Below, piece by piece: positions 1-64,000 of a stretch of 64,000 nucleotides of DNA (positions within the stretch are counted from its first letter, which is position 1; every line of letters begins with the position of its first letter). The notes under the pieces were generated by a model, which saw only the letters and a list, made by a program, of their open reading frames with translations, was not told the DNA's origin and searched no databases. This DNA comes from Macrocystis pyrifera (Eukaryota; Sar; Phaeophyceae; Laminariales; Laminariaceae). Location of the stretch: assembly GCA_031763025.1 (NCBI GenBank), contig JASSKH010000025.1, positions 3,472,001 through 3,536,000 of the forward strand, in the 5' to 3' direction. The position numbers and the translations under genes were made by a program.

Positions 1-304
1 ATCATGCAGATAGCATACGTGCCACGTAGGTCATGCAGATCATATACAGATCATGTATTACGGTGGTCCATAGTTAATAGGACCTACGGTACACACAAAA
101 ACCTATATAATTCCCTATTTTTACTAACAATATTTGGTCCTGTTAACTATGGTCCCCCGTAATAGATCATATAGATTCCATGCAGATCATTTACAGAAAA
201 TAAATCAGGGCTCTATCTTCCCCGATCTGTCTAGATCATGGGGATTAATCCATCTGATGTGTCAGGTGTGCGTATCGTAACGCCTCTCCATATCACACCC
301 ATAC
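1..304. other. Left edge, probably Ku80 intron; holds MITE-A copy 1
   Basis: AT-rich sequence with several GATCATG-type words and one MITE-A copy. The remaining Ku80 C-terminal exons should lie to the left of base 1. Confidence 0.5.
57..164 (+). mobile_element. MITE-A copy 1
   Basis: About 108-bp palindromic element. The ends TTACGGKGGTCCATAGT and ACTATGGTCCCCCGTAA are near-perfect inverted repeats flanked by TA, with a conserved CCTATTTTTACTAACAAT centre. No coding capacity. TA flanks and the long terminal inverted repeat suggest a Tc1/mariner-driven MITE. Confidence 0.85.
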
Positions 305-407
305 CTTGCTATCGGCTGCGCCTGCTGCATCACCACCACGATCACCATCTGAGGGCCCAGCGGTAGAATCCGTACGCCTTCCTTTCTTCAAGGATGGTTC
401 AGTAGAT
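305..407 (-). CDS. XRCC5: Probable Ku80 exon 16, linker region
   Basis: Ends SK at donor AAG|GTATGG. Encodes [20 protein letters not shown] and then a Gly/Ala/Asp-rich stretch. It is low-complexity and basic to acidic, like the flexible linker before the Ku80 C-terminal domain. Two acceptors are possible: TTCCAG (exon starts 407, phase 2) or TTGAAG (starts 385, phase 0, agreeing with exon 15). Assignment rests on position, donor quality and composition, since linkers are not conserved. Confidence 0.5.
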
Positions 408-3400
408 CTGGAACGAAACATTAATTGTATTATTATATTTGCCATCAGGCAACGTTCAGTGCTTGTTCCAATCATACCATCCACGTAGCTTGAATCGAAT
501 ATATTCTAATATATACCGCAGTAGTACAGTAGTTTCTCTTCTATCACTCTGAACATTTAAATAATATTATAAAAAAACAAAAAAAATGCAGCCACGGCTC
601 GTTCAGAAGGCCGTCACGTACAGGGGACAGGGATTATGATAAACGGCGCAAGAAGAGCCTAGACTCTCCCCTCTTCCCCAGACCTTCCATCCGCCCGCAT
701 CGGAAAATACAACAAAATTCTTCTAACCCAACAGTCATCCTCTATTCAGTCGACGACGGAGTTAAGTTGATTGTCGACGAACAGTATAGCTTCCTCGCTT
801 GATTTCCTCGCGTCGTTATTATCATGATTATTGTTATCATGAATATGATAATTATTGTTAGTACCAGGTATTACTTTTGCCCTCCGACAACATATTGTAC
901 ACGATCCATCCCAACATGAATATGTTCCCTATTCTTACGCACTTTGCCTCCGACGATGTATCGTACAGGTTCCAGTCCGGCAAAAAAAATATAATAACAT
1001 CTTCTACAAAATATAGTATCGCCGCAGTAGTCTCTCTCTGCTATCACTCCGAGCCAACAAATATCCCACTCTCCCTCCTTTACACCTCCCTCCCTTGTGG
1101 AAACCCTCGTCTACCCTACTCCTCCGCTATGTTCCCTGTTGGCTACCTCGTACACACTACGTATCATGTGAGGGATCGCTATTAGAGACGGACATCGTCG
1201 GAGGCAAAATGAGACAAAAGAGAGAAAAAGGAAGTAGGCGATAGAAAATACGCAGGAGAGGACTGAAGACTAGAATGTAGAGGAGCATGCAACAAGAAGG
1301 AAGGAGCAAGGACAGCAATTGAAGTAAGTAGAGGTTAACCAGGAAGTAGGCACAAAAGGGAGATATTACTAGACCTCGCTCGCATAGGTTAGGCTTCCTT
1401 TTCGTTTTGGTTTCCCTTTGTTTTCATCTCTCGGGGAAAGTTTATCAGGTGAAATACGTTGGAGCTCATGCTGCGCATTGCCGGATGACAAAAGACAAAA
1501 ACACGTCATTTTTGGCCCTCGTGTACATCATGCATGCGCATTGTGAGCCACGAGCGTCACGAGCAATAGCGCGCTCATGCCAGCCACCGCTGCCCACGGG
1601 AAGAAAGAGACTGGGGTTAGCCCAGGCGATTGTATTACTCGTATTACGCCCTTACCCATCCACGGCGGCGGCGGCAGCAGCAGCAGCAGCAGAGAGCAGC
1701 GATGACAGTGTCTGGTTCGGCGAGGGTCAGATCGCTGAAATATGTCACCCGCTTCTTGCCCGCCTTCGCACGCTCCTGCTTCTCGAAGTAAAACGCCTCT
1801 TGGTAATCCTGTTCAAAAGTGAGGGGCGGGAACGCGGACGTCGGGGCCATGACCACGTGAGACACGCGGATGCACGTGAATGTTATGGTATCCCCTCTCA
1901 ACGTCACGTTTCAATATCCCCTCTTCCCTGTTGCGGTATTACTGTTTAATGTACGCGTGTCAACCTCGCCATATCCAGCTGTACGGGTTTTCTAGTGAGA
2001 CTGGTGGTATGGTCGTCGGGGCCATGAGTATACTTCACGCAGATGGGCACCCTCTTCCCCTTCCCCTGTTGCGGCGTTGCTCTCGTTAAATGGTACTGTG
2101 GGCGGAAATGTGAGGGCCTTTTATACATTAATGTTAACACCGAGCGGTTCTTATATTAACGCCCAGAGTGGTATGGTATCCCCTCTCCCCTGCTGCGGCG
2201 TTGCTGTTTAGCGTGCGTGTCCCTTCACCATTCCTGACAATATGGTTTCCCAATAAAACAGTGGGGCCGGTGACATGGTCATCGAGGCCATGGACGCACT
2301 ACACGCAGATGAACGCTAACGTCATGGGGTCCCCTCTCCACTGCAGTTGCGGCGTCATTGTCTAGTGTCCCCTCTCCCCTGTTGCGGCGTTGCTGTTTTG
2401 TGGACGTGCCCCCTCACCATTCCTGGCATCAAGAATTTTATATAAAGTAGTGAGGCCTCTGACAACGGTCAGCGGAGTAACCGTGTGTCTTTTTTTTGTG
2501 CGTATCACCTCCCACAAGGATGTAGCCGCCTTCACGAGCTCCGGCTCCGGTGACAGGGCAGCCTGTCCGAACGCACGAAAACCAAAAATAAAAACGCGCG
2601 CGGCAGGGACAACAGTCAGCAATTTCGGGAACAAGCCGTGCAGGCGCGGAAGAGCAAGGGAGGAAAGGAGCGCTGAAACGAAAATACGAGTAGAGCGCAA
2701 TAAAAAAATACCGAAACGATAAGATAAACGAAGGGGCAGTAGCCGAAGGCGACAACAGCAGTCCGATATTGCTACGTAGAGCCCGGCATTGTTAGCGTCC
2801 GATATTGTTATGCCTGGTATTCCGATTTTGGCAGCCCCTACTACAGGACTGAATTAAAACAAATTTCGCAAAAGAGGAACACGATATATCTATAAGAGGG
2901 TACAAGGCGCTTCGCTCAGGAAGGAAAAGTACCTCAAATTGTGCGAAGCATACAGAGGTCCATGATTGAATATTGTTTTTTTCATGACTGATTGTAGTTG
3001 CAAACTGGCGACTTGATAATGCCAAGAGTCCCGCCGCCATGCTTCAGGAGAAAACAGCTCGGACGCCACATACGCTTCGCGTCACGGGCGGTTTTCCGCT
3101 ACGCTCGCTCACATGTCGTACGTACGTACATATCTCAGGTAGGGTACTTATTTTCTTATTTCGACATGCTCTGTGTCTGTACTCGTATGTACGAAAGATA
3201 AAGCACAGCACGGCACAGCAGCGCCGCAAAAACAATGAAAATGAATCCATTTTTTTTGGAAAGAAAAAAAAATCCCTGCCCCCTCTCGTTTAATAATTTC
3301 CTGTCTGATTGAAACACCTTACACCGGTCAAAAAGAAAAAAGAAGAAAATCAACCAGTAGAGCTTCTCTCTCAGCCTCTTACGCCGCCCGCCCCTCTCGC

Positions 3401-6137
3401 GACCATCTCGCCACCGATTCGGTCCGGGTAAAGCTTTCTTCCCTCTCTTCCACAGTGAGCCGAGTCGCCCGTCTCGCGTCAAGCCCGGTGCTCACCGTGG
3501 ACCTCGTTCGCCAGCTCGACAATGTTGGTGCTCAGACTGCGTAGTTCTCTCAGTGAATTTCAGATTGGTCGCCAAAAAATAAGCACCGCTTGAATTTTAT
3601 TTTGCTTATCAAAACGACCCTTACATACCCGTACATAGTATAACCGGCACCACAACAGGAGGCCGGACAGAGCTCATTCGTGTTTCCCTCGTGTCTCGAG
3701 GCTCACGCGACGCTCAACCACGAAACGCGCTCCTTGCAACCCCCCCTCTACCCGTCAGCACCCGCTGACACCCGCGACTGTGCCGCGCTCGTCCGCGGTG
3801 CCGTGCTCGGAGTACACGCACGCACACGAAACGAAAGAAGAAAAAAGGGAAAGAAGGACTGAAAGTGCAACGAGAAATGGAGAAAACAAAGACCCATGGG
3901 AAAGGTCCGGCAAGTAATAAAAGGAGGCGAGTTCCAAGTGGGAGCTCTGAGAGGACAGGGATGTACCAACCGAGCACGCTCAGAGAGTGAGATATCCGTA
4001 AGTAGTTTTATGGGTGGGCGAATTTACACTAGTGGTCCCTCAGTAGTGCCGTTCGCCGCAGTACTGCCGGTATTTTCGGCTGGCACAACTTTCACTCCCG
4101 TCCTAAAACCTTTATACTCCCCAGTCCCGAATAGTGCCGGTTTACCCAGTAGGTGCCGATTATCTGGATGGCACATACCGGCACTACTGAGGGACCTATA
4201 GGACTAAGTAATTGCAGTAGTTGTTAATTAAATACTTCGAGCTATTGTGAATACATCAATTTCCACCTCCCCATTGCTTAAGAGAGAGAAAAAGCAACTC
4301 CGGTATAGAGAGCGCGGTGGGCCCCCACCTTTACCGAAGGGTGCAGTTCCGGCAACTCGCACTCCGGGTTGATGGCGCGCGCCACCTTCGCCCTGTCAAG
4401 ACAAGCAAAAAAAAAAAAGCAAGAATAAAATAGCAGTGGGGGGGAGGGGGGGGGGGGGGAAGAAAAACTTTCGACACCTGCGACAGATCAACGATTCTTA
4501 ACTCAACTTCAACATCTAGGTCTTTGAGGACAGACACGTTTCTGATCTGTGTGAATTAGCTCATGTTGCCCGGTGGGCGTCGTACGACCTAAATGATCTA
4601 CCTGTAGGACACACTACTCTGTCCCTAAATATAATGCTATTTTATACATTAATACTGAATATAATCGATCTTTGTATTTAGGGGCATAGTGGTATGTATT
4701 TCCTGGATTGGAGCTGTACTTACACAGATCCTGTACACCATCTCACAAGGTCAGGTGAGAAGCCAGATGATCTACTTACTGTAGAGGATCTAGATCGTGA
4801 CCTGTGCAATGTGTGAATCTTTCGGCACTGCCGTATCAATATTCTGGCCCGAATAAGGATTTTCTCCTCGCCGATATACTATTTACACTGCTTTTGTTTT
4901 GAGCAACGCCTTTGCACGTAACTCGCGGTGTTCCGCATTTCTTTGCGACGAAAAAAAAAAAAAACAGCAACTAGCTGAACAGCAACGGGGGACGGGAAGA
5001 ACATTCACATGCTCCCTCCGGTTTTAGTGGCATGCTTTTCTCCTTGTTTTTTTTCGGCAGGATTAACTAAATGTTCGTTCTTAAAAGTTGGTCCTGGCCC
5101 AACGGTGGGATTGTTGAGCGGTTCCGCTTGACCGTTCGGGCTGCAACTTGGCACGCGAGAAGACAGTTGCTAGCCGAAGGAACCCATACGAGCAAATCAA
5201 CCGAACAACAGGATCAAACAATAAACAACATTAGTTACGGTAGCTCTCGCTGTCAATAGGAACTCTCGCTGGTACAACAGGAAATCTTACATTTGGTACT
5301 TTAAGTCAACTGTGTGCGCCGGTTCAAGGCACACAAAAAAAAACTCGCGGGTACACACATAGGATAATCGGTACTTGTAACTTCTGGCAAAAGTGTGTGC
5401 GCTGGTGGTGCGGGGCATGCGAGCATAAATAGGAGATTTTCGGTAGGACGATGCTGGGACTCCTGCTTCAGACTTTCGATAGGGTCTCCAGCTTCACCCA
5501 CCTCAAAGTAAGTAAAAATAACGCCGATATCATCTCACCATCACAATAACCATAACAAAACCCTTGAAGAAAAAAAAAATGCAAGCAACACAGCAATTAG
5601 ATCAAGGACAGCAAATGAAGTACAACAGTAGATTGTAGATAGAGTTCAAGCCGGAAGTAGGTGTATATACAGAAGGGACAGTTAGTCTCTGTGCCTAGGG
5701 TATTTTTTGTTTCCGTTCTTCTTTCGGGGTGCTTGTGAATGACCAACGCTGAAACTCACGCTACACATTGTCGGATGGCAAGAAGCACGACAGTATAAAC
5801 AAGCTAGCGGCGCGCACCCGTTGACGCCCTGCCGAACGGGATCGAGCACCAACCCCTCACGAAAGCCCCCAATCCCAGCAGTCCCGGTCCCCTGAACAGT
5901 CATCGCCTCCACGAGCGATGCGGACACGTCCTTCTGCTCTTTGGAAGGCTTGCGGCTGCCGGGACCCTGGAAGGGGGAGGGATATGTAGCGGAAAATGTC
6001 GGTAAGGCACGAGAGAGAAGGAACAAAGTCAAAGCCGCATCTACTGTAGTGGGCGTAAGTAAGTGAGTGATGCAGAAGCATTAATTAACACGTGTGTGCG
6101 ACGCGCTATGTTCGAGGGTCTTGGTTGACAAATAATC

Positions 6138-6179
<42 letters not shown>

Positions 6180-9100
6180 TACGACTACGGCCATGCATGA
6201 CAATGAGTACACCCCACCCCCTGTCCCGCTCCTGAGCGAGGGCGCGCGCGCACGCCCTGTATGGTGGGTAGAATCATCACTAGCTCGTATGTCTGTAAGA
6301 TAAGCAAAATGGATAAATAAAAATCATTGCCCCCCACCCCCCCGGCCCCAAGGCCCGCGGCGGCGGATGCATGATCTACAGCCCCTCATCAGTAGATCGT
6401 GCGCACATAGACTTACTCACATTTTATAATTTTTGAAATACGTCAGCTGTGAGTTTGACTGATTAAATAGTTGATACTCAACTTTGCAAGCTGCGTAATA
6501 CGTCTCGTCTATATTCCATTTTTACCGAATTTTACAAGTATTGTGATAAACCGAATGCGCGTATTCTATATGTAATTCCTTGTCAAAGATATAGGCCAGC
6601 GGCTCCCCTGGATGCTGCCCGGGTCAACAGGACAATTTTAAATTATCATTCTGTGCCCTGATACTACGTATATAACCCGAACAAGGGATATTGATATGAT
6701 GTTGCAACATGTTGAAACCTTTTCATTTCACAAATATTTATAGATTGATTGAGTGTTATTGATTTTTCTAGGAAGGTATGGTTCTAAGTGTGAACAACTC
6801 TTCCGGAGATGAGCTGCTGCTGTTTTTGCTACTTCTGTTGTTGTAATGGTATGGTTCTTAGTGTGAATAATGCTGCTGTTCTTGCTGCTGTGTTGTTTTA
6901 ATGTCTAGATATTATTTTATATGGCTTTTTGTATAGATTCGAAAGTAGTGTATACGATTCACATTTGTAATTTTTGGACGTCGCTTAAGTACAAGGACCT
7001 GCTGCGCTCTCGAATAATCTGAGACAAATATACCAATCACAGCATCTACGACGACCTCCACAGGAAGGCTCGTATTTTCTTCTTCAGTTATCCTGTTCCA
7101 TAACATCAGGATATTTTTTTCACACTAAATACAAGACAAAAAAATTCCAAAAAAAAAATAAATACTAAAATCAACATATTATTTTTCGAAAAATATACCA
7201 CTGTCCAGAAATTTAGGGATCACGTCTATCCTAATATTAAATACAAAAGGTCATTATATTTCGGGACAGAGTGGTACGTACGTGATACAAAACAGGGAGA
7301 CACCATACACTACATGGTTCGTTGTGTGGTGTGCTCAACAACTTGACTTCACACTTATGTGTTGGGTTACGTTGAGGTGTGTCTTTTGATTGATGATCAA
7401 GTGTTGGGTTGTGTTTGTGGTGGGATGTTTGGTGTTGGAGTGCAAGGGTAAAGACGTTGGGAGGGCCGCAAGGGACACCTCCCCGGAAAAAAATTATGCG
7501 GTAGAGATACCCCCGAAGGAATATTCTCCAGGGATTACAGCACTCCAGGGTCGAGCCCAGTGCAAGAGCCTGCTCCCCCCTGGGGTCACCAGTCATCTTG
7601 ACCACTGGCAAGCCCCCGCCAGGTAAGTATGCCTTGTTTCACCGGATATTTCCTGGAATAAATATCTGTTTTGGTCGTCGCCCACTGTTTTCCATCGCAC
7701 GAACACGACAAAATAGGTACCAGGTATACAGTTTGTTTTTCATCTTCACAAGCAACCAACATACACATGCACCCGAAAATCGGACAACAAAACAGCATAT
7801 TATTGCCACTACGACAACCTTCCTCTTTATTTTTTTTTAATAAATTTTGAAATACGTCAGCTGTGAGTTCGACTGATTTTTTATTTTTTTTTATAAATTT
7901 TGAAATACGTCAGCTGTGAGTTCGACTGATCACTTGTGTTGTATCGGTAAGCGGCAGGTCAAATGAGGATATAAAATATTTATTTTCCGGATTCGGGGAT
8001 ATTAATAGTAAATAAATAATTATTTATTTTCCGGATTCGGGGAGAACAAAATCCAACAGTAGACCAACAACCACGTACGTACGTAGCACGCGCAGGGACA
8101 CAGCAGTGCAAGTCGGCCCTGGAAGCCCCAATGACTCGCATGAGGACTTGGTGGTGAGCCGTTCAAAGCTTGGCGAAGTGTTCCGCTCTAGGGGTCCACA
8201 TCACACCCGTACAGCAGAGGGCCTAGGTTCTCAAAGCACCTCGGCCTTCAGCATTCTGAATTTCTTCGGACTTTCAGATGTAATGAATAATATTAAGCGG
8301 GGCGGTCGTCCCATCATGTACATACAAATCCGGGCCGAACCGTTTGAGGCATGTTGGAATGTTTGACGTTCTGCTCATCATGTATGTGTTGGGTTGTATG
8401 TTGGGATGTTCTGTCTTGTGGCTGATGTGTTGGGTTTTATATGGTTGGGATGTTCGGTGTTGAGGTATGTTTTTTTGTGTTGATGGACTTGCAAAAGTGT
8501 AAAGATGTTGGGAGGGCCGCAAGGGACACCTCCCCGGAAAAAAATTATGCGGTAGAGATACCCCCGAAGGAATATTCTCCAGGGATTACAGCACTCCAGG
8601 GTCGAGCCCAGTGCAAGAGCCTGCTCCCCCTGGGGTCACCAGTCATCTTGACCACTGGCAAGCCCCCGCCAGGTAAGTATGCCTGTCTAGGTCGGATAAT
8701 TCTTGGAATATATACCTTTTTTGGCCGTCGCCCGCTGTTTTCCATCGCACGAACACGACAATATATGCACATTTAAATATTTTTCAATTTCCATGCTCAC
8801 AGCACTATTCGACGCAGTCGACGAGGGAAGAAAAAGAAAGGGCTGCGGTCTTCTCGCGAAATAAATGCAAGCCACGAACCGTAGTGCTGCAGTGGGGATA
8901 CGAGTAGGAGCCTACAATGTGACCCCTGATCTGAGGTACACGTACTATTAATACTAGTAATTGGTGGTAATGAGGCGCGACCTCAGTAATACCTGCAGTA
9001 GTATCTGCGATGCATCATGCTGGGCGAATACGGATTATTCTGTTTTGTGCTGAACCAACACGAACGAACATCTACTGCTGCTGTATACTACCTACAACCG

Positions 9101-12100
9101 TACGTCGTTGATGAATCTCAATATCGTAAATGTTCTTGGCCTCTTCTGCTCTTGTCTTGATAATATATGAAAAACACAGGAGGAGCAGTACACACACACC
9201 AGGTTACATGTTGTAGCAAATACACAGATACTGGATTTTGTCGTGTGTATCCTGGTTTCCACTTCGAAATCCGGCTTAATTTTTTTTTTTTTTTTTATAA
9301 GAAACTAAGAAAAAGCACGTCAGCTGTGAGTTCAACCAATCGGCAGATCGGTCGATACTCAACTTTGCAAGCTGCGTGAACCGCTGCGTGAACCGCGCGC
9401 GTTTTCCATTATTTCCCTCGCGATTGACTACTGGCCAGAGACTCCCCTGGATGCCACCAGGGTCGACGAGACGATAATACTTACAGCTGGTTCGATTTCC
9501 AATTGAATTTTAATTTGAAGACGAAAAATTGCTGCTGTGACCACATAGTACGTGTATTCCCTCGGCTTGAAACCCTTGAACCCTTTGTACACGTACTCGA
9601 TTTTGTCCTGTGTTGGTTTTGAACTCGAAATTCGGCATAATAATTTCAAGACGAAAAATCTGCACTCGACATGCTCTGTCCTAGAGAGAACTTCTCGTAG
9701 CAGGTAGCAGGTGCCACCGCTACTACTGATGTGCGACATCTACAGCAGAGCTTCTCCAGCAACAAAACAGCAGCAGCAGTAGGACACACGAGGCCAGGTC
9801 AGCGTCGCTGTACGCTCGGCTTGTGTGTGAACCCTTCGTACATACATGTGTTTCCTGGTCCCGAACTCATAACTTGAAGACGAAAAATCTACAATCTGAC
9901 GTGTGTCCAACAGAGCTTCTAGCAGTGCCACCACTACTACTACTGCTGTACAACAACTATACAGCAGATACTCTCCCGCTTCTCCGTCCCCTCATCAGCA
10001 GGAGGGTGGGCCTGCAGCATGTCTCGGGGACATGGCCCAAACGCTCGTTGCTGTGGACAGGCACAGTCTGCCTGCGAGTACTCGTAGTAGAGCTAGGCTT
10101 CGTTAGGTAGAACTCAAAAAGCAAAAACCGTTGTTGTTGGTTCTGTGTTTTTTCAACATGGCCCAGCACAAACATGTGCCTACACACGTTGCCACACCTA
10201 GCTCGAGCTACTGTGAACGACTTACCACCGCAACAGCACCAGGTCTCTTTTGTGTGTGCGTGCGCACAGAGCCCGCCGGGACTGGAATTGGTGCGGTGTG
10301 CGTCGAGAGCGGTGGTCAAACGTTGCCCAAAAAAGTGTTGAATCACACACACACGATCAAGCGCGAATTCGTGAAAGATGGGCGGGGCACTACCACAAAC
10401 TATTGAACACGAAATCGCTGAAACTTGACCCGACGATCATCGACCTAGTGCCACCACGACCGCTGAAACTATCCCTTGGAAATGAACCATCCATTGACGA
10501 GATGATGGAAGCAGTGAAGGGTATGTCAAACTGGAAAGCCGTTGGACAAGATGGTCTCCCGGTCGAAGTACTGAAACTTGACCACCCCGCTTTCGTGCAG
10601 TATTTTCACAGTATCCTTGTTAACGTTTGGGTAACGGGAGAAGTCCCCCAGCAATGGAAAGATGCGATCATAAAAACCCTTCATAAAAAGAAGGATAGAA
10701 CTGATTGCAACAACTACAGAGGTATTTCGCTTGTTGCTCACGCAGGCAAGGTGTTGCTGAAAATCGTTGCGTCCCGTCTAAGCAGCTACGGCGAGACCGA
10801 GCATATACTCCCTGAAGAACAGTGCGGCTTCCGCCCCGCACGGTCAACAGTCGATATGCTGTTTGTCGTGCGCCGGTTGCAGCAGCTCGGGCGGCAGAAG
10901 AAAATCCCCCTGTACATGTGCTTCATCGACTTGCAGAAAGCGTACGACTCTGTCGACCGAGAACTGTTGTGGGAGGTACTCACACGCCTTGGTGTACCAA
11001 CCAAGATGCTCACAATCATTCGCAATTTTCACGAAGGCATGCGGGCTCGCGTGCGTGCGGATGACGGTGAACACTCGGACTGGTTCAATGTAACCCAGGG
11101 GCTGCGGCAAGGCTGCGTACTATCGCCGTTACGTACTGTTCAACGTGTTCTTCGCCGCTGCGATACACATCGTGCTGGTACGCCTCAGCAAAGACGAATG
11201 CATCGTAAGGGATTTGGTTCATCTCGAAGAGGACAGGGTTGTCGGAAAAGAGGAACCGTTGGCATGCGTGCAAAGGGCTGTGTGGGGCATGTTGTATGCA
11301 GACGACGCAGGCATAGTCTCGAAGTCGGCGGAAGGCCTTGCAAGAATGATGACAGTCATCGTGACTGTCTTCGCAGCAGTAGGTCTCACGGTATCCGAGA
11401 AGAAGACAGAGACGATGCTCCTACGAACACCGGATCAGACGTTTACCACCTCACCGCTCGCGATCGAAGCTGCAGGCCAAAAGTATAAACAGACGACCCA
11501 GTTTTTGTACCTAGGAGGCATTATCCATGAGAACGCTGACCTCTCCTTCGAAATCGAGCGACGAATCCGTCTGATGCGGGCATGCCTCAAACGGTATGGT
11601 CCGGAACTGTACGATAGGACGAACGCACCGCTTAGTCTGAAAGTCCGGATGCTGAAGGCCGAGGTGATTGAGACGTTGCTGTACGGTTGCGTGACGTGGA
11701 CCCTCAATGCGGACCACTTCGCCAAGCTTCGATCAGCCCACCACGAAGTCCTTCTGCGAGTCATTGGTTTCCAGCGCCGACTACGCACCGACCACACCAC
11801 CCTCTCGTATGCGAAGGCGCTCAGGATAACACGATGCGAAAGTATCGAAACGACCATCCGTAAACGGCGACTCTTTTTTGCGGGGGCTGTGATGCGGCAA
11901 CACGAGGGGCGATTGCCCAGTCGGTTGATGTTCGGGATGATCGCTGGTGGGGGGAGCCCGAAACCAGGCGGGCAGCCCAATACTTGGCCTAGGGCCATTG
12001 CTGAGCACCTTAGAGTGTTCAAAGCCACCGAGGGATCAACGGAAGACTCCCCCTTAGTCTTTGGAGTTGGGACCGCACACTGTGGCCCACTGCAGCAAAA

Positions 12101-15100
12101 CAGACGGGAAAGTGGTACCGGGGAATCCTCGAAGCAGCTGAACAGTTCATGGGCTGGTGGCACGAGGCTGAGGCAAAGCTGAGTAGACAGCGCCGTGCAT
12201 CCGCTGCAGGTAGTGTTAGAGGGAATGGGGGGAGGGGGGGTAACAGCAGGAGGGGTAGAAGGAACACCGTACAAGTGTATGGGGGCAGGGGGGGGAACAG
12301 GAGGAGTAGAAGGGAAACCGCGGTAGAAGAGAGTAGTAGCAGAGAGACCGCAGATAGGGTAGCAAGGTACCAGGCCGACTAATAGGTCGGACTTTTCTTT
12401 GCTACTCGTACCGCCAACTGCTGCGGCCGTTCGGTATGCATTTTGATTGTTTTCCCTTCTTATCCTTATGAAGACATAGTACGTGAGTAATCGATCGCAA
12501 TCATGGCCAAGAGCACCAACAACGAATATGAAGACGCGTCATCGTCGCAAGAGAGGGAAATGCGAAGTGACAGGAAGATAGAAAAATTGAGAGCGGAGCT
12601 GGAGGAAGCGGAGCAAGCGAGAGACGAAGAGCTGGCCAAGGAGGCCGAAGCCAGGAAGGCGAAAGACAGAGGAGCGGGAGGAGCGGCAGGCGTGGCCGAA
12701 GAAGAGAGAGGCCGTCGAGAAAATTCTGCGGAGGACAGCAGCGGGGGGCATCGGGGAGAGGAGAGTCGGGAAAAAAAAATACGGGTGAGAGCGAAGAACG
12801 GGGGACGACGGAGAGAAGTAAGATGGCGGCAGAGAAGCGCTTGTTTGAACAAGAGGTGGAAAGAGAAGTAGGCAGGAGGATGCATGCTTTAGGTGCACGC
12901 GGACGAACCCACGTTGCATGCAGTGAACTCGCAGGCACGCCTTCAGAGCGCGCGGGGCGCAGAGACCGCGACATGGACAACCAGCGGGAGCCCCCGAGCA
13001 ACATGGGAGAACCCTCGAAGCGCTGGGGGGTTTCATATGAGACGGAAGCCTGGGGGAACCGGGGAAAATTCGGCCCGAGATGGCAAAATGAGCAGAGGGG
13101 GCGCCAGGACAACCGGATTACGGAGTTAGGAAGGTGGGAAGCAGGGGATAGAGGTCTCCAGGGGGAAGCGACAGAGGGGGACGGTTGTTGGACGAAAACA
13201 AGAGGTGGGGACCAAGGAGAGTCGAGCTGGGAAGGGAAAAAAGTGGGAGCTGGAAAAGATGGGTGGACCACGGTCAGCGGGGTGGGGAGACGTGGGCGGG
13301 GAGCCGGAAGGGAGAAAAGGGGGATGGGTCGATGGGCCGAGGAGTGGGAGGGGAAACGACGGGGGGTATTGGGGGGGGGGGGGGGGGGGGGGCGAATTCA
13401 GGCGGTGGGGGGGGGGGCGGGGGGGTCGATGGCGACACGGAACATAGCAGCTTTTTCAAGGAGCCTGAGCCAGCATCATGGACACACGTGACAGACATGG
13501 GGATGATCATGTGGGATGTGACTCGGGCGGATGGCGGGTTACCACCGTGGGATTCCATGAAGGAACGAGCAATGTCATCGCTGTGCCGGGACTGTTTTTC
13601 ATGACCAGAAAAGGCGAGAGGGACCTGATGAGCTTCGCCGGCCTCGACCTGACATTGTACGCGAGGACGGAGCTGTCGGGGAGGCGCAGAAGCGAGGGTG
13701 GGACATCGCTGCCAGACAGGGTGGAGGCTACGATGGGAGTGATCATGTATACGGCAACGCTGGCGATGGACGACAACACGCGGATGGGAAGGGAGGCGTT
13801 GCGTCGGGTGGAGATGCAGTGGAGGCGACAATTTCAACGGGTGAAGGAAAATATCAACCATTTTTACGTGACGAATAAGAGGGTGGCGGAGACAGAGGCC
13901 TTCGAGGAGGAGTTCACGAGGCGCTTCAATGCGGACTTTACGAGGTTGGGGGAGGCGGTGCGGATGACGGCCGTGAAAACTCAAACGGAGGGGATCTACG
14001 TGGCCGACAGCCAAAGAGGCAGGGCCGTTGCCGAAACCGACCTTTCGGGAGACGGCGACGTCGTTGCAGTTGGCGCCGCTACATATCAGGGTCGAGTATG
14101 GGTGGAAGAGGGGAGGGGGGGCAGGGGTGGGGGGGGGCTTTGCTGAGAGCAACCGCCGAGGAAGTGAAGGGCGAGGGTACGCGGAGAGCGACCGCCAGGG
14201 AGGAGACTATTAATGGCGGGGGGAGAAGGATAGACCAGGGGAAGGGGGGGGGGAGCGACAAGACACGGGGGCCAGCAGGGAGTGTTTTTTCTTCAAGAAG
14301 GATGGGCATTGCCCATTCATGGAGAAATGGGGGGACTGTAAATTCGAGCACGGGGGGGAGAGGAGGGGACGCGACGGGAAAGGGGGGGGGGAGAACGGAA
14401 GGAGAAGCGGTCGTCGGGGGGTGGGGAAAAGGGGGGGGGGGGGGGGGGGGGGGAGAGGAGGCGCGAATGAAGACACGGGCTATGCGGATGCGCGGAGCCA
14501 GCCGGGGAGACACGGAGGAGGGGGGAGGCACAGGCGCAAGGTGGAGGTAATCGCGGCGACCAGCACAGCTGGGAGACGACCATCGCAGGGGGGCCGGCGC
14601 CTGGGTCCATCAGGTTTACCAACTCAGGTGCGGTGAAGCAGCAGGGGGAAGAAGGGGGTGAGGACGGGGGGGGGGGGGGAAGGGGGGCGCAGTGAAGGGG
14701 TAGTGCAAGGAGAGGGGGGGGGTAGCGTGAGGTAACGGGGACGCGCAGGGAAAAGGGGGGGGCATGCGAGATAGGGGGAGCGCGTACGGGAGCGAGGGGG
14801 AAGTGGACGGCAACGGGGACATAATGGGAACGGGACGGCACGTGAGCGACGGGGCCACGCACGGGGAGGAAGGACAGGTCCGCGGCGGGGCCGCGCACGA
14901 AACAAAGAAAGGGTTACGCGACGGGGCCGAACGAGGAGCGGACCGGGGAGCGCGCGGCGGGGTCGTGTACGAGACAAGGGGGAGAGTGTACGGCGCGGCC
15001 GTGCACGGAACGAGAGGGGAGGCACGCGGCGGGCCCGCACACGGGACAGCAGGGGAGGTTGCGCGGCGGGGCCGTGTGACGGAAACGAGGGGGGAAATGC

Positions 15101-18100
15101 GCGGCGGGGCCGTGCAGGGATCGAGAGGGGAAACGCGCAAGGGGCGCGCACAAGGAACGAGAGGGGAAGTCCGCGGCGGGGCCGTGCAGGGATCGAGAGG
15201 GGAGTTGCGCAGCGGGGCCGCACACGGAACAAGAGAGAAGAGGCACGGCGGGGCCGTGCACGGGACGGAGGGGGAGGTGCGCGGCGGGGCCGGGTATGGA
15301 ACGAGAGGGGAGACGCGAGGGGGGGCGCCCAACGAACGGGAGGGGAAGCCCGCGGCGTGGCCGTGGACAGATCGAGAGGTATAGCACGCAGCGGGGCCGC
15401 ACACGAAACAGGAGAGGAAGGGCGCGGGGGGGGGGGGCGTGCACGGAACGCAGGGCGAGATGCGCGGCAAGGCCGGGGGAGCAACGCGGGTGCAACAAGC
15501 GAGGGCAGTAGAGTGGGAAGAGTCACGACAGTGGAAGGGGGCGTTAGGGTTTTTGAGGAGGACAGGGGGTGAGACGGGAGAGCGGGGTCGGGTGGTACGG
15601 CTGGTGGCGGAGGCAGGGGGGAAGCTGTTACAACGGGAGGGAGGTGATCTGGCGAAGGTAGTGTGGGGGTTGGGGGGGGAATTACTGGCGCCCCATATTG
15701 ATGCGGAGCGGGTGACGAGATTTTTCGGGGAACAGCAGAACACAGACCAATTCGAACGGCCAAAGCAGATTGCGAGGGTGGGCGTGCCGGTGGATGTAGG
15801 TCCAGGGGGTGATCTCGAGCGTGAGCTGGCGTACGGGAACCATAGCAGCGCCGACAGGCACGCGAACGAGGTGTGGGAGAAGGCGGTGGGCGACGTCAGG
15901 TTAGGGAGAGCATTTGTGGTTCCCGCGAGATTGGCGAGGATGGTGCGAGGCCTGCGGGTAAACCCAGTGGGAGTGGTGGAAGAGAAAGGGAAGAGGAGGA
16001 TCATCCACGATGCGACTTCCAGCGGCGAGCCAAAATGGGGATGATAGGGGGGGCGGCCAGATAACGAAACGACGTAATGGGACCGGATCCCGGAGTGCCA
16101 CTTGGCGGACGTGATGCTCCAGATCGTGCGGAGAATCTTGGGGCTGAGGGACAAATTCGCGAGGGGAAGGAGGATACTGACACAGAAAATGGATGTGAAG
16201 AGTGCCTTTCGTCAGGTGGGAGCGGACGTGGAACCGTTGCCAGAGAGTTGCACAGTTAAGGCGGTTAGAGCGGGGGGGGGGGGCGGAGGACACCGCGTGG
16301 GTGGTTTTCTTCATGGACGACGTGGTGTCGGTGGAGGTACAGTGGGAGCCGGACGGGGGGAGATGCATAGCGCTGGTGCAATCGCTAGCGTCGATTCATT
16401 TTCAGGCCATGGCGGAGAGGGGGGGAGGGGGAGGAGCCCCTGCTGTCGCACAAGGTCACGGACTGGGCACCACAGCAGGAAGTACTGGGGTTCAATTTGG
16501 ACACCGAGAAAATGACGATATCATTGCCACCCAGAAATATCAGGGAGTTGCAGGAGCTGCTGGAGGAGTGGTCCAAGGGGACGCGCACGGCGATGGTACG
16601 GGAGGTTCTCGTGTTGGCCGGAAAACTGCACCACGTGGCTTACGTGATCAGGCCAGGGAAGTATTTCGTGCGGCGGCTTCTGCAGCTGAGCAAAAGCTGC
16701 ATCTGAATGGGCAGGAGAAAAGGGAGGGGGGGGGGGGGGGTGGGGAGGAGTAGGAAGAAGGCGGAAGCCATGAGGGTGTTGAGATTGACGGAGGAATTCA
16801 TGGAAGACGTGGGGTGGTGGAGATGGTGCCTGAAGGAGGGCATGGCTGGGGAGGGAGAAACCTTGGCTGCGCCGTTCTTCAGATTCGTGAAGCAGTCCCA
16901 CAAAAGGACATGGTTTTCGGACGCGTCGTTCGAGGCTGTTGGGGGGCTGTGCCTGGAAACGGGGGTGTACTGGAGATACAGTCTGTCGGAGGAGGAGAGG
17001 AAGAGGACGATTAGGAGCAGGAAGGGCGCGGACGGGAATCCGTTGCCTATCAACGTTCTGGAGTTGATGGGAATGGTGATGACGGCTTACTTGATGATAG
17101 TGATCAACAGGGATAGACCAACGAAGGAGGGAGAGTCGGTGCTGATGAGGGAGGACAGTTCATCGGCGGTGCAGTGGGTAATTAACTGCAGGGGGGGGAA
17201 GGGGGGGAGGAGAGGTCGGGGGGGATGACGAGGATTATGGGGGTGTTGGAGAAGATAGGAGGGTGGACCTTCGAGGCAAAGCACGTGCGGGGCGTGGAGA
17301 ATGTTCTGGCGGACGGGATAACGAGGTGGAAGGAGAGCGAAATCTCAATAAGGCTGACCGCAGAACACCCCACCGTCCTATGGCAGGCCCAGGAGCTCGG
17401 AGAGGAGGGGGAGGAGATGTGTTCGGAGATTTTGCGCGCGGATACGCACTCGGACGAGTTGCGAGGTCGACTAGGAAGGCTTATGCGCAAGGTTGGAGGA
17501 TGTGGGTGAGCTGGAGGATCATGCGGGGTAAGGGGAATTGGCTGGGGGGGGGAGATGAACGAGTGGGAGATGGTAGAAGAGCTGACGCTGTGCGGAGAGG
17601 AAGAACAAGGAGTTGACCGTGGTGGGGAAGCTGGTGGCGGTGAACATTTACCACGAGCAGTGGGTGGGGTTGTCATGGCCGCTGCAGCACTTCAGGATCA
17701 AGGCGGTGAAAAGGGGGATCAAGAGGGTGCACGTGGAGGCAGGGAACCAAACGCGGGTCAGGAGACCGTTAACATGGGAGATGATCAAGGTGATGGAGGA
17801 GAGCATAGGGGAGTGGGGTGTGGGGGGGGGGGATAGCGTGGATCGGCTTGGCATTGTCGTACCAGCTGTTGCTGAGGGCATCGGAATTGTTCGCAAGGGA
17901 GGGGGGGGGGGGGGGGGGGGTGCACCAGGTCTACTGCCTGAGGAGGGGGGACATCACATTTTTCGAGAGAGGCGTACAGTTGGGGCCGGAGGAGCGGCGG
18001 ACACGGTGGAGGTGCATTTCGAAGGAGGAAAAGGACCAGGGGAGGAAAGGGGCGATCATGGTGAGAACGAAGGGGGGAAAGGGGGGGGGGGGGCTGGGGG

Positions 18101-18536
18101 GGAATGTAGTGGACTTGCTGCTGGAGCTGTTCGAGTTCTACCGGACAATAATCCCTGGAGGAGAGAGCGCGCCGCTGATGGCTTACACGAGCGGCGGGAG
18201 TTGGAAGGTTTGGACGAGAGGGCAGGCGACGTACTGTCTAAGGAGCGGGCTGGAGAGGGTGGGTGAGAAATGGCGATCGCAAGGGACGGGGGCAGTGGCG
18301 GCGCTGATACCGGAGGAGTTCGCGCTGCGCTCGGGGAGGATAGGAGGAGCGACGGGGTTGGCGGAGATGGGTGCCCCGCCGTGGGTGATTCAGAGGGAGG
18401 GAAGGTGGGCTTCGCAGGCATTTACGGGATACGTGAGGTCGAATATGGAGGATCCCCTGTGGGTCTCCAGAGTGCTAGTGGGTAGGACGGGAGAGCCGAG
18501 CAGGCAACCGGGGCAGGGGACCAGATGGGGCGTATA

Positions 18537-18573
<37 letters not shown>

Positions 18574-19529
18574 CGGCGGAACGCGGCTTCTGAATGGGAA
18601 TTTAGCTGTTGAGGTTGTCTGTCAGAGTGGTGGGCAGGTCAGCCGCGTACAATAGCTGGAGTAGGAGACGGGGGAGGGGGGGCAGGGGGAATTAGACGAG
18701 GGGGATCAGTCACAGTTCCACCCACCTCCCCCGTGGGCGACACGGGCGACTAATCAACATGCATTTTTCGTGAAGAGTAGACCAAAGGTAGACCAAAGTA
18801 GAAGAATGTCCGAACAGTCTGGGGTTTGACGAATCGGAGAGAAAAATACAAAAATCGGGGTGGGGGGAGGGTGGGGGGGTGTATTCATTATCATGCATGG
18901 CCGTAGTCGTATGACCATAAACCCTCGCATCCCCACAATGCCGGGACGGAGCACGTCGGGTTTTCACCGACCAGGCAGACATTGCTTGCCAAGTGCGAAG
19001 CGCCGTGAGGTGTTGGGCGAGTCGCATGAGGGCGAGCTGCATCCTACTAAGAACCGCTTTAGAGGCGGATTTGCTTGCATATGGATGACAGCATCAATTA
19101 ATTGATTTAATTTCTGGCGTATGGCCATTTCCAGAGACAGCAATGGGTTTACCATGTAACTGCCTCGTGGTTGCCTCACCATATACACATTACGTGATAC
19201 GATCATCCCCCTTGTGCGGAGTAAAGGTTTTCCCCGCACAAAAATTATCCAACTCGACCGCCAGCCGCGGTAACCGCCAAACCCCCCCCCCAAAAACCCC
19301 TGTACCCTGGCTGTCTAGCTCACGCAGTGAGAGGCGTGTTTTACAGCGTCGTCGCCAACCGACGCCAACCCAACCTATATATATATATACCAGGTACAAA
19401 ATATAGGGGTGGGTGGGTGGGTGGGTGGGGGGTAGTTCCAGTGGAAGAATACCTGGTTCTGGGTGGTGCACGGCAGGATCACAGCTGAACGTAAAATCAG
19501 GGCAAGCATACGCAGAGGCATCGGTGCAG

Positions 19530-19577
<48 letters not shown>

Positions 19578-22500
19578 CAGCAGTTGGGAGGATCGACGGG
19601 CCGGGAGTAGAGATATAGTACGTGGGTCTTCGATCGCAATCTCCCACCCACCCACCCCATTGCGTCACGAGCAGGGAGGTTAAAGGGGAGGGGGGAGATT
19701 CGGCTGTTGAGGTTGTCTGTCAGAGTGGTGGGCAGGTCAGCCGCGTACAATAGCTGGAGTAGGAGACAGGGGAGGGGGGGCAGGGGGAACTGGACGAGGG
19801 GGATCCGTCACAGTTCCACCCACCTCCCCCGTGGGCGACACGGACTACTAATGAACATGCATTTTTCGTGAAGAGTAGACCAAACGAGGGATGTTTGGTG
19901 TTGGAGTGTATAAAAGGGTTATATATGTTGGGAGGGCTGCAAGGGACACCTCCCCGGAAAAAAGATATGCAGTAGAGATACCCCCGAAGGAATATTCTCC
20001 AGGGATTACAGCACTCCAGGGTCGAGCCCAGTGCAAGAGCCTTGCTCCCCCTGGGGTCACCAGTCATCTTGACCACTGGCCACTGGCAAGGCTGTTTTTA
20101 TAATATCTAGGGATGTTTGGTGTTGGTTTGGTTGGGAACGTCTTTGTTGTTGTTGGAGTGTATGTATAAGATGTAGACGTTGGGAGGGCCACAAGGGACA
20201 CCTCCCCGGAAAAAAAATTATGCGGTAGAGATACCCCCGAAGGAATATTCTCCAGGGATTACAGCACTCCAGGGTCGAGCCCAGTGCAAGAGCCTGCTCC
20301 CCCTGGGGTCACCAGTCATCTTGACCACTGGCAAGCCCCCGCCAGGTAAGTATGCCTTGTTCCATCGGATATTTCCTGGAATATATACCTTTTAGGTCGT
20401 CGCCCGCTGTTTTCCATCGCACGAAAATGACAATGTACGACGCAAAAGAGTTTTTTTTCAACCTTTTCCCAATGCAGCTTGCAAAGTTGAGTATCAACTA
20501 TTTAATCAGTCGAACTCACAGCTGACGTATTTCAAAATTTATAAAATAAAAAAATATATATTTTCTCAAAAGAAAACGAGGAGGAACCATCCAAGCAACC
20601 GGCAAACACGCAGCAGCAACACCCAGACAACCAAGGAGCGACAACAGCAACGATGAGAGACTCAACGATAATGGCCCAGCACGCGACGTGAGCATCTAGT
20701 CTGAACACCGCAATAGAGGTATTTTGGATGATTGAAACCAGGGTACAAGGCAGGTACAACGGGACGGGCAAAATCCGTGACGGGTTCGGGTTTTTTACTT
20801 GAAACCGTGGTTTTGGGGGTGATCAAAACCCGTGAACTCGGCGGGTTCGAGTACCCGGGTACCCGTATGTTTGACATATGTCCCGACACAATACGGCAAA
20901 ACGGGGTTACCGCACTATCCATTTTTCAGAGCTGAATATCCATGCCTTCTATAACGTCTTCGCAGAGAATTATCATTGATCTGATGATTTTTCATGTGCC
21001 CTTGTCTGTTACGCTAATAATATATTCGGTATCCTGGGGGTTTCAATACCGATATATACTCACTCGTAGACATGCATTTCTTTTACTCGAGCCATGACGC
21101 CTGCCGTCCATGGATACCTAGGAACGCCACGTACTATTAATAGGGCTGTGGCGCATTTTGGGAAACAGGCGTTCTCGTGAGAGGGGGGGAAGGGGAGAAA
21201 AAAATAAGCCGGACCCGCACGCGAAGACACCGCCACGGCAGGTCCGGCCGGACCCTAAAATAACTCGATAATAAAACTGGAAATAATATCTGTCCGATAC
21301 GTGCAATTATTATTATTATTTCATTTGCTTTACCGACACAATTATCTACCATGTCCACTGTTGTAACGTATGTATTAGTAGAGTAGAGTCTAAAGGCGGG
21401 GAGGGGGGGCAGCACCCGCCACGTACGTGTACTAAACAAAAAGGAAAGGCATTAAGCGCTTGTTGTTGTTTAATTATTTATTTTTCCGATCGGGGAGATG
21501 AAAAAAAGTTGTTTAATTATTTATTTTTCCGAATTCGGGGAGATGAAAAAAAAAAGTCGGAAGGAAACAAACAGTACTGAATGTTGTTGCAACAAACTTT
21601 GCATATTTTTGAATTCGGGGAGACGAAGTCGTCGAATACCACCAATCTCATCCAATCAATTCTCCTTCCCTGCGTACTCAATTGACAACGCACCACCACC
21701 CTCTACCCCATTATTGTACCTGCTATCATACTAACGTTATGATCGGGTTACACATTGCTATATCTATTCGCCGTGCGACCTATATCCGCATCTACATTCC
21801 ACCCCCACGCCATGGGAACAAATCCTCCCTCCTCGTCCCTTCTCCTCCTGGCGGCCCGACGGTCTCGCAGGTCGAGCTTGTACCGGTGGACCCGGCGCCG
21901 GATCGAGGCCTGGGTGGTCACCGATAATACCTGAAAAATGTACTCCTTACAGACACCTTTTCTTGCTAAGGACCTCCCGTCCGTTCCTCCGACAATGTTG
22001 GCTTCCAGCTGGTCCATAATTTCACTACCTTCCTTTCCGAGGCGGCCGAAGCTTTCCATCGCAAGGGTGACAAGTTTAGGGCTGCTCGTCGAAGACACCT
22101 GTCCTAAACGAGAGTGGTGGTTGCGCTTTCGCACCTCAGAAGTGTGGAGGCAGCTGATCCGTCTCGATCAGCGCTGCCAGCCCGCATGTGGGCTCTCGCT
22201 CGGGGGTCTGCATGCGTGACGTCGAGGAGTATCGCCTCGTCGCGGTACTCTGACGACGTAGCGTCTCGGAGGCCTCCCCTCTCCCCTCTCGATCATTGTA
22301 TCCATGCATGCGGAGGTTCCTGTGGGCGTTGAAGGGGGCTCCGCTTTCCACTTGATGGCGGATGGACAGCCGCTTGAAGATACGGGACAGCGCGTAGACT
22401 AGTGGCTGGTGCTGGTTTACCTGCGCGCCAGCTCGTCGGCATGTGCGCGCGTGACGCGTGTTGACATCGTCGCTTCGCAGAAGGGGCACCTCGCCGCTAG

Positions 22501-25500
22501 GGGCTCCTCCATTCCCAGGAAGCGCTGTCTCATAAACACGGACTCTGAAGCCAATATGATTCGGGCCAAGTCCACAGGTCTTGCCCTCAAACAAGCGACA
22601 GCGCCTGGTCCCGATAGGCTCCGATGCCGAGCCTTGGCAAGATCTCTGGTTTGGATTCCTCCAACCACGTCGTTCGGACCCGACGGGCCTACTGCCTCAG
22701 TGACCTAGTCCAGAGAAGCAAAGCAGCGTCCCGCTGGTACCGGACCCGATTCACCGGCTGCCCCAGCTTGTGCTGTGCCTTGTGGGAGCTAATCGTTTGG
22801 GTGTTATGTGCCAGCAACATCTCCACATCAGACTGCCCTTAAGCTTTTCACCGTCGCCGCCAAGCTCCCGATGGACGCTGACATTCTTCTTGATTGAGCC
22901 GACGACAGTTCAACCCCTCGGTCCCCATGAAGAGGTTCGCCTGCGTATTCAGGTGGGGCTGTAGCGTCAACCGGTTCGCTCGATGGGCATCCGTCCTCGA
23001 GGAACGACGATTCATCTGCTGTCCCTGGAAGCTCCGGAAGGCACTCGAGCATCAATAGTGCGCAAGTGTCTGCCCGCTGACACGCGGGTAGTGACAGCTC
23101 TGGGTCCATTACCCGCTCAATGTAGGAGGTAAGCTACACCATCGAGCTGGTGATGAGGTTCGAAGACTGTTTTGCGGCATACGCGGAAGGATGCGCGTGA
23201 GTTGCTCTGGTCCCCCGTCTCGGATTATCTCCACAGCGCTGTTCACCGCGAACGCAGCGTTACCCATGGGCACGCCAATCACCTTTGCCCCACCCCGATT
23301 CGCAACGCGAACAATGATGCCCCCCAGAGGTGAAATATCTTCCTCCGGCGTAGGCACATGCCTTTTCGGAGGCAAAGCAACCGTCTTGCTGGGATTAATG
23401 ACAATGCCTATTTCGCACAGCTCGTGCTGGGGAAAGGGCACGTCATCAATATTTACATGGACATTCACCCCCTCCCCTCATGGCCCCGCGCCGGCGGATG
23501 CAGGATCTACAAACAGCAGTGCGTAGAGGATTAGGGGGTGCACAAGATATACAAAAAAGGGAGAAGCAACTCTCTTCTTGTACGATATACGGTTCGGCGT
23601 GTGGTGTGTGATATATATATATATAATCCTCTGGCGGATTGGTAAAAATAAATGATGATTGATGAGTGTCTCAATAATCTGACGTAATTGTCTGCTGTGA
23701 CGAACACATACGTGTTGGGTTACGTTGGGATGTTTGGTGTTCAGCCATGATCCACGGTGATGTGTCGGGGTGGTGGTGGAATGTTGGTGTCGGATTGTGA
23801 GGTTAATTTGTTGGGAGGGCCACAAGGGACACCTCCCCGGAAAAAAATTATGCGGTAGAGATACCCCCGAAGGAATATTCTCCAGGGATTACAGCACTCC
23901 AGGGTCGAGCCCAGTGCAAGAGCCTGCTCCCCCTGGGGTCACCAGTCATATTGACCACTGGCAAGCCCCCGCCAGGTAAGTATGCCTTGTTCCATCGGAC
24001 ATTTCCTGGAATATATACCTTTTAGGTCGTCGCCCGCGGTTTTCCATCGTATGAACACGCCAATATGTATCAGTAGATCTAAATACCTCTGATCCAGTGT
24101 CGATGACAACCCCAACACAAGTTGCCCCTTCGTATCGAGTGAGAGTGTGAGAGTCCCCGTATGATTCATGATGCGCTATTTATTTATGTGTTACGAAGAT
24201 GACGACGACAGACATCCGTGAAATCGACTACGGTAAATACTCGTATCATGGTGCGCCTATATACCCTTATGTACGAGTACTGCTTGTACGGTGATAAACG
24301 AAGTAAACAAGTATAAAAACGAGTATGCGTATTTCACGAGTATTATTGTGTTTGACTCTGCAATGCCCCAAGGCAGCTCGGTAGGTGGTCCGCGTGCCTA
24401 CAATTAACAAGATCAATTTCGTGGGTTCGAGTTTCACCGAGTGCTACTTGTACTCGTAGGGACTTTTTCTTGCATAAAAATTGACTATTAATAGCAGAAA
24501 GCGCGAGAGCGCGAGTTAGCAAGCGCGATAAAAATGAAGGCACGTACCGGGGGGGAAAGGGACGACAACCGTGACCACGGCTTGTCCAGAAGATCGCTGA
24601 GGGTAATGGTGGAAAGTAAAGTGATGAAAACAAAAAAAAAAAACGATCGCCAACTCCTTTGCCGATCGGTTCTCTCGTACAGCAGTAGTACGCTGGTGTA
24701 CTGCTGCTACTGCTCTATGTAGATTCGAGGGGGGGGGGGCTACTGTTATTACTATTAATACTACAGGAGCACTATACTCCGGAGATGGGGAGATCAGTCT
24801 ACAGCAGTTTCTATTGGCTCATCATTCGATCAAGAAAGCACAAAAAACAAGAAAAAAGGGTTATTTTTACCATTTATGTATGTTTCGCGCAGACCAAACT
24901 CCCGTTTGACAATTTATTTGATATATAAACCTGATCCTGACCACTGCCGTATAGTATCTCCGATCCTCTCGCATCACGAATTTTACCCTCGCCTTTTACT
25001 AGGATAAACCGTGCTGAGAGGATCCTGAAGGAGTTCTTTCGATTTTTGACCCCACTTGTGGGGTAAAGCGCTTCGCCGGCACACGACTCACTCACCAACA
25101 CACCCACAAATCAACAACCCACACAGCGACACATAATTCATCGCCTGCTGCTGTGCGGGATACGTGGACATACTGCAGCATACAGGGTACGAGATATATA
25201 TCAACACAATCAAGACCAGAAAATAAGAACAAGAGACAACGAAGCAAACAGGGGTAAATGCTGTGTGGGTTTCACACTAAATCGTCCTTTCTACCCAGCT
25301 TCATCAGGACACCCAGTGAGGTCCGTCCGGATTCTTTATCCTACTATTAGAGAGAGATACCAATTATGTCCTACTGCGAGACAGAGAAAGACAAAAAAAA
25401 TCGCGAATTAATGGATGAAGTAAGTGAAACACCAGCGTATCGGGTACGGGAACACAGCAATACAGGCAAAACCAGAAAATAAAACAAAAATACAACAAAA

Positions 25501-28500
25501 CACAAAGAAAGGCTGAAATGAAAAACAATACAAGCGGCGCATGGAGATCAGAAAAAGACAGCTGTTAATAAAAGGAAAAGCATACGTACTCAAGCAGGAC
25601 AGATAGCTGCTGCAAAGGACGAAAGCAACACGAAGGAGAGGAAAATACCAGCATATAAGGACGATGAGGAGGTGAAGGAAAAACAAAGGGAGAGAAGAGA
25701 AAGTCGAACTCCAGGCGGTGATAGTAACACGAATAGTCGAACCGATACCTACTCTAGCCACCCGACCTATCACATGTTGTTCTGCATTCGTCGACAGCTG
25801 TATCAGTACGGCTGCCCGCGCCTCCCCTTATTGCCGCTCTTGGCGTCCTCGGCTGCGTGTGGCGCTGCTGTACACCATACAATCAACAGCAGAAAAACTT
25901 CAAATCCAAGATACAGTAGAATATAATTATAACTCGTAACTCGTTCGCGAGTATTTCCCCTATATATACACACAAGAACGCACACACCACGTTTTACACC
26001 CGTAAAATACAACAGAAAGCACCTTCAAATTCCAGATGCATAATAATATATTTGCGTTTGCGGAAGGGTGTTCGGCGGCGGTGACGTGAGGTCGCGCGGG
26101 TGTGTGGTTTTGTTTGGAATTATGGTCTGGTGTTTGTCCCCGAGGGGACGGACCTCACAAGGCGGTAGTGGAATGCCGAGGAAATCCAGCCGGAACACTG
26201 CAAGCAGCGCTAAACCCGGCAGTTTCAAAAACAGGTGTGAAAATGACACTCGATGAGTGTCAATCAGTTTTCACACTGATTAGAACAGATACTACACATG
26301 ATCTTAGCCAAAAGGCCGAGAAGGTATGCTTGATAAGTTCTCGTGGTGTCACACATATATATTATGTAGGCTGTCAGCTGGACATATGGACTGCACCAAT
26401 CCGCCATTTTAATTCAGAAATATATGCGCCACCGGCCATTTGAATAAGCAAGCGATTCGATAGTTTCGGTCACACCTTTACCTTTTTACTACCTTCTGGA
26501 TCAGCTCCTGGGAGAATCTGCTGCCTCGCAACGATCTTTTCTGGACATGCCACACGGCCACAGGCAGGTGTCTCCCCCCCCCACACATCATTTTTTGCCT
26601 GTACTCGCCTTTATCTTTGTATGAAGTTACAACGATTATAAGTATAAAGCAGAAATATAACTGCACCACGTACTCGCATGTACTTGGTACAGAATACTGG
26701 CTGTGGCGTAAGACTATTATTAATAATACGAGACAGCAGGAGCCTCACTATACAGCAGTACTGCTGCTGTAGTATTAATATTAATTATTAATAGTATAGT
26801 TCGTACATACACTGACTGATACGGGTACGTACTATTAATACTTGTGAGTACGACCACATGCACACTTAGTGGTGGCACAGCGACTTGCTGCGTACTGGTA
26901 TACCTCTAGTAGGTTTAAGTGGTAGAGAGGTAAACGAGGCAAAAGGCTGTGTAGGTCGTCTAGGTTGGAAAACAAAAAACGGCGGATTCACAACACATAG
27001 CGGCAAAGCCACCAACGATTACAGCAGCACGGCGACCGCGGCCAGCTTGAGACGCTTCTGCAGACATCGTTTTTTTTTTTTAAATCGGCCAATTTATAAA
27101 ATCGGCCAAGTATATAGCTCCCACGATCGATGACGCAAAAAGACGACACGCAGCAGTATTGCCTACACACAAGCACAAATGCAAGAAGACGAGTTACATG
27201 CAAGTTTTTGAAAGCCTCGGTCGCTTCGCTCCCTTGGCTTCAAAATCCTCATCTTGATTTTTTTTTTTTTTTTTTTATGCTGGCGGATTGGTAAAAATAA
27301 AGCTTAAGCTCAAGCTCACCACACTCCCACGTTCCAATTTCGTGTCGTGTGTCAATTTAGCCCATAGCTCCCGTTGTGACATCAGAAGAGGCTGTTGTTA
27401 CCCCTGGAGTTTGGGCACGTTGACCCGACCTCACTCCCAAGAGGAGCAGGTGCGGTGGAAATAGCTACCCGGGAGAGTCATCTCTCCCGGGCAGTGTAGG
27501 ACTTGCGCTGGAAAGCCTCCGTCGCTTCGCTCCCTTGCCTTCAAAATCCTCATTTTGAAAGTTTTTTTTTTAGCCTCAATACTCGGGTATTCTCGGGGTA
27601 TGTACCGGTACCCGACACTCAGTAGGTACTTGAGTTACGACCTCCGATACTTACGGTAAGGAGCGCTTGAGTTCGTACAGGGGTGGTTGCGACCGTTGTT
27701 CAGCGCTCGGTTGTTCCAGGATGGGAAAAGGTCAAGGCTGCCAATACCGAAAAAGGCAAAAATTCGGAAAAATCTTCCCGAGAGCCTGCCCAAAATACAA
27801 CGTTCGACTCTACTGCTGCTGTAGCACCCTTACCGTTGTCGAGAAAACTATCAATACGTACGTGGCGCATAAAAACGGCAGCACCCCCTCCTGCGAAATC
27901 AACGCTCTTCACGGTACCCGAGGTTTATAACCCTTTTACGACCGCAGTCCCGTTTTGGAGACAAACAACTTGTAATTAGGGTAGTTTGCCCCCAAAACGG
28001 GACAGCAGTCCTAAAAGGATTAACGAACTTTAGGTACGACGTCCGATACTTGCCTACTACCTGGAAAGATTTAGGTACGTTCAGCACATAGATACAGGCA
28101 CGGCGCTCAAAAAGTTACACCCAGGCATAGGTACACAGTACGCGACGAGGATCTGCTGTGATTTGTTGGCCAAGGCTCGCGGCTTACTGTGAGGCCAACG
28201 TTGAGCATAGACTCTTAAAAGGCGGTTGCCTAGGATTCAGAGTGGCGTTCCTCGTTGAGCACGAATCCTCACCAGGCATTCACTAGCTGTTAACTCTTAC
28301 GTTGTAACTGCCAAGTGTTTCACACATGTCGCACCTTACTTACCCAAGATGACATTGGAACACGTGGCAAAACACCCCCACATCTACAGTAAATATGACT
28401 CTAATGCGACAATTTTGTCCCCGAAACGTGAGTTTAGTCCTAAAGGGGTTAGCCGGAGCCCTCGATGGCCCACCTTAGAAAAGGAGGGGAAGGTGTAGTC

Positions 28501-31500
28501 GCGCATGTCCTCGCTGTAAGGAATTTTCTGAAAGAGGAAGCGGTGCTTTGTTGCGGGGCCGGTGGGGTCTGGGAGTAGGATGCCCAGCCACGGTTCGGCG
28601 GCCTTTCTCCTGACGAAGCGAACGACGGCGATCTGGGGGTGGGGGTTGCGTACAAGAGCATTATCAACAAAAAAAATAGTATCAACAACAAAATGATAAA
28701 ATTCATAAGGGGGTTTACATTTTTTGTCTAGTTTCGTCCAGTATTCATGTCTGATTGGTAATATCTACGACGTCATTGGATTCTGGATTCCCTTTTGTAT
28801 GTGGATGGTTTAATTGGAACAAAAGCTGTACGTTGTCCGATGGGAAATATAGTAATTGCACTAATACTGCTCTTGTGGTTCCCGTAGGTTTCTTGTTGCA
28901 GAGCGCTTATATATGAGTGATCAACGTTGAACCTCATGCTACACATTGTGGGATGGCAATAATAATAACAACGACGACAACAACAGCAACAACAGCAACA
29001 ACAACAATAACAATAATAACAAAATAATAATAATAACAATAATAATAATAATAATAATGGCAACAATAATAACGACAACACGCCTACATATTGATGACGA
29101 ATCAATGCCGAAAATCGGACAAAATATACACAGCGACAAACACAGTTACCAATAATTCAACGCCGTCACTCACCAACACCCCTCACACCACAACACCAGC
29201 CACCATAAACACCACACCACTACGTGCGTATCACCAACACACCAACACCAGCCCCCTGAAAACAGACACAAGAAAAAGGTGGACAGCGACGCCACACCCA
29301 CACCCACGTGTGGTGGTATTGCCTTGGGACAGGGCACTGCCACCTTATACAGGGGTAGCGGCATATTATTTTTCTGAGCTCCTTACACGAGGAGCTCAAT
29401 CCTCCATCCAAAACATGACTTCCAAGGCGTTTCTCCGTGCAACCCCAGCAGTTCTATGCGCTACGAAGTCATGATACATTAACCAGGAATACTACAGAAG
29501 TAAAAGGATCATACAGTAGTACGTAGCCGGTACATAGTTGCTCGCTTGTGGACCTCAACCGGTCAAAAAAAATACCGGGTGAAAAAGTGGTGTCGCTACC
29601 GTGCAATGCCTTAAAATATACCGGAAACTTACCACAGTCTAGGCATTGGGTGCGTATTTGTATTACTTGGCAGGCGTACCGCGGATGAGAAACTCAGGGG
29701 TTCAGGGCGAGGATCATCCTAGCCCTGTTGGTTTAGTCTCCTTCGTGCTGGCCGAATCGTGGAACGCAGCTGTTCTTCTTCTACAGTATGATGCCAGGTA
29801 TCGCATAAGAAGCCGCCGATCTATGCGCACGTCGCTCCACCCACCAGAGCGTGGAACACGACACAGGCTAAGGTGGCTCCACCCTTCGACGCAAATTTCG
29901 GCGCCAAACCACTTGGAATTACTCGTAGGAGTATTTTTTCGGTTTCAAACTGTTTGAAGTAGGAGAAGGGGATCATGTTTGCAGCAGTAAAACACCGGTT
30001 GTCGCAGAGACGCCAAGCCGTCACGCTCTGTCCGCACCGTGCAGAGCCGCAACAAACCACAATAAAAAAACAGCACCGGCCAAGAAAAAAAAAATAATAC
30101 CTGGTCCAAGTTGGTTTGGGTTCCAAACTACTTGAAAATAGAGAGGGGTCATGTTGGCAGCGGTGAACACTAGTGTTGGACATCGTATCAAAAAAATCGA
30201 TGTATCGAAATGTCGGACTTTCGATACATCGTACGTATCGAACGCGGTTTGCCTCCCACCGCCTGGCATCCCCCGTGTTTTTTATGCAGATACTGGATGA
30301 TATCTTCGGTGTATCAAATATCGGTTTCTTATCGAATACGATTGTTTGTGTTAATCTGTATCTCTATCGTGTCGAACCGGATTCCGATATCGACATACTC
30401 GTAGCAACAACGTGAAAACCAGTTGTCGCAGAGAGATGCCACGCTATCACCCTCTGCTCGCACCGTATATACGCACCAAACTACAACACAAAGCAGCCGC
30501 GACAAACAAAAAAAACTGAAAGTACCTGGTCTAAGTTGCGCATGGCCCGCGCAAGGCTGGTGATCGCTCCCAAAGCCTGCTTGCTCCCGGCTCTGGCAGC
30601 AGCACAAAAGTGTCGTCCATGTACAGATGCCTGGCGATCGTGGACGAGGGGACGAATCCCAGTATTTTGATGGAGGGCGGTTCCGCCGGTAGCTTGAGCG
30701 AGTCTTCGTCGACCGCGTTCACCGGGATGTAGTCCTGCGCAGTTTTTGGGTAGCACCAGACAAATCAGATAGATCAGAGTGATCCCCATCTTGCATGATC
30801 TAGATACTTCGGGGCTTATACGTTCCTGATTTACATTTATGAGCCGCAATATTTTGACGTTTTTGATGGAGGGAGGTTCCGTCGCTACTACGGTAGTAGC
30901 TTGAGGGGGTCGGTGTCGACCGTGTTCACTGGGATGTACTCCTGCGTTGTTTGGATGGAGTCGGACAATTCAGATAGATCACATGGATCCTTACTGCATG
31001 ATCTACAGATGTTTCGGGGGCAGATACATTCCTGGGTGTTGTATTTATGAGCTCCAATACTTGGATTTATTTTCCGAATTCGGGCAGACGAAATCGTGGT
31101 CTGTCTGGTGTGTGCAACCACCCCAGGCGCGGGCAACACGCCAAGAGGCGTGTATTAATACGCCACAGGCCACAGGCTGATTTTTCTCAGGCTTTTCGCG
31201 GCAGAAACTCTACGCTTCATACCCGAAACCCGGTTGTGAGGGAAAAAAAAAACGGTTTCGTGCAACCGAACGAGCAAAAATCCCAATACTGCTGGAATAA
31301 AAACAAACAACAAAGGAAGAAAAAACAACTACGAAGTACGAGTAGCAGTAACCTCAAGAGTGCCAAGTGGGATTGGAAATATACTGGAGGGCGTTCCTTA
31401 GTCAGAAGTAAAGCTTTCGAATACAAGTGTGACTTACAGCAATATTTATATAATACCTGGTACAAAACAAGAGCACGTGACGAGAAGGAAGGAGCAACGA

Positions 31501-34500
31501 TAGCAATAGATAGAGTAGATGGAGCTCGAGCCGGAAGTAGGTACATATAGGAGTTAGACTTTGTGCAGAGGGCTCTTTTTCCCCCCATGGTTTTCTTCTT
31601 TCGGAGTGCTTATGAGTAATTAGATATCGGAGCTCATGCTACATACTGTCGGATGGCAACAAAAACAATAACACGAACGGGAGTGGACATATACTGGGAC
31701 GGTGCCTTAGTCAGAAAAACACACATAGAATACAAACCGGTTCGGAAATATACTGAGGCCGTTCCTTGGTCAGAAATAAAACTTCAGCACACAAAGGTTC
31801 GGAAATATACTGGGGCAGTCCCTCGGCCAGGACTAAAGCTTGAGAACACACACACGTATACATACTAGTAATGGGATTGGAAATTTATTGGGCCAATATT
31901 GGCCAGCCCTTACCGCAGTAAGAAATAAAATTTTACGGTAGATACGAACCAGAAATGGGATTGCCAATAAATGGGGGAAATTTCCTTTTGGTCAAAAACA
32001 AAACTGCAGAATACAAGTGAGATTTGCAGTACATCGGGGGGGGGGTTCCTTAGTTGAGGAGCCCCTCCCCTGACAGGCAGAACATGCTGGGGTCCAAAAA
32101 GTTACAGCGTACCCCCTCTATACACCCCTCTACGGTGGCATGGCACTTCAATCCTTCTACAAAACTGCACTGTACAGAAGCGTAACTCTGATTGTGATTC
32201 CATGTTTTTTTTTCCCCACACATTGGGAGTGCAGTCCTCAGGGAGTTCATCCGTTTCGCACCTGGCCATAGCGGTAGCCCTTGACCTGGTTCTCAAAGTC
32301 GACTTCCACCTCAGGCATTTCTGCTCTCGCCAAAAAGAAACGACAGGGGAGAGCGTCAAAACGCGCGCACACACACATGCGCATGGATACTCCAATCTAG
32401 ATGCCGCCCTGGTCCGAATTGTAAGGATCGATGGGGTGTAAATTTGAACATCAGACGTTCCTTACATTTCCGTCCAGATTGGTAGGTGCCAGGTGAGTGG
32501 AAAACATTACTAGCCAAGTCGTAAACATTATTGGACAAGTCGTAAACAATGCTGGACAAGTCGTGACCAATACTGGACTAAGTCGTACACACTATTGGAC
32601 AAGTCGTACCTGTAAACAGTACTGGGCAAGTCATGAACATTACTGGTCAAGTCGCAACCATTGCTGGACAAGTCATCAACATAGCTGGATAAGTCGTAAC
32701 CATTACTGGACAAGTCGTAAACACTGCTGGATGAGGCATAAACGTTGCCAGATACTGGACAAGTGGAATACATTACTGGACAACTCGTGAACACTGCTGG
32801 ACAAGTCATGAACATTGCTGGTCAAGTCGCAAGCACTACTGCACAAGTAATAACCTTTACTGGATAAGTCGTAACCAATACCAGCCGTGAACAATACTGG
32901 ACAAGGCATAAACATACTGGACGAGTTACATAACCATTCCTGGACAAGTCGAAACCACTACCGGACAAGATAAAAACAGTATACGGAACAAGTCATAACC
33001 ATTACTGGGAAAGTCATCACCAATACTGGACAAGGTCGAATGAATATGTACCTACACATTACTGGACAAGTCGCAAACATTGCCAAACAAGTCGCAAGAC
33101 GCATGCTAGCGGTAGATGTAGATGGATGCACCCGCAATTCCCGAGATTTTTCTGGGGTTTCTACTCGAGAGCTCTATATCCTCATTTTTCTTAGAAGCTC
33201 GTGAGGCTTCTCACTTAAGGAGCTCTATATCTCGCCCAAAACCGGCTTTACGAAAAAATATGCTCACAGAATTAACCCAATGAGCAATCCCACGGCCTAC
33301 CTGGTAGTCTGCAAAGGAAACGATTGTTAAAAGCAAACGATATTCCCGGTGACATAATAGTGACATTGGGTAGTTTCTCAGTTGAGAAGCCCCATCAGTC
33401 AGAAAAATTGCCTCATGAGGCAAAAAGAGTGATATCCTCACCCCTCTCGTAGAACGTGCCGGTTTTGTATCCGGACAAAGTCGTAACCATTACTGGACAA
33501 ATCGTAAACATTACTGGACAAGCCGCAACCAGTACTGGACAATTCGCAATAATTGCTGGACATGCAGGGGTGTACGTGAACAAAAAACGACACCTCACTA
33601 CCCGGTATACCCATTTTCGCGACCGTATACTAAAATCAAGTCAACAAAATCATTCATAATAAACAAACTGATTTTGAAAATTCGTCAAGAAATCCCACAG
33701 CAAAAGCGCTGATTCTTTAATTATTTTGACGATTTTAGGAGTGTCATGTTTTCGTTGTAACAATTACTGGACAAAATAAACCAAGGACACCGGACAAAGG
33801 GGGGCGCTTCAGGCTTTTCATCGATACCTGGGTCTCTGTAAGTCTTGTCGACCCTAACTTTCCCGTCGCCAGAGCCGCGGTGGTCAGCAGCGGCTTCGTA
33901 TGACGCGATTGATTCCTTCTTGAGGGACTCCTTGAGCCCTGTGTCGGTCTTCTTGAAAAACCTGTCCTCGAGGGCGAAAAGGAGATTGATGCACAGACAC
34001 AACGCGAAGCGGTAGCACAGGAAAACATACTGTTGTAGTACTATAAAAATAGTAGTATGATAATACTACAGCAACAGTATACTTGTATATGTATACGTAT
34101 ATTTGGCAAATTTTCGTACTTTTGCCAACTTTTCTCTTCGCACGAGCACTTTTGGGCAAAACGGCAATATATTGTTACATTTGTGCGACCCTTCGCTGTT
34201 TTTCCTTTGTTTTCCGGTTTTGTTCACGTTTGTTATATTTCTAGCACTCCCTTGGTCCGTCTGTCTCTGTCTTTTTTGCGTCGCTTGTTTGCAATGTGTC
34301 ATCCTTGATCCACCAGCTGCATATACAGGACTGCTCGTTTTTTGTTTGCTGTCAGCTCTTTGTCTCTACCCTCTTCGCGTATTTTTGCCATTTTCATCTC
34401 ATATCATAGGACTGATCGTACCAGCAAACAGCAATCTTGTCCTCGGGACTCGGCCTGCGCCCTGAGCGCATGTTTGCTTCGTTTATTCTACGTTTTCCTT

Positions 34501-37500
34501 TCTTCTTTTGGTCCCCTCTTCGTGTTGTTGTTTACTACGTATTAATATTATTTTTTCTTGTTCTTCGAGTGCACACATAGATAAGTTCCTGGTGTTACTT
34601 GGTGATACGGGATTGTATACCACAACTCGTTTGTACCGTTTCCTTTGCGGACTCCTGGGATGATACTGCCGTGCGCACTATTTCGTACTCGTATGTTTTC
34701 TCTCACCGAGATGCTTTATTCTTGAAGCCTGTTTGGTGACCACAGGCAGAATTTCAGGGAAGTGTGAACACTAATGTGAAAACATCGTCATAATCATTTA
34801 GCATAAACAAAAACAGAAAGAAGAGAGAAAAGGCTTGGCGGGAAATATTTTAGAAGGGTGGGATCTAAATCAGCACGAACAAGAACTAACTGGAGGATAG
34901 ATCGTGAAGAAATACTATTCTCGACAGCAATTCCAGGCTGAGCTTGGGTTAAAAGTGCGTGTGAGAGGTGAGAGCGCAGGCGAGATCAAAGTATAGGGAA
35001 GTGCGGAGGTTGTTCGTGTGCCTGGTTGTTGTTGATGTACCGTGCTACTACCGTAGTGATGGGGCTACCGCGCGTTCTACTAATACTAGTACTTTTTTTT
35101 TGTGTTTGTTTGGCACCGTTCCTCAGGCTCGCCAACAGAGTCGCTCTCTCTCGAAAAAGAAAGCGCAGGTCATCGAAACAGATCAAGTAGGCATAAAGCC
35201 GCACTCGAGTCTGAAAACCATCGCTGCTCTGTCAACTTGTGCATCCTCATCGGAATCGGTGGGTTTGCCTTGTTTTGGATAAACAAAGCGGAGACTGACC
35301 TATAGAAATGATTCTTTTGAGTACAGTCATACCCCTGTACGTACAGGTTTCTGCGCTATGTATAGTCGTCATTTGAAAAGCTCAGGTTTTAATCAGCGCA
35401 AAACGGTACAAATTTGCCGTATGAATGTGATGCGTTCCTAATCGCTTTGAACCAAAAAGTACAACCCCTGCCGCCGTGGGATGAGCCGCAATCACTATCA
35501 TTGATAATGGTACTGCTGTAGTTTGAGTATACGAGTAAAACGAATACGTGGAGTTATTATACGTACCTACAGAGCGTCACTTCCGCTCAATTGTATCTTT
35601 ACAGTATTAATAGTACGATTGGTAACTTTACTGCTGTCTACGAGTACAAGTGTTCAGCGCGAAGCTACTCGTAGAAGCACCGGTAGCTCGATTTCGCTTT
35701 CACGACGCACAAAAAAAAAAAAACGGTCCTGGCAAATGAAAATCTTACCGGTACAATTTTGCTACTTCGTGCAGCAGTACGTATATAGTATGCATCCTAC
35801 GTGTACCTGGTATTTCTTTTACGCAGGACTACGAAGCGCATACTGGTAGAATTTGTTCGTCGGAATGCGCGAACAATTTTCTCCAAAAAAACAAGGCACC
35901 ACACCCCTAAAATTGTTCTTGCCTCCTTCCCTCCCCGCTAGGAGAACGCGTGGGGGGAGAAGGGAAAGCCGGGGATTAGGGACGTTGTGTTGGGAGGAGA
36001 GCTGTTTTTCCAGAATTCCCAGATCTAGTATTAATACGCGTAGTAGACTTTTTTTCTCGCTTTTTTTTTTTGGTCTTCCAGATGTTCCTGATATATTTTT
36101 CCAAATAAGCGAAATTTAACCTTCTTGATTTTTTTTCCGTCTGCTAAATCTCACAAAGTATGACAGAACGCCTCCGTATCTTGATATATTTTTTTCACAA
36201 AATCTGGGAACTCCGGAAAAAAAAAACTCTCCGATAAAAACGCTGCTTACTACCGCTTCTTGCAAGCCTCTGTTTTTGTCGCAGGGTGTTGAATGACGCC
36301 TAAATAAAATAAGTCGCGTTTCGCCAAAGACTTTACCACTCTGGCCGATAATATAGTCACCATTTGGAATCTGATGTGGTATCGAACGTAGTTTATATTA
36401 CCGGCCAGAGGGGTATGTAGGAGGCCGGTCTTTTTGGGCGCGCCAAGACCTCTTTTGGTATCATTGTATTACTGTAGTTTTAATGTAAGGGTGGTCAGTC
36501 AAGGCCACCCTACCATACTAAACCGCTACAACAGATGCCTCCTCGCGTATACAATCTCAACGTCGACGTACATTCCATTGCCCTTCATACATGTCGCGCA
36601 ACACGGCGCCGCAAAGACAGCGCAGAAAAGGCCTTGTACGCATCAAACGGTACCTTACGAGACAACACGCCACACCACACCAACACCACATACCTGCAGT
36701 GCAAGGCCAGCTTTGTTCCCACAAGCAGATCGACCTTCGACTGGAAAGGGTGGAAAGCAATGGGGGCGAAGCCATACGATGGACTCAGTGTTTGATGACT
36801 ACTCATTCAACCGATTAATCAGTCGACGAATCAGTCAATGAACTACTGTGGTTAAGCATGCAAACAATCAATCAATCAGTCCATCGGTCAAGCGATCAGG
36901 CAATCAATCAATCAATCAGCCAATCAAACGAGTAACCAACAAACCAATAAAATAATCAATCCATTAACCAATCCCTCAACAAACACACGAATCAACCAAT
37001 CCATCAATCGGTCAACAAAGCAACATATACCAATACCGGTACATGAACAAATTAATAGATCAAACCAACCAACAAACCAATCAACCAATGACTTAATGAA
37101 TCAATCAACCAAACAACCAACTATTACGTAAATAGGACCTACGGTACACACGAAACCTATATATTTCCCTATTTTTACTAACAATATTGGGTCCTATTTA
37201 CTATGGTCCCCCGTAATAATCGCTCAATCACCTTATCAATCAATCCATCTATCCAGAAGATATCAATAGTGAACCAGCCCATCACGGTCCCGTCCACCAG
37301 CGAGGTCACAAGCGCACGCTGATGGAGCATTCAAAACAAACGGAAGCGAGGTCCTCGGTACATCTATCGTCAAGACCCCCCCGGGATGCGAGGGTCTATG
37401 GTCATATGACTACGGCCATGCACGATAATGAGTACGCCCCCCCCCCCCCCCTCAACACAAGAGCACACCCTCGACTCACCAGCACGGGATTAGTGGTCTT

Positions 37501-38558
37501 GATAGTCGACTCTCCCATCACATCCACCAGAGTAGAAGCAGGGACAACGGTCCCGCTCGTGGCGGCCGCAACGCTCGCCAGCATCTTCTCATTCTGCTCC
37601 TTCACCACGCTTGCCCCCCCCCTCCCCCGCATCACCGCTGCCACCCTGACCAGAGAGAGAGAGAGAGGGTGCGACAAAGCGATGGAGGCGGAAGTGATAT
37701 ATTTAGACTGTATAGCATATCCCACAGCATCTTGCTTGCCATTTATCACCTCTATCGTAGCCTGAGTTGTGGGAAACATAGGTTCAGCCATCAAAAGAGG
37801 CGAACGCGGGGGGGGGGGGGGGGGGGGGGGGGGGACTGGGGAGGGGAACGGGGGGTGGGGTGAGGGGAGGGTGTGTAAGGGAGAGGTGGTGGTAGCGGAT
37901 GGGTTTGGGCGAAAGTTTTTTTCCTAGGAGGAGGGGTGGGGTGGTGGGGTTGGAGAGAAGTTGAGGCTTGGTTGGCGGGGGGGGGGGGGGGGGGGGGGGG
38001 GGTGTACTCATTATCATGCATGGCTGTAGTAATATGGCCATAGATTCTTGCGTTTCTACAATGCCGAGACGGAGCACGTCGGGTTTCACCGACCAGACAT
38101 TGCTCGCACCAAGTGCGAAGCACCGTGACGTTTTGGGCGAGTCGCATGAAGGGTGAGCTGCATCCTACTAACAACCGCTATTGAGGCGGGTTTTCTTGCA
38201 TACGGATGACAGCGTCAATTGGTTGATTGATTTGCTGGTGTGGTCACTCCCAGAGACCGCAATGGCTGTGTAGCTGCCTCGTGGTTTCCTTACCTGGTAC
38301 GCACTATTAATACGTGATACGACAATCCGACTTGTGCAGAGTTAAGCTTCTTTCCGCACAAAAAATATCTAAATTCGACCGCCAGCCGACCGCCAGCGGT
38401 GGTGATCGCCAAAAAAACTAAAAAAAAAAAAACGGCACCCTGGTTGTATAGCTCACGCAGTGAGAGGCGTGTTTTACTGCGTCGTCGCCAACCGACGTCA
38501 ACCAAATATATATGCCGGGTATATAATACAGAATGGGGTGAGGGGGCGGGGGGGGGGG

Positions 38559-38602
<44 letters not shown>

Positions 38603-41600
38603 GGGCGTACTCATTTGTTGCTTGCCTTAGTCATTTGACCATTGACCACGCATCCCTTTCGAGACGGAGGGTACTCATGTGTTGCTTGCCTTAGTCATTT
38701 GACCATTGACGTGGGGGGGGGTACTCATTATCATGCATGGCCGTAGTCGTATGACCATAGACTCTCGCATCCCTACAATGCCGGGACGGAGCGCGTCGGG
38801 TTTTCACCAACCAGGCAGACATTGCTTGCACCAAGCGCGAAGCGCCGTGAGGTGTTGGGCAAGTCGCATGAAGGGTGAGCTACATCCTACTAAGAACCGC
38901 TTTAGAGGCAGATTTTCTTGCATATGGATGACAGCATCAATGAATTGATTTAATTTCTGGTGTGGCCACTTCCAGAGACAGCAATAGGTTTACTATGTAA
39001 CTGCCTCGTGGGTGCCTCACCATATACACACTACGTGATACGATCATCCCCCCTGCGCGGAGTAAAGGTTCTCCCCGCACGAAAATGATCTAACTTGACC
39101 GCCAGCCGTGGTAACCGCCAAAAAAAAAAAAAACGGTACCCTGACTGTCTAGTTCACGCAGTGAGAGGCGTGTTTTACAACGTCGTCGCCAACCGACGTC
39201 AACCCAACCTATACATACCGGGTATATAATATAGGATGGGGTGGTGAGGGGGGGGGGGGGTACTCATGTTTTGCTTGCCTTAGTCATTTGACCGTTGACG
39301 TGGGGGGGGGGGGGTATATGCTTCGAAGGGTGATCCGTCGTAGAGCATTTCGTGACAGGCTTGCCGGCTGTTTCCCTGAAAATAATGACAGACGATGCGG
39401 CAGCTGCCCTCTGCACCTACGGTTTTCGCGGCGAAAACTACTTTGTATTACTTGCGGGTACCTTGATACCTGGTATAAAGCTTTTGCGGTATATGCCTCG
39501 TATATAGTATGTACGAGGGTTTTGAAAAAAAGTTGAAAATAAAACATATTAAGAATGTATATATATCCCACCTCTGCGCCCGCTTCTTGCTTAACGGCGG
39601 GGCGAGAAAACGCCTCCACACCCAAGCCGACGAAGTGCAGCTTGCACTCCATGGAGGCGTCGGCGTACATATTGACGATGTCACCGAGCTGCGAGGCCCC
39701 CTCTACCGGCGTGGCGGCGTCCGTGAGGAGATACACGTGCCGGGCGTACTTTCTGCGTGAAAACGGCGGGGAAAAAATAAATAAATGGGGACGGTGCACT
39801 TACGCAACGGACAGATCACATCGATATATCCCCATTTCACGATCTAGACATTTCGGGGCAGCCGTCATGATCTTGATCTCTCGGGGCAGCAGTCATGACC
39901 TAAATATTTCGGGGCAGCAGTTGTGACCCTAGATCTTTCGGAGCAGCAGCCACGACCTAGATATTTGGGGGCAGCAGTCATGATCTACGGTAGATCTTTA
40001 GGGAGAAGTCATGACCTGGCATCTCGGGGCAGCACTCATGACCTAGATCTTTCGGCGCAGCAGTCATGATCTAGATCTGTCGGGGCAGCAGTCAAGACCT
40101 ATATCTCTCTGGGGCAGTCACGATCTACAGTACCTAGATCTTTAGGGGCAGTCACTATCTGATCTCTCGGCGCAGCAGTCATGATCTAGATATTTCGGGA
40201 GCAGTTAAGACCTAGATCTCTTGGGGCAGCAGTCATGACCCACATCTTTCAGGGCAGCGGTCATGACCTAGATAATTTCGCGGCGGTCATGACCTACCAG
40301 GTACTTGTTTCGGGACATTCGTCGTGACCTAGATATTTCGGGACACCAGTCGTGACCTGGATCTTTCGGGCAACAGGTATGATCTAGCTCTTTCGGGAGA
40401 GACATATTCCCGGTGGCGGCGTCCGTCAGGAGGCAGGAGAATGACACACGTCCCGAGCGTAATCTCTACAGCACACATGCGTATCGAGCAACGGCGAACT
40501 GCGGGGATAAACAAACAAAAACAAAATGGCAATCATGTGCAACACGTCCGAGACATCAGGTCTCCATTTCATGTATGTACCAGGTAGATAGTTCGGGGGC
40601 AAACACGTGCCGGCAGAAGTTGACTAGCTGCAGCATGTCTCTCGGGGAAGATAGGTGCCTGCCAGGTGGGATAGGTAGGGGCAACGCTTGTTCTTTGCGG
40701 ACTGTTTTTCCGGAAAAGGGGAATTTGTACGAAACGGCTCTGTTGCACAAACATCTCGTCGACGTCTGCGAGACGTATTTATCGCAGATAGACAAGACAA
40801 AACGTGACACGAGCACAGGTAACACGGCCGTTCAGTATCGTCACCAAACTGAGGCAATGCTCTGTCCTACGTAGCAAACGCCAAGCCCAGTGCAAAAAAG
40901 GGGGCGCTGAATTCGCTTTACAATTCTCGATCGAGTTGTGTGAGGCACAACACGATACCAAGGGGGAGTTTCCTAACCCTCGTGTTGATGGTACATGATT
41001 GACAGCTCGGGCATGTTGCACATGCATGTTACCTCGTGAATGTATACCTGGTACCTGCTATCAAATACCGGTACGAAACAACACATACCAGGCATACTAT
41101 TGCTGTAGAAGACATAAATACACAAAAGGAGCAGCAACATCTACGCGCCGCGACCTCTCGCTCCTTCCACGCCCCGCCGCCCTTTGGAGGGTGTCGCCAC
41201 CGGCCCTCTCCTCGTAAGCGGTTGCCTTTTGTTTCGCGGCTGCCTTCATTTTTCACGCCCATGACCCATGCGAAGCTTTTTAATTTCTTGCGTTTCATCC
41301 CCATAGATTTTGCGACATCGCCGCAACGTAATGAAAGAAGCAGGGTTTGTTTTGCTAGGTGCTACACAACCCAACCAACATGGGGGTCAGCTACTTGTAC
41401 GTATGACATGTCACGAAATGGACGTTCGCCTGCATTACTTAGAAATCCCCTCCAATAGCCAGTTCTTCGGAGATTTCACCTCAGTTTTTTTTTTTTGCCA
41501 ATATAAACGAAGAGCTGACCATCACGTTGGCGACTTAGGCTTGAAGACGTGCCTGGAGTTTCAGTTGAAGGTTCACGTGCGATCTCCTGCGTTATGCGCT

Positions 41601-44600
41601 TGAATACTACAGAGTTTTATACACTGAAAAAATCAAGTAATTCCACGGTGGGTGGAGGCGTCGGCTTTTGGGGGGGGATGCTCTCTTTTTTTTTGCTGGT
41701 CGATGTCGATATTTTTCCGTGGTCGATACGCACGAAAGCGCAGGGCTAACTGCAGGTATGCTAGCACCCCGAACGTAGTGGCAGTGCATGCACTAATATA
41801 TAACCCCATTGACAGCAAACACAACACCAATAAAAAAGGGGGCGCTAAAAATTCCTTCTGGCTCTCCTAGTAGCTCTAACGCATTGTACTGTAGCTGGCA
41901 CCCCGAACGCCTCCGAAGGCACTGCATGCACTACTATTACGAGGGTCCATAGTTAATAGGACCTATGGTATACATAAACACCTGTATATTTCACTATTTT
42001 TACTAACAATATTTGGTCCTATTTACTATGGTCCCCCGTAATAATGGCCTAGCAAACGGCGCACATGTACATGCGAAAAAGAGAGGGGGGCGCTCACTTG
42101 TTGACGGTCCTCGATCCGATCGCGTAGCAGCCCGACCAGTAATACTAAAGAGGCGCTCACGAATGTGCAACCCAGCCTGACTATTACGGGGGACCGTAGT
42201 AAATAGGACCAAATATTGTTAGAAAAAACAGGTGAGTATATAGGTTTTTATGAATACCATAGGTCCTATAAACTATGGACCCCCGTAATACTATTCTACG
42301 AAAAAACTAAAGGAGCTCAGCTCACTTTTTGATGGTCCTCGACCGGATCATGTGCAGCCCGACCACCATTGCGTCCAACAAATCACCCTTGCCCTCAGCA
42401 TTCTCCGAGTCCGGAACATCGATACCTTCCACCTTGCGGAGAATGTCCACGCCGCCCTTATCGAGCCTGCGCGCAGTACAGAAAAACCGTCGCAAGCACA
42501 AGAAAAAACATATAATGTGTCTGGGTCATCCCTCAACAGGAGATAAACGAGAAGGCGGCCCTCGCACACAGCCTCCCAGCATAGCATGTCACGGGGAGCG
42601 GGGCAGATACATTCAGGAGGCATGTCGGGGGGGGGGGGGGGACGGGAGCATCGATGCCTTCCACCTCGCGGAGAAGGTGAACACAACCCATGTCGAGCCT
42701 GCACAGCGGACAAAAAAAGCCGTTCCAAGCACCAACAAAAGCCGCTCAAATGAACGTTGCGTTGATAGGAGATAGCCGAGCAGTCGGCCGGCGCAAAAAC
42801 GCCTCAACAGCAGTACGGCACGGGGCGGGGCAAACGTGTCACGTTTCAGAGGGGACACGCGCTACGATAAAGGCTGCAGCACATTGCTTGGTGGCCAAAA
42901 ACCAAATACCAGGTACGACTGACGGGGCGGAACCCCACCAATGCGTTGAGCCTTTCGGGGCAAACTGCAGTCCCGATTAGGGGACAAACCAGTCAAAGAT
43001 TCTAGGTAGTTTGAGTCCCCAAAACGGGACCGCAGCACTAAAAGGGTTGACCATTTTTTGTTGGTTCAAATGTATTCCTTGCACAGCAGTGGTCCCTCGA
43101 TAGCGCCCCGCTAGAGCAGCGCCGGCGGCCCGCTATAGAGCCGGCAAAATCGCTTGGCAGTTTGCACAGATGGCATTAACCAGTGTGGTAGTGAGCTATT
43201 ACGGGGGTCCACAGTTAATAGGACCTGTGGTATACATTAAAAAAAACCATGTATTTACCTATTTTTACTCGCAATATTTGGTCATAATTACTATGGTCCC
43301 CCGTAATACTATGGCCCCTCGTCCTAGGTCTGTTTTTTGTGAGTTTTTGGGTGAAGGTAGACAGCTCTTCAAGTTGCTGCTGTTCTTGCGTTAACTCATC
43401 GCCACAAAGCAGTCCGTGAGTCACCGGACAGGCTCCAATAACTCTGGAGCGGAATAGTATATCAGGAGGAAGGAAAAACAAAAAAACGGGAGAATAAGAT
43501 ACTCACAGCAGTACGTACACCAATTGGACTCTGAAATGAATATCAAACGTTAGATGGTATTCTCGGTCAGAGCGGTACTGCTGTACCTACCTACAGTAAT
43601 ACCTACTGTAAGGCAAATATATACAAAAAAAAGTGAGATCAAGCATACGTGCGTATCAGATTCGCATGATACGCTGCCGTACGAGTCGCGAACGAAACCG
43701 AGGAGACAGCAAGCGAGGAGCCTCAGAGAGTTTACGTAGGATGCAGTCCGATATACCGTAACGTAGAATGCGGGTGGGGGCAGAGAAAAACCAGCCGACA
43801 CCCAATGGCAAAAAAATGTACCGTGGTAAGTCGTTTCTGACCCACATACTGCAGGGCCAATACGGTAGCCCGAGCAAGGCATAGCGCATGATTTGAGGCG
43901 GAGTTCAAGGTGCCCCACCATCGACAGAGCCGCTCTCACCTGTAAGCCGCGCACGGAGAGTTTTTGTTTCGTTACTATAACTGCTGGGTGCGTGCTGGGT
44001 ATCTGGGCCAAGTAATTCTAGAGTGCTGTTTCGTAGGGTACATGTATACTCTGCGGTGCCCGAGTACCGTGCCAAGTATCTGATCCCAAGTATTTCTAGA
44101 GTGTGTTTCGTAGGGTACATATATACTCTGTGGTGCCCGGGTACCATACCTGGTGGTTTGGGTCATACTCGGGTGAGTACCTGGGTATATACTTCCTGAG
44201 TAAATATGGTACCAGTTACTAAATGAGCAAACACGTCCTTGAGTATTTCTTCTCGACTGACCGTCGACTTAGTTCCCGACGGTTTCGAAAACCGGCAAAA
44301 CCCGCCGCATCAGGAAACGGACACGTTCTAAGCTGAACCCACGATACATGATAGACAGGCTATACACGAGCAGCGCACCGCTCAGACGCAGTGACTGACC
44401 GCAAGAACGCTCGAAAAGGCAAACACAAACCACAGCACTACGAAGGGTATTTGTTCAAGTAACTCTAAACACAGACATCACAAGCAAACACACAAATTCA
44501 AGTCAATCAAAAAGAGAAACCCCGACAAGGGCCGAATTTCAAGTCGAGCCGCCACGAAAAGACAACATAAAAATAACGATTACAATTCAAGTCACCAGGA

Positions 44601-45591
44601 AAGGCAGCAGACACACGGACAAAACTTTCAAGTCACTTGAGTCCGAAAAAGGCCAAACAAAAACCCAACAAGGATCAAATTTGGAATCAATACTGCAAAA
44701 CAAATCCTACACTAAATCCAAGTAATCCTTTCCAAAAGCTTGGGAGTGCGGTTCTAAAAGGGTGACAAAACAAAACGAGGCTCACATTCTAACTCACCTC
44801 CAGCGCTACAACAGAAACAAGCATCAAAATCGACAAAATCACTCGGCTCAGAACGGCGAAACAAAAAACACACACACGGATCAAGTATCAAGTCTCCGGC
44901 ATCATCCGTACACAAACAAGCGCTAAATCCTCCTCCTCCTCACATGCACAGCTCTTTGACCCCCAGGTAGTCCCCCTCGTCCTTGTCGTTCAGCTTGTTG
45001 GAGGTTTCTAGCTCTGGGAGGCCGAACAGTACCACCCCCAGCTCGTGCTGCAAGTATCATATCGTCAAAATATGAAACGGGTGAAAACCGCCAAACGTCA
45101 GGAATCACGCCGACCAGGAGCGTTGGAGGAAAATAAAACTAACGTCAGTTGGCGGTCTAGTTTTGTTCTTGATCCGTCAAGGCATCCTTTAGTCTTAACA
45201 TGATACCTTTAGTATAGGGATTTCCTTGACGGCTGTCCGTCTAGGTTTGACCCGTCAAGTAATTTTAGACTTGATATATGAGTACGCACTACAGCAGTAG
45301 TTTAAATGCAGATATTTTCTTGACGGCTGTCCGTCTAGGTTTGACCCGTCAAGGCATTTTTAGACTTAGTGCACTACTTTTAAGTGTCGGGATCTCCTTG
45401 ACGGCTGTCCTTGACGGCTGTCCTGCTCATCAAGGGTCAAGAGTGCCGTCAAATAACGTACGGAGTACCTTGACGGCTGTCCGCCATGACGAACGAAAGA
45501 GTTGCCGTCACCGAAATTCTTTCACTCCAGAGTCACTCGAGCCTTGCTTGTGACGACGGACTATACGTCTAATGATTTAATGTGAGAACAA

Positions 45592-45626
<35 letters not shown>

Positions 45627-48600
45627 ACAACACCTATAGGGGGTGCGCCGCAGCTTGCGCCCTTGCTTACCTGCTTGCTCTGGAGCATTTTCTGGACCAT
45701 CAGTACCCGGATCGCCTTCCTCGTGAGCTCCATGTGACGGGCCATGCTCCCTGAAGCAAAAAAAAAGCAACGTGTTCGTAACAACAGGAAAACGGTGACA
45801 AGTTGCACCCCGAAAGTACGTGACACGGAGGGCAGTACTGTACTGTTATATATCAGGTAGTAAGGGCGTGTCTTAACTCCCCCCAAGGAGCATGATATAT
45901 ATACATATTTTCCCGTTTTTATAGAAGAACCGACCTCGAGCCACACACATCTAGGTCACTACTTCGAGGTGGGGCATACTAATCAGCACTCACGATGGAC
46001 TCAAAAGTCACATATCCTCCTTTGTTCATAAACGCTACCAGGTATGTGCTTCTGACTACTGTGTTCGGCAGGAATAGCAGATGAGGGGATACTCCAATAC
46101 GTCCCATGGGGTACAGCATTCCACACTGACCATGACTACACCGTGATGGTGTTATTTTTTTCGCAACTCTTTCACTACGGCACTGCTGCTGTACACACTA
46201 TTACGGGGGGGTATAGTTAATAGGACCTATGGTATACATGAAAATCTATACATTTACCCATTTTTTACTAACAATATTTAGTCCTATTTACTATGGACCC
46301 CCGTAATAAACCAAAACCTGACCCTACAGATAATTTAAGTGTTTAGTCCGACCCGTGCTACGCAAGAGGTAAACGCTACAGTAATTGGCGAAAACAGATC
46401 TGGCTGGCAGGGCGCCTTAACCCCTTTGTGGGGACAAAGCACTTGGAATTAGAGCACACTTCAGGTATCTCTACAGCAGTGCAGCACTAAAGGGACTACC
46501 CAAAGTAGTTGAAATCCAGTCATGTTCCCCACAATTATTTCTTGTATTTCACCCAGGCCGTGGGGTTCTTCATCTCGATTTTCAAGTGTCGGCAGTTTTT
46601 TTTGGTGAGGCAGAGGGTTCCTATACTACAATCAAGTGAAGAGCCTCGAGAAAAATAAATGGAGCTACAGCAGCAGTGCCGGTCCCTCTATAGTGCCGGT
46701 ATTATATGCGCCAGCCGACAAAAACCGGCACTACAGCGTTAACCGGCACTGCTACCGCACACTGCCACACGACAACTTAATCCTATGTGTACCAAGCGAT
46801 TTCACCGGCACTACTTGTATAGGGCAACCGGCACGATAACGGCGACCGGCACTTCTACCGCGCACTGCCACACCGGTTGATCCCCTCTGAGCCACGCGAC
46901 TTCACCGGCACTATTTAGGGCAACCGGCACTATTACTACTCAACCGGCACTATATAGGGCAACCGGCACTATTAATACTCAACCGGCCCTATATAGGGAA
47001 ACCGGCACTATTAGCACTCAACCGGCACTATATAGGGACCACTACTGTACCCTTATCGTAGCACGCGTCGTCTCCACAACGGGAGTGCAGTCCTCAAGAG
47101 GTTAACCCTTATAGCGCAAACTGTAGAGCAGTCCCGTTTGGGGGACAAACTACTTGGAATGTGAATGGTTTATCCCCAAAAACGGGACTGCTCTACAGCT
47201 TGCCGTAAAAGGGTTAAGGCCGCGGTTCGGACTGTTTTCCTCCCGTCCCTTCCTTTTTCGTCATCGAGGAGACAGAAAGAGTAGGGTTGTTTCGGCCCAA
47301 TCCTCGCATTATTTTAATCTTGGGGGCAAGACCTATGCCAATGGAAACGCAAAGTTTCCATTAAACGTTTGAATTCCTTAAGGTACCCGTCAGAATTTTT
47401 CAGGGACAGTTTGATATGAGCACGATTCTTCGAACGGAATGTTCCAAATTTTTTTCTTGGAAAACCCCGAAAAAAAAAAAAATCCGGGGCCCATGTTGGG
47501 CTAAGATCGGCCTTCAGAAAAACTCAGGCGGATATTTAGTTCGAAGTGGCGAGATTCCGAGTTCTCGACATACATCGATCCTCAAAACCAACGAATACGT
47601 CATGAATTCTGAACGGAGTGCGCTCGTTAGGGGCTCCGACCCACCCTAGGGTCACCGTGTTCACAATGGCCGGTCAAATGTGGCGGGAGTTGGCCAGGCG
47701 TGTGATAAAAAACAATTGGCCGGTGGTGTGCACAAAACAGATAAAAAAAATATCGATCCGTCTCGAATGGCAAAACATAGTTTTTTTTTTTTTTCAGGTT
47801 TGGGAGGATACCGTAGGACGCCGCCGGCAAGCTCTCGCCCCCTAGACCATGGATCCACCTGCTATATTCGAAGGCCGTCATCTATACTCGTTGGCCTTGC
47901 CCGACATCAAGCGGGTTGGCCGAGGGCTGAGTCTATGTCGAGATCGAGCGTCTATCGTCGCACGAGCTGATTTTTATCAGCGTGTTGGCAGTTTGCAAAG
48001 AAAAAACAAATGGCGCCGCCTGCAGCCGTTGGGGAAAAAAAAAAAAAAAAAAACATACATGATTTCCCTTTTTTCCCACAGCGGCGGCACGAGGATAATT
48101 TCGGCTGTTCTTTGAAAGCAATCTCTTTGAAATAAATCTTCTTGACTTCGCGTTCCCATTGGCATAAGTCTAAGATACGCAAAAAGAATTTTCTTGCTTT
48201 CGGCAAGAAAGGTTGGTGGTTTAGAATTTCCTCAAGAAGAAAATATGTCGTCAAGGGGTGACAAGGGTCACAACACGGGACCTTCTACCCCATGCGGCGT
48301 CTGAGAGGGAGATGTTCTCTCCACCTGCCATGAAAAACCGAAAACATGTAGATATCGGAGGACACCAAACGCCAAGGCAATTCGAAACGGCCTAAGATCA
48401 CATATGGCTTGCCTACAAGCCATGCTTGCCTACAAGGCCACACCAGCACGTGACCGAAACCCGCGAGATAGAGAACCTCCCTATGATATGGTGCGTGAGA
48501 GTACTACCCCCCCAAAACGTCCGTGGTCGGTACGAGTAGGCAGAAACGGTAGAATCACTGTGGTTGTGTGTGGTGGTTACGGTTTTAGGAGGCGAAAAAT

Positions 48601-51600
48601 CGCCATACAGCAAATATTTTTTTTCAGAGCCTCTGGGACGGTGCGAGAGGTCTGCTGCTCTTAGAGACAAGCAGGTAGGGGGGGGGGGGGTGTACTCATT
48701 GTCATGCATGGCTGTAGTCATAGGACCATAGACCCTCGCATCCCTATGTTATGATACTGCTTTGTATGAGGTTGAGAGCCCGGTAATTACCTGGGTCGTT
48801 CCCGTACTCACTTTTCGCTTTTCCGTGCATCTTCCTCGCCTTCGCCCCCGTGCGGGCGGCATGGCGATGGCTTTCATCGACGATTTCTTCCTGCCCCTTA
48901 AGGCTAGGTCTTCCCTTGATCTTTTTAGGTACTTTGCCGGCTTCGTTGCCTCGCCGTTCAGAGGTGTGGGAGTGGGTTTTGAGGAGCCGCATCTTCGACT
49001 CATGTTCTAGTTCGTGGAATCGGGGTTTCCACGAATTACCCATAATTCTGCATATACGGCTCATCAGAGTGGGCTAGTGTTATGATACTGCTTTGTATGA
49101 GGTTGAAAGCCCGGTAATTGCCTGGGTTCAGCCTCTGGAAACGTATTTGTAGTACTTGGAAGGCGTATCTTAGATGGAAAACCGGGGGTTTTCCAGAGGC
49201 GCACGAGCTTGGTCGCAGTCTCCGCGTGCATGAAAGGAATAAACCGCTCTTGTTCTACAGCTAAGCAAGCAACACACGTGAGTACCAACGATTACCGACA
49301 TAAAAGGCAGACCTGTCCAGGGATACAAAGTGTCCCGCAACCGTTGATCTTAACACCTACAATGCCGGGACGGAGCGCGTCGGGTTTTCACCGACCAGGC
49401 AGACATTGCTTGCACCAAGCGCGAAGCGCCGTGAGGTGTTAGGCGAGTCGCATGGAGGGTGAGCTGCATCCTACTAAGAACCGCTTTAGAGGCGGATTTT
49501 CTTGCATACGGATGGCAGCATCAATGAATTGATTGATTTATCGTGTAGCCACTTCCAGAGACAGTAATGGGTTTACTATGTAACTGCCTCGTGGGTGCCT
49601 TACCATATACACACTACGTGATACGATCATCCCCCTTGTGCGGAATGAAGGTTCTCCCCGCACCAAAAAGATCTAACTTGACCGCCAGCCGTGGTGACCG
49701 CCAAAAAAAAAAAAAAACCGGTACCCTGGCTGTCTAGCTCACGCAGTGAGAGGCGTGTTTTACAGCGTCATCGTCAACCGACGCCAACCCAACCTACATA
49801 CAAACCAGGTATATAAGATGGGGGGGGGGGGGCTGTCGGCCACATCCTATTCAAACCTGGAACATGTACGAGCTTATTCACCGATGCCGCGTGACCTCAC
49901 TTCTGATAACGCATCATGCCTGACGGATGCATTTAGCGATTAGACCGCATGCGCGGGCGAGCTTGTCAACAAACGCCCCTTCTTTTGGAAACCCGTGACT
50001 CGATTATCAACACTAAAAGCGGATGAACGTCCGAAAAATGAACACGCCTCGGAACTACACGTACAAACACTTACCTGCTCCGACCCGCGGCCTTGAACAC
50101 ACAAAACCACCCTATTCTTGCCAGAACCAGGAAGAAGCCCATTTTAAAACCGACGCCAAAAATACCAGCGATCGGGGGCGACTAAGCCTACTCTAAAACC
50201 TACCAGGGTACCAGGTATACATTTAGATAAACGCGGAAATGAGGCCAAAAACGTCCGTCCTGCGGCCTAAATAACCATCCTCACCTACTGCTGCAGGTAC
50301 GGGTACCTAAGCCCTGCGTACTGGTAAAAAATGGCGCTCAAAATCGGTGTCCGCGACAAGATTTCACCCTTTAGCTCAGAGTATCAAACATACGTACCGT
50401 AGGTAGGCGTTTCTAGTTGGGGGGTTGTTAAAAATGCCCATGCCACGGCAGAGCTGCTGTTATACTGTAGGTTGTAGGCGATATATACGTACCTGGTACA
50501 CAAAACACTTTGGCCGGGAACATAAACCACGTTTGGAAGCTGATTTTAGCACCAAACCTCTTTTATTTTTCCGGCCAGAGTGGTATGTACTACATGCAGC
50601 AGTAAGCCTATCCATGTTGCTGCCTTTTCCCGCATACCATGTAAAATATTATATCATAACCGAAACAGACTGCAGAGCTGCAGAGGTTCATGCGCGGGAA
50701 GCAGTTTCGGGAAGGCGCTATCGCCATCGCCTACAGAAGAAGCAGGAGAAAACAGTGATACTGCTGCGGTATATTTCGTCTCCCCGAATTCGGAAAATAA
50801 ATCATTGTTCCTCCCCGAATTCGGAAAATAAATTATGTACTCTGGTAAGTAAGTATTGCTGTTGTGGCGGATCGGTCGATGGGCTGGAACCCGCACACGA
50901 GGCAGAGCCCTGTAGGCAGCAGCGGCGGCCGCCAAGCGTTCGAGGCGGGAGAAGAGGGCGTCGACCGACCTACAAATAGAACTGTAGAGAGGTAATGCTA
51001 CAAATAGCAGCTGCAGAGGAACTCCCTCCTGTACAGCAGTTTCGTGCAGCAGGATAACAAAAGGAACAACCTGTCGGTATGATATACGGCAAGTCTAAAA
51101 TAACACGGGGCAGTTGACGCCAGCTATCTTCCAATCAAATGGCTGAAATAACGCGAACGACGGGAGCCATCCTCCAATAAAATCGCTGCATTAACGGGAA
51201 CCACGGGAACCACGTGAAATCACGCCGCACACAAACTAGAAGAAGAAAGACACAGCTCGCAGCTCGCACACCCGCAGTCACGCGACGATTGACCTTCGAT
51301 CTCGACGTATAATCCACCCACGGTCAACGAGCTTGGTACCGGGCAAGGCCAATGAATGTAAATTATGGCCTGGGAGGTATAATTGGAATCCGTGGTCTAG
51401 GGGGCGAGAGGTTGGCCGCGGCGTCCTATGCTCTTCGTCAAAGCTTTCAAAAAGTTCTGTTTCGTGCCAACGGAGTGGAATCGAGAGTTTTTGTCGTCTG
51501 TTTTCTACACACCAGCTGCCAAATATGTTTTTAGTAGGCGCCTGGCCCACCCACGCCACATATCACCGACCGAGGTGTGAGAACTATGATACTAGTGTGG

Positions 51601-52589
51601 GTCGGAGCCTCTAACCAGCGCGCTTCATTCAGAGTTCGTGACGTAATCGTTGGGTTTGTCGATCGATGTCAAACCTGAAAAATGGTCTATATTTTGCCGT
51701 CAGAGAGGGGTAGAGATTTTTTGTCGTCTGTCTTCTACAGACCAGTGCCAAAATGTTTTTTTATCAGACGCCTGGTCAGCCCACGCCACATATCACCGAC
51801 CGAGGTGTGAGCACTGTGACACTAGGCTGGGTCGGAGACCTTAACCAGCGCATTCCGTTCAGATTTCATGACGGTGTCGTTGGTTTTGTCGATCGATGTC
51901 TGCCGAGGATTCTCATAAAAGTTGGCTCTAGTCAATGGGAATGACTATACATTGCTCCAGTATCTGCCAGAACAGGGGTTTTACATACATTGCGCGGCGA
52001 GCAATTAAAGTCCGCGTAAGCTGTCCCGTGACGTGTAAAATTTGCCGTATGATATACCCAGACAGGGTTCTCGTACGAGCACATAAGGGGTTCTCGTACG
52101 AGCACACAAGGTACTCTTACTGCGACCCACTAATGAATTATGTCCGGAAATGTACGAAGCGTTTTGGTATTAATATTATAATACAAATATCTTTACATTT
52201 CCGGACAAAGTGATACTTATCCCAGCTTGGGGTACGTACTCTCCAGCAGGTTGCCGTCGTCGGCCAGATACAGGTTTGGCAGCGATGCGCTCCACGGCCA
52301 CACGATTGAACACGCAACCTATGCTCCTGTTCGACCAGGTATACCAGGACATTGCAGGGGCGAGCATGGCTGCGTGGTCGCCTAGCAGCCCAAGAAATGC
52401 GAGCACACGAGCACGTTGCTGTTGGGAATGAAATTCAAACTTTCGTGCAAATTTGCAAATTTGAAATTTGAGAGAGGATCGAAAGCTACGATTGATGTAT
52501 GTGCGATGTTCTACCCTAGAGGTACTACATGTGGGGAAGCACTCACTGTTGCAGTCGACCAGGAAAACGATTGCCTCTTTGCCCGCCAT
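305..52589 (-). CDS. XRCC5: Ku80 (XRCC5) homologue, whole gene span, 16 exons, 3' end open
   Basis: Ku80 pairs with Ku70 to form the ring that loads on broken DNA ends for non-homologous end joining and protects telomeres. Exons, in transcript order: 52589-52547, 45750-45671, 45047-44944, 42466-42326, 39752-39572, 37645-37480, 36740-36694, 33961-33828, 32320-32262, 30734-30526, 28632-28474, 5966-5818, 4392-4329, 2562-2509, 1808-1656 and about 407-305. They total about 1846 bp (about 615 codons), slightly short of typical Ku80 (about 680-730), so C-terminal exons are probably missing. Phases agree at twelve of fourteen internal junctions up to exon 15, and the translations follow Ku80 order: vWA (exons 1-6), beta-barrel core with the GYRYGQ signature (7-13), C-terminal arm (13-15). 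Exons 6 and 10 each need one base changed in or beside a G run. The family call comes from remembered alignments, not a search. Confidence 0.9.
408..1655. other. Ku80 intron 15
   Basis: About 1.25 kb. Contains a SINE-like-2 copy (1270-1505) and otherwise unremarkable sequence. Plus-strand reading frames here show no protein features I recognise. Confidence 0.5.
1270..1505 (+). repeat. SINE-like-2 copy 1
   Basis: About 220 bp beginning near GAAGGAAGGAGCAAGGACAG and ending GGAGCTCATGCTGCGCATTG, then CCGGATGACAAAAGACAAAA. The 3' ends of all copies finish in '(C)GGATGGCAA' plus a different A-rich simple repeat, as retroposed elements do. Confidence 0.55.
1656..1808 (-). CDS. XRCC5: Ku80 exon 15 with an in-frame CTG/CAG repeat
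   Basis: 153 bp, acceptor TTTTGAACAG, donor TGG|GTAAGG. Begins [20 protein letters not shown] followed by VTYFSDL, which resembles the lysine-rich end of the Ku80 C-terminal arm. The exon then enters a CTG/CAG run (1675-1692) read as six Cys, followed by four Arg. An alternative donor, CGG|GTGACA inside the exon, would skip the repeat with the phase unchanged, so the true 3' end is uncertain. Confidence 0.72.
1809..2508. other. Ku80 intron 14: about 150-bp tandem repeat, interrupted by a MITE
   Basis: Four or so diverged units share 'TCGGGGCCATG...CACGCAGATG' and 'GGTATCCCCTCTCCCCTGTTG CGGCGTTGC' type blocks (about 1838, 1885, 2010-2080, 2173-2230, 2280-2400). A MITE-B copy (2093-2173) sits inside the array. 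Confidence 0.6.
2093..2173 (+). mobile_element. MITE-B copy
   Basis: About 80-bp palindrome of the TACCACTCTGTCCGGAAAT family (inverted repeat, TA at the ends), diverged. It sits inside the intron 14 tandem array. Confidence 0.6.
2509..2562 (-). CDS. XRCC5: Ku80 exon 14
   Basis: 54 bp (18 codons), acceptor TTCGGACAG after a T-rich tract, donor GAG|GTGATA. Encodes [18 protein letters not shown], the short helix after the barrel in Ku80's C-terminal arm ('P-P-x-E-L-x-x-K'). Both junctions are phase 0. Confidence 0.78.
2901..4008 (+). repeat. Repeat E copy 1
   Basis: 1.1-kb unclassified repeat. Starts near ACAAGGCGCTTCGCTCAGG and passes ACGCCACATACGCTTCGCGT, GGTCCGGGTAAAGCTTTC and GTGTTTCCCTCGTGTCTCGA to GAGTGAGATATCCGTAAGT. 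No protein feature recognised in either strand, though parts stay open in several copies. Confidence 0.75.
4028..4200 (+). mobile_element. MITE-D copy
   Basis: About 172-bp element with terminal inverted repeats AGTGGTCCCTCAGTAGTGCC and GGCACTACTGAGGGACCTAT; internal GGCAC-rich. Confidence 0.6.
4329..4392 (-). CDS. XRCC5: Ku80 exon 13
   Basis: 64 bp, acceptor TCTTGACAG, donor AAG|GTGGGG. Encodes [20 protein letters not shown] plus K, matching the Ku80 'R-A-L-x-P-x-x-x-L-P-x-x' segment. Its first base completes a Gly codon from exon 12. Ends in phase 0. Confidence 0.85.
4613..4694 (+). mobile_element. MITE-B copy
   Basis: Ends ACTCTGTCCCTAAATATAA and TTTAGGGGCATAGTGGTA. Confidence 0.65.
5570..5790 (+). 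repeat. SINE-like-2 copy 2
   Basis: Same block order: GGACAGCAAATGAAGTA, CCGGAAGTAGGTG, TTCTTTCGGGGTGCTTGTGA, then ACATTGTCGGATGGCAAGA. Ends 28 bp before the exon 12 boundary. Confidence 0.55.
5818..5966 (-). CDS. XRCC5: Ku80 exon 12
   Basis: 149 bp, acceptor CCCCCTTCCAG. I chose donor CGG|GTGCGC because it gives phase 2, as exon 13 needs; a stronger-looking GTGAGG at 5855-5860 gives phase 1 and breaks the chain. Begins [20 protein letters not shown] and includes [11 protein letters not shown]. This matches the Ku80 'P-x-x-E-Q-x-x-x-x-x-x-L-I-x-x-M' helix and the 'N-P-x-x-Q-R' segment that follows. It directly continues exon 11 in phase 0 across the 22.5-kb intron. Confidence 0.85.
6139..6215 (-). 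repeat. C40 tract with repeat X end fragments, inverted
   Basis: 40 C (6139-6178), then GTACGACTACGGCCATGCAT and GAGTACACCCC, the inverted X left end. Confidence 0.65.
6420..6500 (+). repeat. Repeat H copy
   Basis: Block 'GAAATACGTCAGCTGTGAGTT...TGATACTCAACTTTGCAAGC' of about 75 bp. Other copies: 7843-7880 and 7896-7936 (partial, tandem), 9300-9375, and inverted at 20470-20545. Often close to SINE-like-1. Confidence 0.65.
7196..7276 (+). mobile_element. MITE-B copy
   Basis: Ends TACCACTGTCCAGAAATTTA and ATATTTCGGGACAGAGTGGT. Confidence 0.7.
7447..7705 (+). repeat. SINE-like-1 copy 1
   Basis: About 250-bp core, from GTTGGGAGGGCCGCAAGGG to TTTTCCATCGCACGAACACG. Contains a B-box-like GGGTCGAGCCC, a D-arm-like GCGGTAGAGA about 50 bp before it, and a perfect splice-donor consensus (CCAG|GTAAGTATG). 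A GT-rich stretch with GATGTTTGGTGTTGG words precedes it. Confidence 0.7.
8498..8765 (+). repeat. SINE-like-1 copy 2
   Basis: Nearly identical to copy 1 through the core and donor site, then diverges (GCCTGTCTAGG) before the shared 3' block. Confidence 0.7.
9300..9380 (+). repeat. Repeat H copy
   Basis: Diverged copy of the 6420 repeat, sharing CGTCAGCTGTGAGTTC and GATACTCAACTTTGCAAGC, after a T-rich run. Confidence 0.6.
9535..9950 (+). repeat. Diverged tandem pair around GAAGACGAAAAATC
   Basis: Two diverged units (9535-9740 and 9825-9950) share 'GAAGACGAAAAATCT', 'AGAGCTTCT' and 'AGCAGTGCCACC'-type blocks. Family unknown. Confidence 0.45.
10340..12290 (+). mobile_element. LINE (endonuclease/RT type), 5'-truncated and frameshifted
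   Basis: A reverse transcriptase runs from [20 protein letters not shown] through [46 protein letters not shown] and LYADDAGIV (catalytic F/YADD) to the C-terminal region ending near [13 protein letters not shown]. The upstream endonuclease domain is missing. A 4-bp insertion (CGTA, about 11132-11135) shifts the frame between the LSP and FNVFF motifs. A second shift falls between about 12050 and 12110. The 3' tail (12182-12290) is G-rich and is repeated as an insert at 56092-56201. It lies antisense inside Ku80 intron 11. Confidence 0.9.
14870..15480 (+). repeat. Minisatellite inside the fossil Gag-like region
   Basis: Tandem units of about 30-60 bp built on 'CGCGGCGGGGCCGTGCACGG' and 'ACGAGAGGGGA', giving an Arg/Gly/Ala-rich repeat in every frame. 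Confidence 0.7.
18600..18790 (+). repeat. Fossil retroelement terminal repeat, first copy (B1-like)
   Basis: About 180 bp starting GCTGTTGAGGTTGTCTGTC and running to GTGAAGAGTAGACCAAA. It is about 95% identical by eye to 19690-19878. High identity against a heavily damaged coding part suggests repeat homogenisation or a fairly recent insertion. Confidence 0.75.
18860..19405 (+). repeat. Repeat X copy 1, within the fossil retroelement
   Basis: About 540-bp repeat, from GTATTCATTATCATGCATGG to a TATATATACCAGGTA block, both ends bordered by G-rich tracts. Conserved inner blocks include GGACGGAGCACGTCGGGTTT and TAGCTCACGCAGTGAGAGGC. Family unknown; no ORF conserved between copies. Confidence 0.75.
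19535..19580 (+). repeat. (CAG)n microsatellite
   Basis: About 15 CAG units near the fossil retroelement's right end. Confidence 0.85.
19690..19878 (+). repeat. Fossil retroelement terminal repeat, second copy (B2-like)
   Basis: Partner of 18600-18790. A SINE-like-1 copy begins immediately after its end. Confidence 0.75.
19915..20095 (+). repeat. SINE-like-1 copy 3, 3'-truncated
   Basis: Core only; stops at CACTGGCCACTGGCAAGG without the donor site or 3' block. It abuts the fossil retroelement terminal repeat. Confidence 0.65.
20172..20435 (+). repeat. SINE-like-1 copy 4
   Basis: Full core with the donor-like site and 3' block, 80 bp after copy 3 in the same orientation. Confidence 0.7.
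20470..20545 (-). repeat. Repeat H copy, inverted
   Basis: Reverse complement of the block at 6420-6500, next to SINE-like-1 copy 4. Confidence 0.65.
21748..23468 (-). mobile_element. Second LINE (different clade), 3' part only, badly decayed
   Basis: Read on the minus strand. The end of the RT domain contains [18 protein letters not shown] and [15 protein letters not shown] (23109-23468). A stretch beginning [18 protein letters not shown] follows (22828-23109), then a Cys/His-containing segment around 22420-22590, and finally a conserved C-terminus with [18 protein letters not shown] and [17 protein letters not shown] (21748-22134). The pieces lie in different frames with at least three shifts. 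The 5' half including the catalytic YADD is gone. It is less like an active copy than the 10-kb LINE. Confidence 0.8.
23806..24062 (+). repeat. SINE-like-1 copy 5
   Basis: Full core, preceded by the same GTTGGGATGTTTGGTG word cluster. Lies just beyond the truncated 5' end of the second LINE. Confidence 0.7.
26137..26327 (-). ncRNA. U2 spliceosomal snRNA
   Basis: U2 pairs with the intron branch point in the major spliceosome. The minus strand begins AUACCUUCUCGGCCUUUUGG (stem-loop I), then has the branch-point recognition core GUGUAGUAUCUGUUC. Stem-loop IIa is AAUCAGU/ACUGAUU and IIb is GACACUC/GAGUGUC. A U-rich likely Sm site (UGUUUUUGA) follows, then a GCCGG/CCGGC stem containing UUGCAGU and a terminal GUCCCC/GGGGAC hairpin. 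The length of 191 nt equals canonical U2. All conserved stems pair perfectly, so it looks functional. It lies in Ku80 intron 11 on the same strand as Ku80, but should have its own promoter. Confidence 0.95.
26354..26364 (-). promoter_or_regulatory. TATA-like box of the U2 gene
   Basis: An ATAATATATAT block about 27-37 bp upstream of the inferred U2 5' end, the expected place for a snRNA TATA-type element. No second proximal element was identified. Confidence 0.45.
27466..27493 (+). other. Perfect hairpin
   Basis: CCCGGGAGAG, loop TCAT, CTCTCCCGGG. Nearby are two direct copies of GTCGCTTCGCTCCCTTG followed by TTCAAAATCCTCAT (27220 and 27510). Confidence 0.5.
27683..27925 (+). other. Unrecognised ORF running into MITE-C
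   Basis: About 80 codons with balanced composition ([20 protein letters not shown]..., TVPEVYNPF), ending in the MITE-C copy. No domain recognised. It could be a fragment of a transposon protein or chance; codon-like composition is the only support. Confidence 0.2.
27928..28022 (+). mobile_element. MITE-C copy
   Basis: About 95-bp palindrome. Arms AACCCTTTTACGACCGCAGT and CAGTCCTAAAAGGATTAA enclose CCCGTTTTGGAGACAAAC and its inverse. No coding capacity. Confidence 0.7.
28474..28632 (-). CDS. XRCC5: Ku80 exon 11
   Basis: 159 bp (53 codons, phase 0 to 0), acceptor CCACCCCCAG, donor AAG|GTGGGC. Begins [20 protein letters not shown], then [20 protein letters not shown]. Ku80 proteins share 'V-A-x-V-R-Y... 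P-x-x-G-x-L-x-P... L-P-F-A-E-D-x-R-x-x-x-F-P-S'. This is the last exon before the 22.5-kb intron. Confidence 0.95.
28875..28960 (+). repeat. SINE-like-2 copy 3, 5'-truncated
   Basis: Only the last about 85 bp (CTCATGCTACACATTGTGGG ATGGCAA), running straight into (AAT/AAC)n. Confidence 0.55.
28960..29065 (+). repeat. (AAC/AAT)n microsatellite
   Basis: Follows a SINE-like-2 end; its opposite-strand frames are artefacts. Confidence 0.85.
29985..30120 (-). pseudogene. Decayed copy of Ku80 exon 10 3' boundary and following intron
   Basis: Plus strand CGGTTGTCGCAGAGACGCC... ATACCTGGTCCAAGTTGG parallels CAGTTGTCGCAGAGAGATGC... GTACCTGGTCTAAGTTGCG at 30420-30540. Confidence 0.65.
30526..30734 (-). 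CDS. XRCC5: Ku80 exon 10 (one-base frame problem beside a GGG run)
   Basis: 209 bp, acceptor CTGCGCAG, donor CAG|GTACTT. Reads [18 protein letters not shown], then [20 protein letters not shown] and VLLPEPG. It matches Ku80 'Y-x-P-x-S-x-x-D-E-x-x-x-K... L-G-F... R-x-x-x-M-G-x-x-x-V-x-P'. Near 30590 the continuation [20 protein letters not shown] is in the next frame. One extra G in a GGG run would restore 210 bp (70 codons) and phase 0. Partial copies of this exon lie at 30845-30951 and 29985-30120. Confidence 0.9.
30845..30951 (-). pseudogene. Decayed copy of Ku80 exon 10, 5' half with acceptor
   Basis: Minus strand AACAACGCAG|GAGTACATCC CAGTGAACACGG..., translating [15 protein letters not shown] before stops, against [15 protein letters not shown] in exon 10. 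Confidence 0.8.
31370..32055 (+). repeat. Diverged tandem repeat, about 70-85-bp unit, Ku80 intron 9
   Basis: Units share TGGGATTGGAAATATACTGG, GTTCCTTAGTCAGAA and a later GAATACAAGTGTGA. Confidence 0.55.
31465..31665 (+). repeat. SINE-like-2 copy 4
   Basis: Shares GAAGGAAGGAGCAACGA, CCGGAAGTAGGTACATAT, TTCTTTCGGAGTGCTTATGA and TACTGTCGGATGGCAAC, followed by an AAC-rich tail. Confidence 0.55.
32262..32320 (-). CDS. XRCC5: Ku80 exon 9 (GYRYG signature)
   Basis: 59 bp, acceptor CGAGAGCAG, donor CAG|GTGCGA. Encodes [19 protein letters not shown]. 'I-K-G-Y/F-R-Y-G' is one of the best conserved Ku80 motifs. Two bases at the 5' end complete the codon from exon 8. Ends in phase 0. Confidence 0.93.
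32404..32484 (+). mobile_element. MITE-B copy
   Basis: Ends GCCCTGGTCCGAATTGTAAG and CTTACATTTCCGTCCAGATT; in Ku80 intron 8. Confidence 0.65.
32494..33105 (+). repeat. Minisatellite, about 21-bp unit, Ku80 intron 8
   Basis: About 28 units of ATTACTGGACAAGTCGTAAC, with variation. A few more units lie at 33470-33565 and near 33765, so the array once extended towards exon 8. Confidence 0.9.
33828..33961 (-). CDS. XRCC5: Ku80 exon 8
   Basis: 134 bp, acceptor GAGGACAG, donor CCCAG|GTATCG. Encodes (R)[18 protein letters not shown] and later [14 protein letters not shown]. This is the Ku80 barrel segment 'Y-K-K-T... L-K-K-x-S... V-x-x-x-x-T-Y'. Its single 3' base joins AA of exon 9 to give Glu. 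Confidence 0.88.
33962..36693. other. Ku80 intron 7
   Basis: 2.7 kb. One MITE-B copy (36334-36415). I see nothing recognisable between about 34.1 and 36.3 kb except scattered ACTATTAATA and CAGCAGTAC words. Confidence 0.5.
36334..36415 (+). mobile_element. MITE-B copy
   Basis: Ends TACCACTCTGGCCGATAATA and TTACCGGCCAGAGGGGTA; in Ku80 intron 7. Confidence 0.7.
36694..36740 (-). CDS. XRCC5: Ku80 exon 7 (47-bp micro-exon)
   Basis: 47 bp, acceptor CCCTTTCCAG, strong donor CAG|GTATGT. Encodes [15 protein letters not shown] plus two bases. It corresponds to the opening strand of the Ku80 beta-barrel ('F-R-G-x-L-x-I...'). Phase 0 in, phase 2 out; both junctions fit the neighbouring exons, which is the main support for so short an exon. 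Confidence 0.8.
36845..37120 (+). repeat. Degenerate (CAAT)n array, Ku80 intron 6
   Basis: CAATCAATCAATCAG-type words over about 270 bp; MITE-A copy 2 is inserted at its right end. Confidence 0.8.
37122..37219 (+). mobile_element. MITE-A copy 2, left end shortened
   Basis: Lacks about 10 bp of the left inverted repeat (TTACGTAAATAGGACC). Inserted in the CAAT-rich array of Ku80 intron 6. Confidence 0.8.
37378..37455 (-). repeat. Repeat X left-end fragment, inverted
   Basis: Reverse complement of the X left end (GGATGCGAGGGTCTATGGTC... GAGTACGCC) plus a C run. Lies 25 bp from Ku80 exon 6. Confidence 0.65.
37480..37645 (-). CDS. XRCC5: Ku80 exon 6 (one-base frame problem in a G run)
   Basis: 166 bp, acceptor after a CT-repeat tract (CTGGTCAG), donor CTG|GTGAGT. 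Its 3' part reads [20 protein letters not shown] and on to IKTTNPVL, matching the end of the Ku80 vWA domain ('E-E-N-x-x-L-x-x-L... P-x-T'). Read in phase 0 from exon 5 the start gives [11 protein letters not shown], a plausible linker. That frame joins the conserved part only if the 9-G run (C9 on plus, 37614-37622) were one base shorter. This may be a homopolymer consensus error or a real lesion. Confidence 0.82.
37977..38601 (+). repeat. Repeat X copy 2 with its G tracts
   Basis: Preceded by G26 and followed by G-rich sequence with a pure G40 run (38562-38601). Slightly more diverged than copy 3. Confidence 0.75.
38706..39250 (+). repeat. Repeat X copy 3
   Basis: Follows copy 2 directly after two short X-end-like pieces (GTACTCATTTGTTGCTTGCC). 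Same orientation. Confidence 0.75.
39572..39752 (-). CDS. XRCC5: Ku80 exon 5
   Basis: 181 bp, with a pyrimidine-rich acceptor ending CACGCAG and donor GAG|GTGGGA. Encodes [20 protein letters not shown], continuing to [14 protein letters not shown]. This is the Ku80 vWA strand 'K-R-x-x-x-x-x-T-D' plus the following helix and strand. Its first base completes the Lys codon from exon 4. Ends in phase 0. Confidence 0.9.
39835..40400 (+). repeat. Minisatellite, about 31-bp unit, Ku80 intron 4
   Basis: About 18 units of GGGGCAGCAGTCATGACCTA plus GATCTTTC. Confidence 0.9.
40409..40471 (-). pseudogene. Decayed copy of Ku80 exon 5, 5' part
   Basis: Minus strand contains CGGGACGTGTGTCATTCTCC and GACGGACGCCGCCACCGG, like exon 5's CGGCACGTGTATCTCCTCAC and ACGGACGCCGCCACGCCGG. 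Out of frame. Confidence 0.65.
41935..42044 (+). mobile_element. MITE-A copy 3
   Basis: Full-length, TA-flanked. Lies beside the decayed 3' copy of Ku80 exon 4. Confidence 0.85.
42092..42142 (-). pseudogene. Decayed copy of Ku80 exon 4, 3' half
   Basis: Minus strand TGGTCGGGCTGCTACGCGAT then CGGATCGAGGACCGTCAACA|GTGAGC, against exon 4's GTCGGGCTGCACATGATCCG and its donor. The splice donor is kept, the 5' half is absent. Confidence 0.75.
42182..42290 (-). mobile_element. MITE-A copy 4
   Basis: Full-length in opposite orientation, between the decayed copy (42092-42142) and the intact exon 4 (from 42326). Confidence 0.85.
42326..42466 (-). CDS. XRCC5: Ku80 exon 4
   Basis: 141 bp, acceptor GCGCGCAG, donor AAAAA|GTGAGC. 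Encodes [16 protein letters not shown], then [16 protein letters not shown], close to the conserved Ku80 'G-D-F-L-D-A-L-I-V-G-M-D-M-L' helix. Phase 2 in, phase 2 out. Decayed partial copies of this exon lie on both sides (42092-42142 and 42643-42735). Confidence 0.92.
42643..42735 (-). pseudogene. Decayed copy of Ku80 exon 4, 5' half plus intron end
   Basis: Keeps an acceptor-like GCTGTGCAG then GCTCGACATGGGTTGTG and GAGGTGGAAGGCATCGATGC, before a G/C run cuts it off. Corresponds to the start of exon 4. Confidence 0.75.
42951..43050 (+). mobile_element. MITE-C copy
   Basis: Arms TGCAGTCCCGATTAGGGGAC and CCCCAAAACGGGACCGCAG, ending AAAAGGGTTGA. Confidence 0.65.
43086..43155 (+). repeat. MITE-D left-end fragment
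   Basis: Starts AGCAGTGGTCCCTCGATAGC and shows the CCGGC-rich interior, without a right end. Confidence 0.45.
43197..43308 (+). mobile_element. MITE-A copy 5
   Basis: Full-length, TA-flanked, in Ku80 intron 3. Confidence 0.85.
43990..44165 (+). repeat. Tandem pair, about 75-bp unit, Ku80 intron 3
   Basis: Two units with CTAGAGTG(CT)GTTTCGTAGG and GTACATRTATACTCTG. Confidence 0.65.
44944..45047 (-). CDS. XRCC5: Ku80 exon 3
   Basis: 104 bp, acceptor CTTGCAG, donor CAT|GTGAGG. Begins [15 protein letters not shown] and continues to VKELC. The 'E-x-G-V-V-L-F-G' strand followed by a variable acidic loop is a recognisable part of the Ku80 vWA domain (D-E-x-x-L-V-L-F-G in animals, D-E-V-G-I-V-V-F-G in plants). 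It starts in phase 0 after exon 2 and ends with two bases joined to exon 4 as Met. Confidence 0.9.
45130..45490 (+). repeat. Tandem repeat, about 110-bp unit, Ku80 intron 2
   Basis: Three to four units containing CCTTGACGGCTGTCCGTCTA and GTTTGACCCGTCAAG; each unit has an internal TTGACGG/CCGTCAA inverted pair. Confidence 0.8.
45588..45631 (+). repeat. (CAACAG)n microsatellite, 40 bp from Ku80 exon 2
   Basis: About seven CAACAG units just downstream (in transcript) of the exon 2 donor. Confidence 0.8.
45671..45750 (-). CDS. XRCC5: Ku80 exon 2
   Basis: 80 bp. The acceptor has a strong T tract ending GCTTCAG and the donor is CAG|GTAAGC. Encodes (R)[20 protein letters not shown] and a few more residues ending SKQ, matching the first long helix of the Ku80 vWA domain. 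It begins with two bases that complete the codon split by exon 1 and ends in phase 0. Confidence 0.88.
46199..46308 (+). mobile_element. MITE-A copy 6
   Basis: Full-length, TA-flanked, in Ku80 intron 1. Confidence 0.85.
46418..46500 (+). mobile_element. MITE-C copy, diverged
   Basis: TTAACCCCTTTGTGGGGACA to GCAGCACTAAAGGGACTA; inner arms weak. Confidence 0.5.
46672..47045 (+). repeat. MITE-D copy expanded into a CCGGCAC array
   Basis: Ends resemble MITE-D (GGTCCCTCTATAGTGCCGG... TATAGGGACCACTACTG). The interior has expanded into repeats of 'AACCGGCACTAT(A/T)...' about 22-26 bp long. Confidence 0.6.
47087..47216 (+). mobile_element. MITE-C copy
   Basis: Arms GCAGTCCCGTTTGGGGGACA and its inverse, outer TTAACCCTTATAG and GTAAAAGGGTTAA; TAGAGCAGTCCCG forms an extra matched inner pair. 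Confidence 0.7.
47590..47965 (+). repeat. Repeat F copy 1
   Basis: About 370 bp. Shares CTCGCCCCCTAGACCA, TTGGCCTTGCCCG and GGTTAG(A)GGCTCCGACCCA-type blocks with two inverted copies at 51285-51910. Two copies keep similar short reading frames around RPLDHG; function unknown. Confidence 0.6.
48670..49835 (+). repeat. Repeat X copy 4, interrupted by an LTR-like insertion
   Basis: Left piece 48670-48746 and right piece 49356-49835 join seamlessly at CGCATCCCTACAATGCC once the 609-bp insert is set aside. Confidence 0.75.
48747..49355 (+). mobile_element. LTR-like insertion in repeat X copy 4, fossil
   Basis: 609 bp, beginning TGTTATGAT and ending ATCTTAACA (TG...CA, imperfect inverted ends), with 4-bp flanking duplication CCTA. 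A 50-bp internal direct repeat of its own start occurs at 49079-49128. It looks like a solo LTR of an LTR retroelement, or a non-autonomous relative; no coding domains. Confidence 0.55.
50506..50586 (+). mobile_element. MITE-B copy
   Basis: Ends CACTTTGGCCGGGAACATAA and TTTTTCCGGCCAGAGTGGTA. Confidence 0.7.
51285..51650 (-). repeat. Repeat F copy 2
   Basis: Inverted relative to copy 1, more complete. Confidence 0.6.
51651..51915 (-). repeat. Repeat F copy 3, partial
   Basis: Tandem after copy 2, sharing GACGCCTGGTCAGCCCACGC and ATCACCGACCGAGGTGTGAG. Confidence 0.6.
52133..52216 (+). mobile_element. MITE-B copy
   Basis: Ends ATTATGTCCGGAAATGTA and TACATTTCCGGACAAAGTGA; about 330 bp from Ku80 exon 1. 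Confidence 0.65.
52547..52589 (-). CDS. XRCC5: Ku80 exon 1 (start)
   Basis: Encodes [14 protein letters not shown], the first beta strand of the Ku vWA domain with a degenerate MIDAS-like D-x-N-x-S (completed by exon 2). The donor is ACA|GTGAGT, leaving one base (phase 1). I start at 52589, in a CAGCATGG context. An in-frame ATG lies 18 bases further upstream (52607) and would add MYVLCS; family comparison favours the inner one. The next exon supplies GG to complete an Arg codon. Confidence 0.85.
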
Positions 52590-53230
52590 GCTGCAGAGAA
52601 CGTACAATCTCCTCCCACTTCTTTGGCAGTATCAGGATGTCTCTTAGGCTGCGCTTTCGGTGTGCGCAGGAACTCAAACGTTGGGCCTCAGAGCTACGTA
52701 CAGACAGGCAGCAGAGCAGTTCGAAGTGCAACAAGCACTGGAGTTCTGCTCTTGACGAATTTGCTTGGCGGAAGCTTGGTATCCGAGGGTATCTGCAAGC
52801 TTGTCTTCTTCGCAGCAAGTCGATCGGTCGGCTGGTCAACGAGGCAGACCCTTGTGGCGCCTGCTATTATACGGTCGCTGCTTGCTACCCTCTGTGACCT
52901 GCCTCTCCACTGTTTGGCGAGAAAGTACTGTATAGGGGTGCGATTTAGCTAGAGTGCGATTTCGCGATTTCGCGATTTTAATTTTCGGGTGCTCCAACAC
53001 GCAAGATGGCCGTGCAGAAGAAGAGAACAGGGGATCGGCACAAGACCCCCGGCCGAAAAGATTAACATTTTTGAGCGTGTTTTCTGTCAAGGAAATAAAA
53101 TCATAAAATCTCATCTTGATCTTGTGAACACACCACCCACACAGACAACTGCAACGTAACACAGCAACACCACCCAGCGCCGTCACCAGCAGCCCAGCAG
53201 CACACCTCTGATACTCTATGCACTCGTGTC

Positions 53231-53875
53231 ATGCATCAAAGCACCGCCGCCCTCTTGCTCAAGGGCTCTCGTGCCGCGCTCTCCTTCCTTTTATTTTCCG
53301 TGTGCGAATCCGCTCGGAGTCGGACCGGTTCAAGATCCAGCTCAAGAGCCGCGAGCTCGGGCCCCCGAGTCGCGGGGCCATGGGCCCTGCGCATCCGCAT
53401 GAAAAAGCCCTCGTCGTTTGTACAAACTCTTGACAATGATTTTCAAACGAAGACAGAGTTCCCATTGAGAAGCACCAAGCAAGCCTGCTGCTGTAGACGT
53501 TGTAGTTGCCTTCCCGTTAGCTTGTGCTGGGTGCACAACAGGGACGAAGCGTTAGCCCCTTCGAGCGGAGTGCTATCGTTCGGTCGTGTTATACTATTCT
53601 GTTCAGGGGAAAGTGTTGCTATTGTTGTTCACACGGAACAAAACATCGGAGTTCGAGCCAGCTTTGGCCCTGCTTCCAGCAGATCGAGTTTCAGGTTTCA
53701 GGCGATGGAGATGGAGATGTCAGCCCGGAGTGAGCCGGGTGCTCGGCAGACCGCATGGGTGAGAATTTGGGACTCTGGCGTGTACCACCCACCATCATCA
53801 CCTACTCATGTCCGCACCTGCTGTAACCCCAAGTATAAAAAACTTCAATGGCAACAACCACACACATATGCATGA
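53231..53875 (+). other. Unrecognised 214-codon ORF divergent from Ku80
   Basis: The longest open frame outside repeats, starting 640 bp from the Ku80 start codon. It opens MHQSTAALLLKGSRAALSFL, hydrophobic enough for a signal or transit peptide, then is Ser/Arg-rich without a known domain. No supporting splice signals or homologue recognised; probably chance. Confidence 0.25.
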
Positions 53876-54175
53876 TAAAGAACTCGGAAATCTGAAATAT
53901 ACTATTTTGTACAGCAGTTGTACACTGCTTGCTGTAGATCTGCAGAACGTTAGTTTGTTTGTTTCCGCCTGCACAGCCTAGCCATAGCAGCAACAACACC
54001 AGCACCAGCAGTGGGTGCTCCGTTCCACGCTCGTCGACAAACACTCGCGCGAGACCAATCACGCCTCTCGGACAGACCATCGATTCCCACTTCGGGATGT
54101 ACAGCAGTAGATGCCAGTCCTGATCTGTAGGATCCAGCTCGTCATGCAGCAGTACAGCAGTGTTCCCCCGTAATA

Positions 54176-55365
54176 GAACTACTTATATACAGATATCTCG
54201 ATCTCTGAGCGTGCTCAGTTGGTACATCCCTGGCCTCTCAGAGCTCTCACTTGGGAATCGCCTCCTTTTATTACTTGCCGGACCGTTCCAGCGAGTCGTT
54301 GTTTTCTCCATTTCTCGTCGTACTTTCAGTCCTTCTTTCCTTTTTTCTTCTTTCGTTTCATGTGCGTGCGTGTACTCCAAGCCCGGTTGCGCGGGCGAAC
54401 CCGGCACCGTCGCGGGTGTCAGCGGATGCTGGCGAGTAGAGGGGGAGTTGCAAGGAGCGCGGTCGCCGCTTTCGTGCCTAGGCGTCGCGTGTGCCTCGAG
54501 ACACGAAGGATGCATCAATAGGCTCTGTCTGGCCTCCATTTGTGATTTTGGATAGAGTACGTACGAGTATTTAAGGGTCGTTGGGATTGTAAGATAATAT
54601 TTAAGCGGTGCTTATTTTGCGACCGGGCTGAAAGTCACAAGAGGGAGATACCCCGATTGAGCACCAATATTGTCGAGCTTGCGTCGAGGTCCACGGTGAG
54701 CACCGGGCTTCACGCGAGGCGGGCGACGGGGCTCACTGTGGAAGAGAGGGAGGAAAGCTTTACCCGGACTGAATCGGTGGAGAGAGTGTCGCGAGAGGGG
54801 CGGGCGGCGTACGAGGCTGAGAGAGAAGCTCTGCTGTAAGATTCTTTTTTTTTTTTTTTTTTTCGTTTTTTGACTTTTTTCTTTTTGACTGGTGTAAGGT
54901 GTTCCACTCAGGTAGTAAATTATTACACGAAAGGGGACGGGGATTTTTTTTCTTCGAGAAATTTTCGGTTTCATTTCATTTTCATTGGTTTTGCTGTGTT
55001 GCTGTGCTGTGCTTTATCTTACGTACCAGACTGGTACATACGAGTAGACAGACACAGAGCATATCCAAAGAAGAAAATAAGTACCCTACTTGGGGTATGT
55101 ACGTATGTACGACGTGTGAGCGAGCGTAGCGGAATACCGCCCGCGACGCGAAGCATATGTGGCGCCCGAGCTGTTTTCTCCTGAAGCATGGCGGCGGGAC
55201 TCTTGGCATTATCAAGTCGCCAGTTTGCAGCTAACTACTGGGGTCATGAAAAAAACAATAATATTCAATCATGGACATCTGTCCGATTCGCATAATTTGA
55301 TGTTTCCTTCGTGAGCGAGCGTAGCGGGCGGCGTAGGCCGCCCACGGAGCGAAGCGCCTTGTATA
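54176..55365 (-). repeat. Repeat E copy 2
   Basis: Near full-length, opposite orientation to copy 1. A 16-bp MITE-A right end (CCCCCGTAATAG) touches its edge. Ends in a GCGGGCGGCGTAGGCCGCCC palindrome. Confidence 0.75.
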
Positions 55366-55715
55366 GACTTACTTATACAGTAGATATCTTTATCTCTGAG
55401 CGTGCTCGGTTGGTACATCCCTGGCCTCTCAGAGCTCCCACTTGGACACCGCCTCCTTCTATTACTTGCCGGCGAGAGTCTCTTTTTCCTTTTTTCTTCT
55501 TTTGTCTTAGGTGCGTGCGTGTACCCAGAGCACGGCACCGCGAGCGAGCCCGGCGCCGTCGCGGGTGTCAGCAGACGCTGGCGGGTAGAGAGGGGGGTTG
55601 GAAGGTAGCGTGGTCGCCGTTTTCGTGGCTAGGGGTCGCGTGTGCCTCGAAACGCGAGGGAAGCATGAATGGGCTCTGTCTGGCCTTCTTCTATGGGGTT
55701 GAATAGAGTACGCAG
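55366..55715 (-). repeat. Repeat E copy 3, partial
   Basis: Only the CTCTGAGCGTGCTCGG to GTGTGCCTCGAAACGCGAGG part, tandem after copy 2 in the same orientation. Confidence 0.7.
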
Positions 55716-56850
55716 GAGTCTACAAGGCGCTTCGCTGCGCGGGCGGCCTACGCCGCCCGCTACGCTCGCTCAGGAAGGAAAAGTACATGAAATTATGCGA
55801 AGCGGACAGAAGGTCGAAGATTGAATACAGTTTTTTGTATGATTGTTGTAGTTGCAAACTGGCGACTTGATAATGCCAAGAGTCCCGCCGCCATGCAGGA
55901 GAAAACGGCTCGGACGCCACATACGCTTCGCGTCGCGGGCGGTTCCTCCCGCGACGCTCGCTCACATGCCATACGTACATACATACCCCAGGTAGGGTAC
56001 CCTATTTTCTTCTTTTGATGTGCTGTATGTACCTGGTATGTACGAAAGATAAAGTACAGCAAAGCACAGCAGCACCAAAAAAACAATGAAACCCCCCTGC
56101 CCCCATACACTTGTACGGTGTTCCTTCTACCCCTCCTGCTGTTACCCCTCCCCCCATTCCCTCTGACACTACCTGCAGCGGATGCACGGCGCTGTCTACT
56201 TAATTAAACCGAAAAATTCGGAAAGAACAAGAAAATTCCCGTCCCCTCTCATGTAATAATTTTCTGCCAGGCTGGAGCACCTTGCACCAGCCAAAAAAGA
56301 AAAAAAAAATGGAACAGCAGAGCTTCTCTCTCACCCTCGTACGCCACCCGCCCCTCTCACGACCACCTCACTACCGATTCGGTCCGGGTAAAGCTTTCCT
56401 CCCTCTGTCACAGTGAGCCCCGTCGCCCGCCCCGCGTGAAGCCCAGTGTTCACCGTGACCCTCGTTCGCCAGCTCGACATTGTTAGTGCTCCGACTGCGT
56501 ACGTCTCTCGGTGAACTTCAGCTTGATACGCAAAAATAGGCACCGCTTGAATCATATCTTGCACTCCCGAACGACCCTTATGGACTCGTACCTTCTCAAT
56601 CTAATTTTTCAGATGGGGGCCAGACAGAGCCCATTTTGCTTCCCTCGTGTCTCGAGGCACACACGACGCCTAGCCACGAAAATGGCGACCGCGCTCCTTG
56701 CAACCCACCCTCTACCCGCCAGCATCCGCTGTCACCCGCGACGGCGCCGGGCTCACCCGCGGTGCCGTGCTCCGAGTATACGCACGCACACGAAACGAAA
56801 GAAAAAAGGAAAAAATAACTGAAACTGCAAAAGAAATTTCAACGGGCCGG
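55716..56850 (+). repeat. Repeat E copy 4, interrupted by a LINE tail
   Basis: Head-to-head with copy 3. Begins with the GC palindrome GCGGGCGGCCTACGCCGCCC. A 110-bp LINE 3' fragment is inserted at 56092-56201. Confidence 0.75.
56092..56201 (-). mobile_element. LINE 3'-tail insertion in repeat E copy 4
   Basis: Reverse complement matches 12182-12290, the tail of the 10-kb LINE (GTAGACAGCGCCGTGCATCC ... CAAGTGTATGGGGGCAGG), about 95% by eye. A strongly 5'-truncated LINE insertion. Confidence 0.8.
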
Positions 56851-57059
56851 TGAAAAAAAGCGAAAGAGAGCCTGCCAAACCGCTGAAAAAACAAAATCGA
56901 CCTTTTCTTGTTCCAAGATTTTTGTTTTCTTTTTCCGGGAAACAAATGTGGCACGATAAGCAAGCACGCAGAGAAACCAAAGAACGTGAATAATGCAAAG
57001 ATCGTAGAATCGACAAAAACCGTGGTGGACTCGCTGGGCGCGAGGCAAGTGCTTATACG

Positions 57060-57690
57060 GGTCGTCTATAAGGGTCGTTCGGGATTGCAAAATAACATGA
57101 AGCGGTTCTTATTTTTGCGACCAAGGTAAAGTTCACAGAGAGAGCTACGCAGTCTGAGCACCAACATTGTCGAGCTGACGAACGAGGGCCGCGGTGAGCA
57201 CCGGGCTTCATGCGAGGCGGGCGACAGGGCTCACTGTGGCAGAGAAGGAGGAAAGCTTTACACGGACGGAATCGGCGACGAGATTGTCGCGAGAGTGGCG
57301 GGCGGCGTACGAGGCTGAGAGAGAAGCTCTGCTGTTCGATTTTTTTTCTTTTTGACCGGTGCAAGGTGTTCCAATCAGGCGGAAAATAGTTACATGAGAG
57401 GGGACGGATACTTCCTTTCTTTCTGAAATTTTCGTTTCAATTTTCATTGCTTTTGCGGTGCTGTGCCGTGCTGTGCTTTTTTTTCGTACATACAGCATAT
57501 CAAAAGAAGTAAAATAAGTACCCTACCTGGGGTATGTACGTACGTACGGCATGCGGCATTTGGGTTGTTTTCCTGGATGGAGCATGGAGCTCTTGACATT
57601 TGCAAGTCGCCTGTTTGCCCTTAATTGTTTGGACCGTCTGTTACGTTCCATTCTTCTTCCTCGCGAGCGAGCGTAGCGGGCGGTTAACGC
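57060..57690 (-). repeat. Repeat E copy 5, partial
   Basis: Middle and left parts of E in inverted orientation, from AGGGTCGTTCGGGATTGC to GCGAGCGAGCGTAGCGGGCG. It reaches to 40 bp before the PSMG3 ATG at 57730. Confidence 0.7.
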
Positions 57691-57729
57691 TTGTATATAG
57701 ACCAGGTATACTCTTGTTATTTTTGATCG

Positions 57730-60700
57730 ATGGTCACCTTTTCAACTTCCAATGCCCCCTTGATCTTGGCATCAGGTGGTGAACGGGATACGCACGGAAG
57801 TGGTGGTGGTTCCCTACGCGGACCGCACCTTTGTCATCGTCACGCAACTCAAGAAGCTCGGCAACCTGGTGAGCGAGCGAACGAGCGCCGAAAGGGACTC
57901 TTTCACGCCTCGGGCAGTACCACCCTGGACGGAAACATAAGGGTCGTTGGTGTATTAATATCAACGCCTAATGTTCCTTATATTCACGTCCAGAGCGGTA
58001 GGTTATGTACAGCAGTAGTTCCTCAACCTGCCGCTGTGAAGGGTTGGGCGGGATCGACATGCCGGGTACGAGTATTTTTCCAGCCAAGGAAACATGTGCT
58101 ACTGCTTGCTGTAGCTAGATTGTGCAGACTGTAAGGGTCCCACCCGTGGCAACATAAGCTATGCTACTGTTGTATTGTAGATAATATTTTCAAGATCAGG
58201 AATAGATTATGCTGCCTGGAAATATCGAGTTCGTTGGAGTGGATATCGGTGATTCCGTCCGACGTGTGAACTATTTCATGTACTGCTGTATTATCGTACC
58301 GCAAACAGTATTCCACACTGATTCCAAGCAGTTTATCCCGTGTGAACACGTGGTCAAAGGTTCAGCTCTCAACGGGTGGGCTCTTACCCATCAGTCTTGG
58401 AGTACAACAGCAGCACAATACTGCAACTACTGCCTGTTGGATACCTGGTACATCGTATATACCAACACTCGAAGGAAAATTCGATACATTGCGCAACGAA
58501 AAGCTTCGATATATGGTGGTACATATGTGATGATGATACGTATCGCAATGAACAACACGTTTTGCCCTACCCATCCCTTGGCATCCTCCTGGTATTTTTA
58601 ATGCTGATACCGAACGAAAAAAGTAGACGTACCAGGTAACAGTACCAGGTATCGAATATCGAAATTGTGTCGATATTTTTTGCCTTATCGGGATCGCATC
58701 GGACTCGATCCTCCGTCGATATCCATATCTTATCACTAACGGCAACAAATAGAATCTATTATCGAGTTGGTATATTCGGTAAAGCTCCATCTATCAAAGA
58801 TGTCGGGAGACATACTCAAGCAAAGGCAAAACGTGCGCTGTCAAGGGTGTAGGGCCGAGTGTTCCGCACTAAAACCTAGCAGTTTGGTGTCAGTCGAGGG
58901 CATGTCGAGGCGAGGTTGCTGTCTGGCAAGGGGTGAAAATGCTGTCTCCTGACATATTCGCCATCTATGCGTATTAATAGTCGTTGGTCCATTTTGACCC
59001 TTTTAGGACTGCAGTGTTTTGGCGACTAGCCACTCAAAAGTTGAAGAGGTTTGTCCCCAAAACGGGACTGACCGCAGTTCTATTTACGGAGGACCATAGT
59101 AAATAGCACCTACGGTACACACAAAAAGCTACATATTTACCTATTTTTACTAACAAAATTCGGTCCCATTTACTATGGTCCCCCGTAATCGAAGGGTTTT
59201 AACATGTAACACGTACCACTCTGTCCCGAATTATAAGAACCTTTTGGTTTGAAAAGTTAGTGTAAAAATGGTTCTTATATAGTTGGAATGAGTGGTATGT
59301 CATGTCTTGACCCTCTTGGGACTTGAGATGGAAACCTTTGCGATAAAAAAAAGTGACGACTATAGCAACGACCACTGCGTGACCGGGGGTTGGCACAGGT
59401 TGGGTGTGCGAGTTACAGGGCAAAGGGTCGTACGGCATGGGCCCAAGATTACCCTGCCCGTCTACCCTTACTGCTGGACGCTGGCGCTGCTCGTAAACGG
59501 TTGATCGTGCATGCCAAAGTTACCAATCATTGTCTTGGTCGCTATATCGGCGTCCCGAAAGGGTTACTGCTGTTAACACTTACCTGAGAACTCATTTAGG
59601 CTGCAGTCCCGTTTGGGGGACAAACCACTTATTATTTGACTGGTTTGTTCCCAGAACGGGACTTCAGCTCTAAATGGTTAATGTTTATAGTGTCGTTTTC
59701 TTTTGCCGTATTTCATAACTGCTGTTTCCACTGAATTTCTCGGCTGGTGTGCAGCCGCGTATATGGTGTGCAGCCGCGTGTATGGCTTATTATTAATAGT
59801 TTATTTATACTCTCGCTGCATGGTTTCAAGGAGGGCGGGGTTCGAGATGAATTTTCCCAGCTGATTTTGTTTTTGTGCAAGGTTTGTGGCATACTTTTTT
59901 TTTCGAGCGGACCTCGGTATGTTGCAACTGATCCCGAAAAGAAATGACAGGCAGCAATATTTGAAGACTTGCATTTACGCCGACTGCCAGAGGACCTGTT
60001 GTACGCCTATTACAGCCCGGAATTCAACCCGAGCCCAGAATTGCACGGCTACCCCGGAATTCACACCTTGCCCAAAACTAACGTCTAGCCCGGAATTCAC
60101 GCCTGTATAGCCCAGAATGAACGCCTAGCCCGGAATTCACGCCTAGCCCAGAATGAACGCCTAGCCCGGAATTCACACCAAGCCCGGAATTCACGCCGAG
60201 CCCGGACTTCACACCCAGCCCCGAATCGACACCTACCTGGTACCCCGGAATTCATGCCTAGCCCGGGATTCACATGTAGCCCGGAGTGCATACCTAGCCC
60301 ATAATAGGCGCCTAGCCCGGAATTCACGTCTAGCCTGAAATTCATACCTGTATGGCCCAGGACTAACGCCTACAGTAGAGGAAAAAACACGGAACACTTT
60401 GGCGGTTGCGGTGCCGGTATCGGCGGGGATCACATCTCGGAACACTTTGGCGATAGTGTTGTCTTTGTCAAGCCAGCACGAAGCAGCCCGGGCTGCTCGA
60501 GTTCCCCCGTTTAGGACTGCAGTCGCTTTGTGAGGAATTAGAGTCAAATGTAGGCGTATGTACAGCAGTGCAGCTCTAAAAGGAGTATAATACTTTTAGG
60601 TCTTAATGACTGCAGTCCCGTGGTGGGGGGAAAACGCTTGGAACTATCAGTAGAGTCGTACTTGAGTGTATGTACAGCAGTAGTGCCCCACTGGAAGGGT

Positions 60701-62661
60701 TAAATAACCCCCCTTTGGAAACCCCTCGATAGCTACCCAAACAATGGTTGACAATTTTTCTGTTATTAACCGTTGAACCGTCTACTAATAGGAGCAGCGG
60801 GAGCGCCCAGCAGCACCAGTAGGGCTGTGCTGCGCCCGTGCCTTCTGTACGACTCCTTCAGTTGTGAACTCGGGACTCCTATTGGTTAGCATCACCCAAT
60901 CACGCAGCCGGCCTTGCTGTAACCGTCACTTTTTTTAGCGCCAACTTGCCTCTCTGAGGACCCAAGAAGGTTAGCTAGTGCTGAACCTTTGGCCCCGATT
61001 ATACTACAGTCTTATGTACCTGGTATACGTACCTGTGGGGGGATATTTTCGGAAGGCGTTACGTCATCGGGGTGTTTTTCCAAGGAGAGAAGTACGTTTA
61101 ACTTTGATTGTCTGGTTCGTATTTTTTCCACAGCAGTGTCGGAACATGTGAGGACCATTTGGGTATTTATGGGAGTATCTACCGACACGGTCTGACACTC
61201 CCGGACGGAGTGCTCTACTGCTACGTACCACTGTGCTCCACAATGGAAGGAATTACTTTATGCTAACACTTCATAAAAACGGTCACTATATTCCGGGACA
61301 TCGTAGCACCATTCTGTCCCCCAATGTAAGGATGGTCCGGGTATTGATTTATTTATCAAAAGCCTCTTACATTTCCGGACAGGGTGGTGTCATTGCTGCA
61401 GTACTGCTGCTGCTGCTGCTGTGTGTGATTTTGCAAGGAAATCACGTCCTGCCGACTGCGAGTACAGAGTTTGCCCCCTGGCGCAGGCAGGCGCCAAGGC
61501 TCGGGTCCACGGAGACAAAGCTACTCCTGCTGATGTTGTAGCGTGGTGCTGGTGTTGCCGGCTGCCCTAAACGGCGAGCGCCCCAAGCAAGGTTGTCATG
61601 ATATTGACAGAAGCATAGCGTAAGCCGTCGACGTAGAGCCAACTAACTGAGGAATTTTTTCCGGATCGCCCGCAATTTACAAATTATAAACAGAACCAGT
61701 CCTGGGATAGGAAGCATCTCCCCTAGGGATTGCTATTTTATCGCCTCCTCTCGTCGTTTTACGATGCCGTTTTTCGTCGTGATTGTTTCTGGCGAAATTG
61801 GAAACAGCTTGTGTCTAAATATTTTTGCGTGATATTTGTCACCTTTACTCTTAACGATGTCTGTTTTGCCTGTCGTTGTTTCTGTTTTAGTTGGGAAACG
61901 GGTACTGCTGGCAAAATTGGCACATGCTATTTGTCGTCACCTGTCCTCTTGCACGATGCCTTTTTTCCATCACTAGATACGTTGAATTTGGAGACTTATC
62001 CAGGCGAAGGATTGGCATGTCATCTGTCACCTCATCTCCCTCGCCCTACGTTATGATATGTTTTGTTTTTCTTGTTTTTTTTTGTCGTGTTGGATTTGGA
62101 AACAGATACCGGCCAGGCAGAACAGATTATTACGGGGGCCCATAGTTAATAGGACCTATGGTACACACAAAAACCTATATATTGGCCTACTTTTACTAAC
62201 AATACTTAGTCCTATTAACTATGGTCCCCCGTAATAGCATGATATTTATCATTTCCTCTCCTCGCGCTACATAGTATGTTTTATTTTTTCTTCCCAATAC
62301 TTGTGTCGAATTTGGAAACGGATACTGACTGAATTTTGGCATGATAGTTGTCATCTCTTCTCGCCCTACCGTTTTTGTTTCCTCCATTGTTTCGTGTTGA
62401 GTTTGGAAACAGACACGGGTTAAAAAAAAATGGCATGATGTTTATCACCCCTCCTCCTGTTTTCGCCCTACGATGCGTTTTTCTTTTTCTTCCCTTTGGT
62501 TTTGGTTGAATTTGGAAACAGATCCTCGCAGCATCGGACGCTGTTGGGGGGGGGATGGCGCGGCCAAGCGGGGGGCGGCGATATAGCGTGCAGGTGCTGC
62601 TGGGCAAGAGAGACGACCCCTTGCTCTCCTTGTACGCCCGGCAGTTGCTGGAACAAATGAA
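57730..62661 (+). CDS. PSMG3: Proteasome assembly chaperone 3 (PSMG3/PAC3) homologue, partial
   Basis: PSMG3 with PSMG4 scaffolds assembly of the 20S proteasome alpha ring. Two exons were found, 57776-57868 and 62522-62661, joining in phase 0 across 4.65 kb. They encode VVVVPYADRTFVIVTQLKKL and YSVQVLLGKRDDPLLSLYAR, matching the two best conserved PSMG3 stretches ('V-V-x-x-x-x-x-D/S-x-x-x-V-x-V-T-Q-x-x-K-x-G-x-L' and 'V-L-L-G-x-x-x-P-L-x-x-x-x-A-x-x-L'). The remaining C-terminal part should lie right of base 64000. The gene points away from Ku80, with about 5 kb between the starts. Confidence 0.78.
57776..57868 (+). CDS. PSMG3: PSMG3 N-terminal exon
   Basis: 93 bp, donor CTG|GTGAGC. Encodes VVNGIRTEVVVVPYADRTFV and then IVTQLKKLGNL. 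With acceptor GGCATCAG it starts at 57776 in phase 0, because an in-frame stop lies just upstream. However, an ATG at 57730 in the neighbouring frame reads MVTFSTSNAPLILASG, which looks like the family's N-terminus ('x-x-P-L-V-I-S'). One base fewer near the GGTGGTG at 57775-57781 would fuse them. Either an unseen 5' exon exists, or there is a one-base error or lesion here. Confidence 0.78.
57918..58000 (+). mobile_element. MITE-B copy
   Basis: Ends TACCACCCTGGACGGAAACA and TTCACGTCCAGAGCGGTA; 50 bp after the PSMG3 donor. Confidence 0.7.
58470..58740 (+). repeat. TATCGA-rich dispersed repeat
   Basis: Resembles 30185-30410: both have TCGATACAT..., CTTGGCATCC/CTGGCATCCC and clusters of TATCGA. 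Diverged; family unknown. Confidence 0.45.
58997..59080 (+). mobile_element. MITE-C copy, right end replaced by MITE-A copy 7
   Basis: GACCCTTTTAGGACTGCAGT to CCCCAAAACGGGACTGACCG, then MITE-A begins. Confidence 0.6.
59081..59189 (+). mobile_element. MITE-A copy 7, inserted at a MITE-C end
   Basis: Full-length but diverged. It follows directly the right arm of a MITE-C copy (58997-59080), so it probably inserted into that element. Confidence 0.8.
59214..59297 (+). mobile_element. MITE-B copy
   Basis: Ends TACCACTCTGTCCCGAATTA and GGAATGAGTGGTA; 25 bp after MITE-A copy 7. Confidence 0.7.
59598..59682 (+). mobile_element. MITE-C copy
   Basis: CTGCAGTCCCGTTTGGGGGA, then the inverse arm CCCAGAACGGGACTTCAG. 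Confidence 0.65.
60015..60365 (+). repeat. Minisatellite, about 20-bp unit, PSMG3 intron
   Basis: About 17 units of GCCTAGCCCGGAATTCACGC, alternating with GCCCAGAATGAAC variants. Confidence 0.9.
60507..60703 (+). mobile_element. Two adjoining diverged MITE-C copies
   Basis: 60507-60581 and 60597-60703 share GACTGCAGTC, a lost-palindrome middle with TATGTACAGCAG, and a GGGTTAA-type end. Similar middles also occur at 46418-46500, so this may be a subfamily. Confidence 0.5.
61305..61389 (+). mobile_element. MITE-B copy
   Basis: Ends CACCATTCTGTCCCCCAATG and CATTTCCGGACAGGGTGGTG. Confidence 0.7.
61730..62521 (+). repeat. About 100-bp tandem array ending at the PSMG3 exon acceptor
   Basis: Six to seven units: a TGGCATGATA-TTTRTCA block, a CCTCTC-GCCCTACG block, a T-rich tract, then TTTGGAAACAG. 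MITE-A copy 8 splits one unit. Each unit ends like a 3' splice site; the last is used as the exon acceptor at 62521. Confidence 0.7.
62128..62236 (+). mobile_element. MITE-A copy 8, inside the PSMG3 intronic tandem array
   Basis: Splits one unit of the 100-bp tandem array, so it is younger than the array. TA flanks visible. Confidence 0.85.
62522..62661 (+). CDS. PSMG3: PSMG3 internal exon
   Basis: 140 bp, acceptor GGAAACAG, strong donor GAA|GTGAGT, phase 0 in, phase 2 out. Reads ILAASDAVGGGMARPSGG and then RRYSVQVLLGKRDDPLLSLY and ARQLLEQM. The acceptor is the last of a series of near-identical TTTGGAAACAG sites in an intronic tandem array (61730-62521). Confidence 0.8.
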
Positions 62662-62934
62662 GTGAGTCACCGAGGGTATCCCAAGTATACACCAAAAAAA
62701 GAAAATAAATCGAATCGGCGCTTGTTCCATTCCCGAGCTGTAGACAACTGCAGGGGGAGGCGGGGGAGGGCGACGTACTCATTTGTTGATTGCCGTAGTC
62801 GTTTGACTGTTGGCCACACATTCCTTTCGAGATGGAGCGAGGGGGGAGGGGGGGGGGGGGGCGTACTCATTTGTTGCTTGCCTTAGTCATTTGACCATTG
62901 ACCACGTATCCCTTTCGAGACGGAGGGGGGAGGG

Positions 62935-63450
62935 GGGGGGGTGTACGCAGTATCATGCATGCCGTAGTCGTATGACCATAGACCCTCGCATCCCTACAAT
63001 GCCGGAACGGAGCACATCGGGTTTTCGCCGACCAGGCAGACATTGCTTGCACCAAGCGCGGAGTGCCGTGAGGTGCTGGGCGAGTCGCATGGGGGGTGAG
63101 CTGCATCCTACTAAAAACCGCTTTAGAGGTGGATTTTCTTTGCTTATGGATGACAAATTAATTTATGGTCTGGCCACTTCCAGAGACAGCAGTGGGAATA
63201 CTAGTAACTGCCTCGTGGGTGCCTCACCATATACACATTACGTGATACGATCATCCCCCGTGTGCGGAGTAAAAGTTCTCTCTGCACAAAAAATGATCTA
63301 ACTCGACCGCCAGGCGTGGTAACCCGTCAAAAAACAAAAACACAAAAAAACGATACCCTGGCTGTCTAGCTCACGCAGTGAGAGGCGTGTTTTACAGCGT
63401 CGTCGCCAAACGTCGGCAACCCAACCTATATATACCAGGTATATACTAGC
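62935..63450 (+). repeat. Repeat X copy 5
   Basis: G-bordered copy, followed by two further left-end fragments (63460-63612), the last of which runs into G130. Confidence 0.75.
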
Positions 63451-63610
63451 TAAGGGGGGGGAGGATGTACTCACTATCATGCATAGCCGTAGTCGTATGA
63501 CCAGGGGGTGGGGGGTACTCATGTCATTCATGGCCGTAGTCGTACTACCGTAGACCCTCGCTTCCCTACAATGCTGGTACGACGCACGTCGGGCTCTCGC
63601 CGACCGGGCA

Positions 63611-63743
<133 letters not shown>

Positions 63744-64000
63744 ATGCTGAAAGTGAAGGTATGACATTCAACCAAAATTGTGTAAATTGTGTGTGTGTCT
63801 TTTATCATTTGTGCAAAAATCCCGCCCCGCCTGGTTTGTGATTCATTCTGACCTTTTTAGGGATGTTGAAAATTTTCCGTTTTTTGCTCTTCTCTTTTTT
63901 GGTCCTGTACATACCCCCGGTATCACTGAGCGCCGAAACCACGTCCGAAGTACCCACTTCTGCGTCCGTGTTATAGTCGCCCTTTGATACTCACGTGGGA

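Follow-up and report, generated by a model that had tools for sequence, protein, structure and literature searches.

Partial copies of Ku80 exons in adjacent introns of Macrocystis pyrifera as probable remnants of local tandem duplication

Close direct repeats of eukaryote genomes are characterised by direct orientation and short spacing, and the same two features are found in the sequence pairs described here at a Ku80 locus of Macrocystis pyrifera, some of which overlap exon boundaries. Our literature search found no paper for close direct repeats as a term. Two related phenomena have been described. Small tandem duplications are a recognised class of mutation, formed at DNA breaks according to PMC8355091. 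PMC9013439 treats intronic sequence that resembles an exon of its own gene; it reports that, at an identity of at least 80%, such sequence concerns ~2% of human exonic nucleotides, 0.08% of those of the fly and 0.06% of those of the worm, and counts 4,027 intronic targets in human that coincide with neither annotated exons nor repeats.

The Ku80 gene and its partial exon copies

The window, a 64-kb stretch of DNA, carries a eukaryotic Ku80 gene on its minus strand; a search for it on the plus strand found nothing. A peptide joined from six exons, with an X at an apparent frameshift, matched nine PDB sequences, all of them Ku80/XRCC5 (best E 5.4e-19), and contained the Pfam Ku domain (1.7e-20). 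The strong match falls in the core, for the most part within exons 10 and 11, while the N-terminal part gave a weak alignment. From translations and splice sites we recognised by eye nine exons, numbered as in an earlier, sequence-only reading: 2, 3, 4, 5, 6, 8, 9, 10 and 11. Exons 1 and 7 and any beyond 11 were not located in this way, and a candidate for exon 7 at 35.2 kb was rejected as it overlaps a match to U3 snoRNA. Exon 4 (42326..42466, minus strand, 141 nt) lies within the joined peptide matching the Ku80 chains, and its frame is in phase with exon 3, as judged by eye, and continues into exon 5 (39572..39752, minus strand, 181 nt), which was placed by its frame and splice sites. Exon 10 (30526..30734, minus strand, 209 nt) was placed by the Ku core match and its translation. 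Phase across exons other than 4 and 5 was read by eye only. Exon 10 shows an apparent 1-nt frameshift at about 30600-30580. We dropped the idea that a Ku80 gene killed by this frameshift had led, through error-prone repair, to many duplications, because exons 4 and 5 are in phase and the missing base may be an assembly error.

We aligned each exon with 40-nt flanks locally against the 2 kb on either side, giving 18 comparisons, and scored each with 100 dinucleotide-shuffled versions of those 2 kb as the reference. Diverged copies of parts of three of the nine recognised exons, 4, 5 and 10, lie in the adjacent introns. The sequence-only reading had proposed a 5' copy on one side of exon 4 and a 3' copy on the other, a 5' copy upstream of exon 10 and a 3'-boundary copy downstream of it, and a 5' copy upstream of exon 5, each keeping a splice acceptor or donor. 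Self-alignment recovered them all, over more than 15 bp in each of the five cases, with z-scores of 23.1 and 14.0 for the upstream and downstream copies of exon 4, 10.7 for the upstream copy of exon 5, and 30.0 and 7.3 for the upstream and downstream copies of exon 10; an AG or GT is present in all five. For every copy the observed score exceeded the largest score among its shuffles.

The remaining 13 comparisons reached z values of at most 4.2. A downstream match of exon 5 (39592-39546 with 37737-37699, z 4.2) is marginal and is not claimed after 18 comparisons, nor is the best nearby match of exon 3 (approximately 44945..45062, z 2.9-3.5). No copy was found by these alignments for exon 2 (approximately 45671..45749, translated by eye), exon 6 (approximately 37478..37620), exon 8 (approximately 33775..33935), exon 9 (approximately 32265..32330) or exon 11 (approximately 28474..28632), all on the minus strand; for exon 8, a match at z 3.3 is a 21-bp minisatellite motif.

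The five copies share a simple geometry. All are direct in orientation, with start-to-start spacing of up to ~740 nt, and in every case a copy of the 5' part lies upstream of the intact exon and a copy of the 3' part downstream. No copy spans a whole exon, and each has one splice site, none having both. Below, copies lie on the minus strand, directions are those of the gene and identities are computed without gap positions.

The upstream copy of exon 10 (30861..31072, partner 30665-30864) comprises the end of the intron, the acceptor and the first 70 nt of the exon, and is identical at 60/70 exonic and 98/125 intronic positions. Its arms abut with a 4-nt overlap, defining a unit of ~200 bp with one end in the intron and the other at exon base 70. 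At the duplication breakpoints, 10 of 13 bases appear alike by eye between the intron start and the exon breakpoint, a suggestive similarity in a single case. The downstream copy (29974..30113, partner 30538-30394) contains the last 13 nt of the exon, the donor and the start of the intron; it lies ~425 nt away and, with 12/13 exonic and 95/122 intronic identities, is mainly duplicated intron.

For exon 4, the upstream copy (42645..42854, partner 42413-42633) consists of the intron end, the acceptor and the first 54 nt of the exon, with identities of 43/54 in the exonic and 115/143 in the intronic part; its arms are 11 nt apart, with a poly-C run at the junction. The downstream copy (42087..42138, partner 42312-42365) holds the last 40 nt of the exon and the donor, with 34/40 exonic and 10/11 intronic identities and a core of 85% over 47 nt in self-BLAST. 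Between this copy and the exon, self-BLAST places a short dispersed repeat (42182..42293; MITE-like is our own label), with related copies at 41932-42043, 43196-43316 and 46197-46309.

The upstream copy of exon 5 (40410..40558, partner 39818-39706) includes the intron end, the acceptor and the exon start, and matches at 40/45 exonic and 51/63 intronic positions with several indels. It is absent from the self-BLAST rows at E 1e-3 and rests on the exon-centred alignments. A 28-bp minisatellite array (39837..40399) lies between it and the exon and makes up most of the ~740-nt spacing.

Origin of the copies

We consider the copies to be, very probably, remnants of separate local tandem duplications, each with a breakpoint in an exon and a second one in the intron next to it. 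The events would have involved units of roughly 50-220 bp, with the exon breakpoint falling where it did by chance. A head-to-tail duplication of this kind would keep the original exon intact and thus be tolerated; where the 5' part of an exon was copied, an extra piece carrying an acceptor would appear upstream, and where the 3' part was copied, one carrying a donor would appear downstream. The extra piece would then decay, presumably in a neutral manner. The two clearest pairs, the upstream ones of exons 10 and 4, are head-to-tail or nearly so, with units of ~200-220 bp and one breakpoint within the exon; the other three pairs lie apart but may also have begun as tandem units, two of them being pushed apart later, by the minisatellite at exon 5 and by the short dispersed repeat at exon 4. 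The placement of all five copies follows from this, as 5' upstream and 3' downstream is the only outcome of a tandem duplication with one exon breakpoint. At the unit and exon lengths used, random placement makes 59-98% of the overlaps with exons partial, and a whole-exon copy is possible for only one of the five; the absence of whole-exon copies therefore needs no special cause. The sequence-only reading had suggested a common mechanism, either replication slippage or repair of nearby breaks. The part concerning local duplication is upheld by the direct orientation, short distances, tandem geometry in all five and abutting or nearly abutting arms in two, while slippage and break repair are not separable here: the molecular step could be slippage or the fill-in and joining of staggered breaks.

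Templated insertion during break repair, in which short copies of nearby sequence enter introns without a tandem intermediate, is an unlikely source. Many local pairs have gaps between their arms (56 pairs, not all independent), as this process would give, but its products are expected on either side of an exon, and all five copies are on the side that a tandem event requires, an outcome with a chance of 1 in 32 by coin toss if independence is assumed. That one pair abuts and another nearly does also speaks against it and agrees with tandem duplication.

Summed over the five copies, 189/222 positions are identical in the exonic parts and 369/464 in the intronic parts. The differences, 33/222 and 95/464, are thus fewer in the exonic parts, though not significantly so (p 0.09); this is the direction expected with one constrained exonic copy. 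We do not infer a burst of duplication from the similar divergence of the pairs, which may reflect a detection limit. By codon position, differences number 13/75, 4/73 and 16/74 at first, second and third positions. They are unevenly distributed (p 0.02), with second positions low in comparison with the other two (p 0.005, a comparison picked post hoc), while a model of free decay in the copy, beside an exon varying at third positions only, is not rejected (p 0.11). The low number of differences at second positions is compatible with some coding constraint on the copies in the past. The copied acceptors lie at 42698 (exon 4), 40465 (exon 5) and 30941 (exon 10), and the copied donors at 42098 (exon 4) and 30101 (exon 10). 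All five meet stop codons, reading on from the acceptors or through to the donors, and for the donor copy of exon 10 stops are found whether the frame is taken from the start or from the end of the exon.

The sequence-only reading had also offered abortive exon duplication, which we take to mean that a full extra exon arose and one half of it was then lost. Alternative exons are known to arise by tandem duplication of exons, as PMC9013439 describes, each copy keeps one splice site, and the few second-position differences (4/73) could mean a coding past. We nevertheless find this origin a poor fit and improbable: all five copies fall short of a whole exon and lack one of its splice sites, there are stops in their frames, and at the junction of the abutting exon 10 pair the duplicated unit terminates within the exon, so that the whole exon was not part of it.

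Partial tandem duplication also accounts for one splice site in each copy, and we see no firm evidence that these sites are used. That they were kept as decoys or poison sites regulating Ku80 messages is very unlikely. The AG or GT survives in five of five, and use of any of them would bring stops, but at the identity of the exonic parts five dinucleotides are kept by chance with a probability of ~0.20, so that selection need not be assumed, and stops are equally expected from reading intron.

Local duplication in the surrounding DNA

We computed a background from 220-bp windows tiled over 20-64 kb with the same scoring and 25 first-order Markov resamplings each, leaving out 27 masked windows and those touching exons. 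Of the 336 unmasked non-exonic windows, 101 had a direct copy at z>7 no more than 2 kb away. With the 13 windows overlapping the exon copies removed, the background is 89/323 against 3/9 exons (Fisher p 0.71), and the comparison changes little with the threshold: 110/323 windows against 3/9 exons at z>5 (p 1.0), 75/323 against 2/9 at z>10 (p 1.0) and 55/323 against 2/9 at z>15 (p 0.66). Within the gene region, 33 of 98 windows have a local direct copy. When the 117 windows that contain dispersed or inverted repeats are excluded as well, the background becomes 37/206 (p 0.37 against 3/9 exons), and in the gene region 14/71 (p 0.39). The rate of local direct copies at exons is thus statistically indistinguishable from that of non-exonic DNA, in a sample of nine exons with low power; a two- or threefold enrichment of exons is compatible with these nine, and the point estimate, 3/9 against 37/206, leans that way. 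The earlier description of the copies as not an ordinary pattern is not supported within the region, where non-exonic windows have local direct copies about as often (89/323, or 37/206 after the stricter filtering).

Counted in bases, 230/1257 exonic nt are duplicated in the gene region against 3874/14765 non-exonic nt, figures that come from different alignment sets, and 7674/40066 non-exonic nt across 20-64 kb. Local duplication is dense here and covers between roughly one fifth and one quarter of the non-exonic bases left unmasked. At a distance of 8-10 kb, direct copies were found for only 15 of 323 windows, in a less sensitive run that was pre-filtered by score and used 15 shuffles, where the near comparison used 25; the effect is therefore local. 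Nearby inverted copies are also common (53/323 windows), which speaks against a purely tandem account; mobile elements therefore probably contribute to the background, the excess of direct over inverted copies being less than twofold. Hairpin-like repeats were seen in self-BLAST.

A mobile element carrying exon fragments, or a process directed at exons, is a very unlikely source: short dispersed repeats flank the exon 4 downstream copy on both sides and the minisatellite motif beside exon 5 recurs in the exon 10 unit, but within the window (BLAST, E 1e-5) the nine exons have no bases copied more than 3 kb away or in inverted orientation, four of the five copy intervals likewise lack a distant or inverted copy, the fifth having 9 such bases, and exons are not significantly enriched.

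Comparison with described systems

An eye-catching, repeated exon pattern can thus arise from general duplication, with tandem geometry alone setting which half of an exon appears on which side. Since one of its two sides is conserved, a duplicate that overlaps an exon should also stay recognisable longer than others. How densely local duplications occur across the region may merit a second look. It is conceivable, though doubtful, that local tandem duplications arise and persist in this genome unusually often, with a sizeable share of exon boundaries having partial duplicates whose surviving splice sites act as decoys or provide material from which new exons can form. If the rate is truly high, this genome would be well suited to research on the ways in which partial copies of exons provide or disrupt splice sites.

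A literature search combining Ku80, alga, intron and exon duplication found no paper, which cannot show that the locus is unreported. Tandemly duplicated and mutually exclusive exons have in common with the Ku80 locus the presence of exonic sequence in an adjacent intron; unlike them, the Ku80 copies are incomplete, with one splice site each and stops in frame. The small tandem duplications of PMC8355091 are reported to follow induced breaks in cells, whereas at the Ku80 locus only old, diverged products are seen. In comparison with the intronic exon homologs of human, fly and worm presented in PMC9013439, the Ku80 copies likewise are intronic and derive from the same gene, but they are partial and have one splice site each; the 230/1257 exonic nucleotides counted here are not comparable with the percentages given there, as they come from one gene picked for its copies and from another method. 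We file the Ku80 copies as a new example of these known phenomena, the intronic exon homologs and small tandem duplications.

Tandem repeats and exon 10 of the Ku80 gene

The unit of the minisatellite that lies between exon 5 of the DNA-repair gene Ku80 (minus strand) and the partial copy upstream of that exon gave 9 matches at ≤3 mismatches, compared with 0 expected. The unit is found at 39838-40345 and, once, at 30794-30816, within the intron portion of the exon 10 duplication. Another minisatellite in the same gene, with a 21-bp unit, is located between exons 8 and 9 and occupies 32496-33098 and 33473-33562.

Translation of exon 10 itself (30526-30734, 209 nt) revealed a one-base frame shift around 30580-30600 and, because of this shift, a straight reading of the exon runs into a stop. 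The shift is either a real lesion or an assembly error.

RNA genes and G-rich runs

Between the recognised Ku80 exons 6 and 8, and on the same strand as the gene, we identified a match to the U3 snoRNA (35118-35330). Rfam further placed six spliceosomal RNA genes in the window, four of U1 and one each of U5 and U2, at 7457-7630, 8508-8680, 20180-20353, 23811-23983, 24956-25064 and 26143-26327; the U1 genes starting at 20180 and 23811 are located within 256 bp showing 96% identity to one another in self-BLAST.

G-rich runs of 26-130 nt were detected with TRF at 37808-37834, 37977-38002, 38542-38601 and 63613-63742, some of them opening a repeated element in which GTACTCATTTGTTGCTTGCC or a similar sequence comes next.

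Reading frames resembling reverse transcriptase and tyrosine recombinase

Judged by eye, ORFs at 10250-12182 and 17818-18537 resemble reverse transcriptases or, in one case, a tyrosine recombinase. The region at 12-20 kb, GC-rich and strongly skewed, adjoins these ORFs.
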